Source: a virus
Length of the DNA stretch: 52,128 nucleotides
IMG/VR virus record: IMGVR_UViG_3300034101_005442
Coordinates: 1-52,128 of that record
Reading direction: 5' to 3' (one strand)
Shown piece by piece: positions 1 through 52,128 of the stretch. Position 1 is the stretch's first letter; each line of letters starts with the position of its first letter. The notes beneath the pieces were generated by a model. That model was not told where the DNA came from. It saw only the letters and a list, made by a program, of their open reading frames with translations, and did no database searches. The position numbers and the translations under genes were made by a program.

Positions 1-187
1 GAATATATGCGCTAGTATTTCCTACCTTACTTTGAGTGGTACTAATTACTGCTCCATTATATGAGGTTAAAGTCATTGCTTGAGAACTACTATCAGTAAA
101 AGTAGTACTATTATTACTTCCATCAAAGTGTAAAAGTAAACTTGCTGGATAGGTTCGTTGTGTTGATGCTAATAGCGCATTATTCAT
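1..187 (-). CDS. LamG-like tail protein, partial (cut by window edge)
   Basis: The start codon is at 187 on the minus strand, one base after the stop of the upstream gene, and the frame is open to the window edge. The visible 62 residues include LLLHFDGSNNSTTFTDSS and a later QSKVGNTSAY. This pattern (hydrophobic strand, HFDG, TxFxDSS, QSKxGxxSAY) is the usual opening of concanavalin/LamG-type lectin domains in phage tail proteins. It is the last visible gene of the leftward tail-fibre operon and probably binds surface glycans. It is too short to the N-terminus to be missed but too truncated to name further. Confidence 0.75.
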   Translation of the reverse strand, partial: MNNALLASTQRTYPASLLLHFDGSNNSTTFTDSSSQAMTLTSYNGAVISTTQSKVGNTSAYI

Positions 188-188
188 A

Positions 189-2549
189 TCAGTTGCTCTT
201 ACTGCCTATATAGTGACCTTCTACAATTCCACTTCCTATCCCTCTTAATAGTACGATATGTCTGCCGCTTGGTAATGGAGAATCTGGTTGTCGGTACCAA
301 TCGTTAACTATGGTCCAAGTAACGCTAGTATTTCCGCTGGAAAAAATATTGAGCGTAGTTTCTCTTGATACAGAGTTACTTGATGGCCAACCAGTTCCTG
401 TTGTGAAAGTTGTTGCAACTCCGTTAAGTGTTAAAGTCTGGATTTGACGATCTTGACCACAATTAATAGCATTAGTTCCACTTATGGTTCCAAGATTAAA
501 TACTGAAGTATCATATAGACCAACACCAGATCCGTTCAATTGTAAACTATTAGTAAAATTACCACTATTAGCGGTTATTAATCCACTAACTTGTAATTCG
601 CTAGATGGAATAGCGGTTCCAATACCTATTCTATCATTATTTCTGTCAGTACACAAAAGAGTGCTTGAGCCATAACCATATAATGTCAATCCGTTTTCTG
701 CGTCTAATAAGAAACTAGTATTGGTGCTAGAGTCAAGAAAATAAATAGAGCCTAAACCGGCGGCAACATTAGTGACGGACTGATTAATATATAGAGTATC
801 TGTTGATAAACTGCCGCCGATTGATGGACCAGCATTAACGAACATGCAGTTAATTGTACCGGCTATGTTTGGGTCTACGTTTAAAGAGCCATCTATAGAG
901 AACGTGTCATATTGGGCATCAATATCTACAAAAGTTTGATCTGATCTAGCTATTATTAATCTTCCATTAGTCAAAAATGATGCTGATGGAGTTCCGCTAA
1001 GATTTGATAGTCCTATTCCTCCTATTGTAAGTGTTGGTCTATTATTTACCCCTGTGATAGATATCAAGTTTAAAACATTTTTATTATTCCCACTCAAATA
1101 TAAATTACTATTAGCATTAATTCCTATATTAGACCCATCACTAGTTAATATTCTATTATTTCCACTATTGGCTATATTTGGTAATAGTCCACTAACACCA
1201 CTATTAAAATTAGTAATGCTACTACTAGGAATTCCAGTGACTCCTATAGTTATACTCCCTGAACCATTAATTATACCAATACCACTAACAGTAGTTAAAG
1301 TATTAGCAACTAAACTTATTCCGCTACCAATTAGTAATTGTCCATTACTATATGTTGAAGTATTTGTTCCTCCTTTAGAAACAGATAGTACTCCAGTAAT
1401 TTGAGAGGTATTTATATTCGTCAATAGCGCTAATGTTCCGCTGGTATTTGGCAGATTTAATACTATATTATTTCCATCTGCTGTTGTGGTGCGTAATGTG
1501 GTATTAGCAGAAGCAAGGGTGGTTGCTGGAGTCACATCAAATATTAATCTACTAGCACTAACACCACCTCCATTATCAAAATAATGTACCACACCTATAC
1601 CACTATTACCAGCAAACAACAGTTGTTCATCGTAGCCTGGACTATTAGCTCCTTTGCCTATTAATAGTTCTCTAGTATCTATATAATTAGTACCACCATC
1701 ATTATAGGAAGTAGAAACACTATTTATACCTAAACCATTACTGGTTTTACCAAATAAAACAACAGCATCCGCCGACGAGCCCAGTTCTATTGGGGTATTT
1801 ATACCATTGCCAACTACCTTTAAACCATCAGCAAATGTTTTAACTCCGCTAATAGTTTGAGTTCCAATAGTTCTAACAATATTACTACTATCAAAATTAC
1901 CACTATGCCAAACTCCAGTACCATTAACTTGTAAAGATTGAGTAAAATTCCCGCTATTAGCTGTTACTAGTCCGCTAACTTGTAACTTACTGGTTGGAGA
2001 ACCAACTCCTATTCCAACATTACCACCACTAGTCATAATAAAATCATTTTGTCCAAAACGACCAGCAACTACTCGGTCATCACTAAAAACTTCAAATACT
2101 GGTAATCCAGCATCATTATTAACACTCATTAAACTTCCGCTAAGATTGTCTGTCACGGAAAATAGTGTTCCTTTGGTTCCGGCCACGTTTAGTATGGTCG
2201 CCCCACTAGTTGAACTATAAACATCCAATGGAATACTAGTAAAACTATTTTGATTAATATTAACCTTGCTAGCTAGTATCTGGGTAAAAGACCCAGAAGT
2301 TCCTATGTTGAGAGTTTTGGATGGAAGTGGTCTGATTTCACCGTTTTGTTCAAAAATTATATCAACATCATTAATACCATTACCAATATAAACGTCTCTA
2401 CTAGCATCTCCAATAATTAAATTTCCACTAGTGGTAGATAGTGCTAAATCATTAGTTGCTGTTAATTCAATCTTTGCTAACGAGGCTGCTCCAAGATCTT
2501 GATAAAAGTCTATTTTGCCACTAGCAGGAGTTATAATAATGTCGCTCAT
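189..2549 (-). CDS. Tail fibre-like repetitive virion protein
   Basis: A 786-residue protein rich in Ser, Thr, Asn and Gly with no Cys-rich or enzymatic motifs. It contains repeated short beta motifs found in phage fibres: GNVGIGVGSPTSKLQVSGL near residue 180, an equivalent GIGTAIPSSELQVSGL near 645, and several copies of xxVSGLL or NSGNFTxSLQxNGxGV. These segments usually form trimeric beta-structured shafts. The gene starts two bases before the stop of the G8-like gene and runs into the partial LamG gene, so all are one operon. Role inferred: adsorption or fibre shaft. No C-terminal self-cleaving chaperone (S74) is obvious. Confidence 0.8.
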   Translation of the reverse strand: MSDIIITPASGKIDFYQDLGAASLAKIELTATNDLALSTTSGNLIIGDASRDVYIGNGINDVDIIFEQNGEIRPLPSKTLNIGTSGSFTQILASKVNINQNSFTSIPLDVYSSTSGATILNVAGTKGTLFSVTDNLSGSLMSVNNDAGLPVFEVFSDDRVVAGRFGQNDFIMTSGGNVGIGVGSPTSKLQVSGLVTANSGNFTQSLQVNGTGVWHSGNFDSSNIVRTIGTQTISGVKTFADGLKVVGNGINTPIELGSSADAVVLFGKTSNGLGINSVSTSYNDGGTNYIDTRELLIGKGANSPGYDEQLLFAGNSGIGVVHYFDNGGGVSASRLIFDVTPATTLASANTTLRTTTADGNNIVLNLPNTSGTLALLTNINTSQITGVLSVSKGGTNTSTYSNGQLLIGSGISLVANTLTTVSGIGIINGSGSITIGVTGIPSSSITNFNSGVSGLLPNIANSGNNRILTSDGSNIGINANSNLYLSGNNKNVLNLISITGVNNRPTLTIGGIGLSNLSGTPSASFLTNGRLIIARSDQTFVDIDAQYDTFSIDGSLNVDPNIAGTINCMFVNAGPSIGGSLSTDTLYINQSVTNVAAGLGSIYFLDSSTNTSFLLDAENGLTLYGYGSSTLLCTDRNNDRIGIGTAIPSSELQVSGLITANSGNFTNSLQLNGSGVGLYDTSVFNLGTISGTNAINCGQDRQIQTLTLNGVATTFTTGTGWPSSNSVSRETTLNIFSSGNTSVTWTIVNDWYRQPDSPLPSGRHIVLLRGIGSGIVEGHYIGSKSN

Positions 2550-2550
2550 A

Positions 2551-5085
2551 TTATCCGCCTAATATAGTTTTAAATTGTGTGAGTGATGATTTTACCCTAA
2601 CTGGTACTCTAGTATTTAGATAATTAATAACAGGATCAGCTTCTGAAAAACCGTTTGAGTTTTCTATACTAATGTCCAAATCTTTTTCCCACCATCCTAA
2701 CCTACTGTTATTAGCAGAATTAAGACATCCTATTCCTACGCTCAAATAATAGTCAAAAGGAAGTTTTGGAAGTGTAAGAGTTCTATTTTCCCAAACATTA
2801 GAACTGCTTGTAAATTGTACACTAATATCTCGGAAGCCAACTCCGGCTGTAACGTTAGCACTATCAAATGTTATTATACTTTCGCTATTATTATGATAAA
2901 GCCCATTGTTATAACCATCAGAATAATGTCTAGCATATATATAAGGATAATTAGTATTGCCACTTGCTGTTTTCACAGAACCTCTGATAAACACCCTACT
3001 ATTAGCAGGAACATATATGTCATTATTAAAACCCATCCATCCGCTTTCATCTCTATCTGGATATATTCTCCATGCTGTCTCATTAAGGTCATAAATTCTC
3101 AATGCTCTTCTATTCCAACTAATATTTTTACCATATTTAAAATTATAGCCATTACAAATAAACTGCTGAGTAAACGCTGACTTAGCGTCCAGGCGGCCTT
3201 GAGCACCGTCTGTTAAATTAACGTTATCAATATATAATCCAAGACCATTATAATTTGTCACATCCCAAGAGTTTCCAAGATAACAATTATTCATAACTGT
3301 CATATTGGTTCGTTCACCATAAGGCCAGGAAACAAAATAATCTATATAACAATTATCTATATAATTATTACCATTTTGATAGACCATAACAAATGGGCGA
3401 CTCAGCATAAATAACATATAGTTTTGTCTAAATTTTGCTGATGTTTCGTACCATTGATTGATAGAAAATCCAGCGTTGGGATTTCTAGTAGCAAAATTAT
3501 ATGCTACTTCTGTGGTAGTACCATACATTCCTTCTAAATATATTTGATCACCATATCTTGCTGCTATATTATTAAAAAATCCATGATCATTGCCATATCG
3601 AGCAAAAGCCCAACTATTAGTATTATAACTAACACAATTCCTAATATTTAAAAAATGATGATCCCACCAAAAACCACAATTGCGATTATTACGTTCTGTC
3701 GGATTTATAACAATGCCATCAAAGTAACTGGTATAACTTGTTCCTATTCCACTTGCTGTAGTATTTTGATAGCTAAAACTACCTCTTAGTCCTATCGCTC
3801 CATAATCAGCGCTATTAGTATTTGCTCCAACATTAATTAAACAATTAGTAATTCTCATTCTTCTAGTATGATTATTAGATAAGTTATTAGAATAGATAAA
3901 ACTTCGTTGGTCAGCACCATGCAGAGTACCTTCTGGAGCTTTTATCTTTGTGTCTCTATTCAGATTAACTACAATTCCACCAACTCCAGCTTTTACGTTT
4001 CTTTGCAATGTGGTAGTTGCAGGAGATGTAAATCCACCAGTCAGAGTTATAACTTTTGTTGTTGTATTAATAGCTGAAATAGTATAATCCATAATATTAT
4101 CCCAGCTAGTAGCATTACTATACTGTGGATCATTAACAGGAACCATGATCAAATCGCCAACACTAAAACCATTAGTATTATTAACAGTAATAGTATTAGT
4201 TCCTTGATTACTATTAGCAGTAACAATAGCAGCTATTCTAAGAACAATATCTCCTGATATATGACTTTTTTCTAACCCTGTTCTATATATAGTTTCTCCT
4301 ATTATGCTTCCTGAAGGAGTACCAGACAATGTTAATAAATTAGTAGCATAATTAATATCCGTTATAGTCAGAATATTTCTATTAGCTCCAGTACCAAAAA
4401 TAATCTTATAGCCAACTCTCATTACACTAGCATCAGAGACTGTTACAGTAGCTCCAGTTGTTGCAGATATAATTGTTGATGGACTAACAAAATGTCGAAA
4501 ATAAATAGTATTACCACTTACATCATGTATCCACATCCCCTCATCGCTTTTTAAGAACTGATAAGCCTTATTAGTATAATCATTTCTATAAACTGTTATC
4601 CAATCACCGGCTGCAAAATTACTAGCATCAACAACACTAAGAGAAGTATCATTATTATTAGCGTTACTCGCCAGGGTAGTTTTAGGGTTAGGATTAGTTC
4701 CTTCTATTTCACAAGTGACATATTGGTGGGCCTGTATTTGTAGTCGGTGTTGTTCAGCATTACTTCCCTTAAATTCTAACAAGCTGCCAGGATCCATTCT
4801 AAAAAATCCAGCACTATTTGTGTTTTCGGTAAACCATGTGGTATAAGAAGCGGTATTGTCAACATAAAGGATCCCATTCATCCTTAGTTTGCCGGTACTT
4901 GTTATTACTAATTTACCTCTAACAAAACTATCATCAAATCCATTTGTTACTCTGCGATCATCATTAATAGTAACAACATGGCCATAATTAACAATGAAAA
5001 TATCAGCATCAACAGGCACAGGATTTCCGCCCCATGTTGCTGTGCTATTAAAATTACCGCTTTGAGTACTAGTTCGTGTTGCCAT
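2551..5085 (-). CDS. G8-like / beta-helix tail protein
   Basis: 844 residues. The first 90 residues (TWGGNPVPVDADIFIV, then GHVVTIND) resemble a G8 domain, a beta-rich module seen in extracellular proteins and phage tails. Residues of about 130-600 are Asn/Gly-rich with many short strands and NNCY-type turns, which suggests a right-handed parallel beta-helix of the pectate-lyase type. The C-terminal 240 residues look like a beta-sandwich. Such architecture fits a tailspike that binds or degrades a surface polysaccharide, but no catalytic residues can be assigned by eye. It overlaps the next upstream gene by 17 bases, suggesting translational coupling. Confidence 0.65.
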   Translation of the reverse strand: MATRTSTQSGNFNSTATWGGNPVPVDADIFIVNYGHVVTINDDRRVTNGFDDSFVRGKLVITSTGKLRMNGILYVDNTASYTTWFTENTNSAGFFRMDPGSLLEFKGSNAEQHRLQIQAHQYVTCEIEGTNPNPKTTLASNANNNDTSLSVVDASNFAAGDWITVYRNDYTNKAYQFLKSDEGMWIHDVSGNTIYFRHFVSPSTIISATTGATVTVSDASVMRVGYKIIFGTGANRNILTITDINYATNLLTLSGTPSGSIIGETIYRTGLEKSHISGDIVLRIAAIVTANSNQGTNTITVNNTNGFSVGDLIMVPVNDPQYSNATSWDNIMDYTISAINTTTKVITLTGGFTSPATTTLQRNVKAGVGGIVVNLNRDTKIKAPEGTLHGADQRSFIYSNNLSNNHTRRMRITNCLINVGANTNSADYGAIGLRGSFSYQNTTASGIGTSYTSYFDGIVINPTERNNRNCGFWWDHHFLNIRNCVSYNTNSWAFARYGNDHGFFNNIAARYGDQIYLEGMYGTTTEVAYNFATRNPNAGFSINQWYETSAKFRQNYMLFMLSRPFVMVYQNGNNYIDNCYIDYFVSWPYGERTNMTVMNNCYLGNSWDVTNYNGLGLYIDNVNLTDGAQGRLDAKSAFTQQFICNGYNFKYGKNISWNRRALRIYDLNETAWRIYPDRDESGWMGFNNDIYVPANSRVFIRGSVKTASGNTNYPYIYARHYSDGYNNGLYHNNSESIITFDSANVTAGVGFRDISVQFTSSSNVWENRTLTLPKLPFDYYLSVGIGCLNSANNSRLGWWEKDLDISIENSNGFSEADPVINYLNTRVPVRVKSSLTQFKTILGG

Positions 5086-5293
5086 TAATATGATCTAATA
5101 TTGGTGAAGTATTTGTATTAGGAAACATTTTGTTCTCAAATGAAGTTGTATTGAAAGCTATCTCAAAAGTTGTGGCACTTTCTGTCTCTACTAAAGTAGT
5201 CTGGTTGAGTTGCACAACATCGCTATCTGGATATCGGTCATTATTTACTGTTATATTTCCAGTAGTTTTATCTATATTAACATAAATTATCAT
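5069..5293 (-). CDS. Small virion-associated protein, unknown
   Basis: A 74-residue protein starting with MIIYVNIDKTTGNITVNN and ending in a hydrophilic tail. It has no Cys, signal peptide or membrane segment. A GAGG ribosome site lies 5-8 bases before the start codon. The 3' end overlaps the G8-like gene by 17 bases. Its opening resembles short tail-chaperone or fibre-connector proteins next to phage fibre genes, but I do not recognise the family. A GTGTATA motif lies only 18 bases upstream, in the short gap after the LamG gene. Confidence 0.6.
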   Translation of the reverse strand: MIIYVNIDKTTGNITVNNDRYPDSDVVQLNQTTLVETESATTFEIAFNTTSFENKMFPNTNTSPILDHINGNTN

Positions 5294-5310
5294 AAATTAC
5301 CTCAATCTGA

Positions 5311-5317
5311 TATACAC
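5311..5317 (-). promoter_or_regulatory. GTGTATA motif upstream of 5293 gene
   Basis: On the minus strand GTGTATA overlaps the LamG stop codon and ends 18 bases before the start codon at 5293. It is the copy closest to its gene. If it is a -10 element the leader would be very short, so this copy is the least certain of the set. Confidence 0.35.
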
Positions 5318-6411
5318 TATAAGTACTTCTTTCTCATCACATCATAATTAGCCTTAATTTCATTAGCACTTAAAATTCGATTATATATTTTAGTACTATA
5401 TAAATGACCAAAAACAGAATGGTTTCCACAATGATTAGTATTTCCCGCCAGATTAAAAACTAAAGTTGGATGAGAATAGCTCTGAGTACCACTGTTAGAA
5501 GCCACAAGAACCCCATTCACATACATTAGTAATGTTTGAGTACCTCCAACAATAATTTGCTGAAAAGTATAGTTATATAAAGTATTGATTATATTATTAT
5601 CATAAAACACACTAAGACTAGATGATCCAGCAATATTAAAGAATAGTCTTGAGGTAGTTGCTGTGACGGTATCGAACTGTGTTCTGAGTCCTGTGTAAAG
5701 TGGTCCGTTTGGTCCGTTAAAGCCTCCTTGCTTACTAAATAAACTATATCCAGCTGCTGCTCCACAACTACTATTAACTCCGTAATAACTACTAGCTTTA
5801 TACCACATATCAATAGTCATTAAGTCAGTAAAAGGAACACTATTCACAACATTTTCATAAGCATTGCTATTAGCCCCAGTATATAATAATGCTTTATTGT
5901 CTGAGGATACTCCAGCTCCCACATTAAAATGTCTATTATTACCACTAAGATCATACCATAAATTAGAATTTGGGGTTAATACTTCTTTAATACTTAAATA
6001 ATCAATATCAAAATCTGCTCCAACATTATCAGAAGATATGCTAAAATTACCAGTAGTATTACAAGTAAATGTTCTTGAATATGTTCCAACGGGTAGACTC
6101 ATTCCACCACTAAGACTAGGAGTTGTACTTGGTCCAAAACTAGCACTCGTTGTAAGTCTTCTTGCGCTAATAGTCCAAACCATTTTATATCTTTTTCCAG
6201 CAACAGCCGGAGCTATATTAGAAAAATTAATATAATTTCCCCCGATACTGCTAATTGTTTTAACTTGACCGTCTCCAGGTGTTAACACACTGGCCTCAGT
6301 TACTAGTTCTGGCCCGTAAGAAATTGTGCCAGGATAACTTTTCTCTGTTGTAGAATCTAAATATAATATTAGTCCATCTGTTACTATTTTTGGTCCGTGT
6401 ATTCTGGTCAT
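5317..6411 (-). CDS. LamG-like lectin-domain tail protein
   Basis: 364 residues opening with GPKIVTDGLILYLDSTTEKS, then SYPG and, near residue 155, WYDLSGNNRHFNVGAG. This series is the hallmark of phage tail proteins with a C-terminal concanavalin-like LamG domain. The strand pattern continues with MWYKAS, LFFNIAG, MYVNGVLVAS and a terminal IYNRILSANEIKANYD, the classic end of a LamG_3 domain. An insertion of about 110 residues between the opening and WYDLSG carries a second beta-sandwich-like region. Likely a glycan-binding receptor-recognition protein. It overlaps the next LamG gene by four bases (ATGA). Confidence 0.85.
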   Translation of the reverse strand: MTRIHGPKIVTDGLILYLDSTTEKSYPGTISYGPELVTEASVLTPGDGQVKTISSIGGNYINFSNIAPAVAGKRYKMVWTISARRLTTSASFGPSTTPSLSGGMSLPVGTYSRTFTCNTTGNFSISSDNVGADFDIDYLSIKEVLTPNSNLWYDLSGNNRHFNVGAGVSSDNKALLYTGANSNAYENVVNSVPFTDLMTIDMWYKASSYYGVNSSCGAAAGYSLFSKQGGFNGPNGPLYTGLRTQFDTVTATTSRLFFNIAGSSSLSVFYDNNIINTLYNYTFQQIIVGGTQTLLMYVNGVLVASNSGTQSYSHPTLVFNLAGNTNHCGNHSVFGHLYSTKIYNRILSANEIKANYDVMRKKYL

Positions 6412-7118
6412 AATCCAAACCTATTTTTAAGAGCGTTATAATTATTTAATACTTCACTAGCTGAAAGAACTTTATTATATACTCTTACTATAGCAATATC
6501 TCCATTATAATAATATCCTCTGCTACCAGCATATCCTCCATAAACTCCTATACTCATACCTCCATTGTTTGTAGCAATAGTTCCTGTTTGAGAGTCACTA
6601 TTTTTTAATATTCCATTAACATATAATTTTCTACTTCCTGTTATGAAAGTACCAACAACTTGAAACCAACTAGATGTATTGATTCCAGCGGCAGCAGTAG
6701 TTGTTGTAATTAATTCATTAAATGTACCAAAATTTTGTCTCCAATATATAGTATTTGATTCTTGAAATAAACTATATTGACTATTAACAGTTCCTTTTTC
6801 AAACCAAAAACCGCTTTGTGTTGTTGCATTTGTTCTTATCCAAACTTCAACTGATGGTGTTTGAGTATCGAGTAGTGTGCTATTTGGTACTCTTATAAGT
6901 CTGTTATTTGTAGTTCCATTAAAACTAAAATATTTATTACTAACAGAACTATTAAGAACCGGCTGAAAAAGACCGGCTGTTCCAAGTTCTCCTATTATAT
7001 TACTAGTACTTATATCATAGCAAGAACTTCCACTACCAGGATAACATTTAATATTTGCAAAATCCATGCAAAATACTAATCCATCAGTAACTATTTTAGG
7101 AGAATAATCTATACTCAT
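6408..7118 (-). CDS. LamG-like lectin-domain tail protein (short paralogue)
   Basis: 236 residues and a paralogue of the downstream gene. The opening DYSPKIVTDGLVFCMDFANI matches GPKIVTDGLILYLDSTTE, and the end VRVYNKVLSASEVLNNYNAL matches IYNRILSANEIKANYD. It consists essentially of one LamG domain without the extra N-terminal insertion. The tandem copies suggest duplication followed by divergence of receptor-binding specificity. Its start codon overlaps the stop of the 1210-residue fibre gene. Confidence 0.85.
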   Translation of the reverse strand: MSIDYSPKIVTDGLVFCMDFANIKCYPGSGSSCYDISTSNIIGELGTAGLFQPVLNSSVSNKYFSFNGTTNNRLIRVPNSTLLDTQTPSVEVWIRTNATTQSGFWFEKGTVNSQYSLFQESNTIYWRQNFGTFNELITTTTAAAGINTSSWFQVVGTFITGSRKLYVNGILKNSDSQTGTIATNNGGMSIGVYGGYAGSRGYYYNGDIAIVRVYNKVLSASEVLNNYNALKNRFGL

Positions 7119-10100
7119 TAATTCTCCTTTTCAACAACTAGATGATCAACATCCTTGCGTACTCCAGTTAATGTCCAGCAGAATTGTAGTTCTCCTAAAC
7201 TTTTGGCTCGATCAACCTTTACAATAAATCGGTCATTCTGTAAATCAATCTTATCAATATAAATAGTTTTACCATGTTTAATATTAGTAATTTGAATATT
7301 TAAAGTATCGTCATCGTGGATAAGATCTTTTAAATAAGATGGTAGAGATACTGTGCCAACGCCTTTAATCACCGTTCCTCGTCCTGTTAATCTTACTCCG
7401 TGATACGGACTTTCTAGTGAACCATATTCTAAAGAATGATCTTTTTTAGAAGGATGATCAATTCGGAAACTCTTGGTACTAGCAGCAAAACTACCGTTAA
7501 CTTGAAGCTTATATGTTGGAGTTGTTGTGCCTATGCCAACATTACCATTATTAATAACTCTAACCGCTTCTGTAGCACCATTATTTCCAACTACTAATTT
7601 AATATGATCTGTCGTACCAACATTAGTGGTTGATTTAAGAGTTAAAGAAGATCCTACTAATGTGCCTCCAGCTATACCAGCTGTTGGTCGTAGCTCGTTT
7701 TGTAAGGTCAAAGCATTAATGTCCCAAACACCAACTTGTGTTGATCCAGAAACTGCTTGATAGGTACCTCCTCCGCCAATATGAAAGTAGTGTTGACCAG
7801 TAACATAGTCTGTTATAAATGGGGCACTAATTAGTAATCTATTTTGTCTATAAAATCCATCACTAGTAAATCCAGTGCCACCCAAACTAATTTCTGCACC
7901 ATAGCTTCCATTATATAAAGATAATAATGACCTTGCTGATGTTCCAGCAGAATTATTAAGTATCTGTATACCATTATTAGAATTTGATGCTGGATTAACA
8001 TTTAATGCGTATGATGGAGTAGCTGTTCCTATTCCAACATTTCCATTATTAATTATAGCAATTCTTGATATTGGGGTGGTTGAACCAGTAGGAGCAACCT
8101 CCAAAGATAAATAACCTCCACCAGAAGTATTTGCCGCAGTATTTGGTGCATTTCCACCAAGTATACGAGCCATAATGCCTCTATTTGTAGCATTACCTCT
8201 ATCTCTACTATCAAAATCTATACTAGCAGTGCCTCCCTGATGTCCTCCTGGCCTACTGACTAATAAGTTTATTAATGGATAATTGGGATTAGTACTAGTA
8301 TCTTCTGGACTAGTAATTCTCATACCAGAATGATGGATACCAAATGCATATCCTGCGGTAGAATTAATATTAGAGCTTGATCCAATAGTGGTATTAATGG
8401 TAAGAGAACTTTCGGGAGAAGTTGTTCTTATACCAACATTTCCAGCACTAGTTATTCTTAATCTTTCAGAAGCGTCAGTATCAGCAGATTGAGATGAATT
8501 AGTATAAAATCTTATTGTTCCGTCTGAAGAATAATAATAACTAGAGAGTGCTCCAACGCTATTATGTTTTGGCATTGACCCGCTCAAATAAACATTGTAT
8601 CCTCCAGCAAAACCACCACCACCATCCATTGTTGCAACTCTAGCGAATGCCAAATTATTCAGTCTAAATTCAGTATCTGAAGTAATATATGAAGTAGATC
8701 TTATTACTCCACTAACATGTAGCTTATGTGAAGGAGAGCTTATGCCTATTCCAACATTTCCGTTAGAAGATATTCTCATGTACTCAGACAATGAGGTTGT
8801 TCCACCACCAGCCCAAAATGTTAGAGCATGATTATTGCTAGTGTCTGTTCTATTACTAACTATCCTTGCCCCAGTATATTCTGTACTGGAACTTTTTGTA
8901 ACAAAATCAATGCCAACACCAGCACCAACTCCAACTCCATTAGATCCTGTTAATAATAGTTTTAATGGCCTAACACCACTAGCAAATCCAGCAGTAGTAT
9001 TAGTATATTCTATTGTTGTATTTAAATCATTTGTATCAGTTATATGAACTTTGCTTTGTGGAGTAACTGTTCCAATACCAACATTAGTACCATTATCAAA
9101 AATTAGACTATTACTTAGTCCACTACCACCAGTTCCAAACTTGCTTAAATAATTAGCAGTCCCTACAGGTAGTAATCCGCTTACGCTGCTATTGAAATCT
9201 GTAATATTAGAACTAGTGTGAGTATGACCGCTAATGCTTACCCCAGTACCATTAACAGTTAAATTATTAACGAAATTACCACCAAATGCTGAAATAGAAT
9301 TATCAAATGCTGCAATACTTGGTCCAAAATTATAAGTCTCACTACCTCCAAAATTTATACTTAGCCCTCCACTATCATTTATTACATTAAGTGTTCCTTG
9401 ATTATTAGTAAGATTAATACCATTAACGAAATTATGAATAGCATTAACTGTTCGATTATTATCTATATGTAAGTATTGAGAGTGATCGTCATCACCTAGT
9501 CCGAATAAATTTCCATGATCATTCTGAGTAACTCCAGCAATAGTACTAATTACGGATACTCGTATATCAAGAATACTAAGTAAAGTACATTTAGGAACAT
9601 TTGTATAATCGCTATCACCAGCAAATATTAGTCGATAAAGAGGTTTAACTTCACTTAATGGAAGATTAGTAAGATTAACATCGCTCCAAGAGTTATTACT
9701 CTCAGCCGATCCTTGATTGCTATCTACTCTTTGACCCATAATACTAATTATAGGATCATCAATCTGATTAGTTGCAAGAATCCATACTGCAAAGTATCTT
9801 GTGTGTCCACCGGTGCTAACGTAAGGAATTGTCCAAGTTCCACCAGTTAATAAGTTATATTGTGGCCCATTAACATCATATTTAACAGGATAGTTTGTGG
9901 CGGTATTCTTAACCCACTGACCAGTGCTTCCTTCATGATAATAAACGGGAATTTGAGCAATTGGACTCAACTCTTGACAGAAAGGATCAGAGCTAGAACT
10001 ATCAGTAATATTTATCTCAATATCTTCTTGATAAAGAGTACCATTACCAATTGATATGGTTGCATGACTATTACTACTTCCATTTCCACTAGTAGAGTAA

Positions 10101-10750
10101 TTACTAATACTCAAGCCATCAACATATTGTGCGCCAAAAGTATTATGAATCCATTTATGGGTGCTGGTGTCCATCACAATACCATGACGTTCTTCAGCAA
10201 AAAAAGTCATTTGTCCACTAGGGCCTACTCCGCTATTCCAAGCTACATATGCGATAGGAATATCACTACTAAAATCAAAACTTGTAGTTTTATTTGATAT
10301 TTGATTATTAATAGTATCAAAATGAATATAATTAATTTGAGTAAGATTAGGTATAGTTAAACTATCACCACTAGTTTTAACAACCTTGATACCTTTATTG
10401 TAATAACTATATGAACTTCCTGTGGGTTCTATTCTAAATACATTTCCGCTAACACTAATTCTGCTATCAGTTCTATTAACAAATCCTTGAGGCTGTTGAC
10501 TATCAGTATGAACCAGATTAGTAGAAGCTATTGTATAAATTCCACTAGTATTAGTTACTGATATATCATATCCAGCAACTATATTCTGATTAATCCCACT
10601 TAATTGAGTCCATGTTGAAGTTCCATCTCCAACCTTTAATATCTTATTGCTAAGATCATATCCTGGTTCACCACTAGCTAAAGTTGGGTTTTGTGAAATC
10701 CATTGTGAACTTGATCCTTTTCTAAACTGTATATTATTTTGTCTTGGCAT
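7118..10750 (-). CDS. Large tail fibre protein with MTD-like N-terminus
   Basis: 1210 residues. The N-terminus (NNIQFRKGSSSQWISQNPTLASGEPGYDL, with GDGTSTWTQLSG after it) matches the attachment domain found in phage fibres such as the major tropism determinant. Near residue 415 FGLGDDDHSQYLHID is the common fibre motif DDHxQYL. Multiple GNVGIGT(A/T)TPxYxLxVN repeats form the shaft. The last 130 residues begin SFRIDHPSKKDHSLEYGSLE, a conserved tail-fibre tip domain seen in marine and freshwater phages. The order N-terminal anchor, shaft, tip fits a long tail fibre. Confidence 0.88.
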   Translation of the reverse strand: MPRQNNIQFRKGSSSQWISQNPTLASGEPGYDLSNKILKVGDGTSTWTQLSGINQNIVAGYDISVTNTSGIYTIASTNLVHTDSQQPQGFVNRTDSRISVSGNVFRIEPTGSSYSYYNKGIKVVKTSGDSLTIPNLTQINYIHFDTINNQISNKTTSFDFSSDIPIAYVAWNSGVGPSGQMTFFAEERHGIVMDTSTHKWIHNTFGAQYVDGLSISNYSTSGNGSSNSHATISIGNGTLYQEDIEINITDSSSSDPFCQELSPIAQIPVYYHEGSTGQWVKNTATNYPVKYDVNGPQYNLLTGGTWTIPYVSTGGHTRYFAVWILATNQIDDPIISIMGQRVDSNQGSAESNNSWSDVNLTNLPLSEVKPLYRLIFAGDSDYTNVPKCTLLSILDIRVSVISTIAGVTQNDHGNLFGLGDDDHSQYLHIDNNRTVNAIHNFVNGINLTNNQGTLNVINDSGGLSINFGGSETYNFGPSIAAFDNSISAFGGNFVNNLTVNGTGVSISGHTHTSSNITDFNSSVSGLLPVGTANYLSKFGTGGSGLSNSLIFDNGTNVGIGTVTPQSKVHITDTNDLNTTIEYTNTTAGFASGVRPLKLLLTGSNGVGVGAGVGIDFVTKSSSTEYTGARIVSNRTDTSNNHALTFWAGGGTTSLSEYMRISSNGNVGIGISSPSHKLHVSGVIRSTSYITSDTEFRLNNLAFARVATMDGGGGFAGGYNVYLSGSMPKHNSVGALSSYYYSSDGTIRFYTNSSQSADTDASERLRITSAGNVGIRTTSPESSLTINTTIGSSSNINSTAGYAFGIHHSGMRITSPEDTSTNPNYPLINLLVSRPGGHQGGTASIDFDSRDRGNATNRGIMARILGGNAPNTAANTSGGGYLSLEVAPTGSTTPISRIAIINNGNVGIGTATPSYALNVNPASNSNNGIQILNNSAGTSARSLLSLYNGSYGAEISLGGTGFTSDGFYRQNRLLISAPFITDYVTGQHYFHIGGGGTYQAVSGSTQVGVWDINALTLQNELRPTAGIAGGTLVGSSLTLKSTTNVGTTDHIKLVVGNNGATEAVRVINNGNVGIGTTTPTYKLQVNGSFAASTKSFRIDHPSKKDHSLEYGSLESPYHGVRLTGRGTVIKGVGTVSLPSYLKDLIHDDDTLNIQITNIKHGKTIYIDKIDLQNDRFIVKVDRAKSLGELQFCWTLTGVRKDVDHLVVEKEN

Positions 10751-10824
10751 ATTTTGACCATATTGTTGAATATCCTAATATCAATTCATATTGTATAATA
10801 TTAACTATATTAGATTTGTCCAGA

Positions 10825-13806
10825 TCACGGAGTTCCACCATCAATAATAAAGTTAAGTAAATATGTCGAATTATTTACACCACTAATTGATGTACTAGTG
10901 AATACATTATTAATTCCAGCAACTGTTGTTACTCCACTAATACCTGTTATTGTAATATTACCAGCAGAGAAATTACCACTAGAATCTCTTAGTACTAATG
11001 TACTAGCAGTATTTGTTGAAGCTCCCAAATCAGTTCTAACACCACTTAATGATCTATAATCTAGTGTTCTGGCCGTGCCTCCTGTTGAATCGTTGGCAAA
11101 AACAGCAAAACCACTAACAGAAGAAGCGGCGGTATTTTTGAGAGATATTCCACTATTAAATACTGGAGCATTCTCAAAAGTTTTAACTCCGCTTATGGTT
11201 TGAGCTCCTGTAATATAAACTCCATTAGTTACTGTGGCAGCATTACCTAATATACCAATATTCCAAGTATTTCCAGTAGCACCATCACCAGTAGTAGATG
11301 GAGCTCCAATACTATTGTAAGATATTGTTCTTGCTACTGAACCATTAAAAGTAAGACCTGTTGCGGCTCCATTACCAGTGCTACTAAATGTTAAAGCATT
11401 AGTAACACTACTAGCACTTCCAATTATATTTATAGTATAATTACCACTTAGTCTTCCACTAGCAATAGTACCAGTACTAATATTATCGGCATTTAGTGAT
11501 GTTATAAGACTACCATTACCAATAAATCCTGTTGCGTAAATATTATTTGCCGAAAAATTACTTTGAGCATCTCTAAGTACTATGGAACTTGCAACTGTTC
11601 CAGTAGAAACAGCATAACCATCATTTAGAGTTGTTCCGGTTGTTCCGCTCCATGTTGGAATATAACCAGATGTTCTACCAGCATATGCTATCATCTGACT
11701 ATTATTTGATACGTTATTCAAACTTAAGTCTGATTTGAAATCACTAATACTTCTAGATGCTAAACTCTGAACACTAAGCGTTGGATTGGTTCCAGTAAAT
11801 ACAGGAATACTTGTTGCAGATGCGCCGCTTGATGGGGCCTGATATCTTATTGTTTTCTTAAAATCAAATGTGCCCCCAGCAACACTACTATCAAAAACTA
11901 GATTATCTCCAACACCTTGCCAAGAGATAGTTGCAGTATTAGATCCTTCTTGGAATGTGAGAGTACCAGTACCATTAGATGAAGTATTAATACCAACATT
12001 AGTTGTTGATCCATTATTAAAGGTTTTAATACCACTAATAGTTTGCGTACCAGTAACCATAACAACAACATTAGTATCAACAGCAACAGTATCTTGTCCA
12101 ACACTGATACCATATCCTGCTCCGATATTTAATGTGGGACTACCACTTAAAGAAAGATTACTATTTCCATCTAAACCGCTACCTGGAAATATAGTAACTC
12201 CAATTGGCATTCTTCCACTTATTTGAGTTTGAATATTACCAGTAACATTGCTTAAATAGCTTAGTTCTGTTAGTGTTGGAGATCCTGTAGATACAATTTG
12301 TTTATTTCCATCAAATATTGCTATGGTGCTAGCTGTAGCACCAGTAACAAATATATTACTTCCACTAATATTGCCATTACTAACTAATGATCCTACCTTG
12401 ATGCGACCAAGAGTTCCAGCACCATAATCATTACCAGCAATGGTTCCTGTGGTTGAACTAAGGAAAGAAAATTCACTATTTTGAGCATCCCAGCCCATAA
12501 AGCCTGTGGCTGCTGCTCCGTTCCAGTATCTAAACTGAATACCTCTATCTAGACCGTCATTAACAATAGTTCCTGTTCCACCAAGAGTAATAACAGGATC
12601 TTCAACTTGCATAGTTGAAACATTAGCAGTTATTGTATCTCCTTGAACAATCAGATTTCCTCCAACAGTAACATCTCCTGTTGTTGTTAAGCCTGAAATA
12701 GTCACATTTGGATTTAATCCAATAGACGGATTACCTCCAACTCCATCTCCATTTGCTATTAGTATATTATTACCACTAGCTCCAATGGTTCTGGCCACAA
12801 CAGTATCTGTTCCTGATCGTGCTATAAAACCATTAGTATTTAGATTATGTAAAGCTAAAGCTTGTCCACTCAAAGCTAAGCTTAATGTTCCATTGCCTGT
12901 GGAATTATATGATAGCTGTAATCCAGTACTAGCAACAAATTCTGTGCTAACACAATCGCCAACACTATTACAAAAACCAGTTAAATCTGTAATATCTGAC
13001 CAACCATGTTTATGTCCTTGTAAACTAACTCCTGTTGGAGCTCCACTTGGTCCAACAGATAAACCGCTAGTAAAAATACCATTTCCATCAACAATAAATG
13101 GATTAGCTTGAAAAACAAGAGGACCATGAGCAAGTATAGCAGCTGCTAACGAAATATCTATATTTTGACCAACATAAAGATTACCCACACGAAGATCAGT
13201 ACCAGAAATACTGCTACTAACTATTGAGGTTAATCCTGTAAGACTTGCTGGTAGTGATATTCTTGGATTATCACTAATACCATCTGCATTTGTAATGTCA
13301 ATATTTGCGCCAGATGCTAATGATCTGGTAACAACACCACTAGAGTTTGTTCCAACAATAATTCCGCTAGTATTTAAATTACTTAGTGTTTGTAGTCTGT
13401 TGCTTAAACCGAAACTCCAGCCACTACCAGTTGGTGCAGTAGTTCCGTTCCCAGTAATCGGGGTGGCAGATAATGATATACCGTTACCACTAGTAACTAT
13501 ACTATTATGAATAGTATATGAATTAGTTGTTGAATTAAATTGTGTTGATATTCCACTTCCTACTCCGCTAGTATTAGAATATCCAGGAAGTATATTAGAT
13601 CCTCCAGCGTATGGTAAACTTCCCCACGCATTAACACCATCTCCTATTTTAAATCTTCCGGTATCAATTTCAAAACCAATTTCACCCTGAGATAAACTAG
13701 AGATATTTGCCCAAGTATTACCAGAAACAAGCAATCCTCCTATAGCAGGTCCAGCATACCCTGTTGAATAACCTCTTCTTACTTGAATTTTAGTATTAAC
13801 TGGCAT
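10825..13806 (-). CDS. Large tail fibre protein with MTD-like N-terminus (second)
   Basis: 993 residues. The N-terminal module (KIQVRRGYSTGY, then LSQGEIGFEIDTGRFKIGDGVNAWGSLPY) is the same anchor class as in the adjacent 1210-residue fibre, with the EIGFExDTGxFKIGDG consensus complete. The rest is low-complexity beta repeat: TGTQTISGIKTF near residue 585 and TGAQTISGVKTF near 870, with many SGN, ITG and LVxRDSxGNFSAxNI units. It ends in a short SGVNNSTYLLNFIIDGGTP tip with no enzyme motif. Probably a shaft or a second fibre attached at the same baseplate site. A GTGTATA motif lies 45 bases upstream. Confidence 0.85.
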   Translation of the reverse strand: MPVNTKIQVRRGYSTGYAGPAIGGLLVSGNTWANISSLSQGEIGFEIDTGRFKIGDGVNAWGSLPYAGGSNILPGYSNTSGVGSGISTQFNSTTNSYTIHNSIVTSGNGISLSATPITGNGTTAPTGSGWSFGLSNRLQTLSNLNTSGIIVGTNSSGVVTRSLASGANIDITNADGISDNPRISLPASLTGLTSIVSSSISGTDLRVGNLYVGQNIDISLAAAILAHGPLVFQANPFIVDGNGIFTSGLSVGPSGAPTGVSLQGHKHGWSDITDLTGFCNSVGDCVSTEFVASTGLQLSYNSTGNGTLSLALSGQALALHNLNTNGFIARSGTDTVVARTIGASGNNILIANGDGVGGNPSIGLNPNVTISGLTTTGDVTVGGNLIVQGDTITANVSTMQVEDPVITLGGTGTIVNDGLDRGIQFRYWNGAAATGFMGWDAQNSEFSFLSSTTGTIAGNDYGAGTLGRIKVGSLVSNGNISGSNIFVTGATASTIAIFDGNKQIVSTGSPTLTELSYLSNVTGNIQTQISGRMPIGVTIFPGSGLDGNSNLSLSGSPTLNIGAGYGISVGQDTVAVDTNVVVMVTGTQTISGIKTFNNGSTTNVGINTSSNGTGTLTFQEGSNTATISWQGVGDNLVFDSSVAGGTFDFKKTIRYQAPSSGASATSIPVFTGTNPTLSVQSLASRSISDFKSDLSLNNVSNNSQMIAYAGRTSGYIPTWSGTTGTTLNDGYAVSTGTVASSIVLRDAQSNFSANNIYATGFIGNGSLITSLNADNISTGTIASGRLSGNYTINIIGSASSVTNALTFSSTGNGAATGLTFNGSVARTISYNSIGAPSTTGDGATGNTWNIGILGNAATVTNGVYITGAQTISGVKTFENAPVFNSGISLKNTAASSVSGFAVFANDSTGGTARTLDYRSLSGVRTDLGASTNTASTLVLRDSSGNFSAGNITITGISGVTTVAGINNVFTSTSISGVNNSTYLLNFIIDGGTP

Positions 13807-13850
13807 AACTATATCTCCATATTATTTTAATTTTGATATTATAAAACTAT

Positions 13851-13857
13851 TATACAC
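13851..13857 (-). promoter_or_regulatory. GTGTATA motif upstream of fibre gene (13806)
   Basis: The minus strand reads GTGTATAATAG in the 58-base gap after the stop codon at 13865, ending 45 bases before the start codon. No -35 box stands out. It fits a late promoter for the fibre operon. Confidence 0.5.
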
Positions 13858-13864
13858 TATAATT

Positions 13865-14230
13865 TCAATTAGATGCAGGATAACCGCAATCAAATGAATA
13901 TTGATCTAAATAACCACTAAGTCCAACATTATTATCTCCCCAAAGTAAACTATCAACATGCACTGTTGCATTATCACTAAGAAATTCGGTAATATAATCA
14001 CCCAAACCATCTATTCTAGTATAGTGTAAATTACCACTAATTTTACTCATAGGAATATTGTCTGGTAAGTCACTCCAAAGTATCTTTTCTGTATTAACAA
14101 TCTCTATATTAAAACTTTCTGATCTTTCTATTTCAATATTATTAATATTTTCGATAAAGCTAGTGCTTACGTCTAAATAATTAATAGTTGGTTCTAATAT
14201 TTCTAATATAAAATCGCTCATATTGAGCAA
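13865..14230 (-). CDS. Small acidic virion-associated protein, unknown
   Basis: 121 residues, acidic, with many Ile, Asn, Asp and Glu and one Cys near the C-terminus. It sits between the Ig-like neck/tail gene (13-base overlap) and the first large fibre, so a connector or fibre-attachment role is plausible. The segment SDLPDNIPMSKISGNLHYTRIDGLGDYI resembles N-terminal tail-fibre modules with a DLP(D)xxPxSKI(S/T)Gxl pattern. I do not recognise a defined family. Confidence 0.6.
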   Translation of the reverse strand: MLNMSDFILEILEPTINYLDVSTSFIENINNIEIERSESFNIEIVNTEKILWSDLPDNIPMSKISGNLHYTRIDGLGDYITEFLSDNATVHVDSLLWGDNNVGLSGYLDQYSFDCGYPASN

Positions 14231-14637
14231 TCCAGTTCTGTTGATGTTTGACTATATCTCTTAACAACATTAATGGTTCCAAATAATAATCTAACAGTAT
14301 ATTTACCACCATCATTTGGCGATCCGCTACCATAAAAAGGCTCATTTGACTGTAATTCTAAGTCATATTTTGCTGTGGAAAAAAGAAAACTATTTGTTGT
14401 ATAAGATGGAATAAGTAGTGTTATTTTTCCTTCTTCATCATTAATAACAAATTTATACATATTATGGTTAACTTCTTCACTACTTAATACCTGGATCATA
14501 CCAGTATTTGTTTTCCATATTAATCTAGCACAATAATTGGTCAAATTGATTGGGATTCCGGCAGAATCTTTATATATTATACTCAACTTAAATGATGAGC
14601 CTTGTTCTATAGCAAAATCATATTTGCTTGCTGCCAT
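14218..14637 (-). CDS. Ig-like head-tail/fibre-associated protein
   Basis: 139 residues. The opening FAIEQGSSFKLSIIYKDSAG, followed by IPINLTNYCARLIWKT, matches the family IxQGxTFxxxIxWxDxxGxPIDLTGYTARMQIR, a beta-sandwich protein encoded beside capsid or tail genes in many myoviruses of environmental origin. The C-terminal YTVRLLFGTINVVKRYSQT fits the last strands of that fold. It begins 103 bases after the capsid gene, beyond a strong terminator. Function in the family is unsettled; a virion connector is inferred. Confidence 0.7.
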   Translation of the reverse strand: MAASKYDFAIEQGSSFKLSIIYKDSAGIPINLTNYCARLIWKTNTGMIQVLSSEEVNHNMYKFVINDEEGKITLLIPSYTTNSFLFSTAKYDLELQSNEPFYGSGSPNDGGKYTVRLLFGTINVVKRYSQTSTELDCSI

Positions 14638-14681
14638 AGTAATAGCACCTTTATGTTATAAGACACAATATTCAATACACC

Positions 14682-14714
14682 TAAAAAAAAAGGCCAGCCG
14701 TTAGGCCAGCCTTT
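14682..14714 (-). terminator. Intrinsic terminator after major capsid gene
   Basis: On the minus strand, starting 26 bases after the capsid stop codon, AAAGGC-TGGCC, loop TAAC, then GGCTG-GCCTTT forms an 11-pair stem with two G-T wobbles, followed by a run of eight or nine Ts. This is the strongest intrinsic terminator in the window. It would allow high capsid expression with reduced read-through into the tail genes. Confidence 0.9.
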
Positions 14715-14739
14715 AATTTTCAGATGATTAATTATCTGA

Positions 14740-15750
14740 TCATAGAGATCCGAGGATAACTCTGCGATTATCAAGAACAGCGAAGCCCTGTTCTGCCCAT
14801 CCGTAGAAGCCAGCTCTCTTTTGACGATGTAGTGTTTCGTCTTCAAAAATTTGAACTTCTGCACGAACTGGCATAATGAAACTGTCTCTCTTGCGTAAAT
14901 CAAGACCAACAATAATTTCACTATCGCCTGATGGTAGTGTTGCTTGTAGAACATTGCTATAGAATAGCTGATATTCTTGTCCAACACCCAACTCGTCTCT
15001 ATCATGAAGATTAACACCAAAAACTCTATTAAGAGTTCCGTCAGCGGCTGTATAAATCTCACGACGAGTAAATTCGTCGATCTGATCGATGCCCCAGTTA
15101 CGGATATCTTCCATAGCCTCTGGTGAGACATAAAGATCTGTTAGGATACCACGATTGGTACTAGCACTATTACCGCCACCGTTTCTACGCATAACGGTCT
15201 TCATTAAACTTACTAATCTCTTAGTAAATTGATTTGGAGAAGCATCGCTATCGTATACAACGATATTGCGGTCAACACCAGCAGCAAGTAGTGTGTGCCA
15301 ACCGTCATCATTCATCTTCTTGACGAATGAACCTTCAAGAACTTCCATAGCACGACCAACAACATCCCAACGAGCATCACGAGCATATTTCAATAGATAG
15401 TCTATTGAAGATCCTATGTCATAGGTTGGAACCATGACATAATCACTCTCGACATGCTTTTCTGGAATGTAGCCGTGGTTTGGAATTGTATAGGCTACGA
15501 AGTCTTTTTCTGTTCCAGGAGCTAGGAAATCTAGTGGAAATTCAGGAGTAGCACCTTGCTGAAGCTGGATTGGCTCGAAGATGCCGTCTAGAATATCACC
15601 ACTAAGAAGACCTTTTCTCAATGGAAGCTCAAGTGCTTTTGCAAATTCTGCATTAGCGGCAAGAGCAACTTCTCTATTTTGCGAGCCAGAACGAACAAGA
15701 AGTTCTGTTAATTCTGGCGAAGGCTGAAATCTTTCTGTTTTAGCTGACAT
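14740..15750 (-). CDS. Major capsid protein (HK97-like)
   Basis: 336 residues. It follows the portal, protease-scaffold and small head genes in the canonical order. The sequence shows HK97-fold features: a long N-terminal helical stretch, DDGWHTLLAAG at about residue 145-160 in the spine-helix region, ILTDLYVSPEAMEDIRNWG, and a C-terminal FIMPVRAEVQIF with FYGWAEQGFAVLDNRRVILGSL. It resembles capsid proteins of environmental myoviruses. The gene is clearly richer in G+C than its neighbours (about half in the lines counted), consistent with codon selection for very high expression. A strong ribosome site (GGGAGAAAAAA on the minus strand) precedes the start, and a terminator follows. Confidence 0.9.
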   Translation of the reverse strand: MSAKTERFQPSPELTELLVRSGSQNREVALAANAEFAKALELPLRKGLLSGDILDGIFEPIQLQQGATPEFPLDFLAPGTEKDFVAYTIPNHGYIPEKHVESDYVMVPTYDIGSSIDYLLKYARDARWDVVGRAMEVLEGSFVKKMNDDGWHTLLAAGVDRNIVVYDSDASPNQFTKRLVSLMKTVMRRNGGGNSASTNRGILTDLYVSPEAMEDIRNWGIDQIDEFTRREIYTAADGTLNRVFGVNLHDRDELGVGQEYQLFYSNVLQATLPSGDSEIIVGLDLRKRDSFIMPVRAEVQIFEDETLHRQKRAGFYGWAEQGFAVLDNRRVILGSL

Positions 15751-15764
15751 TTTTTTCTCCCTTA

Positions 15765-16223
15765 TCAGGTGATATTGATATCTACTTTGACATAACCATC
15801 AGAATCTTTGCCACCAAGGAATCGGCCAACTTTGGTGCTATCTGTACTTACAGTTGTTAACTTACCATTTGCATTATAATAAGCATCAGCACCGGCTGTT
15901 GGGGATACTCCTGTGGCGACTACGTTAGTACTAACTTGACCCTGACGTAGTAGAGTAACCTTACCACCAACCTGCACTTCATCGCGGTACCAATTGATGT
16001 GTTGTCTTGTTAGATCAAGATTAACAACATCGTTCAATAGAAGACCAGCTGGATTGGTTCCAGCAAGAACTCCGGTTGGATAACCTACAACAGCATTAGC
16101 ATCATCCATTGAAACACCAGATCCACTGGTTAGATGAACGACTACGCCGCCTCTTTCAGCAACTGTGTTCATGAAGTATGAAATGTCTGTGTAAGCTTCG
16201 ATACGATCTGGTTTAAGAGCCAT
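15765..16223 (-). CDS. Small head (decoration/stabilisation) protein
   Basis: 152 residues between the protease-scaffold and the capsid gene. Motifs RGGVVVHLTSGSGVSMDDA, GVLAGTNPAGLLLNDVVNLDL, TRQHINWYRDEVQVGGKVTLL match a conserved protein found beside capsid genes in environmental myoviruses. Position and size fit a decoration or head-stabilising protein. Codon use is G+C rich like the capsid gene, so it is probably abundant in the virion. A GGGAGAAT ribosome site precedes the start, and 14 bases separate it from the capsid gene. Confidence 0.72.
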   Translation of the reverse strand: MALKPDRIEAYTDISYFMNTVAERGGVVVHLTSGSGVSMDDANAVVGYPTGVLAGTNPAGLLLNDVVNLDLTRQHINWYRDEVQVGGKVTLLRQGQVSTNVVATGVSPTAGADAYYNANGKLTTVSTDSTKVGRFLGGKDSDGYVKVDINIT

Positions 16224-16237
16224 TTTATTCTCCCTTA

Positions 16238-16924
16238 TTAGAGTTTCTTACCTAATCTGCTTGAAACAAATTCTACTAATGCTGCTCTGGTGGTTTCGAC
16301 AGAATTGTCTACTTCTCCACCAACTCCAAGATTAACTTGTTCTTCAACTTCAACATTTTCTAAAGCTGCTTCTGTAACTAAATCAGAAGGCTTTGTCTCA
16401 GTGTTGTCTGAGCTTTCTACTTTATCTGCAACTTTTGATTTTTTCTTCATAACAGCAGCTAGTGATGTTACTGCTTCAAAAGCTTCATCATCTAAAGATT
16501 CTAGTTTATCTACTGTAGCTTGAGCTTCTTCAGTATCTAAACCATTCTCTATTAAAGTAGCCATTCTTTTCATCTTTTTCTCTTTTTTCATCATCTCTTC
16601 TTCTTTGCCTTTGTATCCGGCAATAACTTCCAAAGCAGCATCAAGTTCTGATTGTGCTTTTTTGTATTCTTCCATTTTTTTCTTCATAGCTTCGTCAGCT
16701 GTTTTAGCGGCTAGTTCTTTTTCTGAGTTTAGAACTTCTAGAGCTGCTGTTATTTCTGCTATCTTAGCTTCATGACTTTTTATTGTTTCGTTATTAGCCT
16801 TGATAACTTCCTCTAATGATAGAATAGTTTCAGAGGCTGTTTGAGCTGTTTTAACTTCCATAGCTTCGATCTTTGATTTGATATCAGCTACTTCTTTCAT
16901 TACTGGATCTATATCTAAACTCAT
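16238..16924 (-). CDS. Candidate nested scaffold (internal start)
   Basis: In the same frame as the protease-scaffold gene, an ATG at 16924 (residue 280, MSLDIDPVMKEV) is preceded by GGAG with nine bases of spacing. Translation from here would give a 228-residue protein consisting of the coiled-coil scaffold and acidic tail without the protease. This is the arrangement of lambda C/Nu3 and related phages. The start is inferred from the ribosome site and domain boundary only. Confidence 0.5.
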   Translation of the reverse strand: MSLDIDPVMKEVADIKSKIEAMEVKTAQTASETILSLEEVIKANNETIKSHEAKIAEITAALEVLNSEKELAAKTADEAMKKKMEEYKKAQSELDAALEVIAGYKGKEEEMMKKEKKMKRMATLIENGLDTEEAQATVDKLESLDDEAFEAVTSLAAVMKKKSKVADKVESSDNTETKPSDLVTEAALENVEVEEQVNLGVGGEVDNSVETTRAALVEFVSSRLGKKL

Positions 16925-17761
16925 AGTATTGTTCTCCATGCTATTGGTTAACTGTTTATCAGATACACCTGATATTGAAAAATCTTCATTTTTTTCGAGC
17001 AAAGTATTTTTAATTTGTGCAGAAGATGGTTTTTGAGTAAAGATTACGCTGTCTGGATTAGCTGGTTTGTTAACAAAACCTTTGCCAGAAAACGTAATAT
17101 TTCTTAGTACTCTGCCAATTTTATAATCTTGATGTTCTCCTAGTCCACCATAAGATCTTAAGTATTTTGTGAGGTAGGCGGTCTCATTATTTCTAGCTAA
17201 TATTTTGTATTCGCCACTATCTTTATTTAATAATCCATAATCAAATCCCTTAAATAAACATTCCATACTAACGTATTTTTGACCATTTTCTATTTCGGCA
17301 ATCAATTTATCCGATCTTTCTCTGAGTTCTGGACTAGAGAATGCTTTATAGATAACTGAACCTGTTAAAATATGATATTTATCTGGTAAATTTTCTAATG
17401 GGGTATTTTCATCAATCAAAATACCGTCTTCTGTGATGGGATAATTGGATACTATATGGCCAATTATTGTACTTTCATCATGTTCAAGATTGGTCGGTTT
17501 GTCTTCTGGAGTATTTTTAGCTAACCATATTTCTGTTTTATCAAAAATATCGTCATTTTTATTCCAACTAGAAGTAACTAAAATAGATTGAACATAATAA
17601 AGATCTTGATCATCTAATGAAGCAATGCTCTTTATATGCTTCATTGTATTAGTAATATTATTATCTGAGCATGGTTGTGCTAGAGCAGCATAAGATAGTG
17701 ATGCAGAAGATCTAATTAGGTTTTCTAGACCATCATCATATTCTTGCTGAAATATATGCAT
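16238..17761 (-). CDS. Prohead protease fused to scaffold
   Basis: 507 residues. Residues 1-245 look like a herpesvirus-assemblin-clan prohead protease: NLEHDESTIIGHIV places a probable catalytic His at 94, and YVSMECLFKG a probable Ser at 165. Residues of about 270-430 are highly charged, Lys/Glu/Ala-rich coiled coil, as expected of a scaffold. The C-terminus is acidic, then ends VSSRLGKKL. Protease-scaffold fusions are known in several phage lineages. It lies directly between portal and head genes. An internal in-frame start may give a separate scaffold (see next entry). Confidence 0.82.
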   Translation of the reverse strand: MHIFQQEYDDGLENLIRSSASLSYAALAQPCSDNNITNTMKHIKSIASLDDQDLYYVQSILVTSSWNKNDDIFDKTEIWLAKNTPEDKPTNLEHDESTIIGHIVSNYPITEDGILIDENTPLENLPDKYHILTGSVIYKAFSSPELRERSDKLIAEIENGQKYVSMECLFKGFDYGLLNKDSGEYKILARNNETAYLTKYLRSYGGLGEHQDYKIGRVLRNITFSGKGFVNKPANPDSVIFTQKPSSAQIKNTLLEKNEDFSISGVSDKQLTNSMENNTMSLDIDPVMKEVADIKSKIEAMEVKTAQTASETILSLEEVIKANNETIKSHEAKIAEITAALEVLNSEKELAAKTADEAMKKKMEEYKKAQSELDAALEVIAGYKGKEEEMMKKEKKMKRMATLIENGLDTEEAQATVDKLESLDDEAFEAVTSLAAVMKKKSKVADKVESSDNTETKPSDLVTEAALENVEVEEQVNLGVGGEVDNSVETTRAALVEFVSSRLGKKL

Positions 17762-17772
17762 AAAATAACTCC

Positions 17773-19977
17773 TTAAGTAATATTACTGTACACCATAGAA
17801 TAATAAGATATTTTGGCCTGTTTTTGTTGATCACTTGAAAGAGGTTCTGATTGTTCAGCTGCTACTTGTTTTATCCAATTTTGATAATTATTGTATATGG
17901 ACGCATTTTCTGCTAAATCCATATCAGCTATATAATTATTGAAATTGTCTTTGGTAATAGATGCGTTTGGTTTTATAGATAAAAATAGTTTAGTCTTAAA
18001 TTTTTCTATTTCTTTACTTTCTTCAGAAGATAAACTTCTAAGATCTTTTTTCCCATAAAATTCTAATAATATTGGATTCATTATTTGATTAATTTCATCT
18101 TGGGCTTTAATTGCCCATAGCATAATAGATGCTCCAGTTTGTGGAGAAAATGTTTTTGTCTTTCTCGTTGTTTGGTCTTTTGAATTTTTTGGGCGACCTT
18201 GTTGGGGCTGTCCAGATAACGATTCTGGCGAATCGTTTGCCAACTTAGTTGGCTTTGGAGGCATTCCAGGAACTTGTGGCGTTTTAAGTTCTATTGCGTT
18301 TTTTTCTCCTCCCTTCTTTTTGTCCAGTTCTAAACCTATTTGGCTAGGACTCACTATTCCTGTTTGCAATGCTATCTTCTTTAATGACTTTTCAAACTCA
18401 GGATCAAACCATGGACCAGATTTTTGAACCATGCGACTACTATCTCTTTCTCTGCTTTCTCTATTTAATCTATTCTTTTCAATATCTGGATCAAAACCAA
18501 ATCTTGTTTGTAATAGTTCATCGCTTATGAGATTTCTATCTGCTAGTTGTACTAGTAAAGCTTTTTCAGTATCTTCATTACTAAGATCCATTCTATCAAA
18601 TTCTATTCTTGCTGGATATTTAAATCCCATAGCTTTTTGTACTAATGCTATTTCTTGTTCCCAGAATTCAACCAAAACATCTCTACCGTATTGTAATCTT
18701 TGTGTTAATGTTTTTAAACTGATAAAGTTATTAGTTGTTCCGGCAGCGCCGAACGTTCCGGTGAGTGTTGGAGGTATACCTAATCCGGCATAAACACTAT
18801 TTAAATGCGGAATATATTTTCCTTCTCCTAGAAAATTATGAACATTGGTATTGCTTTCTATAAGCTCAATGTCTGGACCCCAAATTAAATCCATTGTGCC
18901 ACCACCAACGTTATTGCCTAGGATACTAGCTAGTTTTGATGTTGCTGCTTTTGTTGGTGCAATTTTATGTTCTAAATTACCTAATTTAAATATTCTAATA
19001 TTACTAATTGCTCCGTCTAAAGCTGACATATCTGCTAATTTTAATTTTTCAATTACGGCAATATCGTCCATGATAGCATATATCATTGGATATGCCCAAC
19101 TCTGCCAATCATCTTTTTTATAATGAAATACTGCGATCTTGTTTGGGTCGAGTGGATATCCTTTTTTGATTTTAGCTGCTTCAATAATTTCTTGAGGAAG
19201 ACTTGCTACAACCATTTTTTCTGCATCTGTTTTTGGGTTATTTATAACCTTTCTAAGAGAAGGAGGAACTTGTAGTTCATACGTTTTATTTGTAACGAAT
19301 GAAGACAATGCTCCGGCAGTTACATCAACAAATACCGGATCTATAAAAGTATATTTCCAAGGTATTTCTCTTTTTTCAATATTCATATCGTCCATATCTG
19401 ACATAACAGTATCTGGAGATCCAAGACTTTTATATAGTTTTTCTGTAATTTTTACGCTAATTTTTGCTGTTCTTCTATCAATAACAATATTTCCGCTTTT
19501 ATATAGATTGTTTAAAAATCTTTCACTTCTATCCTTACCATTAATTTTTTTGAACCATCTTCTATAAAATCTTTCTATTCTTTTATTCCTATGAACTAAT
19601 CGTATACCTTGACTAGCGAAATCGCCCATGAGATCAATAACATTTTTTACTAAACCAACCCTTTGATAAATTTCTTCTGCTTTTTTAAGAATTAATTTTA
19701 TTTTTACTGGAGGAGCTTCTTCTGGTCTAAAATTATAGTAGTCTTGTTTTGTTAATCCTGGGCGACCTCCGGTTGGGCCGTCAAGATTAGAAAAATCCAT
19801 ACGATATCTACCAAATGACGCTGTAGATTTATCTATAAGAGTAAATTCATCTAGGGCTGCTGAATTCTTAAAAGCCTCCCTTTTACTTTCTAAATCATCT
19901 CCCCATGTTATATAAGCTTCCTCATGGGTGATTGGCGCATTTTGAATAATTTCGTCTTTTGTTTTTCTTTTAGCCAT
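17773..19977 (-). CDS. Portal protein
   Basis: 734 residues. Visible features of phage portals: VFHYKKDDWQSWAYPMIYAIMDDI (about residue 285-310), the LGIPPTLTGTFGAAGTTNNFISLKTLTQRL segment that follows, and KYPARIEFDRMDLSNEDTEKAL, the portal clip-to-wing pattern. It lies between the large terminase and the protease-scaffold as expected. The C-terminal 170 residues (Pro/Lys/Gln rich, then helical) are an extension beyond the core. A GTGTATA motif lies 49 bases upstream, so the head operon seems to have its own start. Confidence 0.85.
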   Translation of the reverse strand: MAKRKTKDEIIQNAPITHEEAYITWGDDLESKREAFKNSAALDEFTLIDKSTASFGRYRMDFSNLDGPTGGRPGLTKQDYYNFRPEEAPPVKIKLILKKAEEIYQRVGLVKNVIDLMGDFASQGIRLVHRNKRIERFYRRWFKKINGKDRSERFLNNLYKSGNIVIDRRTAKISVKITEKLYKSLGSPDTVMSDMDDMNIEKREIPWKYTFIDPVFVDVTAGALSSFVTNKTYELQVPPSLRKVINNPKTDAEKMVVASLPQEIIEAAKIKKGYPLDPNKIAVFHYKKDDWQSWAYPMIYAIMDDIAVIEKLKLADMSALDGAISNIRIFKLGNLEHKIAPTKAATSKLASILGNNVGGGTMDLIWGPDIELIESNTNVHNFLGEGKYIPHLNSVYAGLGIPPTLTGTFGAAGTTNNFISLKTLTQRLQYGRDVLVEFWEQEIALVQKAMGFKYPARIEFDRMDLSNEDTEKALLVQLADRNLISDELLQTRFGFDPDIEKNRLNRESRERDSSRMVQKSGPWFDPEFEKSLKKIALQTGIVSPSQIGLELDKKKGGEKNAIELKTPQVPGMPPKPTKLANDSPESLSGQPQQGRPKNSKDQTTRKTKTFSPQTGASIMLWAIKAQDEINQIMNPILLEFYGKKDLRSLSSEESKEIEKFKTKLFLSIKPNASITKDNFNNYIADMDLAENASIYNNYQNWIKQVAAEQSEPLSSDQQKQAKISYYSMVYSNIT

Positions 19978-20025
19978 AATTAATGATTATATCTTAATAG
20001 GATTGTAATTTGATTATATTATAAT

Positions 20026-20032
20026 TATACAC
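20026..20032 (-). promoter_or_regulatory. GTGTATA motif upstream of portal
   Basis: The minus strand reads GTGTATAATT directly after the terminase stop codon, 49 bases before the portal start. The remaining gap is very A+T rich and contains no -35 consensus. It would start the portal-to-capsid unit. Confidence 0.5.
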
Positions 20033-20033
20033 T

Positions 20034-22064
20034 TTATCTATAAATTCCACTATATATATCGTCATTGGCTCCTCCTGTAAACCAATCTGGTCCTCTATAC
20101 ATACTTCCATTGCTTTTATAGGAATCTTTAGCATTTGCTCCAATAACATCATAGTCTATTGGTTTTAATGATCTGTTTAATTGTCTGGCTAGCATATTAG
20201 CTATTAATAGTGAACTATATCGGTCTTTTCTTAGTCGGCCTTTTTTACCTCCTGGTAATTTGGTTTCTGGAGTATCCCATCTGTCTCTAGCATTTGGTCC
20301 TGTGCTAGTTTGCGTCATAACAATAGTTGTTAATTCATTTTTAAGTTCTTCTATTTCTAAAATACATTCACTTAAACTGTCATATAATGGACTTAAGTCC
20401 TCTGTAATTATATCTTTTCCTTCTCTTTCCATTGCTAGTCCTAAAGTTAAATTATCAAAAGATGGAAATAATAAAACCTTGTCTTCAAAATCTTTTCTTA
20501 AACCATGATTTGCTTGACTTGTCCATTCCGCTTTTGCAAACTGAACTAATTCTAATACATGAAGACCTTGTTGATCGTCAGTGTCTTTACTTTTATCTAA
20601 ATCAATAATTGGCCATATTAATTGTTCGCCTTGTTCTATCTTTCCAGGATCATGTAAAGATTCTTCTATAGCAACTCCACCTCCTTGGGCATCCATTCCA
20701 ATTTTTATAGGATGAAAAGTTTTCATTAAATTTCTAATTTTTCTAGCACAAAATCCATAAAAATCATAATCATTAATCAAACCCTTTTTCAGTCTTTCTT
20801 TGAAATTAGTTCTATTCGTTGTCCAGCAATATACAATTTTATTATGCTCAGGATTTACTTCTAATATAACTATACTAAAATTATCTTGTTCACTAGCAGG
20901 GTCAATTCCATAAACATATTGTTTCTTTGGGTCTCCATGAATAGTAGCATCAAACATTAATGGCTTATCATTAATCATAATATTAGTATTAGAGACTACG
21001 CAGCTTTCTATTAAACTACGGCGAAAAAAGCCTTCGCTATCCTTAACAAAACATGCTGCATATTCCATATTATATATACCAGTATGAATAGTAGCTTTAG
21101 CTCTGCTCACCTGTTTATCATCCATGAATCCTTTTGGGATAAGCTCATATGGTATACGAATAATACTATAATCTTTCCAATTAAAATTACTGGGTACTTC
21201 TCCTTTGAAAATGTCAGTTAATTTTTGTTGATCTCCTCTGCTTTCTATAATAGCTTTATATCTTTTCCAATAGCTTGAAAAATGTTTAAAATCATAATCA
21301 GCAGTACCACTAATAATAGCCTGATTACCCATTTTAATATTTAATTCTTCAAGATCGTCATTCCATATACCGGCTTTTATCATAGCTTGCTTGCGAGCCT
21401 GTTCTTTAACATTTTGTATTGGGCTAGCGCTAACAGCAGCGAATCCTGACACAACAGTTTCGTATATGTCTGGAGAGATAGAAGCAAATTCGTCAGCAAT
21501 AATTATATGTGCTCTTAATCCTCTAATTTTACTACCATCACCCATTGGGATAGCTATGGTCCAACTGTCTCCTAATCTCATAGTACATCTATCAACATCT
21601 CGTCGCGGTCCATCATCATTACCACTAAAAATACTACGTAATATAGGACTACTTCTCCAAATAGTTTCCATATATTCGAATATAATTTTACTCTGTCTAA
21701 ATGCTGCGCCAACAACCACTATTTTGGTTCCAGGAAAAAATGCACATCTTAATACAGAATATAGAGCCAATAAAAAACTTTTACCCCAACCACGACTGGC
21801 CACATACATAGGAAAAGATCTTATCCAAAATTCTTGAATAATAGCTATTTGTATAGGATGAAGTTCTATATTAAATAGTAGTTTACATGTTGTTCCAATA
21901 TATTTTGGATTTCTTAAAAGTTTTATTAGATGAAGATCAGGATTTTCTATGTCATCTTGATCCCTATGTATCATAGGATTATCTATTATATTAAGACTAG
22001 ATAAATCTCCTAATCCTAACCAAGCATCATCAAAGTTTGTTAAGATATTTTGACTATTTGACAT
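20034..22064 (-). CDS. terL: Terminase large subunit
   Basis: 676 residues. The ATPase Walker A is ASRGWGKS at 89-96, with the adenine-binding region before it (IELHPIQIAIIQEFWIRSFPMYV). Walker B is IIIADE at 187-192, followed by a coupling-like segment. The C-terminal nuclease shows YGIDPASEQDNFSIVIL near residue 390 and GMDAQGGGVAIEESL later, the acidic residues of the RNase-H-like domain. It packages DNA into the procapsid through the portal. It overlaps the upstream gene by 11 bases and precedes the portal. Confidence 0.93.
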   Translation of the reverse strand: MSNSQNILTNFDDAWLGLGDLSSLNIIDNPMIHRDQDDIENPDLHLIKLLRNPKYIGTTCKLLFNIELHPIQIAIIQEFWIRSFPMYVASRGWGKSFLLALYSVLRCAFFPGTKIVVVGAAFRQSKIIFEYMETIWRSSPILRSIFSGNDDGPRRDVDRCTMRLGDSWTIAIPMGDGSKIRGLRAHIIIADEFASISPDIYETVVSGFAAVSASPIQNVKEQARKQAMIKAGIWNDDLEELNIKMGNQAIISGTADYDFKHFSSYWKRYKAIIESRGDQQKLTDIFKGEVPSNFNWKDYSIIRIPYELIPKGFMDDKQVSRAKATIHTGIYNMEYAACFVKDSEGFFRRSLIESCVVSNTNIMINDKPLMFDATIHGDPKKQYVYGIDPASEQDNFSIVILEVNPEHNKIVYCWTTNRTNFKERLKKGLINDYDFYGFCARKIRNLMKTFHPIKIGMDAQGGGVAIEESLHDPGKIEQGEQLIWPIIDLDKSKDTDDQQGLHVLELVQFAKAEWTSQANHGLRKDFEDKVLLFPSFDNLTLGLAMEREGKDIITEDLSPLYDSLSECILEIEELKNELTTIVMTQTSTGPNARDRWDTPETKLPGGKKGRLRKDRYSSLLIANMLARQLNRSLKPIDYDVIGANAKDSYKSNGSMYRGPDWFTGGANDDIYSGIYR

Positions 22065-22620
22065 TTTTTGCTTTAAGCCTGCGAGATGTTTTTATCGCTC
22101 TCTGAACTATCATTTTTGCAACAGTTTCAATAAAAGGTAGATTACGTTTGGTACTTTCTTCTTTTAACCATGCAAGAATAGTTGGCATATTTTGTTCACA
22201 CCACTCATTACCCTTTTCATTCATTTGTAATGCGTGTCGTTTGCAACTACATGTTGGGGTGGTTTTAATTCCCATAGTTGCTATCATGCCAGATAATATG
22301 GATCCTGGACCATCTGGATCAGATTCTAATGTTTTAGGGAAAAGAGATTGTAAAAATGTTTGAGGATCGTCTCCAAGCTTATTTAATAATATATTTTGTA
22401 AATCGTCCATTGTTAAAGTTATAATTCCCATATTATTATTTTCAAATAACATGATAGGCGATGGTATACCGTTAATCTGAGCATATGCGGTATTTGTTAT
22501 TGGTCTAATAATATATGTAATATCTAGTTCTGTATATGTAATTGGCTCTGGTTTCACCACAGTTCCATTAGAAGCTGTATATGGTGGTTGTTGAAGTGTA
22601 ATTTCTTTATTAAGTTTCAT
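22054..22620 (-). CDS. Cys-cluster packaging-region protein, unknown
   Basis: 188 residues from the ATG at 22620, chosen because AAGGAG lies eight bases upstream; a longer start at 22644 is possible. The N-terminal half is beta-rich. The C-terminal half carries CSCKRHALQMNEKGNEWCEQNMPTILAWL and ends in a basic tail KTSRRLKAKN. This CxC...WC...WL pattern occurs in small proteins next to large terminases of environmental phages. A zinc site and a DNA-contact or packaging role are plausible. It overlaps both the ERCC4 nuclease and the terminase genes. Confidence 0.6.
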   Translation of the reverse strand: MKLNKEITLQQPPYTASNGTVVKPEPITYTELDITYIIRPITNTAYAQINGIPSPIMLFENNNMGIITLTMDDLQNILLNKLGDDPQTFLQSLFPKTLESDPDGPGSILSGMIATMGIKTTPTCSCKRHALQMNEKGNEWCEQNMPTILAWLKEESTKRNLPFIETVAKMIVQRAIKTSRRLKAKNVK

Positions 22621-23104
22621 CCTTTTTCTCCTTTTTTTTAACAATTTCTTCTATATAATAGATTTTTTTAAGTATGTACTCTGCCATTTTTTGAGCATTA
22701 GACGAATCGCCACAGAAATATACTATGATATTATGATTAATCTGCAACTCCAAAATATTTTTAATCAAAAAAGCTGGTGTTATTTTAATTTTATCCCACA
22801 TTTTTTTAGGAACACTACTTCCTATAGGATAAATCAACAAATCTTCTAAATCAAATTCCATTAATAAAAAAGCATATTTAATATTTTCTAATCTTGATAT
22901 AACATCTGCAAATCTGCTTTCTACAATATTATTAGCAAATTCACTAGCGCTTTTTTTTCTTTCTATACAAACTATGTTTTCTAATCCTTCTATACTATAA
23001 TCTCCCGTATCTAATTTTCTATTAGCAATAGCATGATGTGGAAAATCCCATGGTTGTTGTTCTCTAGTATCTACAATTATTACAAAATCATTATGATTTA
23101 CCAT
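22610..23104 (-). CDS. ERCC4-type (XPF-family) nuclease
   Basis: 164 residues forming a single ERCC4 nuclease domain. Motifs: VDTREQQPW (D12, E15), LDTGDYSIEG (near 35), IERKKSASEF (ERK at 48-50) and SRFADVISRL. These are the metal-binding GDX(n)ERKxxxD core, with Glu instead of Asp at the last position. There is no helix-hairpin-helix domain; the Lys-rich tail may bind DNA. Such nucleases process branched DNA, and here the gene sits in the packaging operon, so resolution of branched DNA before packaging is a reasonable inference. It overlaps its neighbours at both ends. Confidence 0.9.
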   Translation of the reverse strand: MVNHNDFVIIVDTREQQPWDFPHHAIANRKLDTGDYSIEGLENIVCIERKKSASEFANNIVESRFADVISRLENIKYAFLLMEFDLEDLLIYPIGSSVPKKMWDKIKITPAFLIKNILELQINHNIIVYFCGDSSNAQKMAEYILKKIYYIEEIVKKKEKKDET

Positions 23105-23366
23105 GTTTTTTACTCGCTACTATTTTTAAAAATACAGATTCGTATATATCTTCTAATCCTTTAATTAGTTTATGATGATATGAACATAAAGTTATACCAT
23201 TATCAGTATTAAATCTTAAACCAATATTATGTGCCCATGTTTTTATATGATGAGCATTAAGTTTTCTTTTAAGAGTACAATTCGGCCATTGACATTTAAA
23301 ATTATCTCTTTTATATACTTCTTGTCTCCATCGTTTGTAACTAGGATCATTAAAATCTCTATTCAT
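23091..23366 (-). CDS. HNH endonuclease
   Basis: 91 residues. Complete HNH core: C25xxxxC30, AHH (H39-H40), N56 in NTDNGITLC, C61 and HH at 64-65. The two Cys pairs hold structural zinc. No DNA-binding repeat is attached, so it is a stand-alone nuclease. It overlaps the ERCC4 gene by 14 bases. Small HNH proteins near terminases assist cos or pac cleavage in several phages; homing activity is the alternative. Confidence 0.9.
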   Translation of the reverse strand: MNRDFNDPSYKRWRQEVYKRDNFKCQWPNCTLKRKLNAHHIKTWAHNIGLRFNTDNGITLCSYHHKLIKGLEDIYESVFLKIVASKKHGKS

Positions 23367-24351
23367 GTCTAGTATTCTCTATATCTGAAAAAACCATATC
23401 TTCTACAAGTTGCTCAAATGATATTTTGGGTTGCCATCCTAAAATATTCTTGGCTTTTGTTGAGTCTCCTCTGCAAAACTCAACCTCCATTGGTCGGTAA
23501 AGATTATGGTCAATTTCTATATGATTCAAATAATTTAAATTAACACATTTAAAAGCATGCTCAAGAAAAGATTCAACAGTGTGAGAGTATCCTGTGCTAA
23601 TAACAAAATCATCAGGATTACCATGAGACAGCATTAACCTCATAGCAAGCACATAATCCTTGGCATGACCCCAATCTCTTACAACTTTAATATTTCCTAA
23701 TTTTAATTTTTCAGTTGTTTTTTTGTTAACTAGTTGGCCTATATACTTAGTAATTTTTCTAGTAACAAAATTTTCTCCGCGTCGTGGACTTTCGTGATTA
23801 AATAAAATACCACTAGTAGCATATAGCCCATAAGCTTCTCTGTATATTTGTATCATCCTATGACTAGATAATTTAGAAACAGCATATGGACTTTGTGGTA
23901 AAAATCCAGTATTTTCGTTTTGGTATTTTTCTCCATCATCATTTAAAATATAATTAGATCCAAACATTTCGCTTGTACTAGCTTGATAAAATCTAGTTGT
24001 TGATGAAAACTTTCTAATATTTTCTAATATATTAATTACTCCAATTGTATTAATTTCAAATGTTGTTGTTGGTTGTTTGAAGCTTGTAGCAACATGACTT
24101 TGTGCTGCCAAATTGTAAAAATGATGTGGTCTGTGTTTAGTTATAATGTCAACACAATCTGAAGGATCAGTAATATCAAATTCTTGCAATATTAATTTTT
24201 TATTATCAAGTAAATGTTTAATCCTTTGGAAATTAGAGTTACTGCTTCTTCTATATAATCCTACAATATTATATCCACTATTTATTAATAGTTCAGCTAA
24301 ATAACTTCCGTCCTGTCCAGTTATTCCTGTTATGGCTGCTGTTTTAGTCAT
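23359..24351 (-). CDS. gmd: GDP-mannose 4,6-dehydratase
   Basis: 330 residues, full length for the family. It converts GDP-mannose to GDP-4-keto-6-deoxymannose, the first step to GDP-fucose and related sugars, using bound NADP. The Rossmann loop is TGITGQDGSYL at 8-18; catalytic STSE at 125-128 (T126, E128), Y156 and K160 are all present; NHESPRRGENFVTRKI follows. It overlaps the HNH gene by eight bases and the upstream gene by four (ATGA), so it is an integral part of the packaging operon. It may alter host surface glycans or decorate the virion. Confidence 0.97.
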   Translation of the reverse strand: MTKTAAITGITGQDGSYLAELLINSGYNIVGLYRRSSNSNFQRIKHLLDNKKLILQEFDITDPSDCVDIITKHRPHHFYNLAAQSHVATSFKQPTTTFEINTIGVINILENIRKFSSTTRFYQASTSEMFGSNYILNDDGEKYQNENTGFLPQSPYAVSKLSSHRMIQIYREAYGLYATSGILFNHESPRRGENFVTRKITKYIGQLVNKKTTEKLKLGNIKVVRDWGHAKDYVLAMRLMLSHGNPDDFVISTGYSHTVESFLEHAFKCVNLNYLNHIEIDHNLYRPMEVEFCRGDSTKAKNILGWQPKISFEQLVEDMVFSDIENTRHE

Positions 24352-25160
24352 TGTATACTATCTGGTGTTAAAAATGGTTGATCTATAATACCATCTTGAT
24401 ATTGATGATATTCTTCTAATTTCTTTTTATTTTTTTCTGTTGCGATAGAGAGTATCTCCATTTCTCTACCTTCTTTTTCTCTGATGGTTTCGTCTTCTAA
24501 CATACGTATTAATCCTATCCAAGAACTTTTACCATCTTCTATTCTTTTTATTCTTTGCTCTCTGGTAGCTTTAAGGTCCTTGCTAATTTTTTGTTGTTCA
24601 TTTAATAATTTAGTATATTCATTTGTATAATTTGCTATGCTATTTCTTGCAAAACTTAATTGTGTCTCTAAGTTGGCTAATCTTGGTATATCTCTTTGAT
24701 CTTCTGGTTTTTCATATTCTTTGTCTACTAATTGTTGTAATTTATCAGTTTCGGCAATGTGTCTTTTTCTTTCTTTCATACTGCGATTAATAAGAATATC
24801 TATAGTGATAAATTGTTTAATCTGAAGTTCTTCTGCTGGTAAAACGTCTTCCCTAAACTGCTGGATTAGACCTATCCATGTATCTTCAAAATATGCTAAT
24901 TCTCCAGTATCACTATCAAATTGTCTAGTAATTTCGTGCCAAAAAGTTTTTGTATGTAATTTCCTTTTTAGTATCTCAAGGTCTTTAGCGTTCTCACTAG
25001 CTGTTATATTATTTTCTTTTATATATCTATTTATAGGATCAATATTTCTATTTAGATTTTCAGCTATTTCCTCAACAGATAGAACTATAATATTTTCTCT
25101 TATAAATTTTTCTTCTTCTAGACTTAGTTGTCCTCGTTTTTTGGGAATATTTCTTGACAT
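24348..25160 (-). CDS. HTH and coiled-coil protein, possible small terminase
   Basis: 270 residues. Residues 10-50 (LSLEEEKFIRENIIVLSVEEIAENLNRNIDPINRYIKEN) form a helix-turn-helix. Residues of about 130-250 are charged coiled coil. A DNA-binding head followed by an oligomerising coiled coil, upstream of the large terminase in one operon, fits a small terminase subunit, but four genes intervene and the sequence is not diagnostic. Two copies of SWIGLI/TWIGLI (near 93 and 217) suggest an internal repeat. It overlaps the sigma-like gene by 37 bases. Confidence 0.55.
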   Translation of the reverse strand: MSRNIPKKRGQLSLEEEKFIRENIIVLSVEEIAENLNRNIDPINRYIKENNITASENAKDLEILKRKLHTKTFWHEITRQFDSDTGELAYFEDTWIGLIQQFREDVLPAEELQIKQFITIDILINRSMKERKRHIAETDKLQQLVDKEYEKPEDQRDIPRLANLETQLSFARNSIANYTNEYTKLLNEQQKISKDLKATREQRIKRIEDGKSSWIGLIRMLEDETIREKEGREMEILSIATEKNKKKLEEYHQYQDGIIDQPFLTPDSIQ

Positions 25161-25762
25161 TTATCCTCTCCTATTATTAGCTCTATATGACTTTGTAATT
25201 TTTTAAGTTGCTGTTTAGGAATTTTTTCTCCGTGCTTAAGTCTTAAATAGCTTTCTCTAAATTCTGGTTCTATATTTTCGTCTAATAATTTTATTATCTC
25301 ATTATTCTGCATTTTAGAGTCAAAATTTTTATTATTACTAATATCATACTCTATATACGATGGTTGCATAATATTCTTTTTGGCAATATTTCGAGTTGCC
25401 CATGTGGAATATAAATCACAATCATCTTTGTTTGCATATTTAGAACATTGATTTTTTGAGACTTTATAGTTAGGATCGTATAGTGGACATGATAAACAAG
25501 GAATATCTGGTCTTTGATAGTTATTTCTTTTGTAATTAAACAATCTGTTTCTTACATGCGTCCATAAGAAATTTTCTAATGGTCTTGTATTATCATATTT
25601 TTCTAAACCTTCCAAAGCAAAAATAGCCGCTTGCTGTTTCATATCTTCAATATCGTGATATCCAAAACGAAATTTATGGGCTAGTCTTTTGCCTATATTA
25701 TCTAATACTCTTAAAAAATCTTCTTCTGAAACTTTATTATCTATTTTTTTCTTTTTGCTCAT
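25124..25762 (-). CDS. Sigma-70 region 2-like protein with Cys4 insertion
   Basis: 212 residues. HDIEDMKQQAAIFALEGLEKYD, then PLENFLWTHVRNRLFNYKR at 36-80, is the pattern of sigma region 2 (DIEDLxQEgxigLxxAxxkYD, FxxYaxxxIRnrixdyxR). A four-Cys cluster follows (C89, C92, C106, C115), probably a zinc knuckle. Region 4 is not evident; the C-terminus (EPEFRESYLRLKHGE) could be a shortened version. This resembles phage late sigma factors of the T4 gp55 type. It is a good candidate for the factor reading the GTGTATA motifs in this window. Confidence 0.65.
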   Translation of the reverse strand: MSKKKKIDNKVSEEDFLRVLDNIGKRLAHKFRFGYHDIEDMKQQAAIFALEGLEKYDNTRPLENFLWTHVRNRLFNYKRNNYQRPDIPCLSCPLYDPNYKVSKNQCSKYANKDDCDLYSTWATRNIAKKNIMQPSYIEYDISNNKNFDSKMQNNEIIKLLDENIEPEFRESYLRLKHGEKIPKQQLKKLQSHIELIIGEDKCQEIFPKNEDN

Positions 25763-25892
25763 TTAATAATTCTACTATGGGTTTGCCTTCTGGTAAAGTT
25801 AAATCTGCTGCAATAGCACGATCAGAAACATCACAACCAGATGCTTTGATATCCAAAACAGAATTAATAAGATTAATTTGTTCTTTTGTCAT
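25737..25892 (-). CDS. Small HTH-like leader protein of packaging operon
   Basis: 51 residues from the ATG at 25892, selected because AAGGAG lies six to eleven bases upstream; an extended start at 25919 would fall in the operator. Sequence MTKEQINLINSVLDIKASGCDV, then SDRAIAADLTLPEGKPIVELL, suggests two or three helices and perhaps a helix-turn-helix. It is the first gene of the leftward packaging operon and overlaps the sigma-like gene by 26 bases. Function unknown; autoregulation is possible. Confidence 0.6.
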   Translation of the reverse strand: MTKEQINLINSVLDIKASGCDVSDRAIAADLTLPEGKPIVELLNEQKEKNR

Positions 25893-25915
25893 AAAAACTC
25901 CTTGCACGAAACTTG

Positions 25916-25940
25916 TCAACCTTTAGTATAATAAGGTTGA
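25916..25940. promoter_or_regulatory. Palindromic operator in divergent promoter region
   Basis: TCAACCTT at 25916-25923 and AAGGTTGA at 25933-25940 are perfect 8-base inverted arms around TAGTATAAT. The 87-base gap separates the leftward packaging operon from the rightward 25980 gene. TATAAT lies in the loop on the plus strand, and the minus strand has TTGACT then TATTAT with a 16-base gap. A repressor here would control both directions. The neighbouring AT-hook protein is a candidate. Confidence 0.65.
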
Positions 25941-25979
25941 TACGTTTTTAGTCAATATATAGACAAAAGGAACAGATTT

Positions 25980-26216
25980 ATGGCTAATTATAAAAAATGG
26001 TCAAATGTAGAATTAGATTTTATTCAAAGTAATCATGGTATACTATGTGATGAGGCTTTAGCGTCAAAGCTAAGTCAAATGACAGGACAAAATATAAGCA
26101 CCGCTATGGTTCGTCGCCAAAGACGCAAACTTTCTCTGAAAAAGAGCAGAGGCCGTCCAAAGAAGATAATTTCAACCAACACTGTGCCAGTATCAAATGA
26201 TGTGGTAGAAGCATGA
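25980..26216 (+). CDS. HTH/AT-hook DNA-binding protein
   Basis: 78 residues. WSNVELDFIQSNHGILCDEALASKLSQ forms a Myb/SANT-like or helix-turn-helix unit; ISTAMVRRQRRKLSLKKSRGRPKK adds a basic segment with an AT-hook (RGRPKK at about 59-64). A DNA-binding regulator is likely. It is read rightward, opposite to almost everything else in the left 49 kb, from a region holding a palindromic operator. A ribosome site AAAGGA precedes the start. It overlaps the secreted protein gene by four bases (ATGA). Confidence 0.75.
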   Translation: MANYKKWSNVELDFIQSNHGILCDEALASKLSQMTGQNISTAMVRRQRRKLSLKKSRGRPKKIISTNTVPVSNDVVEA

Positions 26217-26524
26217 AGTATATATTATTGTTCTTATTAATGCTGTGTTGTTGTGGGGCTAATTGGTGCCAACATAAAAATGTTCAACAATATCCTGTTA
26301 TTCCTCAGCAAACTATTGTTTATAGTGGACATCCAACATATTATAATTATTATGGCTATTATTATAGTCCAGTATTAACTCAAAATGTTAGAATGGTTCC
26401 TGTTATAGAAAATAGAGTGGAATATAGGCCAATTAGTGTTTATTATGGATCTCAGATTGTTTATCCTATTGATAGATACGATATTTATTATCCTTATAGT
26501 TTCAATAATTGGATAAATTATTAA
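26213..26524 (+). CDS. Secreted Tyr-rich protein
   Basis: 103 residues. MKYILLFLLMLCCCGANWC is a signal peptide with consecutive Cys that could serve as a lipid-attachment site, although it is not a textbook lipobox. The mature part is strongly Tyr, Pro and Val rich (HPTYYNYYGYYYSPVL, then VRMVPVIENRVEYRPISVYYG). Similar Tyr/Pro-rich small exported proteins occur in planctomycetes and related bacteria. In a phage it could alter the host envelope, for example in superinfection exclusion. No known family is recognised. Confidence 0.65.
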   Translation: MKYILLFLLMLCCCGANWCQHKNVQQYPVIPQQTIVYSGHPTYYNYYGYYYSPVLTQNVRMVPVIENRVEYRPISVYYGSQIVYPIDRYDIYYPYSFNNWINY

Positions 26525-26553
26525 AAAAATAATCTATTATAATTATATAAATT

Positions 26554-26587
26554 AAGCGATTGCTCTTTTGGGTAATCGCTTTTTTTA
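26554..26587 (+). terminator. Intrinsic terminator between convergent genes
   Basis: AAGCGATT at 26554-26561 pairs with AATCGCTT at 26574-26581 over a 12-base loop, followed by TTTTTT. It sits 30 bases after the secreted protein stop codon and just before the convergent subtilase stop at 26604. It mainly serves the rightward unit, as the T run is on the plus strand. Confidence 0.8.
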
Positions 26588-26603
26588 TTTCTTTTATATG
26601 CTA

Positions 26604-29141
26604 TCAGTATCGTACTGTTATATTAGGAAAATATAAAATTTTATTTGTACCTTCGTGTAGATCATGAGGAAAAGATCCATTAGATAATGTTGGTATACTA
26701 TTATCTTTAATCCATTGTGTAACTTGTTCTACTATATTACCTGATCTCTGTACATTACCTTCTGTTAAATAACTTGCTATGGCACCACATACCTGAGGAC
26801 TAGCCATACTTGTTCCGCTTAATTTTGACATACCGAATCTATTGTCCTTTGGATGATTACAAAAAAAAGAGTTACCACCAAATGACTGGGCATTATAAAA
26901 AGCAGATGATAAGATTTGACTACCAGGAGCATATATATCTATTCTTTTTCCTGAATTACTAAAAGAAGATTTAATCTCAGGACAACATTCATAAGACATA
27001 GAACCAACAGTAATAACTCCACTAGCTGATCCTGGACTACTTCCTTGAAATGGAAAAAAATTATAGATATTATCTCCCCATGGCTGTCCAGGATATAGAT
27101 TTATATAATTAGTTCCTGGAAGGAAACCTGCAAATGTTGTACTGTCTTCATATGGGATCGATGGATTTTCTTTTTGTAGATTACATAAATTTGCTTCTAT
27201 GGTGAAATTATAATTATCAGAAGTAGGAATTCGTATATCATAGAAACTATTACCAGCAGCTGCAACAACCACAACATCTGCTTCTATCATGTCCTCTATT
27301 AATGAATCCATCACTATGTCTCTGGCAGGAGCCTGGTAAACATAAGTAGGAAAAAATAATCCCCATGTTGGTTCTCCAGGAATTGATATTTTATAAAAAA
27401 TAATTCCCCAATTATCTAAAAATTCTTCGCTAAATCCACCTCCATTTGTTATATAAACTTGTGGTGGAGAAGTAAACCATCCATAAGATGGATCAGCCAT
27501 AGAAGGATCTTGTACCCACAATGGTATAATACTAGAAACTTTTCCTCCATCTACTGTTGTTCTAGCTGCTGGCCCTGATATTCCAGAATGAGGTCCATAT
27601 GAATATCTAAATGATATATTAGGGATAGAATTATATTGTCCTCCTAATAAAGTATATTTAAAACTAGTTGAATTAATGTTAGTCTTTTTTGTAGCTATAA
27701 CATATAGACCATTAACAATCCTAGAATAGTCATCAGGTCCATTAAGAGAGCCAATACCACAATAATTATCATATTCTCCATTATCATTTGAAATGGTCCA
27801 TAATGCATCTTTAACACAATCTCCTCCACTTAATATAATAAACGGAGGATCATTAAATATTTTAAAGATGTCTCTCGCAATCCCAGGAGCACTATTTAGT
27901 ATTTGTATGGATTTAATAAAATTAGAACCAATTATTGCTGTTGCTGTTGCTGTTGTTCCAGAAACAGGGTCATCAAAAGTTATAGTTGGTGGCTGATCAT
28001 ATCCACTACCCCATTCTGTTATTTTGATACTATCTATATTGCCATTAGAGTTAACCGTACAGATACCAGATGCTGTTACTCCTGCCAAAGGCTGAGAAAA
28101 TATAATATTTGGTGGACTATTTTGACTATATCCAGACCCTATATCAGTAACTGTTATCTCCTTTACTGTTCCGCTAGCCATTATTACTAAGGCCTCATCT
28201 CCACCACCACCATTATATGATATATCTGGATTATTAGTATAACCAGATCCAGAATTAACAATATTAAACGATTGAATTTGACCATTTTGGTTTATTACAG
28301 CCTCTGCTACGGCTTGTTCTGTTTCTCTTGGAGCAACATATTCTATTCCGCTGCCTATAATTTTAGTAATATATCTGATATCGTAAAGAGGATAACTAAC
28401 ACCATAGCTATGATTAGTAATTGTTGGTCTAGAATTTCCTTTTGATAAATGCCAATTTGTTATAGCTGATAGATATTGATAGCCAAGTGGGCCTGTATAA
28501 GGAGAAATATTATATATTTTACTGTTTTTCGCCCAACCTAATGTTGTTCCACATGCTGTTCCAGCAACATGTAATCCGTGAGGATTATTGTCTCTTTGAG
28601 ATACTGATTCTAAAATAGCTTCATATGGATATGATGATGGTTCATTAACATATGCATTCCAGTTTACCAACTCTACTCTAGAATTGCCATTCATGTCTAA
28701 TAATTCTGGATGTATATCTACTTCATCAAAACTCATACCTGGTTTTCCTGTAATTATTCCATCCACAATAACAACATCAACACCACTACCATCAGGAATA
28801 TTTTCTATATTTGCTTGTTGAGATAGTGCTTGTATTTTAATATTGTCTGTATTTGATTGTGATTGAAATAATATTTTTGATGGTAATAGACTTTCAGAAG
28901 TAAATACGGCTGGTTTTAAAATAGTTGGTGCTGTAATTTTTATATCGCTAACTCTATTATCATTTTTTAATAGAGAAGCCTCTTCATCGGTTAATTCTGA
29001 AAATAAACATCTTGAATATTTAATATCTTCAATATTACATTCTCTGTTAGGAACATACTCTAATGATGAAATTCCTATAAGTTCAGATTGAAATTGTTCT
29101 TTGTCAGAAATATTTTTTAAAACTATAGTATATTTTTTCAT
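26604..29141 (-). CDS. Subtilisin-like serine protease (S8) with beta insertion
   Basis: 845 residues. Residues 1-70 resemble an I9-type propeptide ([32 protein letters not shown]). Triad: D127 (VVIVDGI), H188 ([11 protein letters not shown]), S778 (GTSMASPQV); the oxyanion Asn lies in [10 protein letters not shown]. Between H188 and S778 the domain is interrupted by about 350 residues. These include three GSGY repeats ([49 protein letters not shown]), found in phage structural proteins. It lacks a signal peptide, so it is probably virion-carried and degrades host surface protein or processes neighbours. It overlaps the trypsin-like gene by four bases. Confidence 0.9.
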
Positions 29142-31252
29142 GATTCACCCCACCCTTGTATATTAATTGGAATAACTGATCTTAATATACCCCAATTTTG
29201 ATCTGTGCTAATTGGAGCGTCTGAGCTTCTTTCATAAGAAAGCATAGGTACTGATGTGGATGTTGGCGTAGGAGTAGCTGTTGGTGTTAACGTGACCGTA
29301 GCTGTTGGCGTTAAAGTGACCGTAGCTGTTGGTGTTAACGTGACCGTAGCTGTTGGCGTTAAAGTGACCGTAGCTGTTGGTGTTAAAGTGACCGTAGCTG
29401 TTGGTGTTAACGTGACCGTAGCTGTTGGCGTTAAAGTGACCGTAGCTGTTGGTGTTAACGTGACCGTAGCTGTTTGCATAGGAGTGGGGGTTGGGGTAGG
29501 TGTCGGAGTAGGACTACTTGTTGACTGAGAACAATTACTATTTAATGATATGTATCCTGAAATAGGATCATCTATACTATATCCTGGAATAGCTTGATCT
29601 GAAAGAATTTTCCATATTCCAAAAATACTATCCGAATAATAAGAATCTAAATAATTTATATTAATTTTCCATAAACTATTATTAGAGTCATAATATAAAT
29701 ATGCATATTTTATAGCATCTATCCATACGTATGATCCGTTGTATCTAAAAGTAAAAGTATCAGGAATTCCATCGGAATTAACAATATTACAACCATAAAA
29801 AACAGCAGGATAATCTGGTGGAGGAGGTGGCGGGGTTGAAGGAGTTGGATATGGTGTTGCTGGTGGGCCCATTTGAGGAGCAACACATTCTGCAAAATTA
29901 TCTAGATTGTATGATGTTAGTTGATATCCTCCTCCTAATTGATTCATTACTGTATTAATATCTAGTCTATGCTGATGTATTTTATTTGGTCCTAAATCTA
30001 ATCCTATTAGGATTGGCTCATTGTTTATCACAAGAAACATAGGACTACCAGAATCATATAATCTTAAACCATAATTAAATTCTTGTAATTCATTATCATA
30101 GTTTGGTATATCTCTATAGATTAAATAAAACCATACATTCCACCAAAATCCTAGATGTTTTATTCCAACACTTTTATCTTGATTTAAATAAATTATAAAT
30201 ATTTTATTTATAATATGTCCATATGGTAATCCTGGAGCTAACCATTCTAATTGCATTCTCTCAAAAGCATTATCTGGTAAAACTTTAGCAAAACTTATTG
30301 AATCTGGAACATCACTATCTAATAATGCTATAGCATAATCAGTATGACTATTACCAGAAATGGGCTCAACTTCAATAATATTAATTATGTTTCTTGTTAT
30401 TGTTTCATTATTTTTTGTAATAAATCTAATATCACTACCTATTGGAGGATAAAAATCATAATGTTTACAGAATATAACATGTCTCGGACTAATAAGAGTA
30501 CCAGCTGTATGATTACTGGTGGTTGTTAAATATCCTCCAGGTAATCTTAATGTAGGATGCATATTCCATGGAGAACAACATGTTAGATCTACATCATAAG
30601 CCCAACAATTAGGATTTCTAACAAAATTTTTGGTTCTTTCTGAATCATCATCAAGTCCACTATTAATATTATTTTGATAAAAATCTAAAAATAAATCAAG
30701 ACCATATAATCCATTCTCTTGAATACCATCAAAATATCTAGATTTGCTATCCTTATTTATTGCCAGTTTTCTGATCTGATCAGAAACATATGTATTTAAT
30801 AGTGGCTTGCAATTAAAGAAATTGTAATTATCCTTATCTTCTATTACTGTTATATAATGGTTGTTTGGATAACTAGTTCCTGATTTTAGATTGGAGCTAA
30901 AATGAGTATTTCCATTAATAGCAAAAGTAGTAGATATATTTTGATCACATAGATCGTATCTAGAATTTTGAGGATATCCTGGCTCAAATAAATTTTGTAA
31001 TATATTATACTTAAATTCTCTTATGGACGTAGCAGTAAGGTCCGTACTAATAGATCTTCTACTATTATCAATAGTAAAAGTACTATTATAGATATTTTTA
31101 GCATTATCGTTAAATAATGTTTTATTATATCTTATATTTACTTTATTTAATGGTATAATACCTGTGCTACTAATATTATCAAATCTATTGTAATATGCGT
31201 TATAATTTTGATGATTATTTTGTATTTGATTATTAATATTAAAAATAGACAT
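29138..31252 (-). CDS. Virion-like protein: shared N-domain, trypsin-like protease, PT repeat
   Basis: 704 residues. Residues 15-150 are the shared N-terminal domain ([32 protein letters not shown]), also in the genes ending at 31884, 35127 and 37659. Residues 230-440 are a chymotrypsin-fold protease with a complete triad: H264 in [13 protein letters not shown]305 in [10 protein letters not shown]401 in YDSGSPMF. Residues 485-575 match the first half of the gene at 40425-41192 (YGCN ... PGY). Residues 580-685 are Thr/Pro repeat, including eight TVTLTPTA units. The tail ends INIQGWGES. Probably a modular virion protease attached through its N-domain. Confidence 0.85.
29281..29472 (-). repeat. 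24-base tandem repeat, eight copies
   Basis: Eight in-frame copies of a 24-base unit encoding TVTLTPTA. Two variable positions alternate together (GGT...AAC and GGC...AAA), making 48-base dimers, with copy five a T/A hybrid. This suggests expansion as a dimer with one later crossover or conversion. Confidence 0.9.
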
Positions 31253-31267
31253 GATTATTTCCTGAAA

Positions 31268-31909
31268 TTAATTAAGGTATCTTTCAAAATTAAAATTATT
31301 ATATGAAATACTATACCCAACAGGAATTTTAACATTATGTTCAAAGTTTTTATTTATAATAATACTGTTTGAGTTAGGCCATAAAGAAACAAAAAACTGA
31401 CAGTATGGATCAATATAAATGTAATAGTCAATTTTATAGTCTGATATATGAGACGGTAATACGTTATTATCGTGCCATTCAGTATAGGCATCAATATTAT
31501 TTATATATATAACAACATCTATATCTTTATGGTTGGTTACTCCATCAACAATGACTGATCCTGTGAGTCCTATATCTTTGAACCAAGAATAATCTTTTAG
31601 TAAAGGAACTAGTGTAGTATTGATAGTATCCCAAATTTTAGGAATGATAATTGTTGTTTGTTTTTTATATTTATCTATAACTTCTTTAATAAAATTTATA
31701 TCATATCTTCTATTAAAGCATTTTTTTAAAAAATTATCGTCTTCCTGTGCATGCTCATGTATATTTTTAGGACAACTATTATTACAAAATAAATGAGAAG
31801 CCTTAACAATATGCCCAAGTCTTAGTGATTGATATTTACATATTGCTGGACTGTTATTTCCACATCTAAACTGACAATCAAAATTAAACTTGGAGGATTG
31901 TTGCGTCAT
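31268..31909 (-). CDS. Nucleotidyltransferase-fold protein with Cys cluster
   Basis: 213 residues from the ATG at 31909, chosen over an upstream TTG because GGAGGA lies nine bases before it. Residues 10-50 hold C12, C16, C24, C42 and C46, likely a zinc-binding module. Residues 115-170 show the minimal nucleotidyltransferase signature: GLTGSVIVDGV (GS), then KDIDVVIYI (D129, D131) and KIDYYIYIDP (D161). It may transfer a nucleotide to a protein, RNA or small molecule. Its placement among virion-like genes is unusual. It overlaps its upstream neighbour by 26 bases. Confidence 0.65.
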   Translation of the reverse strand: MTQQSSKFNFDCQFRCGNNSPAICKYQSLRLGHIVKASHLFCNNSCPKNIHEHAQEDDNFLKKCFNRRYDINFIKEVIDKYKKQTTIIIPKIWDTINTTLVPLLKDYSWFKDIGLTGSVIVDGVTNHKDIDVVIYINNIDAYTEWHDNNVLPSHISDYKIDYYIYIDPYCQFFVSLWPNSNSIIINKNFEHNVKIPVGYSISYNNFNFERYLN

Positions 31910-33404
31910 ATATCTTTCCTCCAAATGAGTTGTTTACTCCGGAGTATGTCCATTCAATCTCATATTGAGTACCATTACAATTAATGGTTGTAGTATTTGT
32001 TGATTCTAACATTTCAGCTGTTATATTGCAAGCTTGTACTAAGTCAAACCAAATTTGAGTTTCTATTACTGGTCCTGGACCGTGAAAAGTGAATGAACCA
32101 TCAGCTATATAGTCACAAAAACAACATACACTATTATTTGGTACACTAGGAGTTGGTGTTGGGGTAGTTGTTAAAGTTGGTGTGGGAGTAGCTGTTGATG
32201 TGATAGTTGGTGTTGGAGTGGCCGTTGATGTGATAGTTGGTGTAGGTGTGGGTGTGGCCGTTGTTGTTATTGTTGGAGTTATAGTAGGAGTTGGTGTTGG
32301 TGACGATGTGACCGGTGGAGTATCACAAGGACCAGGATCAGATCCTGGACAATCAACATATCCTATAACTTTGCTTTTTACTGGACCAGGAGCAAGACAT
32401 GTTGAGAATATTACTACTGGTTCATTTGTTTCTAATGTTTCAGCAACCAAAACAATAAAGGTTACGCCATTATGACAATATCTGCTTTGACATACTAATT
32501 CTACTCTTGCTCCATCTAAGGTGGATGGATCGTCTACAACAAAATCAAAAGTATCAGATCTTTCTCCTAATAAAGGAACAAATCCAGGAACAGGAATTCT
32601 TGTGTGTCCAGTAGGATCGTTAACTTGTCCATTATTTAAAGAAATGTTTCTATTAGCTTGTAATATTGAAGAATCCGGAAATACTAGTATTGGTCTAAAT
32701 AAGGTAGCATCACAAACATGTCCTCCTCCACAAGTGGCTGTGAATACTCCAATATCTGGAATTTCTATTTGTTTAGGAGTTTCTAAATACCATGCGTATC
32801 CTTTAATTAGTGGCTTTAGCGTAGCATATAATATGGTTGGCGAGCATGATGGTTCCGATGGCTGAGGAATACATAATGGAGGACTAACACAAGCACAAGA
32901 TGCTGGATCAAAAGTTTGTCCTGATGGACAAATAACAGATTGGCATGATGGAGGAGTAAATCCACACAAGAATGGATTATTAATATTATCTTCTACGATA
33001 CTTATGGATTGATATCTAGGATATGATGTGTCTACCGTTTGATCAACACTGTAGTGTTTGGATCCCATATTAAATACGGTAGATAGTTTTTGATCACAAA
33101 AAGTATAGGTATAATTCTTGGGATAGCCAGCATTAAATTTATCTTGTAATATATTGTATTTAAAATCTCTAACAGATTGAGGCGTCCAATCTATAGTGAT
33201 AGAATTAGAATTATTGTTTGGTTTTTCATTATTAATATAGGTTGATAAATTATTATCTTGATCGATTAATGTATTATTGTATCTAATATTAGAATTATTA
33301 AGAGGAATAATTCCTGTATCTTGTACTGTTTCAAAACGATTATAATAGGCTAAATCATTTTGTTTATTTGATAATAATCCGCTATTGATGATATATTTTG
33401 ACAT
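31884..33404 (-). CDS. Virion-like modular protein, shared N-domain and PT repeat
   Basis: 506 residues. Residues 10-150 are the shared N-terminal domain (YYNRFETVQDTGIIPLNNSN, WTPQSVRDFKYNIL, FCDQKLSTVF). A Cys-rich patch follows (CPSGQTFDPASCACVSPPLC, about 158-185), like a short EGF-type or trypsin-inhibitor-like knot. Residues 195-360 form a beta-rich unit with paired Cys. Residues 365-425 are Thr/Pro repeats (TPTPTITSTATPT). The tail has CCFCDY. No enzyme motif seen. It starts the unit that continues into the nucleotidyltransferase, trypsin and subtilase genes. Confidence 0.75.
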   Translation of the reverse strand: MSKYIINSGLLSNKQNDLAYYNRFETVQDTGIIPLNNSNIRYNNTLIDQDNNLSTYINNEKPNNNSNSITIDWTPQSVRDFKYNILQDKFNAGYPKNYTYTFCDQKLSTVFNMGSKHYSVDQTVDTSYPRYQSISIVEDNINNPFLCGFTPPSCQSVICPSGQTFDPASCACVSPPLCIPQPSEPSCSPTILYATLKPLIKGYAWYLETPKQIEIPDIGVFTATCGGGHVCDATLFRPILVFPDSSILQANRNISLNNGQVNDPTGHTRIPVPGFVPLLGERSDTFDFVVDDPSTLDGARVELVCQSRYCHNGVTFIVLVAETLETNEPVVIFSTCLAPGPVKSKVIGYVDCPGSDPGPCDTPPVTSSPTPTPTITPTITTTATPTPTPTITSTATPTPTITSTATPTPTLTTTPTPTPSVPNNSVCCFCDYIADGSFTFHGPGPVIETQIWFDLVQACNITAEMLESTNTTTINCNGTQYEIEWTYSGVNNSFGGKIYDATILQV

Positions 33405-33442
33405 AATTTTGTACCATTATTAATATGATTATAATATATAAT

Positions 33443-33449
33443 TATACAC
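33443..33449 (-). promoter_or_regulatory. GTGTATA motif upstream of 33404 gene
   Basis: The minus strand reads GGTGTATAATTATA 20 bases after the stop codon of the previous gene and 39 bases before the start codon. There is no -35 box. It would drive the 33.4-26.6 kb protease unit. Confidence 0.5.
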
Positions 33450-33468
33450 CATATCAGCATACTATGTT

Positions 33469-35109
33469 TTATGGCACAATTGTAAAATCAATAATATTTC
33501 CTAATGTATAACAACATTCTATTGGGGGTGAACTACTGGACGGAGTAGGAGTGCAAGTAGGAGTATAAGTAGGAGTAGGAGTAGGAGAAGCACCAATACT
33601 TTTAGATGGAGTTGGGGTTAGGGCTGTAGTGCTAGTTGGAGTTGCGGTCGGAGTACGAGTTGGAGTACGAGTTGGAGTAGCAGATGCATTTGGATTGGGA
33701 GTTGGTAAATTTGGTATTAAATTATCACACATACTGCCGCCAGCACTAAATAAATATGAATCATAATAATTGTATCCATCAAGTATTACAATAAAGTTAT
33801 CTGATGCTTCAAATATATAAGGAACAGCTGAAGTTCCATTAAGTCTATTTTTGGATCCTAATAATTCTACCCAGCCGCTAACATAATCTGTTCCGGGAAT
33901 AGTAATAAAATTAGTTAATTGAGTACTATTTAATAGTGTGCCATTAACTTTAATGCTAGATAACGCATTCTGTTTAATGCCAATGAGAGCATAATACTTT
34001 GGATTATCTGTTTCTACAAGCTGACCAATCTCATTATATTGGGCACTCGTATAAGGCAATGGAGGAAGCGCTATAACATATCTTTTTGATAAATTATTAA
34101 ATGGAAAAACAGCATTCATCGACGGATCACCAATTCTATTGGTACCTATGCCTCTTTTACATTGATATACAAATATTGGATATGTTGCTGTAATCATAGT
34201 TGGACTGGTTACGGATAATTTTTCATAAGTTTGATATTTTCCTAAAGTTATTGATGTACCATTTATAGAAATAGTATTATTATTGTCTACAGATAAAATC
34301 TTAAAAGCATCTCCGGTACGAACAACTAGGTCATATCCTAATATATCAGATACTTTCTCAAGATTATATCCTATAATATTATTATAGTTTTGAGTTAATG
34401 GTAAAATAAAAGTTTTATCAAAATATTCATATCCATATATTTGACAAATTTGAGAATTACACGCACCTACCCAATTATAACAGAAACTATCTGTAAAAAC
34501 AGCTATCTTTTCTGTGCTCTCTATTTTAAATACTGGTCCCGGCAATAACTTTCCATTATTATCCCTTTCTCCTGAATTTCTATGTTTTAGCGTTTGTAAA
34601 TTTTGTAATGTGTATGTTTTTTTTACATTATTATTTAAATTAGTAATTGTAATAATATTATTGTTCGAAGTACTAACTATATTAATGTTCGAAGCTGCAT
34701 AATAGCCTTGTGAAAAGAATGGACATATATAATGTAATCTAGATAATTGCTCTATTGGTAATAGTCCTGTTCCATTACAAGCATGGACACGACGGAATAA
34801 ATAGTGGCATGTGATAGTTTTATCTGCTACTATTTTTATTCCTTTATTATCTGGTATCAATAATTCAGAATTAGAGATACTAAGTTGTTTCTGGCTAGGA
34901 AAGTTATAAGATGCTAAATTATTAGAATCTATAGTTACTGTATATGTTTCTCCAAGATATTGAATGGATACCACTGTTCCTGGTTCTCCAAGAAAGTATA
35001 AATAATCTGGATTAACTCCTCCAACAGTGTCTGGAATAACAAAATAAAACTCTTTACTTAAACAAGTGTCTGGCTGTGATTGAGTTTGTATATTATTTGA
35101 AACTTCCAT
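33469..35109 (-). CDS. IgGFc-binding-like N-domain protein with PT repeat
   Basis: 546 residues. Residues 15-465 fit the IgGFc_binding (adhesin-type) pattern: LSKEFYFVIPDTVGG, then NKGIKIVADKTITCHYLF, LLPIEQLSRLHYI, IESTEKIAVFTDSF, LSKRYVIALPPLPY, and YIFEASDNFIVILDGYNYYDSYLFSAGG. The family binds extracellular glycoproteins or cell surfaces. Residues 480-530 are Thr/Pro/Ser linker, and the tail PPIECCYTLGNIIDFTIVP carries the recurrent CCY...P end. It is probably an adhesin displayed on the particle, read from the 35.9 kb motif after the gene upstream. Confidence 0.7.
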   Translation of the reverse strand: MEVSNNIQTQSQPDTCLSKEFYFVIPDTVGGVNPDYLYFLGEPGTVVSIQYLGETYTVTIDSNNLASYNFPSQKQLSISNSELLIPDNKGIKIVADKTITCHYLFRRVHACNGTGLLPIEQLSRLHYICPFFSQGYYAASNINIVSTSNNNIITITNLNNNVKKTYTLQNLQTLKHRNSGERDNNGKLLPGPVFKIESTEKIAVFTDSFCYNWVGACNSQICQIYGYEYFDKTFILPLTQNYNNIIGYNLEKVSDILGYDLVVRTGDAFKILSVDNNNTISINGTSITLGKYQTYEKLSVTSPTMITATYPIFVYQCKRGIGTNRIGDPSMNAVFPFNNLSKRYVIALPPLPYTSAQYNEIGQLVETDNPKYYALIGIKQNALSSIKVNGTLLNSTQLTNFITIPGTDYVSGWVELLGSKNRLNGTSAVPYIFEASDNFIVILDGYNYYDSYLFSAGGSMCDNLIPNLPTPNPNASATPTRTPTRTPTATPTSTTALTPTPSKSIGASPTPTPTYTPTCTPTPSSSSPPIECCYTLGNIIDFTIVP

Positions 35110-35126
35110 AAATTAACTTTCTTATT

Positions 35127-35861
35127 TTAAGATACATATTCGCATGAGTATAATCTAACAATAGCTTTGGATACCTCATCACTAAAAAATGGTATTTCTA
35201 TATCACTTTGTAGACTGTTAATAGACTGAACATTAATCCAATCAGATAGTGGTGTAGACATATCGTCAAAAAATTTAATTTGTAAGACTAAGCATACTGT
35301 TGGAATACTAGAAACTATAACACGAACTTTACTTATAGAGTTTTCAACAAAATAAGTAAAATTAAAAGTTAAATCACATTCATCTGGTGGACCAACACGC
35401 GGCTTAGGAGGTTTGATGTTACAATCTAATTTATGATCAGATTCATTAACTCTGGCAAATTGATGATTTATAGGATAGGATAATGAACTATCAGAAAATC
35501 TTGTCCAATGAGTATTACCAGCTTGAAATACTATAGAAATTTTTTGATCACATAAATTATATGAATTAACAATTGGATAATTTTCATCAAAATTATTTGT
35601 AAGTATATTATATGTAAATTCTCTAATTGATTGTGGAGTCCAAGTTAAAGTAATTGATCTAGCATCATTATTTGATGTGAGATTACCAACTTTATGAACA
35701 ACACTATTAAAATTTTGATCAAATAAGGTATTATGATATCTAATATTTGGATTATTTTCTGAAATAATCCCAGTATTTGAAACATTATCAGACTTATTAA
35801 AATAGGCTAATGAATTTTGACTATTTATGGAAAGACCACTATTTATAATATAATTTGACAT
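35127..35861 (-). CDS. Shared N-domain plus duplicated beta domain
   Basis: 244 residues. Residues 10-150 are the shared N-domain (LAYFNKSDN, TGIISENNPNIRYHNTLFDQN, WTPQSIREFTYNIL, LCDQKISIVF). Residues 160-240 (CDLTFNF, VCLVLQIKFFDD, DWINVQS, RLYSC) match residues 1-85 of the gene at 36077-37633 (CTISYIL, KCLVLQTKFYDL, DWIDTEY, RLYSC), so this second domain is also shared. No Thr/Pro linker is present. It is a minimal member of the mosaic family and informs the domain boundaries. Confidence 0.75.
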   Translation of the reverse strand: MSNYIINSGLSINSQNSLAYFNKSDNVSNTGIISENNPNIRYHNTLFDQNFNSVVHKVGNLTSNNDARSITLTWTPQSIREFTYNILTNNFDENYPIVNSYNLCDQKISIVFQAGNTHWTRFSDSSLSYPINHQFARVNESDHKLDCNIKPPKPRVGPPDECDLTFNFTYFVENSISKVRVIVSSIPTVCLVLQIKFFDDMSTPLSDWINVQSINSLQSDIEIPFFSDEVSKAIVRLYSCEYVS

Positions 35862-35878
35862 GCTTTTACTCTTATTAA

Positions 35879-35971
35879 CTAAGATAAATATAGTAATCTA
35901 TACACCGTATTAGTACTACTTTCTAGTGTAAAGTAACACGATACTAGGGGAGGAGTAGAACAATATCCCAT
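35879..35971 (-). pseudogene. Possible decayed PT-protein tail (30 codons)
   Basis: A 30-codon frame (CSTPPLVSCYFTLESS...) between the micro-ORF and the next gene. TPPLVSCYFTL resembles the post-linker segment SPPIECCYTL of the gene at 33469. The ribosome site is weak. A degenerate leftover of tail exchange is the best explanation; it may not be translated. Confidence 0.3.
35899..35905 (-). promoter_or_regulatory. GTGTATA motif upstream of 35861 gene
   Basis: The minus strand reads GGTGTATAGATTA 38 bases before the start codon at 35861, inside a 215-base region with no convincing long gene. No -35 box is seen. It would start the 35861-33469 unit. Confidence 0.5.
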
Positions 35972-35983
35972 AATTTTTTACTA

Positions 35984-36064
35984 TCATGGAATAATAATTA
36001 TTGTTTGAGTTAATGAATAACAACAATCGTCTTCATTGCTTTGAATTTTTATATTATTTTGCAT
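35984..36064 (-). CDS. 26-residue micro-ORF, CCY-tail remnant
   Basis: Starts 12 bases after the stop codon of the PT-repeat gene. The peptide begins MQNNIKIQSNEDDCCYSLTQ and ends TIIIIP. Its end recalls ECCYTLGNIIDFTIVP, the tail of the 33469 gene, and its start recalls that gene's VSNNIQTQSQPDTC. It therefore looks like an N-terminus joined directly to a C-terminus, as if the middle had been deleted. It may be translated by coupling, or be only a remnant. Confidence 0.35.
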   Translation of the reverse strand: MQNNIKIQSNEDDCCYSLTQTIIIIP

Positions 36065-36076
36065 ATTTAAAATCTA

Positions 36077-37633
36077 TTAACATGGGAATAATACGACATA
36101 AACAGTGTCTCTTCTCGGAGTAAAAGTAGATATTCCAAAACTTCCTAAGGTTGGTCCAGGATACCAATACAAATCAGTATATTTCCAGTAACCTTCGTAC
36201 TGAATTTCGTATCTTAAATTGTATGATAACTTATTAAATATAAATGATTGTGCTACCCATTGTCTTACATCTGAAGATGTGCTATCGTTAAAGTTTCTAA
36301 TTTTGATTAATGCATTGTATGCTAGATTACTTGTTAGATAACTAATACCATCTATAGTTGGAGTGGCGTAAAGATCATATGAGTTCCTCATATATAATTC
36401 AAACCTATTATATTGTAATGTTTTAGGATTCGAAGGCATGCCAAAGACTGGAAAGTGAAAAGGCGTGTTATAATAATTCACATTCTTAGAATCACATAAG
36501 GTATCTATATCAATAGGCACAGATTTTTTATAGCTTGTATAATTCCTGGTTGGCAATTGTGATATGTGAACAAATGGAGTAAACAAATAATTACAATAAA
36601 TGGGTGGAGGAGCTGATGGGGTGAGAGTTGGAGTTACTGTTGGAGTTGGAGTTCGAGTTGGAGTTCGAGTTGGGGTCGGAGTTCGAGTCGGAGTTCGAGT
36701 TGGGGTTTGAGTTCGAGTTGGAGTTCGAGTTGGGGTTACTGTTGATGTGATAGTTGGTGTTGGAGTAACTGTTGGAGTTATAGTTAGAGTTGGGGTTATA
36801 CTTGGAGTAATACTAATTGTGGGAGTAACAGAAGCTGTTGGCGTTGGAGAAGCTCCTGGAGATTTTGTTACTGTTGGTGTTGGCGTAGCGGTTGGAGTTG
36901 CTGTTGATGTTGGCGTAGCGGTTGGAGTTGCTGTTGATGTTGGCGTAGCGGTTGGAGTTGCTGTTGATGTTGGAGTAGCGGTTGGAGTTGCTGTTGATGT
37001 TGGAGTAGCGGCTGGGGTTGATGTTGATGTTGCAGTTAATGTTGGGGTAACTGTTGAAGTAACCGTAATAGTTGGCGTGGGCGTTGGAGTATGAGTGATA
37101 GTTTGCGTTGGAGTTGGTGTTGGAGAAGGAACAATACATCTGATACTACACAAATGCACAGACAGATCGCAAGTATTTAAATCATGGTCCACAGTTAATT
37201 TAATCTTTCTGGGAATCATTATGGGATTGAATGGAGTATCTAATTCATCAATATCGGCGGGTCTTACGTGGGCATTTGTGATGCTAAATGGTGTTGATCC
37301 GCAAGCATTTACAATAGCATCTGAATCATATTCTGTAATAATGTCACACGGAACATCGTCTAATGGCGGATCAGGATCTGGTACGGCACAACATGAATAA
37401 AGTCTAAATTCTATTTTTGATGTTTCATTGTCAAAAGATAATTCTGTTTCTGTTTCTAAATTAAATATATATTCAGTATCTATCCAATCAGTTATAACAT
37501 TATTTGATAAATCATAAAATTTAGTTTGCAAAACTAAGCACTTAAGTAAATCAGAGATAGTTAATTTTAAGAAGAGCGTATTGTTTTCAATACGATGATC
37601 TAGGATATATGATATTGTACATTGTGTAGCCAT
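36077..37633 (-). CDS. PT-repeat virion-like protein
   Basis: 518 residues. Residues 1-85 match the C-terminal domain of the gene at 35127 (see there). Residues 90-168 hold three Cys-containing strands. Residues 170-345 are one of the longest Thr/Pro linkers here: TPTSTATPTA decapeptides, then TRTPTRTPTPT. The C-terminal 170 residues (APPPIYCNYLFTPFVHISQLP, LRYEIQYEGYWKY) form a beta-rich head, perhaps for binding. Layout: small N-domain, stalk, head, as in a short fibre. Opposite-strand Val/Gly frames are shadows of the linker. Confidence 0.75.
   Translation of the reverse strand: MATQCTISYILDHRIENNTLFLKLTISDLLKCLVLQTKFYDLSNNVITDWIDTEYIFNLETETELSFDNETSKIEFRLYSCCAVPDPDPPLDDVPCDIITEYDSDAIVNACGSTPFSITNAHVRPADIDELDTPFNPIMIPRKIKLTVDHDLNTCDLSVHLCSIRCIVPSPTPTPTQTITHTPTPTPTITVTSTVTPTLTATSTSTPAATPTSTATPTATPTSTATPTATPTSTATPTATPTSTATPTATPTPTVTKSPGASPTPTASVTPTISITPSITPTLTITPTVTPTPTITSTVTPTRTPTRTQTPTRTPTRTPTPTRTPTRTPTPTVTPTLTPSAPPPIYCNYLFTPFVHISQLPTRNYTSYKKSVPIDIDTLCDSKNVNYYNTPFHFPVFGMPSNPKTLQYNRFELYMRNSYDLYATPTIDGISYLTSNLAYNALIKIRNFNDSTSSDVRQWVAQSFIFNKLSYNLRYEIQYEGYWKYTDLYWYPGPTLGSFGISTFTPRRDTVYVVLFPC
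36875..37020 (-). repeat. 30-base tandem repeat, about five copies
   Basis: Nearly identical 30-base units, GTTGGAGTTGCTGTTGATGT plus TGGMGTAGCG on the plus strand, encode a TPTSTATPTA decapeptide in the stalk of the 36077 gene. The first copies carry C and the later copies A at the M position. Copy number is likely to vary between relatives. Confidence 0.85.
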
Positions 37634-37658
37634 TTTATTTCTTAATCTTCTTTATATT

Positions 37659-38426
37659 TTATGAAACATATGAAAAATTATTGCAACAATTTACTATCCT
37701 AATAAATTCCGTATTTGACATTTCTCCATTAATAATTACATTTTCCCAAAACGTCCAATCATTATAAGAGTGTCTCCATCGTATGGGAACACGATATCTT
37801 ATATGAATATATGAATTATTTTTAATTCCTAAAGTAGGATATAAGAATATCTCAAAATAGTCATCGTTTACATGGTAAGAAAATGTTCCAAGAACAACTT
37901 GAGAATTTGTGCTACTTAATAATTGTGCTCCTTGTGAAGCTGACCAATTTAAAACATATTCTCCAGTATAGTCTATAGGAATACATTCTACACAATCATT
38001 ATTGTTTGATGCTTCTACCACAGATAGTGGATTTTGCATAGGAAAGGATGTTGTGTTATTAATAGTACTATTAGTCCAAGATGTATTTCCATTAATAAAA
38101 ACTGTTGATACCTTCTGATTACATAATGGATATACTATAGTATTAGGATATCCAGAATTAAATTTACCTGTGTTTATATTAAATTTAAATTCTCTAATAG
38201 CTCTTGGTGAATGATCGATAGTAATGTTATTAATATTATTATTTAATTTATTCTGTTGCTCATCTATAATAAAAGTGCCAGAATCTTTAATAATATTATG
38301 GCCATACTTAATATTATTTTGATTTATATGAGCTTCATCTTTTTTTACTGATTGGAATTTATTAAAACTAGGAGAGCTTTGTATATTTTGTGGCTTATCT
38401 ATAATACTATTATGATAAATATACAT
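37659..38426 (-). CDS. Shared N-domain protein, divergent
   Basis: 255 residues. Residues 10-145 are the most divergent shared N-domain (SPSFNKFQSVKKDE, NIKYGHNIIKD, HSPRAIREFKFNINTGKFNSGYP, LCNQKVSTVF). Residues 150-255 are a beta-rich domain with two Cys pairs (CVECIP, NCCNNFSYVS). The end SYVS recalls the EYVS end of the gene at 35127. It sits between the stalk gene and the degraded metalloprotease gene and belongs to the same leftward unit. No catalytic motif. Confidence 0.7.
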   Translation of the reverse strand: MYIYHNSIIDKPQNIQSSPSFNKFQSVKKDEAHINQNNIKYGHNIIKDSGTFIIDEQQNKLNNNINNITIDHSPRAIREFKFNINTGKFNSGYPNTIVYPLCNQKVSTVFINGNTSWTNSTINNTTSFPMQNPLSVVEASNNNDCVECIPIDYTGEYVLNWSASQGAQLLSSTNSQVVLGTFSYHVNDDYFEIFLYPTLGIKNNSYIHIRYRVPIRWRHSYNDWTFWENVIINGEMSNTEFIRIVNCCNNFSYVS

Positions 38427-38441
38427 AGATACTCCGAAAAT

Positions 38442-39695
38442 TTATTCTGGATTGTTTGTTGTTGATGTTGTATTAGCTATACTAATTGTACCAGCTTCTC
38501 TTGATCCTGGAGACATTTCTTCATAACCAATATCTTTTAAACAACCTATAGATAGATTAGTAATAATTTTACCAACACCAAAATTTTTAGTCATAATTTC
38601 ATTTATTATTCCGTTATACGATTCTCTAGCATAGACTGCATATCCTAGTTCTGGACTTCCTGTTCCTCTAATCTCTTCTGGAGTATAATTATTTTCCAAA
38701 AAATTATATAAATTTTTACCAGAACCTGTTTTTTCTACTGGTACATATTTTCTTAGTGCTGTATATAGATTACTAGCTTTATTATTTGCTATATTATTAT
38801 AGCCTTTGACTGCTTCTGGAAATTTGGTATTTGTTAATACTGGTAGGGCTGGTATATTAAAGCCACCAATATTATTACTTATGAGAACATGTGTTTTACT
38901 TAATAAACCTATACCTAAAACATATCCAAGTTCGTGTGTGAAAATATTAGTCCAATCATTTTGTGTTAAAAAAGAAACACTATGGTACTGAATATTTGTT
39001 TGTAAATTAAATTCAGTCATAAAAAACTTATTAATTGGCGTTGTTGAGTATGACACGCCCTTATGAGTACTACTATTAACTATATTATTATATGGTACTG
39101 TGGATGTTTTTGGATTAGGAGCAGATTGATCAAATGTTGAATAATTCATTAGTCTGCATCCAAGATATCCAGGATTATCACTAATAAATTTTGCTGGATA
39201 TTTCAACAAAGAGTTCCATCTATTAGCAGCAGCGATTAAAGCATTTCTTCTTGTTGTATCAGTAATAAGACTAAAAGTTGAAGTATTAAATAGTGGAATT
39301 CTATCTATTACTGTTAGTGTTGCTGAATTACTATAAAGCAGTGTTTCAAATAAATTAACGTTAAGTCCATAATTTCTAGTTTGATATCTAATTACGCAAC
39401 GATATTCTCTATTATTTTTATTTAATGCTGCATTAATAGTGAAAGTATCTGAATAAACACTAAATCTATTTGCTCCACCCCATGTGCTCGATATTGCTGT
39501 ATTTTTGGTAATAATTCTATTTGCAGATTGCCAGGATCCTCCTGGAATTTTTACTTCCCAATTATATGTTATTCTATTGTCATATACTGATGGTCCTATA
39601 TTCGGATCTCCATCCTGACTTACTATAACAGTGAAAGAAACTGAAGTTCCGTCTCTTTTGGTTATGGATGTTGGATGTGTTAATATTGTTGCCAT
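38442..39695 (-). CDS. Ig-like plus degraded metalloprotease-like protein
   Basis: 417 residues. Residues 1-130 are an Ig-like domain (NWEVKIPGGSW, REYRCVIRYQ). Residues 135-400 match the metalloprotease gene at 46579 in layout: RWNSLLKYPAKF; IFTHELGYVLGIGL at 252-265, where the normal HExxH is H254-E255-x-x-Y258; then YVPVEKTGSGKNLYN and IGCLKDIGYEEM. The second His is replaced by Tyr, and the HW segment that carries the third ligand in the sister protein is missing. It is therefore probably catalytically dead and kept for binding or structure. Confidence 0.72.
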   Translation of the reverse strand: MATILTHPTSITKRDGTSVSFTVIVSQDGDPNIGPSVYDNRITYNWEVKIPGGSWQSANRIITKNTAISSTWGGANRFSVYSDTFTINAALNKNNREYRCVIRYQTRNYGLNVNLFETLLYSNSATLTVIDRIPLFNTSTFSLITDTTRRNALIAAANRWNSLLKYPAKFISDNPGYLGCRLMNYSTFDQSAPNPKTSTVPYNNIVNSSTHKGVSYSTTPINKFFMTEFNLQTNIQYHSVSFLTQNDWTNIFTHELGYVLGIGLLSKTHVLISNNIGGFNIPALPVLTNTKFPEAVKGYNNIANNKASNLYTALRKYVPVEKTGSGKNLYNFLENNYTPEEIRGTGSPELGYAVYARESYNGIINEIMTKNFGVGKIITNLSIGCLKDIGYEEMSPGSREAGTISIANTTSTTNNPE

Positions 39696-39721
39696 AGTTT
39701 AATTACCCCTAGTTTTTGTAA

Positions 39722-40018
39722 TTATGGTATCTCAGTAATAGTAATAGGATTAGTATAAGAATATGGACTTGTTAATGTTGGAGTTGGCACAGGAGGTGGA
39801 CATTCGTGAATGGGTCCGTTATTATCTAGCGAGAAATTAATTAGATCTTTGTTTGTATTTCGTGATCCGTATCTAATACTATCGTTTATTTTGTTTATGC
39901 CTCCTCTATTTGCTTCTGTTTTTTTAGAAGGAACAGGATATCCACAAGTCCAAAATCGTGAAGGATTACTAGGATTACTAGTGGTTATACCATAAGAATA
40001 TGTTGGTCTATATATCAT
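39722..40018 (-). CDS. Small Pro-rich protein, unknown
   Basis: 98 residues. MIYRPTYSYGITTSNPSNPS, then FWTCGYPVPSKKTEANRGGI, and an end VPTPTLTSPYSYTNPITITEIP. It has no predicted fold beyond extended Pro/Thr segments; the end TITEIP resembles other tails in this cluster (TIVP, TIFNVP). It overlaps the next gene by four bases (ATGA). Probably a small virion-associated or unstructured linker protein. Confidence 0.5.
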   Translation of the reverse strand: MIYRPTYSYGITTSNPSNPSRFWTCGYPVPSKKTEANRGGINKINDSIRYGSRNTNKDLINFSLDNNGPIHECPPPVPTPTLTSPYSYTNPITITEIP

Positions 40019-40419
40019 GGTCTTGCTACTCCTGGTACTGGTCTGGTTGATGGTACTGTTGGATTTTTAGATGGACATAATACTCCAACAACTACTTTAA
40101 TTGGACCTTTTGCTCCATCTATAGCTTTTCTTCCTTCACTTCCTGGTTTAAGTATATTATCTATAGCTTTTTTATAAACAGGAGCAGCTTGTTCAGGTGG
40201 AATGCCATTTGGGAATTTTCTTTCAAGGTCTTTTATTAATTTATCCAAGGCCGTACTTTCATAAAGCACCTTATCTCCTTGCATAACTCTTATAACTCTG
40301 TCTTTATCTTTTCCTCCTGTAGGAGGATCTTTACAATTATTGTAGTCATTTTCATTTTGTCCAGCAGCATTTTCTATAACATTATTTGGAATATCATTAC
40401 AATTATCAGGTATTGGCAT
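40015..40419 (-). CDS. Small Lys/Pro-rich protein, unknown
   Basis: 134 residues. A charged middle (GGKDKDRVIRVMQGDKVLYES, then LIKDLERKFPNGIPPEQAAPVYKKAIDNI) forms one or two helices, with Cys only at the ends (NNCKDPP, GVLCPSKNP). A Pro-rich tail follows. It is unlike the mosaic beta proteins nearby. It starts just after the stop of the YGCN gene and overlaps the 39722 gene. Function unknown. Confidence 0.5.
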   Translation of the reverse strand: MPIPDNCNDIPNNVIENAAGQNENDYNNCKDPPTGGKDKDRVIRVMQGDKVLYESTALDKLIKDLERKFPNGIPPEQAAPVYKKAIDNILKPGSEGRKAIDGAKGPIKVVVGVLCPSKNPTVPSTRPVPGVARP

Positions 40420-40424
40420 ATTGA

Positions 40425-41192
40425 TTACTCCTTAATAAATGTATTTAAATATAGTTTATATGCTATTCCAACATCAAAATTATCTACTCCTAATGCTCTA
40501 TTATTTGCTCTGGAATAATTTACTCCAAAAGCTAATTCGTCAGGATAAGTAAAATTACTTAAATATTTATCTTGTTGATCTAGCTGATTAAGAACATTTT
40601 TATCTATATCGTTTCGGTCATAATAAATTCTATTATTATTGCAATAATAAATATTAGTTGGTGGATACTCTGTGGAACTTAGTTCCCATTGATCCAAAGG
40701 ATCTGGCTCATTAGAACAAGAAGGAAGTAAACGGATACGTCCACTAACTGGGCCATCTTGAACATATCCTGGTAATGCAGAAGCGTCTGAATACCAATAC
40801 CATTGTCCTAATAATGTGTCATAGTCTCCTGTAAATCCTGGGGGAAATAAAGATTCGTAGGAGATATTGAAATCCGGAACATATTCAATAATAAAATTGC
40901 TTGCATATAAAGTTGTATATTGGTTAGGTGAACTATTTGGAATTAGTTGTCTAATAGACCATTGTACCGACATTGTTTGTTCGTTATCGAAACTCAATAA
41001 CTCCAACCAAGCAGTATTTTCTACATCTCTCCAAATTGTTGTTTTAATATTTGGTAAAGTTATTGGGTCGTTGAATTGAAGTAGTGGAGTAAATGTAAAA
41101 TTAGTATTATCTCCATTAATATCTAAAAAATTACATCCATATAATACAGGTGGTGGGCCTGAGAATGGACTTTGCGGTTTAAAAATAGCCAT
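40425..41192 (-). CDS. Two-domain mosaic protein (YGCN and GVNY modules)
   Basis: 255 residues. Residues 12-170 (PPPVLYGCNFLD, NFTFTP, SALPGYVQDGPVSGRIRLLPSCS) match residues 485-575 of the trypsin-like protein. Residues 180-255 (YCNNNRIYYDRND, LSNFTYPDELAFGVNYSRANN, YKLYLNTF) match the small gene at 48701-48976 (TYNNKVYYNRFGQ, FSNFHYPNDIKFGINYDRLDN, YFLYNQAF). It thus joins two modules that occur separately elsewhere. No catalytic motif. A GTGTATA motif is 35 bases upstream and an AAGGGA ribosome site precedes the start. Confidence 0.75.
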   Translation of the reverse strand: MAIFKPQSPFSGPPPVLYGCNFLDINGDNTNFTFTPLLQFNDPITLPNIKTTIWRDVENTAWLELLSFDNEQTMSVQWSIRQLIPNSSPNQYTTLYASNFIIEYVPDFNISYESLFPPGFTGDYDTLLGQWYWYSDASALPGYVQDGPVSGRIRLLPSCSNEPDPLDQWELSSTEYPPTNIYYCNNNRIYYDRNDIDKNVLNQLDQQDKYLSNFTYPDELAFGVNYSRANNRALGVDNFDVGIAYKLYLNTFIKE

Positions 41193-41226
41193 AATAAAAT
41201 TTCCCTTTAAGGTGTGTCTTTATATC

Positions 41227-41233
41227 TATACAC
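41227..41233 (-). promoter_or_regulatory. GTGTATA motif upstream of 41192 gene
   Basis: The minus strand reads AGTGTATAGATAT, 35 bases before the start codon at 41192, in a 66-base gap after the stop of the small 41259 gene. It would start the 41.2-36.1 kb unit. Confidence 0.5.
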
Positions 41234-41258
41234 TAGCGTTTAAGAATCTGTATAATTC

Positions 41259-41585
41259 TTAATTATTTGGCTGTTTCCATGGATTTGCTATGTGTATATT
41301 AGATTGAGATACTAATAAGTTACCAAATTTATCTTCAGAAAGAGTATTATTATCATTTGAGGAACGAGATAAATTACTTGATAAGATTTTACTTTCATTC
41401 AAAATTCTGTCATTACTAAAATGTAATGGAGAATATTTGGATTTAATTTTAAAATTATCAATAGTTGGTAAAGCTAAATTAAAATTATAACTATATTTAT
41501 TGTTTACTGTTATATTATTATCAAAAGATACTATTGGAGTGTCATACTGAGTGCTATTTTGATTACTGATATTATATATTGGCAT
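41259..41585 (-). CDS. Small Asn-rich protein, unknown
   Basis: 108 residues, very Asn/Ser rich (NISNQNSTQYDTPIVSFDNN, SYNFNLALPTIDNFKIKSKYS, LSRSSNDNNTLSEDKFGNLL). It has no Cys, signal or known motif. Similar in style and size to the 47970 gene, which also starts with an Asn-rich ATG-NxxNxx opening. It may be a divergent remnant of the shared N-domain, but the alignment is too weak to claim. It lies after the 1185-residue gene in the same unit. Confidence 0.5.
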   Translation of the reverse strand: MPIYNISNQNSTQYDTPIVSFDNNITVNNKYSYNFNLALPTIDNFKIKSKYSPLHFSNDRILNESKILSSNLSRSSNDNNTLSEDKFGNLLVSQSNIHIANPWKQPNN

Positions 41586-41606
41586 TAGATTTTCCTCTTC
41601 GGTGAT

Positions 41607-44600
41607 TTAACATTCTTCACAATAATCAATACATTCTCCTTCACAGCAATACTTAGCTGTTTCAGGATCTATATAAAGTTCTGGTTGAGATAGGTCTGAT
41701 GGAAGATAATAACATTTACGGTTAAGCCAAGACCAGTATGGGCCACTGTAGCCAAAAGCTTCCAAAGTATTTAATGGAGGACAACACACAGGCTCTAGCC
41801 ACACGCCAGCAGCAGTCTCACTTGCTGACTCTTCAGTCCTACAACCATTTTCAAAGAAAGTTCCGTCTGGACAACATCCTGCTTCTTTTCCTCCTTCTGG
41901 ATAATATGTATATCCTTGTTCGCAACCGCATTGTCCTGGCGGGGTAATGAAGTTAGGTCCACCAGAATCAAATACTGTGTATCCATCAGGACATGTTTGA
42001 CAAGGACTTGAAGCTGCTATTCCCCATCCTGTTTCTGGTGGAGGATTTGCACATGATTCGCAAGGATGACAACAATCACAACTTGGCCATCCCTGTGGCA
42101 TCGTTAGTCTGACTCCATCTGGAGAATAGCCCCTTTGCCAATATGCTCTGTCTCCTTCTACTCCTCCGCAAGCATCATATGTTGCGTTCCATTCACAAAA
42201 ATCAAAACCCTCAGCACATTCTTTTCTTTCTGTCAAAGCTGGTCCATTCATAAACTGATCGAGTTGAGCTTTTAGAAGAGCTAATGAAGCGGCTAACCCT
42301 GCTAACTGAGCTTGTATACCTTGTGCTTCACCTCTTAGTGGTTCTACTTCTGCAACTAGTTTTTGTATTTCTTTATCTAGCATACGCGAGTTCCAATCAG
42401 CTTGATCTCTTAGTTCTTTATTATTAAGCCAAGCCTGATAATCTTCATAAATATTGTCTAAATTTTGGAGATTTTCATCAAATGGATGTTTCTCTAACCA
42501 TTCATCCCAAGATAATATAATTTTGTTTCCATCTTCATCATAAGTTGGAAATACAATTACAACTCTAGGACCATCGTATCCATCATCATGCTTGTCAATA
42601 TGATTTACCCAACCATAATCAGGAGGAAAAGCTCCAGGAATTTGAGGATGTTCGCCTTCAATACGCTGCATTGCCTCTGTAGCTTGTTTCATTGTATTTA
42701 ATAGTGTATCTTTTTCTGCATTTTTACCAAAAATCTGACCATCAAGAGATAATATGGCTGGAAGTAAGCCGGATAACAATCTATAAAGTCTGGCCATTGT
42801 TAGTACAATTGTAGCAATTGCTATGGCTAGATCTAATGCCTGTTGTCTTGACACTAACACATTCCAACATCCACATTCAAACGTAAATAAATCGTTCATA
42901 TTATATCCGCCGCGGATATAGAAAGGATTCTCACAAGGATACTCTAGAAGATTAGGGCTTAATGGTAATGTAAAATCATTTTTTATATTTCTAGCCTCAG
43001 GATCCCACCAACCTTGAGGAGGATTAATAGCAACACAAGCTTCAAAATCGTTATTATCAGAACTAGATAATGAAGATGATATTATTATTGGTGTTGGATA
43101 AACAAAACGGTTTAAGTATGATGTTGATACATATGAACTTAAATCGACTCTGGATCCCATAGCATCAACAAAATATATCTGATCAGAATTAGAATTAATA
43201 AGATTAATATAATGTTGTCCAAACTGAGATACAAAACCAAATCCTGAAGGAGCAAAACCAAATGCTGCAGAAATTCCCCCTTGAAGAATAACATCTGAGA
43301 CATAATCTGTTTGAGCATTATAGTTTGAATTTGTAAATATACCACTAGCACTAGAATTATAATAATGAGTTAGATTACGAAAAATATTAGGACAATTTAT
43401 TCTATCATTTGATAACGAAAAGGGTACTGATGTTAAGGATCCATCATCTGCTAAACTAACAATCTCATTACCTTGCGAGAAATTAGATGGTTTACTAATA
43501 TTAAATCCGATATTTCCACTTGTTGATGCTGTGCTAGAAAAACTAAAGCTATCCTCTGTTTGTTGGATATTTATTGATCCTTCGGATAATACTTTTGCGA
43601 ATGTTATTGTAACATCTGGAGATATTATAACATTAATATTTTCACCTGTGGGCACCATTCTGAAATTATCATAAACTGTTTCTGTTCCTAAAATTGAACA
43701 ATTTGTATTTCTTCTAAAGTTTGTTGCTATGCCTGAATCGTAGTATGAAACCCAATCATTTAACGATCCTGACTGACATCCTGTTATATAAAATTTGTCT
43801 TTGAACAAACCACTATTGGTAACAAGATGTCCAACGTTCCATGATCCTGTTGGAACACAACTATTTTCACTCCATGTATATGATAATTCTCTGTCTGTAG
43901 AATATTCTTGACAGCTTTCTTCTGTTCCGTCAAAAATTGCTCCGTCAGAAATATAGCAACAACCTGATCCTAAAAATAATGAATCTCCATATAATCCGAT
44001 ACTACTAAATCCAACAGAAGCAGCTGAAACATATTGACCTTCAAATATTCCATCAAATTCATACTCATTTTCTAATAATTGTCCTGGTCCATCTTGAATT
44101 GCTGGTGCTGGTCCTGTTCTTTTTGGGGCAAATGCAACTCCATTAAAACGAAAAGCGTATGAAGTTACAATATCTTCGTTACTTATGCGTGGATTTGGGG
44201 CTATTGTTATAACAGTGCTTGAGCCAATTTCAGAATTAATACTTCTGAAAGATAAAATAGTTGGAGGAGACGGAGGAAGTTGATTATCTAGTGATAAGGT
44301 TCCTGTGGTTGTTGTTGATCCAAGAATAATAGTATCTGACAAAGAAATTATTTGACCAGGAACAACCTGTTGAGATGAAACTTGTCCTTGGTCATTTATA
44401 AATAATGCTTTATCAAATCCTAGTTTTGATGGAACACTAAAATTAAAAGAAGATAGTTGGCTATTTGATGATAGGAATTTATCCTTTATGCTATCTTTGG
44501 AATAAGCAACTATGGGTTGTAAATTAGTATTAAAATAATTATTTAAGTTTATGGTATTATTTTGTATAGATACATTATTTCCAGATATAATTGATCCATT

Positions 44601-45164
44601 AGATGCTAGTAATGCATCAACTGCAACAGATTCGCTAAAAGGTACACATGTGTTACAAAAAATATTACAACTATTACATGCTTCGGTAAAGCTATTGAAA
44701 AATTTTTGTGATGATGAATTAATTTTAGTATTATTTAATAATATATCATTATACCATATTACTACTGGATTTGTTGAATCGGTAGTATCACAGTTATTAT
44801 TTTGTAAAAATTGTATAAGTTGTTGTTCTTCGGGATACAAAGATACACAATCTCTTATGGAATTTAGATTAGGATCCTGAGAAGACGATATAACACAAAA
44901 TTGAGTTTTTCCAGTATCATCTGTTTCCAATGAAATATTTTCACATGGTATTATTTGTTGTATTCTGTTTTGATTAGCTGCCCACCATTCGCTAGAAATG
45001 TTATGATTGATTTTTTCTGGAGCTACAGGAATACCTAATGAAACATTTTCTCCATTACAACTGATAGTTGCTGGAATAGATTTATATACTATCCAATAAC
45101 ATGGATTTTCATTATTCTTGATTTTAGAAAATGGATTATTAAAATTTGTATTAAATACTGCCAT
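41607..45164 (-). CDS. Large Cys-rich structural protein
   Basis: 1185 residues, the largest of the accessory virion-like cluster. Residues 1-770 are beta-rich with scattered Cys. Residues 770-800 (ALDLAIAIATIVLTMARLYRLL) are hydrophobic helix; 905-975 form a coiled coil (LDKEIQKLVAEVEPL, LAASLALLKAQLDQF). From about 983 there are many Cys pairs (CNATYDACGG, CCHPCESC, CQTCPDGY, CGCEQGYTYY, CCPDGTFF, CCEGECIDYCEEC), like EGF or cystine-knot repeats. A secreted- or virion-exposed adhesin or tail assembly is likely. Disulphides imply oxidising conditions outside the cell. Confidence 0.7.
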   Translation of the reverse strand: MAVFNTNFNNPFSKIKNNENPCYWIVYKSIPATISCNGENVSLGIPVAPEKINHNISSEWWAANQNRIQQIIPCENISLETDDTGKTQFCVISSSQDPNLNSIRDCVSLYPEEQQLIQFLQNNNCDTTDSTNPVVIWYNDILLNNTKINSSSQKFFNSFTEACNSCNIFCNTCVPFSESVAVDALLASNGSIISGNNVSIQNNTINLNNYFNTNLQPIVAYSKDSIKDKFLSSNSQLSSFNFSVPSKLGFDKALFINDQGQVSSQQVVPGQIISLSDTIILGSTTTTGTLSLDNQLPPSPPTILSFRSINSEIGSSTVITIAPNPRISNEDIVTSYAFRFNGVAFAPKRTGPAPAIQDGPGQLLENEYEFDGIFEGQYVSAASVGFSSIGLYGDSLFLGSGCCYISDGAIFDGTEESCQEYSTDRELSYTWSENSCVPTGSWNVGHLVTNSGLFKDKFYITGCQSGSLNDWVSYYDSGIATNFRRNTNCSILGTETVYDNFRMVPTGENINVIISPDVTITFAKVLSEGSINIQQTEDSFSFSSTASTSGNIGFNISKPSNFSQGNEIVSLADDGSLTSVPFSLSNDRINCPNIFRNLTHYYNSSASGIFTNSNYNAQTDYVSDVILQGGISAAFGFAPSGFGFVSQFGQHYINLINSNSDQIYFVDAMGSRVDLSSYVSTSYLNRFVYPTPIIISSSLSSSDNNDFEACVAINPPQGWWDPEARNIKNDFTLPLSPNLLEYPCENPFYIRGGYNMNDLFTFECGCWNVLVSRQQALDLAIAIATIVLTMARLYRLLSGLLPAILSLDGQIFGKNAEKDTLLNTMKQATEAMQRIEGEHPQIPGAFPPDYGWVNHIDKHDDGYDGPRVVIVFPTYDEDGNKIILSWDEWLEKHPFDENLQNLDNIYEDYQAWLNNKELRDQADWNSRMLDKEIQKLVAEVEPLRGEAQGIQAQLAGLAASLALLKAQLDQFMNGPALTERKECAEGFDFCEWNATYDACGGVEGDRAYWQRGYSPDGVRLTMPQGWPSCDCCHPCESCANPPPETGWGIAASSPCQTCPDGYTVFDSGGPNFITPPGQCGCEQGYTYYPEGGKEAGCCPDGTFFENGCRTEESASETAAGVWLEPVCCPPLNTLEAFGYSGPYWSWLNRKCYYLPSDLSQPELYIDPETAKYCCEGECIDYCEEC

Positions 45165-45180
45165 TAGTCTAGCTTCTTTC

Positions 45181-46278
45181 TTAGGGTACGTTAAATATTG
45201 TTGGATTAATATTATAAGAACGAGTTGGTGTTGGCGTTGATAATGATCTTGTTTTTGTTGGCGTTGGTGTTGATGTGGATACTGATTTTGTCTTGGTGGG
45301 AGTAGGAGTTACAGATGGTGCTCGTGTTTTTGTTGGAGTTGGTGTTGGAGCTCTTGTGGAGGTTACACTAGGAGTTGGAGTAGGATTACAACAATTTTCA
45401 GCAGCTTTTTTAGCTTGAGTACAATTTATTACTGTTGCTGATGTTATTCTCATACTAGTATAAGGATTGCCCATACCAGGATTAAAAGGAATACTGTTAC
45501 TAATTGGAACTCTGAGAATCCATGAAACTTGAGTACTATTATTAGCGTATGAATCCTTAAAAGTATATTCAATATAATCTTGTCCATTAATAGTAACACA
45601 TTTTCCACCAACTAAGATTATAGCATGTTTAGTTTTTAATAGATTAGTACAATTTTCTTTTATTTTTGGTCTTACCCATTTTGGTGGCATAGTATAAATA
45701 TACGGAGGAGAACCAGTTATTGTTCCGTCTTGTACACTCTTAAGCCAATCTTCAAAGTTTGGTGGAAAAACAGCAGTATCCAAATCGCTCATTATGGGGC
45801 CAGTAGAGCATAAACTATCAACTAAATTTTTTTGATTTCTGTATGATGTTGAATTAACTTTATAGTTTATAGTAACATAACATTGACGAGGATCACAAGG
45901 ATCACTATATGTTTTTCCTGGACATTTAACGGGAACTTTAAGTCCGGATCGTCCTGAATTTGCAAAAAACGCAAAAGTTTTAAATGCATTTGTTGCTCTG
46001 TTGATAAAATCAGTTTTTTCTGTACTAGATCCTTTTCCGTATTTACAATCTGCTAATGTATTAATATATGTTATTCCATTAGCGGGCATTGGCATACTAT
46101 TGATCTTTGTTTGATTACACGCTATAATAGCATTATAATCTATATTAATAGCACAAGAAGCTGCTAATGATTGCAATAACGTATTGGTCATGCAAGTTAA
46201 TTGATCAACACCTTCCTTTTTTTGGTTAATATCTAATGGTATCTGATGTAAACAGTTTTTAATATTATTACATGGCAT
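45181..46278 (-). CDS. Papain-like (C1) fold protein with PT linker
   Basis: 365 residues. The layout recalls papain-fold peptidases: VDQLTCMTNTLLQSLAAS puts a candidate nucleophile at C29 at the head of a helix; TGPIMSDLDTAVFPPNFEDWL and GSPPYIYT correspond to the GPVxVxxD...F...GxY region; TKHAIILVGG gives H218; YTFKDSYANN replaces the usual N-S-W with D-S-Y. Spacing of DQ to Cys is shorter than in papain, so catalysis is uncertain. Residues of about 300-355 are Thr/Pro linker, and the end is TIFNVP. Confidence 0.5.
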   Translation of the reverse strand: MPCNNIKNCLHQIPLDINQKKEGVDQLTCMTNTLLQSLAASCAINIDYNAIIACNQTKINSMPMPANGITYINTLADCKYGKGSSTEKTDFINRATNAFKTFAFFANSGRSGLKVPVKCPGKTYSDPCDPRQCYVTINYKVNSTSYRNQKNLVDSLCSTGPIMSDLDTAVFPPNFEDWLKSVQDGTITGSPPYIYTMPPKWVRPKIKENCTNLLKTKHAIILVGGKCVTINGQDYIEYTFKDSYANNSTQVSWILRVPISNSIPFNPGMGNPYTSMRITSATVINCTQAKKAAENCCNPTPTPSVTSTRAPTPTPTKTRAPSVTPTPTKTKSVSTSTPTPTKTRSLSTPTPTRSYNINPTIFNVP

Positions 46279-46279
46279 A

Positions 46280-46531
46280 TTATTTGATAATCTCCGATGT
46301 TGCTAGAATATCAAATCCTGGTTGTGCTCCATTAGGAGCTACTGTTTCATGTCTGGTTTCTCCTAAATAAATAACACTACCAGACAATCCAACCATATAG
46401 ATTCCTTCAATACTATCAATAATCTTGGGCGGTTTAATGCGAATATATTTTCGTTCTGTTGCTATTAGTTTCCATGAATCTGGTAATGAATCGCTTTCAG
46501 AGTATTCATCTTTTGAAATATTGTATATCAT
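46280..46531 (-). CDS. Small protein, unknown
   Basis: 83 residues. MIYNISKDEYSESDSLPDSW, KLIATERKYIRIKPPKIIDS, YMVGLSGSVIYLGETRHETV. One beta-sheet-like segment, no Cys or membrane part. It is the first gene of the unit 46531-41259 and lies one base before the papain-like gene's start. A variant GTGTACTA lies upstream at 46572-46579. Function not recognised. Confidence 0.5.
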   Translation of the reverse strand: MIYNISKDEYSESDSLPDSWKLIATERKYIRIKPPKIIDSIEGIYMVGLSGSVIYLGETRHETVAPNGAQPGFDILATSEIIK

Positions 46532-46578
46532 ATAAATATATGGCCTAATTGAGCATATTATCTTACCTAATAGTACAC

Positions 46579-47967
46579 CTATGATTTCTTTTTGTTTTTT
46601 GATTTTGATATGTGATCACAGGTATACATATTATGCTTAGTATTTTGTATTACAAATCCATTTTCAGGATATCTATAAGTTGTTGTTAATGGACTTTCTG
46701 ATGCTCCAGGAATTATTTCTTCATATCCAAAATGGGTTAACATTTTAATACTTAATGGAGTAATAACTTGTTGTATGTCTGGATCAAAATATGGAACCAT
46801 AAGATCATTACCTATTCCTGGTAATATCTGACTTTTAGGACACATTCCGTCGGCAGGAATATCAGAACATGCTCCAGGTCTCCATGGATATTTACATTCA
46901 CAAGGTTTACTATATTGTATAGGGAAAGAATACCACGACCAGTGTGCTCCAATTACTGTTTGTAATGGAACTGGTCTTAATGAATATGCTGGATCATAGG
47001 ATATTCTACCAGCTGACTCATAGATACTACCCATTCCAGGATAATAATCAGTATTTAAAGAACTAGCGTCATACCATTCATATGCTCCAATTTTAATATA
47101 AGGTTCTGTATTTACTGTATTAGTATCAGTATACTCAGGATCCCAATAGAATCCTATTCCTAAACCATGACCTAGCTCATGTAGCATCACTCCTTCCCAT
47201 TCGGCTTGTGTATAATCATTTTGATAATGAGTATTAATATATAAGTCTATGGATGTTGTATTCCATCTTAAATAAGGAGCAGACGAACTTAATTGTTTAT
47301 GAGCTGATATTCCACAAGCAGCAATTGCTCCATGTAAATCTGTTCCTTGTAAATTATCAATATAAATTGCATTAATTGTGATACCTTTCCAGTTTGATCC
47401 TAACTCAGATCGTATGCTAGCAATTACGCTATTATTCATTCGTAGGAATTTTGACCATCTATTACATGCGTTGACAAGAGGAGTTAAATATGGTGCTGGA
47501 ACTCCTGTTCCTATAGGTACTCCGTTTTTATTTAGTCTGGGTACTGATGAAAAAGAATCAGTATCAAATAGTTTCACATTATTTTCTACTAGCCATGTTA
47601 CTTCAGAAGAGGTAGAAGTCCAATTATAAACATATGATATTCCTGTAGATTGTTCAGTATAGTATGTTGTTAATTCCAATCGACATCTAAATTTTCTTCC
47701 ACTTTTGGCTAGTGTTGATTTGCTGGTAATGAAAGTATCTGTTAAAGAAGCTCTTTTACCCGCATAATCTTTAGGATTTAAATTTCTAGTATCTTTAGTT
47801 ATGTCTCTAACAATTGTCCATGATGATGATCCTGGAAGTTGTCGTTCCCATAGGTATCGAGCTGTCCAAGTTGTTCCTAGAATTCGTCCTGTGATCGTAG
47901 AAACAAATGTTGCTTTAATACCTTCTTTAAGAGTTACAGATGATGGTAAAACAGTATTATTTATCAT
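46579..47967 (-). CDS. Ig-like plus zinc metalloprotease
   Basis: 462 residues. Residues 1-128 are an Ig-like domain (RYLWERQLPGSSSW, RKFRCRLELT). Residues 133-440 resemble leishmanolysin-like metalloproteases: H263-E264-L-G-H267 in MLHELGHGLGIGFYW, and GAHWSWY with H342 as a likely third zinc ligand, followed by LSIKMLTHFGYEEI, the usual ending. Residues before and after are Asn/Ser and Cys-poor. The active-site His set is intact, unlike the sister gene at 38442. Probably released or virion-carried to degrade extracellular protein. First gene pair of a unit starting at 48976. Confidence 0.82.
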   Translation of the reverse strand: MINNTVLPSSVTLKEGIKATFVSTITGRILGTTWTARYLWERQLPGSSSWTIVRDITKDTRNLNPKDYAGKRASLTDTFITSKSTLAKSGRKFRCRLELTTYYTEQSTGISYVYNWTSTSSEVTWLVENNVKLFDTDSFSSVPRLNKNGVPIGTGVPAPYLTPLVNACNRWSKFLRMNNSVIASIRSELGSNWKGITINAIYIDNLQGTDLHGAIAACGISAHKQLSSSAPYLRWNTTSIDLYINTHYQNDYTQAEWEGVMLHELGHGLGIGFYWDPEYTDTNTVNTEPYIKIGAYEWYDASSLNTDYYPGMGSIYESAGRISYDPAYSLRPVPLQTVIGAHWSWYSFPIQYSKPCECKYPWRPGACSDIPADGMCPKSQILPGIGNDLMVPYFDPDIQQVITPLSIKMLTHFGYEEIIPGASESPLTTTYRYPENGFVIQNTKHNMYTCDHISKSKNKKKS

Positions 47968-47969
47968 GG

Positions 47970-48296
47970 TTAATCTTTCAGATATGATGTTAAACCTGAT
48001 ACTATTGGTTGGAAATCATTTGGATCTAAAGTTTCTGATATTGTTATTATGGATCTTGGATTATCATATACTGGCTGAAGTGATGCAGATGATAGGGCTG
48101 GTATGAGAGTATTTGGTAGTCTATATCCATTTTCAATCTCATTAATAATAGAGTCTATTCCTCCACTATTATTTTCTATAATATTAGTATTTGATGGTCT
48201 TGAATATACTGTTTGTTTAGACGAGATAATGGTCTGATTATTAGAATATGTTGGGGCGTACTTTGTGGAATTAATATTATTGGCGTTATGGATCAT
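47970..48296 (-). CDS. Small Asn/Ser-rich protein, unknown
   Basis: 108 residues (NANNINSTKYAPTYSNNQTI, SGGIDSIINEIENGYRLPNT, ITISETLDPNDFQPIVSG). No Cys or motif. It precedes the metalloprotease by two bases and overlaps the 48293 gene by four (ATGA). Similar small Asn-rich genes occur beside the other mosaic genes. Function unknown. Confidence 0.5.
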   Translation of the reverse strand: MIHNANNINSTKYAPTYSNNQTIISSKQTVYSRPSNTNIIENNSGGIDSIINEIENGYRLPNTLIPALSSASLQPVYDNPRSIITISETLDPNDFQPIVSGLTSYLKD

Positions 48297-48685
48297 GGTC
48301 TAAATATTCCTGGTTTAGATTGTAGATTAGGATCGTCATATTTATTTTGACATACTGTTGAGATATAAACTTTTATATTAATATCATCGTTTTTCAGTGT
48401 CATAAAATACTTAGATCCTAAATTATCTGAGCGAATTAACTTATTGGTATAATCTAAAAGAATACTTATGAATGACTCGTCATTAGTGTCTATGGGCTCA
48501 GGACTATATTCGATATCAAACTTTTTTAAGCTATCATCTATTTTGGTACTATAAAAGAGTTTATCATTAACAAATACGAATATGTATCTTCCAACAGAAT
48601 CAACAAGATTTGTTGTGCAGGATAAATAGTCTGAATTCATGACTGTGGCTGGATCTTCTAAGTTATTAATAGATATTTCTGACAT
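48293..48685 (-). CDS. Small beta-rich protein, unknown
   Basis: 130 residues (VGRYIFVFVNDKLFYSTKID, SFISILLDYTNKLIRSDNLG, KYFMTLKNDDINIKVYISTV). Alternating polar and hydrophobic residues suggest a small beta-sandwich; two Cys, no motif. It overlaps the 47970 gene by four bases and follows the 48701 gene by 15. It belongs to the 48976 unit. Function unknown. Confidence 0.5.
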   Translation of the reverse strand: MSEISINNLEDPATVMNSDYLSCTTNLVDSVGRYIFVFVNDKLFYSTKIDDSLKKFDIEYSPEPIDTNDESFISILLDYTNKLIRSDNLGSKYFMTLKNDDINIKVYISTVCQNKYDDPNLQSKPGIFRP

Positions 48686-48700
48686 TAATAATTCCTGTGA

Positions 48701-48976
48701 TTATTCAGAAGCGGCGTCTTCTGATATTTGATTAATTATGGGAAATGATGGATTATCAGAATTAAAAGCTTGATTGTATAAGAAATATGTGGTGTTGGCC
48801 GAATAATTTTCATTTCTTAACTTTTGATTATCTAGTCTGTCATAATTGATGCCAAATTTAATATCATTAGGATAATGAAAGTTTGAGAAATTTTTACTAT
48901 CTTCTGAAAGTTGGCTAGGTAAATTTTGGCCAAATCTATTGTAGTAAACTTTATTGTTATATGTAAAATATATCAT
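48701..48976 (-). CDS. Small GVNY-module protein
   Basis: 91 residues from the ATG at 48976, chosen because AAGGAACC lies about ten bases upstream and because the module begins there; the longer frame to 49120 would cross the GTGTATA motif. TYNNKVYYNRFGQ, FSNFHYPNDIKFGINYDRLDN and YFLYNQAF match the C-terminal half of the 40425 gene. It is the first gene of the leftward virion-like cluster, at the junction with the rightward array. Likely a free-standing version of a reusable domain. Confidence 0.7.
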   Translation of the reverse strand: MIYFTYNNKVYYNRFGQNLPSQLSEDSKNFSNFHYPNDIKFGINYDRLDNQKLRNENYSANTTYFLYNQAFNSDNPSFPIINQISEDAASE

Positions 48977-49002
48977 TGTTATATGGTTCCTTAATATCAT
49001 AG

Positions 49003-49009
49003 TATACAC
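49003..49009 (-). promoter_or_regulatory. GTGTATA motif upstream of 48976 gene
   Basis: The minus strand reads TTGTGTATACTATG, 27 bases before the start codon at 48976. No gene lies upstream on this strand, so this is a true start of transcription toward the left, not a read-through region. Confidence 0.5.
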
Positions 49010-49371
49010 AATTATAAATGAAAATGTGTTGCTGTTAGGCTCTTGTCTCTTGGGAATAGAAACACAAGATCTAGAAACATGATAAATAATGGGGTAAATA
49101 GGGGAGTTTAGGTGATACATTTTGATTTATTGAGTGCTTATTGTGTTTGGATGTCCTTGGGGTTTTGAGAAAAATCTGGAAATGATCGATAAAAACAGAA
49201 AAACCCCCTCTTATGTTTTACGGTTATTCTACCCCGCAAATTTGACGTAAAGCCTTACGAGATAATGACTTACAACGAGGGAGCATAGCAAATGGTGTGC
49301 CAAAGAATAATATATTTTATGGTATGGTATTTGCTCATGAAAAAAATCTCAAAAAAAACATTTGTACACTA
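49010..49371. other. Intergenic divergence region with degenerate cassette block
   Basis: Non-coding gap between the leftward cluster and the rightward array. It holds a leftward GTGTATA start (49003) and, from 49242 to about 49335, a degenerate copy of the block seen at 49963, 50989 and 51829 (TTGACGTAAAGCCTTACGAG, then GCATAGCAAATGG, GAATAATATATTTTATGG). The remaining bases, including GGGGTTTT near 49158 and AAAACCCC near 49200 that could pair, show no gene. The base composition changes here from A+T rich to roughly balanced. Confidence 0.7.
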
Positions 49372-49399
49372 TTGACGCCTAAAGAATCTTTGGTATAAT
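49372..49399 (+). promoter_or_regulatory. Sigma-70 type promoter P1
   Basis: TTGACG at 49372-49377, 16 bases, TATAAT at 49394-49399, followed by GTCGATA. It precedes the 49446 gene by 46 bases. Confidence 0.85.
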
Positions 49400-49445
49400 G
49401 TCGATATAAGAAGTAAGAGAGAAAAAGAAAAAAAAGGAAAAGAAC

Positions 49446-49613
49446 ATGACATACTTCATTCAGATTTTCGATGCTTGGGATTGTGAGTTGGATTTCATCG
49501 GCCCGTTCAACACTGAGAACGAAGCACATGAGGCCGGTTGGAGCAAGTGGGAAGGTGACGATAACGCCTATGGTAGCCGAATCATCAAAAGGCTTCCCGC
49601 TTCGACTCACTGA
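49446..49613 (+). CDS. Small protein, paralogue of 50214 gene
   Basis: 55 residues (MTYFIQIFDAWDCELDFIGP, then FNTENEAHEAGWSKWEGDD and IIKRLPASTH). About 65% identical by eye to the 54-residue gene at 50214. The pattern suggests a compact alpha/beta domain with a conserved Trp, Cys and acidic residues. The ribosome site is GGAAAAGAAC. Transcribed from P1. Probably an early protein that alters a host function; family unknown. Short size means it is easily missed by gene finders. Confidence 0.75.
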   Translation: MTYFIQIFDAWDCELDFIGPFNTENEAHEAGWSKWEGDDNAYGSRIIKRLPASTH

Positions 49614-49631
49614 AAAATATTCTCTAAGGGC

Positions 49632-49660
49632 TTGACGAACGATTGCCGATAACGTACACT
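49632..49660 (+). promoter_or_regulatory. Sigma-70 type promoter P2
   Basis: TTGACG at 49632-49637, 17 bases, TACACT at 49655-49660. The spacer contains GATTGCCGATAA, which is also in P4. It precedes the acidic protein gene by 30 bases. Confidence 0.75.
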
Positions 49661-49690
49661 AGAATCATCACAAGGAAAAAGGAAAGAATC

Positions 49691-49933
49691 ATGAGCAACG
49701 ATTTTATCTACGACATGAGCGAAATCAACGAAGAGAACATGTTCAAGGCTTGGGAAGAAATGGTAGCCGAAGATGGTAGCATCTGGGAAACGGGATACGA
49801 TGATGATACCGATTACATTCCGGGCCTTGACGATGGCGAAGGATACGACCCGATCATGGGCGATGGCGAAGGATTCGATGAAACGGACGATGGATGGCTG
49901 GACGATTTCCAGGGCGAAGAGGATTTTGCCTAG
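49691..49933 (+). CDS. Highly acidic small protein
   Basis: 80 residues from the ATG at 49691, chosen for the GGAAAAAGGAAAG ribosome site; an earlier in-frame start at 49643 would lie inside the P2 promoter. 29 of 80 residues are Asp or Glu, with one Lys and no Arg, so the net charge is near -28. DDDTDYIPGLDDGEGYD and GDGEGFDETDDGWLDD are near repeats, like EF-hand or DNA-mimic stretches. Early phage DNA mimics (Ocr, Arn, DMP classes) are acidic like this, but no family is recognised. Confidence 0.7.
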   Translation: MSNDFIYDMSEINEENMFKAWEEMVAEDGSIWETGYDDDTDYIPGLDDGEGYDPIMGDGEGFDETDDGWLDDFQGEEDFA

Positions 49934-49942
49934 GGGATACAT

Positions 49943-49956
49943 CCCCCACTAGGGGG
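49943..49956 (+). other. Stem-loop after acidic gene
   Basis: CCCCC-ACTA-GGGGG directly after the stop codon at 49931-49933. No T run follows, so it is not a standard terminator. Similar stem-loops at 50970-50981 (CCCC-ACTA-GGGG) and 51395-51410 occur at other gene ends in this array. Confidence 0.6.
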
Positions 49957-49962
49957 AAAGGC

Positions 49963-50135
49963 TTGACGTAAACCCTTGCTACATAAGCACTTACGTCAAA
50001 TTTTCGGCCGAAAAATCGTCGTAAACCCTTATGCCACAACGACTTACATCAAATGCCCACAGCAAATGCTATGCCGAAAATAATATATTCTATGGTATGA
50101 TATTTGCTGAACATAACCTTACGATATTGTAAGGA
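49963..50135. repeat. Multi-palindrome intergenic block, copy B
   Basis: Elements in order: GACGTAA...TTACGTC inverted pair around TGCT...AGCA; TTTTCGGCCGAAAA palindrome; a second degenerate CGTCGTAAACCC...CTTACATC pair; GCAAATGCTATGCC; GAATA-type palindrome; TATGGTATGATATTTGCT; CCTTACGATATTGTAAGG (50118-50135), eight of nine bases pairing. It sits between the acidic gene and promoter P3. The same order occurs at 50989 and 51829. Confidence 0.9.
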
Positions 50136-50146
50136 AACTTTTTTGT

Positions 50147-50174
50147 TGACGATTCAAGATACCATGGTATAATG
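50147..50174 (+). promoter_or_regulatory. Sigma-70 type promoter P3
   Basis: TTGACG at 50147-50152, 16 bases, TATAAT at 50169-50174, followed by GTCGATA. It lies immediately after the CCTTACGATATTGTAAGG palindrome, which could be an operator or a weak terminator. Confidence 0.85.
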
Positions 50175-50213
50175 TCGATATAAAGAGAAAAGGAAAAGAA
50201 AAAGGAAAATAAA

Positions 50214-50378
50214 ATGACATACTTTGCTCAAATCGTAGACGCTTGGGATTGTGAACTAGACTTCCTTGGCCCATTCTATACTGAGGAACAGGCGACCGCC
50301 GCCGCTTTCGACAAGTGGGACGGTGAGGATGGATGTAGGGTAAATATCATCAAAAGACTTCCGGCTTTTTCTCACTGA
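50214..50378 (+). CDS. Small protein, paralogue of 49446 gene
   Basis: 54 residues (MTYFAQIVDAWDCELDFLGP, FYTEEQATAAAFDKWDGEDG, IIKRLPAFSH). MTYFxQIxDAWDCELDFxGPFxTE and IIKRLPA are shared with the 49446 protein. Both sit under a promoter with the same layout, so the cassette (promoter, gene) was probably duplicated. Ribosome site AAGGAAAA. Function unknown; conserved Trp, Cys and acidic residues are candidates for a binding surface. Confidence 0.75.
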   Translation: MTYFAQIVDAWDCELDFLGPFYTEEQATAAAFDKWDGEDGCRVNIIKRLPAFSH

Positions 50379-50398
50379 AAAAATATTTTCTAGTGGGG

Positions 50399-50426
50399 TT
50401 GACGTAGGATTGCCGATAAGTATACT
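50399..50426 (+). promoter_or_regulatory. Sigma-70 type promoter P4
   Basis: TTGACG at 50399-50404, 16 bases, TATACT at 50421-50426. It is 17 bases from the start codon at 50444, leaving room only for a very short leader. Confidence 0.75.
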
Positions 50427-50443
50427 AGGGAAAAGGAAAAGAA

Positions 50444-50638
50444 ATGACACTGAATACAGAAATCTCGACGAGTTATGATGGTAAGCGGTATACGGGCTTG
50501 GTTGTGGAAATCAAGATGGTACAGAATCGTGAGTTGATCACGATCATGATTGAAGATGATTCGCGGAATGATGGCATAGGGTATCGTAGCCTTTATGCCG
50601 ATAAGATGAGCGAAACATCCGAAAACCTTTTCGCATAA
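50444..50638 (+). CDS. Small protein, paralogue of 51209 gene
   Basis: 64 residues. SYDGKRYTGLVVEIKMVQNR, then ITIMIEDDS, GIGYRSLYADKMSE. It aligns with the 51209 protein through YxxGxxxTGxxVxVxxxxxNR, the hydrophobic ITI/FTI stretch, and GYRS(L/M)Y(A/T)DK. The fold looks like a small SH3-type barrel. Ribosome site AAAAGGAAAAG. Followed after eight bases by the 50647 gene, probably co-transcribed. Confidence 0.7.
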   Translation: MTLNTEISTSYDGKRYTGLVVEIKMVQNRELITIMIEDDSRNDGIGYRSLYADKMSETSENLFA

Positions 50639-50646
50639 GGAAAAAA

Positions 50647-50967
50647 ATGAATAGTTTTGCAAGATTAAATCGTATTGGAATGGAATCGAATGCTACTAAA
50701 AATAAGGTAAGATACTTGCGTGAAAAATATAATCTTGGATATGATATGCAACCCAAGGAAAAAACAATGTCCGTTTCCGAAATGATTTGCAAACTAGAAT
50801 CCCATGGATTGATCGTGCAGCGGTTGGAGCACGATAATGGTACGCTACACGTTGACGGCTATCATCCTCCCCATTGTAAGGGGCTGCCCGATTGGCTGTA
50901 TGATTGCCCCGGTTGGGGGGTATCGTCATGCGGGGCTTCTAGGGTTTTCATGTTCAAGGTGGGCTAA
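50647..50967 (+). CDS. Small protein with Cys/His C-terminus, unknown
   Basis: 106 residues. A basic helical N-terminus (NSFARLNRIGMESNATKNKV), a middle segment VSEMICKLESHGLIVQRLEHD resembling a helix, and a C-terminal part with YHPPHCKGLPDWLYDCPGWG. The His and Cys could bind a metal. It follows the 50444 gene and a GGAAAAAA ribosome site, with a CCCC-ACTA-GGGG stem-loop after its stop. Function unknown; likely an early protein. Confidence 0.6.
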   Translation: MNSFARLNRIGMESNATKNKVRYLREKYNLGYDMQPKEKTMSVSEMICKLESHGLIVQRLEHDNGTLHVDGYHPPHCKGLPDWLYDCPGWGVSSCGASRVFMFKVG

Positions 50968-50988
50968 CCCCCCACTAGGGGTACACAC

Positions 50989-51118
50989 TCGACGTAAACC
51001 CTTGCTGTATAAGCACTTACGTCAAATTTTCGGCCGCAAAATCGTCGTAAACCCTTATGGCATAACGACTTACGACGAATCGACATAGCAAACGATATGC
51101 CAAAGAATAATATATTCT
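50989..51118. repeat. Multi-palindrome intergenic block, copy C
   Basis: GACGTAAACCCTTGCT...AGCACTTACGTC, TTTTCGGCCGCAAAA, a second CGTCGTAAACCC...CTTACGACG pair, then GCAAACGATATGCC and GAATAATATATTC. Unlike copies B and D, the TATGGTATAATATTTGCT and CCTTACGATATTGTAAGG parts are replaced by an A-rich stretch before promoter P5. Confidence 0.9.
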
Positions 51119-51150
51119 CTGAAAAAAATAAAAAAAATAAAAGATTTTGC

Positions 51151-51178
51151 TTGCAACCTAAAGATGAGCCTGTATAAT
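51151..51178 (+). promoter_or_regulatory. Sigma-70 type promoter P5
   Basis: TTGCAA at 51151-51156, 16 bases, TATAAT at 51173-51178, followed by GCCGATA. It precedes the 51209 gene by 30 bases. Confidence 0.8.
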
Positions 51179-51208
51179 GCCGATATAGAAAGAACAGGAG
51201 AAAGAAAA

Positions 51209-51406
51209 ATGGAAATGAAAATCGGAAACGTTGCCAAGGTCGAATATGCTACGGGTGAGAAGTTTACGGGTGAAATCGTAAAGGTTCGCACCATGTCCGA
51301 CAATCGTATTCTGTTCACGATCCACGATGAAACCGTAGGGTATCGTTCGATGTATACCGACAAGTGTGTGTCTCTGGAAACGCTGGAACTACAGCCCCTT
51401 GATTGA
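51209..51406 (+). CDS. Small protein, paralogue of 50444 gene
   Basis: 65 residues from the ATG at 51209, supported by an AGGAG ribosome site; an earlier frame start at 51164 would lie in the promoter. MEMKIGNVAKVEYATGEKFT, then GEIVKVRTMSDNR, ILFTIHDE, VGYRSMYTDK. Shares TG(x)IVxVRTxxxNR and GYRSMYxDK with the 50444 protein. Likely a small beta barrel (SH3-like) with unknown target. A C4-G4 stem-loop spans its stop codon. Confidence 0.7.
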   Translation: MEMKIGNVAKVEYATGEKFTGEIVKVRTMSDNRILFTIHDETVGYRSMYTDKCVSLETLELQPLD

Positions 51407-51411
51407 GGGGG

Positions 51412-51440
51412 TTGTGCCTATAAAAAAAGTTTGCTACACT
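51412..51440 (+). promoter_or_regulatory. Sigma-70 type promoter P6
   Basis: TTGTGC at 51412-51417, 17 bases, TACACT at 51435-51440. It is the weakest match of the array, 32 bases before the 51473 gene. Confidence 0.6.
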
Positions 51441-51472
51441 ACATCATCATCCCAACCCATAGGAAAACAACA

Positions 51473-51799
51473 ATGACCACTAGCCCTATCCTTCGTGAGT
51501 TTCGCCGCGGCATCATCAACTGGTTTGAGGGTATCGCAATCCCTCACCAGCCTAGCGTTGCCGATGGTGTGTATACGCCGATTCGCAGCGAAAAGGTGAT
51601 GAAGTTCAATCGTAAGGCTCTCCGCCAAATCGGAAAGGCTAAGGCTGAAAAGGTTGATCCCCGCTATAGTGGGGGTGATGATCGTATGATCGTAAAGGTT
51701 GGAAAGCCCGGCTCGGCTGAACGTAAGGCAGCATTAGCAGAACAGTATGCCGCTATTCTCGCCTGCGGAGAGGAAGTATCCCCCTTTTCGGAGGGGTAA
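51473..51799 (+). CDS. Small basic protein, unknown
   Basis: 108 residues from the ATG at 51473, with AGGAAAAC upstream. ILREFRRGIINWFEGIAIPH, VMKFNRKALRQIGKAKAEKV, AALAEQYAAILACGEE. Basic and mainly helical, with two charged segments (FNRKALRQIGKAKAEK and GSAERKAALAEQ) that could bind nucleic acid. It is the last complete gene before block copy D. Function unknown; likely an early phage protein. Confidence 0.6.
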   Translation: MTTSPILREFRRGIINWFEGIAIPHQPSVADGVYTPIRSEKVMKFNRKALRQIGKAKAEKVDPRYSGGDDRMIVKVGKPGSAERKAALAEQYAAILACGEEVSPFSEG

Positions 51800-51828
51800 G
51801 GGTATATACCCCCATTAGTGGCACACAC

Positions 51829-52000
51829 TTGACGTAAACCCTTGCTGCATAAGCACTTACGTCAAATTTTCGGCCGCAAAATCGTCGTAAACCCTTACTG
51901 TATAAGCACTTACGTCGAATGACTATAGCAAACGATATGCCGAAGAATAACTTATTCTATGGTATAATATTTGCTCTAGGAAACCTTACGATATTGTAAG
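51829..52000. repeat. Multi-palindrome intergenic block, copy D
   Basis: The most complete copy: GACGTAAACCCTTGCT...AGCACTTACGTC twice, TTTTCGGCCGCAAAA between them, GCAAACGATATGCC, GAATAACTTATTC, TATGGTATAATATTTGCT, and CCTTACGATATTGTAAG (51984-52000). A nine-T run follows the last palindrome before promoter P7. It thus could act as a terminator for the 51473 gene as well as an operator. Confidence 0.9.
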
Positions 52001-52011
52001 TTTTTTTTTGC

Positions 52012-52039
52012 TTGCAATCTAAAGAATGGTCTGTATAAT
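52012..52039 (+). promoter_or_regulatory. Sigma-70 type promoter P7
   Basis: TTGCAA at 52012-52017, 16 bases, TATAAT at 52034-52039, then GTCGATA. It precedes a gene that continues past the window. Confidence 0.85.
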
Positions 52040-52072
52040 GTCGATAGATAAGAAAGAAAGAGAGAAAGAGAA

Positions 52073-52128
52073 ATGAACAGCCTCGATAAGATTCTGGCAT
52101 CTATGCGGTCTGGCAAGTATGGTAGCGT
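52073..52128 (+). CDS. Partial small gene at window edge
   Basis: Begins MNSLDKILASMRSGKYGS and is cut by the window edge. A GAAAGAGAGAAAGAG ribosome region and promoter P7 lie upstream. The opening resembles MNSFARL of the 50647 gene, but too little is visible to call a paralogue. Confidence 0.6.
   Translation, partial: MNSLDKILASMRSGKYGS

What the first reader, a model, noticed from the sequence alone, without database searches (positions are those of the whole stretch)
49372..52128. Early-like array of micro-gene cassettes
In 2.8 kb there are seven complete or partial rightward genes, most with their own promoter: TTGACG or TTGCAA, 16 bases, TATAAT(GYCGATA) four times, and three related promoters. 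Each cassette is promoter, small gene, C4-5/G4-5 stem-loop at the stop, then a multi-palindrome block. Small paralogous proteins occur in pairs. This is similar in logic to early regions of large phages, but the intergenic block is one I cannot place in any known system.
Basis: seen in the sequence. Interest (0 to 1): 0.8.

Follow-up and report, generated by a model that had tools for sequence, protein, structure and literature searches.

The report
Phage early-gene cassettes with swappable switches
The right end of this contig is the start of the early region of a large, probably strictly lytic freshwater phage: a shuffled set of tiny genes, each batch driven by its own strong promoter behind a stack of precisely spaced protein-binding sites, and related phages have replaced one type of site at every early promoter at once, which points to a whole early gene programme changing its controlling factor.

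Summary
From 49,372 to the contig end there are four near-identical sigma70-type promoters (TTGACG/TTGCAA-16-TATAATGYCGATA), seven complete and one partial small rightward genes, paralogous pairs, and a 150-190 bp block before each promoter. It is not an artefact: the promoter recurs in 115 stretches of IMG/VR, in arrays of 5-8 kb, one per 120-230 kb phage genome, where late leftward genes meet early rightward genes. I resolved the block into site layers. (1) A pair of dyads around a GC core, exactly 53 bp apart (type A, as here) or 29 bp apart (type G, other genomes). These pairs precede most early promoters over about 20 kb and are confined to that region. Each genome uses A or G, not both, and orthologous genes carry A in one lineage and G in the other. 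(2) One to four TTTGGCAYRNNATTTGC units, with the geometry of sigma54 -24/-12 promoters but in either orientation. (3) Mutually exclusive promoter-proximal palindromes C or D at fixed distances. Little or no base-pair covariation was found, so the paired dyads look like DNA operators rather than RNA hairpins. Best reading: composite early promoters under trans-acting regulators, in shufflable cassettes. Regulators and host are unidentified; repression versus activation is untested.

The parts
49092..49210 (.). junction element between leftward late genes and the rightward array (GGTGATAC..GAGTGCTTATTGTGTTTGGATGTCC..AAAAACCCCCT)
   Evidence: aligned with the array starts of six other contigs; AAAAACCCCC invariant
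49246..49274 (+). block 1: A-type dyad (first block of the array; upstream partner degenerate)
49288..49334 (.). block 1: B units, leftward 49288-49302 (TGGCACACCATTTGC) and rightward 49320-49334 (TGGTATGGTATTTGC)
49372..49406 (+). promoter 1: TTGACG-16-TATAATGTCGATA
49446..49613 (+). small gene, family F26 (55 aa; paralogue of 50214)
49632..49660 (+). weaker promoter-like site with GCCGATA in the spacer
49691..49933 (+). small acidic gene, family F0 (80 aa), 62 distinct homologues in related contigs
49943..49956 (+). C5/G5 stem-loop after the stop codon
49967..50048 (.). block 2: paired A dyads (49967 and 50020, spacing 53 bp) around a GC core
50062..50107 (.). block 2: B units, leftward (one mismatch) 50062-50076 and rightward 50093-50107
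   Evidence: for the rightward unit; leftward read from the sequence
50117..50134 (.). block 2: C palindrome CCTTACGATATTGTAAGG
50146..50180 (+). promoter 2: TTGACG-16-TATAATGTCGATA
50214..50378 (+). small gene, family F26 (54 aa)
50399..50426 (+). weaker promoter TTGACG-16-TATACT with GCCGATA in the spacer
50444..50638 (+). small gene, family F1 (64 aa)
50647..50967 (+). small gene, family F13 (106 aa)
50968..50981 (+). C6/G4 stem-loop at the stop codon
50993..51074 (.). block 3: paired A dyads (50993 and 51046, spacing 53 bp) around a GC core
51088..51102 (-). block 3: single leftward B unit (TGGCATATCGTTTGC)
51151..51185 (+). promoter 3: TTGCAA-16-TATAATGCCGATA
51209..51406 (+). small gene, family F1 (65 aa), predicted Sm/SH3-like barrel
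51473..51799 (+). small gene, family F2 (108 aa), 56 distinct homologues
51833..51914 (.). block 4: paired A dyads (51833 and 51886, spacing 53 bp) around a GC core
51928..51974 (.). block 4: B units, leftward (one mismatch) 51928-51942 and rightward 51960-51974
   Evidence: for the rightward unit; leftward read from the sequence
51984..52000 (.). block 4: C palindrome CCTTACGATATTGTAAG
52012..52046 (+). promoter 4: TTGCAA-16-TATAATGTCGATA
52073..52128 (+). partial gene MNSLDKILASMRSGKYGS.., resembling family F7, cut by the contig end
   Evidence: read (MNSLDKI..SMRTGKYGS in L004 and G011)

Best explanation
This is the left end of the early region of a large, probably strictly lytic tailed phage. 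Small host-interaction genes, one to three per cassette, are driven by a strong host-sigma70-type promoter. Upstream of each promoter lies a stack of DNA operators: a pair of dyads around a GC core (type A here), then B units, then a promoter-proximal palindrome (C or D). Host RNA polymerase would read the promoters directly after injection; trans-acting DNA-binding regulators then bind the paired dyads and the proximal palindromes cooperatively on fixed helical faces and set the level or the shut-off of the whole early set together. Because promoter and operators are repeated at each cassette, cassettes can be gained, lost and shuffled without losing control. Shown: the layers, the exact spacings, the restriction of the paired dyads to the early region, the one-type-per-genome rule and the swap between A and G at orthologous promoters. 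Inferred: that they are protein operators, that the control is mainly negative, and the early timing. Regulators and host are not identified.
For: Promoter and blocks recur in 115 viral stretches, 207 promoters, 124 non-redundant. Spacing: A pairs 486 at 53 bp against 13 at the next spacing (copies in overlapping loci counted); G pairs 123 at 29 bp against 13. C starts 28 bp upstream of the -35 in 30 of 38; D 38 bp upstream in 30 of 31; never both. Paired dyads are confined to about 20 kb of 200-230 kb genomes, with no G in A genomes and at most 2 stray A-like hits in G genomes at 3 mismatches. Orthologous early genes carry A in G005/G020 and G in G011/G021/G015, for example those at G005 173797, 175822, 177514, 179556. 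Arms vary almost independently, as expected of DNA half-sites. Gene families recur in different orders. No integrase family hit in 12 records.
Against: No regulator whose presence follows the A or G type was found among genome-specific proteins; the conserved HTH-type genes beside the array do not differ by type. Paired dyads sit upstream of the promoters, which also suits activators or insulation. No transcript data. The control direction is a guess.
Confidence: 0.6

Rival explanations
1. The B units are true sigma54 (-24/-12) promoters or closed-complex sites of host sigma54 polymerase, so the early genes have dual sigma70/sigma54 control, with the paired dyads as enhancer sites of a host activator.
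For: TGGCA-N6-TTGC occurs 131 times against at most 2 for any other spacing from 0 to 24; the positions after TGGCA are strictly Y then R, and the logo TTTGGCAYRNNATTTGCT is the textbook sigma54 consensus (consensus from my own knowledge).
Against: Units face away from the gene at least as often as towards it: of 124 blocks, 29 hold one leftward unit only and 18 one rightward unit only. Paired dyads also stand before promoters without B. No sigma54 gene in the phages, only weak hits to the activator domain. Host unknown.
Confidence: 0.22
2. The dyads act as RNA: tandem hairpins or terminators that insulate cassettes, as in promoter-stem-loop (PeSL) elements of T4-type phages.
For: Every layer can fold as a hairpin; C is followed by a T run in block 2; T-rich stretches follow many G and A pairs; C4-G4 stems are enriched in the array.
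Against: Base pairs in A and G arms are no commoner than in shuffles at almost all positions, apart from small excesses at three outer positions of A1; a fixed non-complementary bulge is kept in A; spacings are exact to one base; terminator-like sites do not exceed shuffles (2 found, 3.0 expected).
Confidence: 0.15
3. The blocks are replication-origin or partition-type sites clustered at the origin.
For: GC skew changes sign at the array in G005 and G011 and the sites cluster in about 20 kb.
Against: Gene direction changes at the same point; the blocks are tied one by one to promoters at fixed distances.
Confidence: 0.07
4. Assembly artefact or piece of another replicon.
For: The contig ends inside the repeats, and G+C jumps from 0.33 to 0.43.
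Against: An independent contig holds the same array and the junction aligns with six contigs.
Confidence: 0.02

Closest known systems
PeSL (promoter early stem-loop) cassettes of T4-type phages (Arbiol 2010, Comeau 2014; known here only through citing papers PMC4503421 and PMC4177764, and from memory)
   Same: repeated host-like early promoters with stem-loops between small genes in hypervariable regions, thought to mediate cassette shuffling
   Different: here the block is several times longer and holds three layers of operator-like sites with exact spacings and no clear RNA covariation; the terminator part is weak; kinship with T4 was not shown by the tests made here
Operator/stoperator systems of cluster A mycobacteriophages (PMC6550527)
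   Same: 20-30 sites per genome for one regulator, site sequence differing between related phages across the whole genome
   Different: those sites are short, asymmetric, mostly not at promoters and belong to temperate phages with a known repressor; here they are symmetric pairs at promoters in phages without a detected integrase or repressor
sigma54-dependent promoters
   Same: B units have GG-N10-GC spacing and the full TGGCAYR-N4-TTGC consensus
   Different: either orientation, clustered up to four, next to a sigma70-type promoter; no activator identified
Integron cassette arrays
   Same: small genes separated by palindromic blocks
   Different: own promoter per cassette; no RYYYAAC...GTTRRRY core in any block

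Membership tests
PeSL elements | strong host-like early promoter repeated between small genes | tested here: met
PeSL elements | stem-loop terminator joined to each promoter | tested here: inconclusive
   stem-loops present but terminator-like sites not above shuffles
PeSL elements | located in a T4-type phage | tested here: inconclusive
   terminase nearest to Bacillus phages and Microcystis phage MaeS at about 25% identity, PHROG terminase families only; rII-like genes seen by eye
PeSL elements | cassette shuffling between relatives | tested here: met
   same families in different orders in 14 arrays
sigma54 promoters | GG-N10-GC with TGGCAYR and TTGC | tested here: met
sigma54 promoters | oriented towards the gene it drives | tested here: not met
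   both orientations, often away from the gene
sigma54 promoters | enhancer-binding activator and RpoN in host or phage | tested here: inconclusive
   none clear in phage records; host unknown
mycobacteriophage stoperators | many sites per genome with a lineage-specific sequence | tested here: met
mycobacteriophage stoperators | temperate phage with integration or partition genes and repressor | tested here: inconclusive
   no integrase family hit in 12 records; repressor not searched for exhaustively
integron attC arrays | RYYYAAC / GTTRRRY core sites in each block | tested here: not met
   0 of 266 A and 0 of 44 G blocks

The most novel reading that the evidence does not exclude
Lytic phages run their whole early programme from one set of paired operators, and related lineages have switched the operator sequence at some 15-20 promoters in concert (A, G and possibly further types). 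If the regulator is phage-encoded, this would be a specificity system that lets co-infecting relatives shut off or ignore each other's early genes: a heteroimmunity-like competition without lysogeny.
Probability: 0.2. Interest if true: 0.85.

Novelty: new variant of a known kind. Interest (0 to 1): 0.6.

Why it matters
It gives a natural, replicated example of a complete regulon changing its operator type between close relatives while genes and core promoters stay, and a map of where small host-takeover genes of a widespread uncultured phage group lie. The sigma54-like units raise the testable question whether phages use the host's alternative polymerase early in infection.

Tried and rejected
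Near-identity search of phage records: no match; protein search of F2 in phages: none. PHROGs, Pfam and NCBIfam for array proteins: nothing significant. Proteins specific to A or G genomes: mostly tail, structural and small unknown proteins, no evident regulator; class-linked divergence along the genome is spread over several regions, so it does not point to one gene. Host from genome bins: only two hits, MAG contigs labelled Chitinophaga and Gammaproteobacteria, too few to use. Structure of F2: poor model. F1: small Sm/SH3-like barrel; the Rho inhibitor YaeO is among many equal matches, so no function is claimed. Integron reading rejected. RNA hairpin reading weakened. Paper searches found no description of this block; the two PeSL papers are not held.

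Full report
Check. There are seven complete genes and one cut by the contig end. Direct repeats of 153, 110 and 148 nt cover the blocks and one gene pair. Three dyad pairs at exactly 53 bp lie in the array, none in the rest of the window and none in 200 shuffles.

It is a family. One block pattern led to an independent contig, L004, with three more cassettes carrying this promoter. The promoter pattern found 115 stretches, giving 124 non-redundant promoters with enough upstream sequence. In 120-230 kb records the exact promoter occurs only in one stretch of 8 kb or less, and the arrays sit after the same leftward genes: terminase side, ERCC4 nuclease, HNH, a nucleotide-sugar enzyme, a D5-like HTH, a sigma-like protein, then a small HTH-like gene facing right. 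In the window that small gene lies at 25980, 23 kb from the array, with tail-type genes between; in L004 two other genes lie between. The junction itself aligns with other array starts. So the array is not chimeric, though its left neighbours vary.

Layers. Class I promoters (array) read TTG-N19-TATAATGTCGATATAA with a 16 bp spacer in 112 of 124. Further right, class II promoters read TTGACAAGCCGATA..TGTAGAAT, so the GYCGATA word sits after the -10 in one class and inside the spacer in the other. Upstream are the paired dyads, B units and C or D. C and D exclude each other and keep fixed distances. B units come singly, tandem, divergent or convergent, with preferred gaps, and are confined almost wholly to the arrays.

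Paired dyads. Type A half-sites are about CGTAANNNCTT, two per 29 bp dyad, two dyads 53 bp apart around a GGCC-rich core; type G is CTGCCAAAATGGCAG twice, 29 bp apart around a CG-centred core. Both blocks are symmetric as a whole. G005, G020 and G030 use A; G011, G015 and G021 use G; orthologous genes carry the type of their genome. Some contigs (L011, L044, L082, L112) seem to use pairs of C5-6/G5 stems around a similar core, a possible third type seen only in a few blocks. Most class II promoters in G011 and G005 have a pair directly upstream.

DNA or RNA. If the dyads were RNA stems, arms should co-vary. At nearly all positions they do not exceed shuffled pairing, some A2 positions fall below it, and three outer A1 positions show small excesses. 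The divergent B pairs show no excess either, except a slight one at one position. This favours DNA half-sites. Invariant positions cannot speak either way.

Mechanism. The strong promoters suit transcription by the host enzyme at once after entry. Fixed spacing of C, D and the pairs suggests bound regulators acting on polymerase or on each other. That one genome keeps one pair type over about 14-19 blocks, while relatives with clearly homologous early proteins keep another, is best explained by a trans factor whose specificity changed; homogenisation by recombination between blocks is the alternative for uniformity inside a genome but would not by itself keep the exact 53 or 29 bp. I found no gene that tracks the type. 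A host factor is possible if hosts differ.

Sigma54. The B geometry is exact and its variants are those known of sigma54 promoters (own knowledge). Orientation speaks against plain promoters. I leave it as a rival at about one in five.

Cassettes. Array genes of 14 arrays form 27 families of two or more members; the order differs between arrays and the commonest families (F0 acidic, F1 Sm/SH3-like, F2) recur in 13, 11 and 12 of the 14 arrays, with 62, 51 and 56 distinct homologues in the fetched contigs. This supports shuffling.

Limits. All relatives were found through sequence from this window, so phages with other promoters are missed. Counts at 53 and 29 bp include overlapping loci. Records may be incomplete, and completeness is not given. 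No host, no transcripts, no regulator. The freshwater origin is my reading of the metagenome numbers from memory, not a tool result.

Noticed in passing
window 49131-49160: Leftward-reading ACAATAAGCAC word just upstream of the first late gene, conserved in position in relatives; may be a late promoter. It occurs once in the window.
   Followed up: partly
window 25124-25762, 24348-25160, 25980-26216: A sigma70 region 2-like protein, a D5-like HTH protein and a small HTH/AT-hook-like protein form a conserved group that adjoins the array in relatives; candidates for phage transcription control.
   Followed up: partly
window 51209-51406 and 50444-50638: Family F1 folds as a small Sm/SH3-like barrel; the Rho inhibitor YaeO/Rof is one of many similar matches.
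   Followed up: partly
window 49691-49933: Family F0 proteins are very acidic (..DYIPGLDDGEGYDPIMGD..DDGWLDDFQGEEDFA); longer members in relatives carry a CC..CSQCGEHC zinc-like motif. DNA mimicry is conceivable but untested.
   Followed up: no
G021 (L183-L192): The early region runs over both ends of this 186,823-base record, so it is probably a circularly permuted, near-complete phage genome.
   Followed up: no
L011, L044, L082, L112: Pairs of C5-6/G5 stems around a GC core take the place of the A or G pairs: a possible third operator type.
   Followed up: partly
class II promoters of G005 and G011: The word GYCGATA lies inside the -35/-10 spacer in class II but after the -10 in class I promoters; it may be a further regulator site.
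   Followed up: partly

What the first reader, a model, noticed from the sequence alone, without database searches (positions are those of the whole stretch)
49446..50378. Paralogous micro-proteins below usual size cut-offs
49446-49613 and 50214-50378 encode 55- and 54-residue proteins that share MTYFxQIxDAWDCELDFxGPF and IIKRLPA. They are too short for common gene-calling thresholds, yet the pair is conserved with codon-like changes and placed identically in the cassette. This supports real translation and a family not obvious from known proteins.
Basis: seen in the sequence. Interest (0 to 1): 0.7.

Follow-up and report, generated by a model that had tools for sequence, protein, structure and literature searches.

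The report
Swappable phage micro-protein gene pair
Two tiny neighbouring genes in this uncultured phage are real, related protein genes, and copies of them are traded between different phages as interchangeable units behind near-identical on-switches, which suggests a small early tool against the host whose exact target is unknown.

Summary
49446-49613 and 50214-50378 encode 55- and 54-residue proteins, 63% identical, each with a sigma-70-like promoter, a purine-rich ribosome-binding site and another promoter just after the stop. The family occurs in 16 further IMG/VR contigs. No copy examined has an internal stop, and changes fall mostly at third codon positions. No curated protein family, isolated phage or plasmid matched. 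Two details of the finding are off: 54-55 residues is within reach of ordinary gene callers (recalled), and the genes that follow the two copies differ.

Two contigs share 95.7% identical flanks but carry different types of the gene (72% identical). Phages whose neighbouring sigma-like genes are 23% identical carry proteins 51/54 identical. The p2 cassette begins with a stem-loop plus promoter that recurs in relatives and resembles the PeSL cassettes reported for T4-like phages. The predicted fold is beta-beta-alpha-beta.

Best explanation: an early accessory protein that binds a host factor (polymerase, defence or another enzyme), kept as interchangeable types. Gene, selection and exchange are supported by data; timing, binding and target are inferred. 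New family, familiar kind of system.

The parts
49446..49613 (+). micro-protein gene p1 (55 aa, 'I-type': MTYFIQIF...), TGA stop included
50214..50378 (+). micro-protein gene p2 (54 aa, 'A-type': MTYFAQIV...), TGA stop included
49372..49399 (+). sigma-70-like promoter of p1 (TTGACG-16-TATAAT, TG before the second hexamer)
50146..50173 (+). sigma-70-like promoter of p2 (TTGACG-16-TATAAT, TG before the second hexamer)
50117..50144 (+). stem-loop CCTTACGATATTGTAAGG plus T-run, terminator-like, 12 nt before the -35 box of p2: PeSL-like stem-loop/promoter element
49426..49445 (+). purine-rich ribosome-binding region of p1
50194..50213 (+). purine-rich ribosome-binding region of p2
49632..49660 (+). 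promoter-like site right after p1, upstream of the acidic 80-aa gene (TTGACG-17-TACACT)
50399..50426 (+). promoter-like site right after p2, upstream of the 64-aa gene (TTGACG-16-TATACT)
49691..49933 (+). neighbour gene after p1: acidic 80-aa protein, conserved in relatives in other gene orders
50444..50638 (+). neighbour gene after p2: 64-aa protein, conserved in relatives, paralogue of 51212-51406
49943..50095 (+). copy of the ~153-bp intergenic repeat (other copies 50969-51121 and 51809-51961) that holds two 27-bp quasi-palindromes

Best explanation
The two ORFs are paralogous members of a new family of about 55-residue phage proteins predicted to fold as beta-beta-alpha-beta. Each is a small transcription unit in what looks like the early, host-polymerase-transcribed accessory region of a tailed phage. 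The protein most likely acts as a small globular binder that blocks or redirects one host protein soon after infection (host RNA polymerase, a defence protein or another enzyme). Because the same promoter and stem-loop sequences and the same gene ends recur, homologous recombination can put one type of the coding sequence in place of another; the window has kept both types. Supported by data: the family, purifying selection, the conserved promoter-like sites, and exchange of the coding sequence between otherwise different phages. Inferred: early expression (from host-type promoters and genome position), binding of a host target, and selection for type switching. Unknown: the target.
For: Family and selection. 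Promoters: sites starting 56-74 nt before the ATG in 9 of the 11 gene copies in the 10 sources scanned, and starting 19-27 nt after the stop in 10 of 11 (L011 lacks both by this pattern, L022 the upstream one). Exchange: L010 vs L023 gene 117/162 matching against flank 742/775, Fisher p = 1.8e-17; control pair L006 vs L010 96.9% vs 99.0%, p = 0.06; window p2 vs L012 5' flank 89/94 but gene 106/162, p = 1.9e-8, while L012's coding sequence is 93.3% identical to window p1. Incongruence: L010 and L005 micro-proteins 51/54 identical while sigma-like F4 is 23% and F3 34%; p1 and L023 87% while terminase is 56%. PeSL-like element: 21 of 32 distinct stem-loops of this type lie 10-23 nt before a promoter, in 14 loci. 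Fold: mean pLDDT 84.6.
Against: No functional assay and no significant fold match: best PDB Foldseek E = 1.0, best VIA-align Z = 4.6 with unrelated proteins tied, best viral match E = 0.061 to an unnamed protein. The host is unknown. Only 14 of 81 loci with a neighbouring gene (p122) have the micro-protein within the held flanks, so it seems dispensable. The stem-loop was not found before p1 or at the gene in L005, L006, L010, L011, L022 or L023. Recombination was inferred from pairwise identity, not from a formal recombination test. Strong purifying selection within each type is not what rapid host-driven diversification would give.
Confidence: 0.5

Rival explanations
1. It is a host RNA polymerase modulator that works like T7 Gp2: a small early protein that binds RNA polymerase and shuts off host promoters so that the phage's own sigma-like factor (F4) takes over.
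For: T7 Gp2 chains are among the structural matches (4llg_M Z 4.0, rmsd 2.8, 50 aligned; Foldseek E 3.4), as is RNA polymerase-interacting protein YkzG (4njc, Z 2.8). The phages carry a sigma-70 region 2-like gene on the opposite strand nearby.
Against: The Z values are within the range the tool calls ordinary, and unrelated proteins (PaaB, SbtB) score equally. No sequence similarity. The sigma region 2 match is just below Pfam's cut-off (22.5 vs 24 bits).
Confidence: 0.15
2. It is an anti-defence protein (anti-CRISPR or similar), one of an array of small genes under near-identical early promoters, as in archaeal viruses.
For: Same architecture as described for archaeal viruses in PMC11065993 (section 6 read): small single genes sharing a strong regulatory sequence. 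Type switching and mosaic distribution fit. AcrIF9 is a weak structural match (6w1x_I Z 3.0).
Against: No match to PADLOC models (that library covers defence systems, not a full anti-defence set). Fold match not meaningful. Host and its defences unknown.
Confidence: 0.2
3. The genes are passive passengers between promoter elements: translated and weakly useful, kept by hitch-hiking with shuffled promoter cassettes.
For: Patchy presence (14 of 81 loci) and changing gene order.
Against: dN/dS far below 1 in all pairs with a finite synonymous distance and third-position bias in 5 of 5 pairs counted show constraint on the protein.
Confidence: 0.1
4. The conservation reflects DNA or RNA function (regulatory repeat), and the ORFs are incidental.
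For: The surroundings are full of conserved repeats and promoter-like sites.
Against: Differences concentrate at third codon positions, gene and flank conservation are decoupled, and no Rfam family matches.
Confidence: 0.02

Closest known systems
PeSL cassettes (promoter early stem-loop) of T4-like phages (Arbiol et al. 2010; Comeau et al. 2014; originals not held; known here from passages of PMC4503421)
   Same: Stem-loop next to a host-type early promoter between small accessory genes; gene order shuffled and coding units exchanged between related phages.
   Different: Not shown to be a T4-like phage; terminase nearest to Bacillus phages of the Slash/Staley kind and Microcystis phage MaeS at about 25%. 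The element found here precedes p2 but not p1.
Early anti-defence gene arrays of archaeal viruses (PMC11065993)
   Same: Many small single genes, each behind a near-identical strong early promoter.
   Different: Bacterial sigma-70-type promoters; no anti-defence activity shown; protein family unrelated as far as tested.
T7 Gp2 and other small early phage inhibitors (p56, AcrIF9)
   Same: Size and small alpha/beta fold class.
   Different: No sequence similarity; structural scores at background level.
DUF7336 (PF24024)
   Same: One of 12 family members gives a weak Pfam hit (E 0.028); a DUF7336 phage protein is among the weak viral fold matches (rank 40, E 0.34).
   Different: No member reaches E <= 0.001; membership not met by sequence.

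Membership tests
PeSL cassette (T4-like phages) | early host-type promoter joined to a stem-loop between genes | tested here: met
   Met for p2 (stem-loop 50117-50134, -35 box 12 nt on) and seen in 14 loci; not found for p1.
PeSL cassette (T4-like phages) | associated with shuffling or exchange of small genes | tested here: met
   Gene-versus-flank identity contrasts and gene-order changes; that the element itself drives the exchange is not shown.
PeSL cassette (T4-like phages) | located in a T4-like myovirus genome | tested here: inconclusive
   Terminase hits are not to T4-like phages; an 845-aa protein has distant cyanophage hits, some named baseplate wedge. No whole-genome classification was made.
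PeSL cassette (T4-like phages) | early transcription in infection | not testable with these tools
   No transcriptome.
DUF7336 (PF24024) | sequence match to the Pfam model | tested here: not met
   Best E 0.028 in 1 of 12 members scanned.
T7 Gp2-like RNA polymerase inhibitor | Gp2 fold | tested here: inconclusive
   4llg_M Z 4.0, rmsd 2.8, 50 aligned; unrelated chains tie.
T7 Gp2-like RNA polymerase inhibitor | binds host RNA polymerase | not testable with these tools
   Needs a binding assay.
Anti-defence (Acr-like) protein | inhibits a host defence system | not testable with these tools
   Host unknown; no assay.
SPOR domain | match to PF05036 | tested here: not met
   No Pfam hit for p1 or p2; only a neighbouring 'YKVY' protein comes near (E 0.0015, 19.3 vs 21 bits).

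The most novel reading that the evidence does not exclude
The micro-protein is an interchangeable anti-host effector: the phage group keeps several types of the same small inhibitor and swaps the coding sequence precisely between ribosome-binding site and stop, behind constant stem-loop/promoter cassettes, so that the type carried matches the host variant. It would be a bacteriophage counterpart of the early anti-defence arrays of archaeal viruses, recognisable by its promoter element alone.
Probability: 0.25. Interest if true: 0.65.

Novelty: new member of a known kind. Interest (0 to 1): 0.4.

Why it matters
Small early phage proteins are a rich source of host inhibitors, but many are missed by similarity searches. 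Here selection on the frame and exchange of the coding unit between phages with different core genes mark one such family as functional without any known relative, and the stem-loop/promoter element gives a handle for listing its fellow genes in this uncultured phage group.

Tried and rejected
Known-family searches: PHROGs, Pfam, NCBIfam and PADLOC gave nothing at E <= 0.001 for the family; the solved-structure sequence search gave only E >= 0.48. Isolated phages: the weak tblastn hits in Mycobacterium phage FlagStaff (E 3) and three Gordonia phages (E 1 to 7) lie on the strand opposite to the annotated genes (looked at for FlagStaff and Archis), so I treat them as chance; Enterococcus phage Revolver (E 7) and two plasmid hits (E 0.2 and 3) were likewise dismissed. 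A scan of the genome collection (84,980 species) found no relative (0 of 14 pattern-matched stretches). RNA explanation: no Rfam match in 48600-52128. Host: PF00124 (photosystem reaction-centre protein) in 0 of 6 records; PF00476 (DNA polymerase A) in 0 of 4; a gene neighbour (p122) turned up in one contig of a gammaproteobacterial metagenome bin, which may be a binned phage contig; host left open. The 27-bp palindromes: arms outside the core do not pair more than shuffled arms (44 distinct instances in 31 loci), so I favour a conserved-sequence dyad over a covarying hairpin. My first stem-loop script was too strict (1 hit near a promoter in 9 sources) and was replaced, whose pattern was written after seeing the window and L004 examples, so its 21 of 32 is descriptive, not a blind test. 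The idea that the 'YKVY' neighbours share the fold was rejected: predicted beta-beta-beta-alpha. Literature: searches; no paper on this family was seen in their listings, which says little for subscription journals.

Full report
Observation. The two ORFs exist as described. They share 63% identity over the full length and find each other in the record with E = 1.9e-20. Each has a purine-rich ribosome-binding site and a promoter-like TTGACG-16-TATAAT upstream; a further promoter-like site lies just after each stop. In the 3.5-kb region scanned, 19 promoter-like sites were found against 9.5 +/- 3.4 in shuffles; the four sites beside the two genes match 11, 11, 10 and 9 of 12 consensus positions.

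Family. Scans of IMG/VR found relatives in 12 contigs and four more with a divergent type, MTYFAEIVDHWEEELDILGPF...: 16 contigs besides the window. The 12 records were searched whole and each holds exactly one copy with no internal stop; only the window has two. The cysteine and the DAWDCE motif are not invariant once the divergent type is included. No relative appeared in isolated phages, plasmids or the genome collection, with the limits of exact-peptide patterns. Among 81 loci that carry a neighbouring gene (p122; 80 viral loci kept of 82, plus one metagenome bin), 14 have the micro-protein within the held flanks: it is accessory.

Selection. Nei-Gojobori dN/dS is 0.22 for p1-p2 and 0.02 to 0.42 for the other pairs with a finite, non-zero value; in several pairs synonymous sites are saturated and the ratio is not meaningful, and L006-L010 has no amino-acid change. 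Differences at codon positions 1/2/3: p1-L012 0/1/10, p2-L003 3/0/14, L005-L010 1/2/11, L006-L010 0/0/5, p1-L023 4/1/23. The reading frame is under strong constraint.

Exchange of the coding unit. There are two main types, A (p2, L003 to L010) and I (p1, L012, L023), with L011 and L022 apart. L010 and L023 share the same neighbours in the same order, and flanks 742/775 identical, but the gene is 117/162 identical because one has type A and the other type I (p = 1.8e-17; control pair L006-L010 p = 0.06). In L012 the promoter region matches that of window p2 (89/94), while the coding sequence matches window p1 (154/165) and not p2 (106/162). Across phages the gene disagrees with other genes: L010 and L005 proteins are 51/54 identical although the sigma-like F4 is 23% and F3 34% identical; L012 and L023 are 85% although F4 is 24% and F3 36%. 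Terminase splits the 12 records in the same way as F3 and F4: 75-79% to the window for six, 56-57% for the other six. This is best explained by horizontal exchange through recombination at the shared gene ends and promoters. I did not run a formal recombination test.

Cassette. Upstream of p2 lies a stem-loop with a T-run (50117-50144) 12 nt before the -35 box. The same element recurs: of 32 distinct stem-loops of this pattern, 21 lie 10-23 nt before a promoter, in 14 loci. It resembles the PeSL elements described for T4-like phages, which I know from a passage in PMC4503421, the cited titles and recall; the original papers are not held. Farther upstream is a 153-bp repeat with two 27-bp quasi-palindromes 53 bp apart; the motif occurs as 44 distinct instances in 31 loci and looks like a conserved DNA dyad, perhaps an operator.

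Protein. The AlphaFold model is beta-beta-alpha-beta, mean pLDDT 84.6, from nine sequences. Fold searches gave no significant match: PDB best E 1.0 (PaaB), viral best E 0.061 (unnamed), VIA-align best Z 4.6 (a designed miniprotein) with T7 Gp2 at 4.0, cyanobacterial SbtB at 4.4, phage p56 at 3.7 and AcrIF9 at 3.0. These only say that the fold class is one that small binders often use.

Phage. The window is a 52,128-base viral record with a long minus-strand block that includes the terminase and likely virion genes and a plus-strand region of small genes at its right end. Terminase is nearest, at about 25%, to Bacillus phages of the Slash/Staley kind and Microcystis phage MaeS; an 845-aa protein has distant hits in 133 records, 130 of them named Synechococcus, Prochlorococcus or cyanophage; 0 of 6 records have a PF00124 gene. 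Host unresolved.

Interpretation. Real genes under selection, host-type promoters, accessory distribution and exchange between phages point to an early host-directed protein. Which host factor it binds cannot be told; host RNA polymerase and anti-defence are the leading options and neither is shown. PMC11065993 (abstract and section 6 read) describes a similar architecture in archaeal viruses, where two such genes were validated as anti-defence; PMC11323111 (abstract and section 5 read) reviews small phage proteins that bind host regulators or polymerase.

Verdict. The family is new to the libraries searched, but the kind of system (small early accessory genes shuffled behind promoter cassettes) is known.

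Noticed in passing
window 49247-51913 (+), also L006, L010, L012, L023 and others: 27-bp quasi-palindrome like GTAAACCCTTATGGCATAACGACTTAC, seven copies in the window, six of them in pairs 53 bp apart; 44 distinct instances in 31 loci; arms do not pair beyond shuffles, so an operator-like DNA dyad is more likely than an RNA hairpin.
   Followed up: partly
L012 9382-9507, 10927-11070, 11959-12096; L004 9392-9526, 10945-11094, 11892-12038; L010, L005, L023: Second micro-protein family ('YKVY', 42-50 aa), up to three copies per locus, one member a near-miss to the SPOR domain (E 0.0015, below cut-off), predicted beta-beta-beta-alpha with pLDDT 93.
   Followed up: partly
window 50444-50638 and 51212-51406: The 64-aa protein after p2 and a 65-aa protein further on are paralogues too (about 35-40% identity), again each with its own promoter-like site.
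   Followed up: no
window 24348-25762 (-) and relatives: Genes F3 (weak match to a D5-like regulator) and F4 (sigma-70 region 2-like, just below cut-off) lie within about 4.4 kb of the micro-protein in relatives but about 24 kb away in the window, where a long block of minus-strand genes stands between.
   Followed up: partly
window 29138-37633 (-), 45181-46278 (-): Several proteins match phrog_15511 (unknown function) over a short stretch; in the 45181-46278 protein this is a PTPTPTKT-rich C-terminal part.
   Followed up: no
promoter-like sites across loci: Many promoters carry CCGATAA or CGATA between or just after the two hexamers, a possible shared regulatory mark.
   Followed up: no
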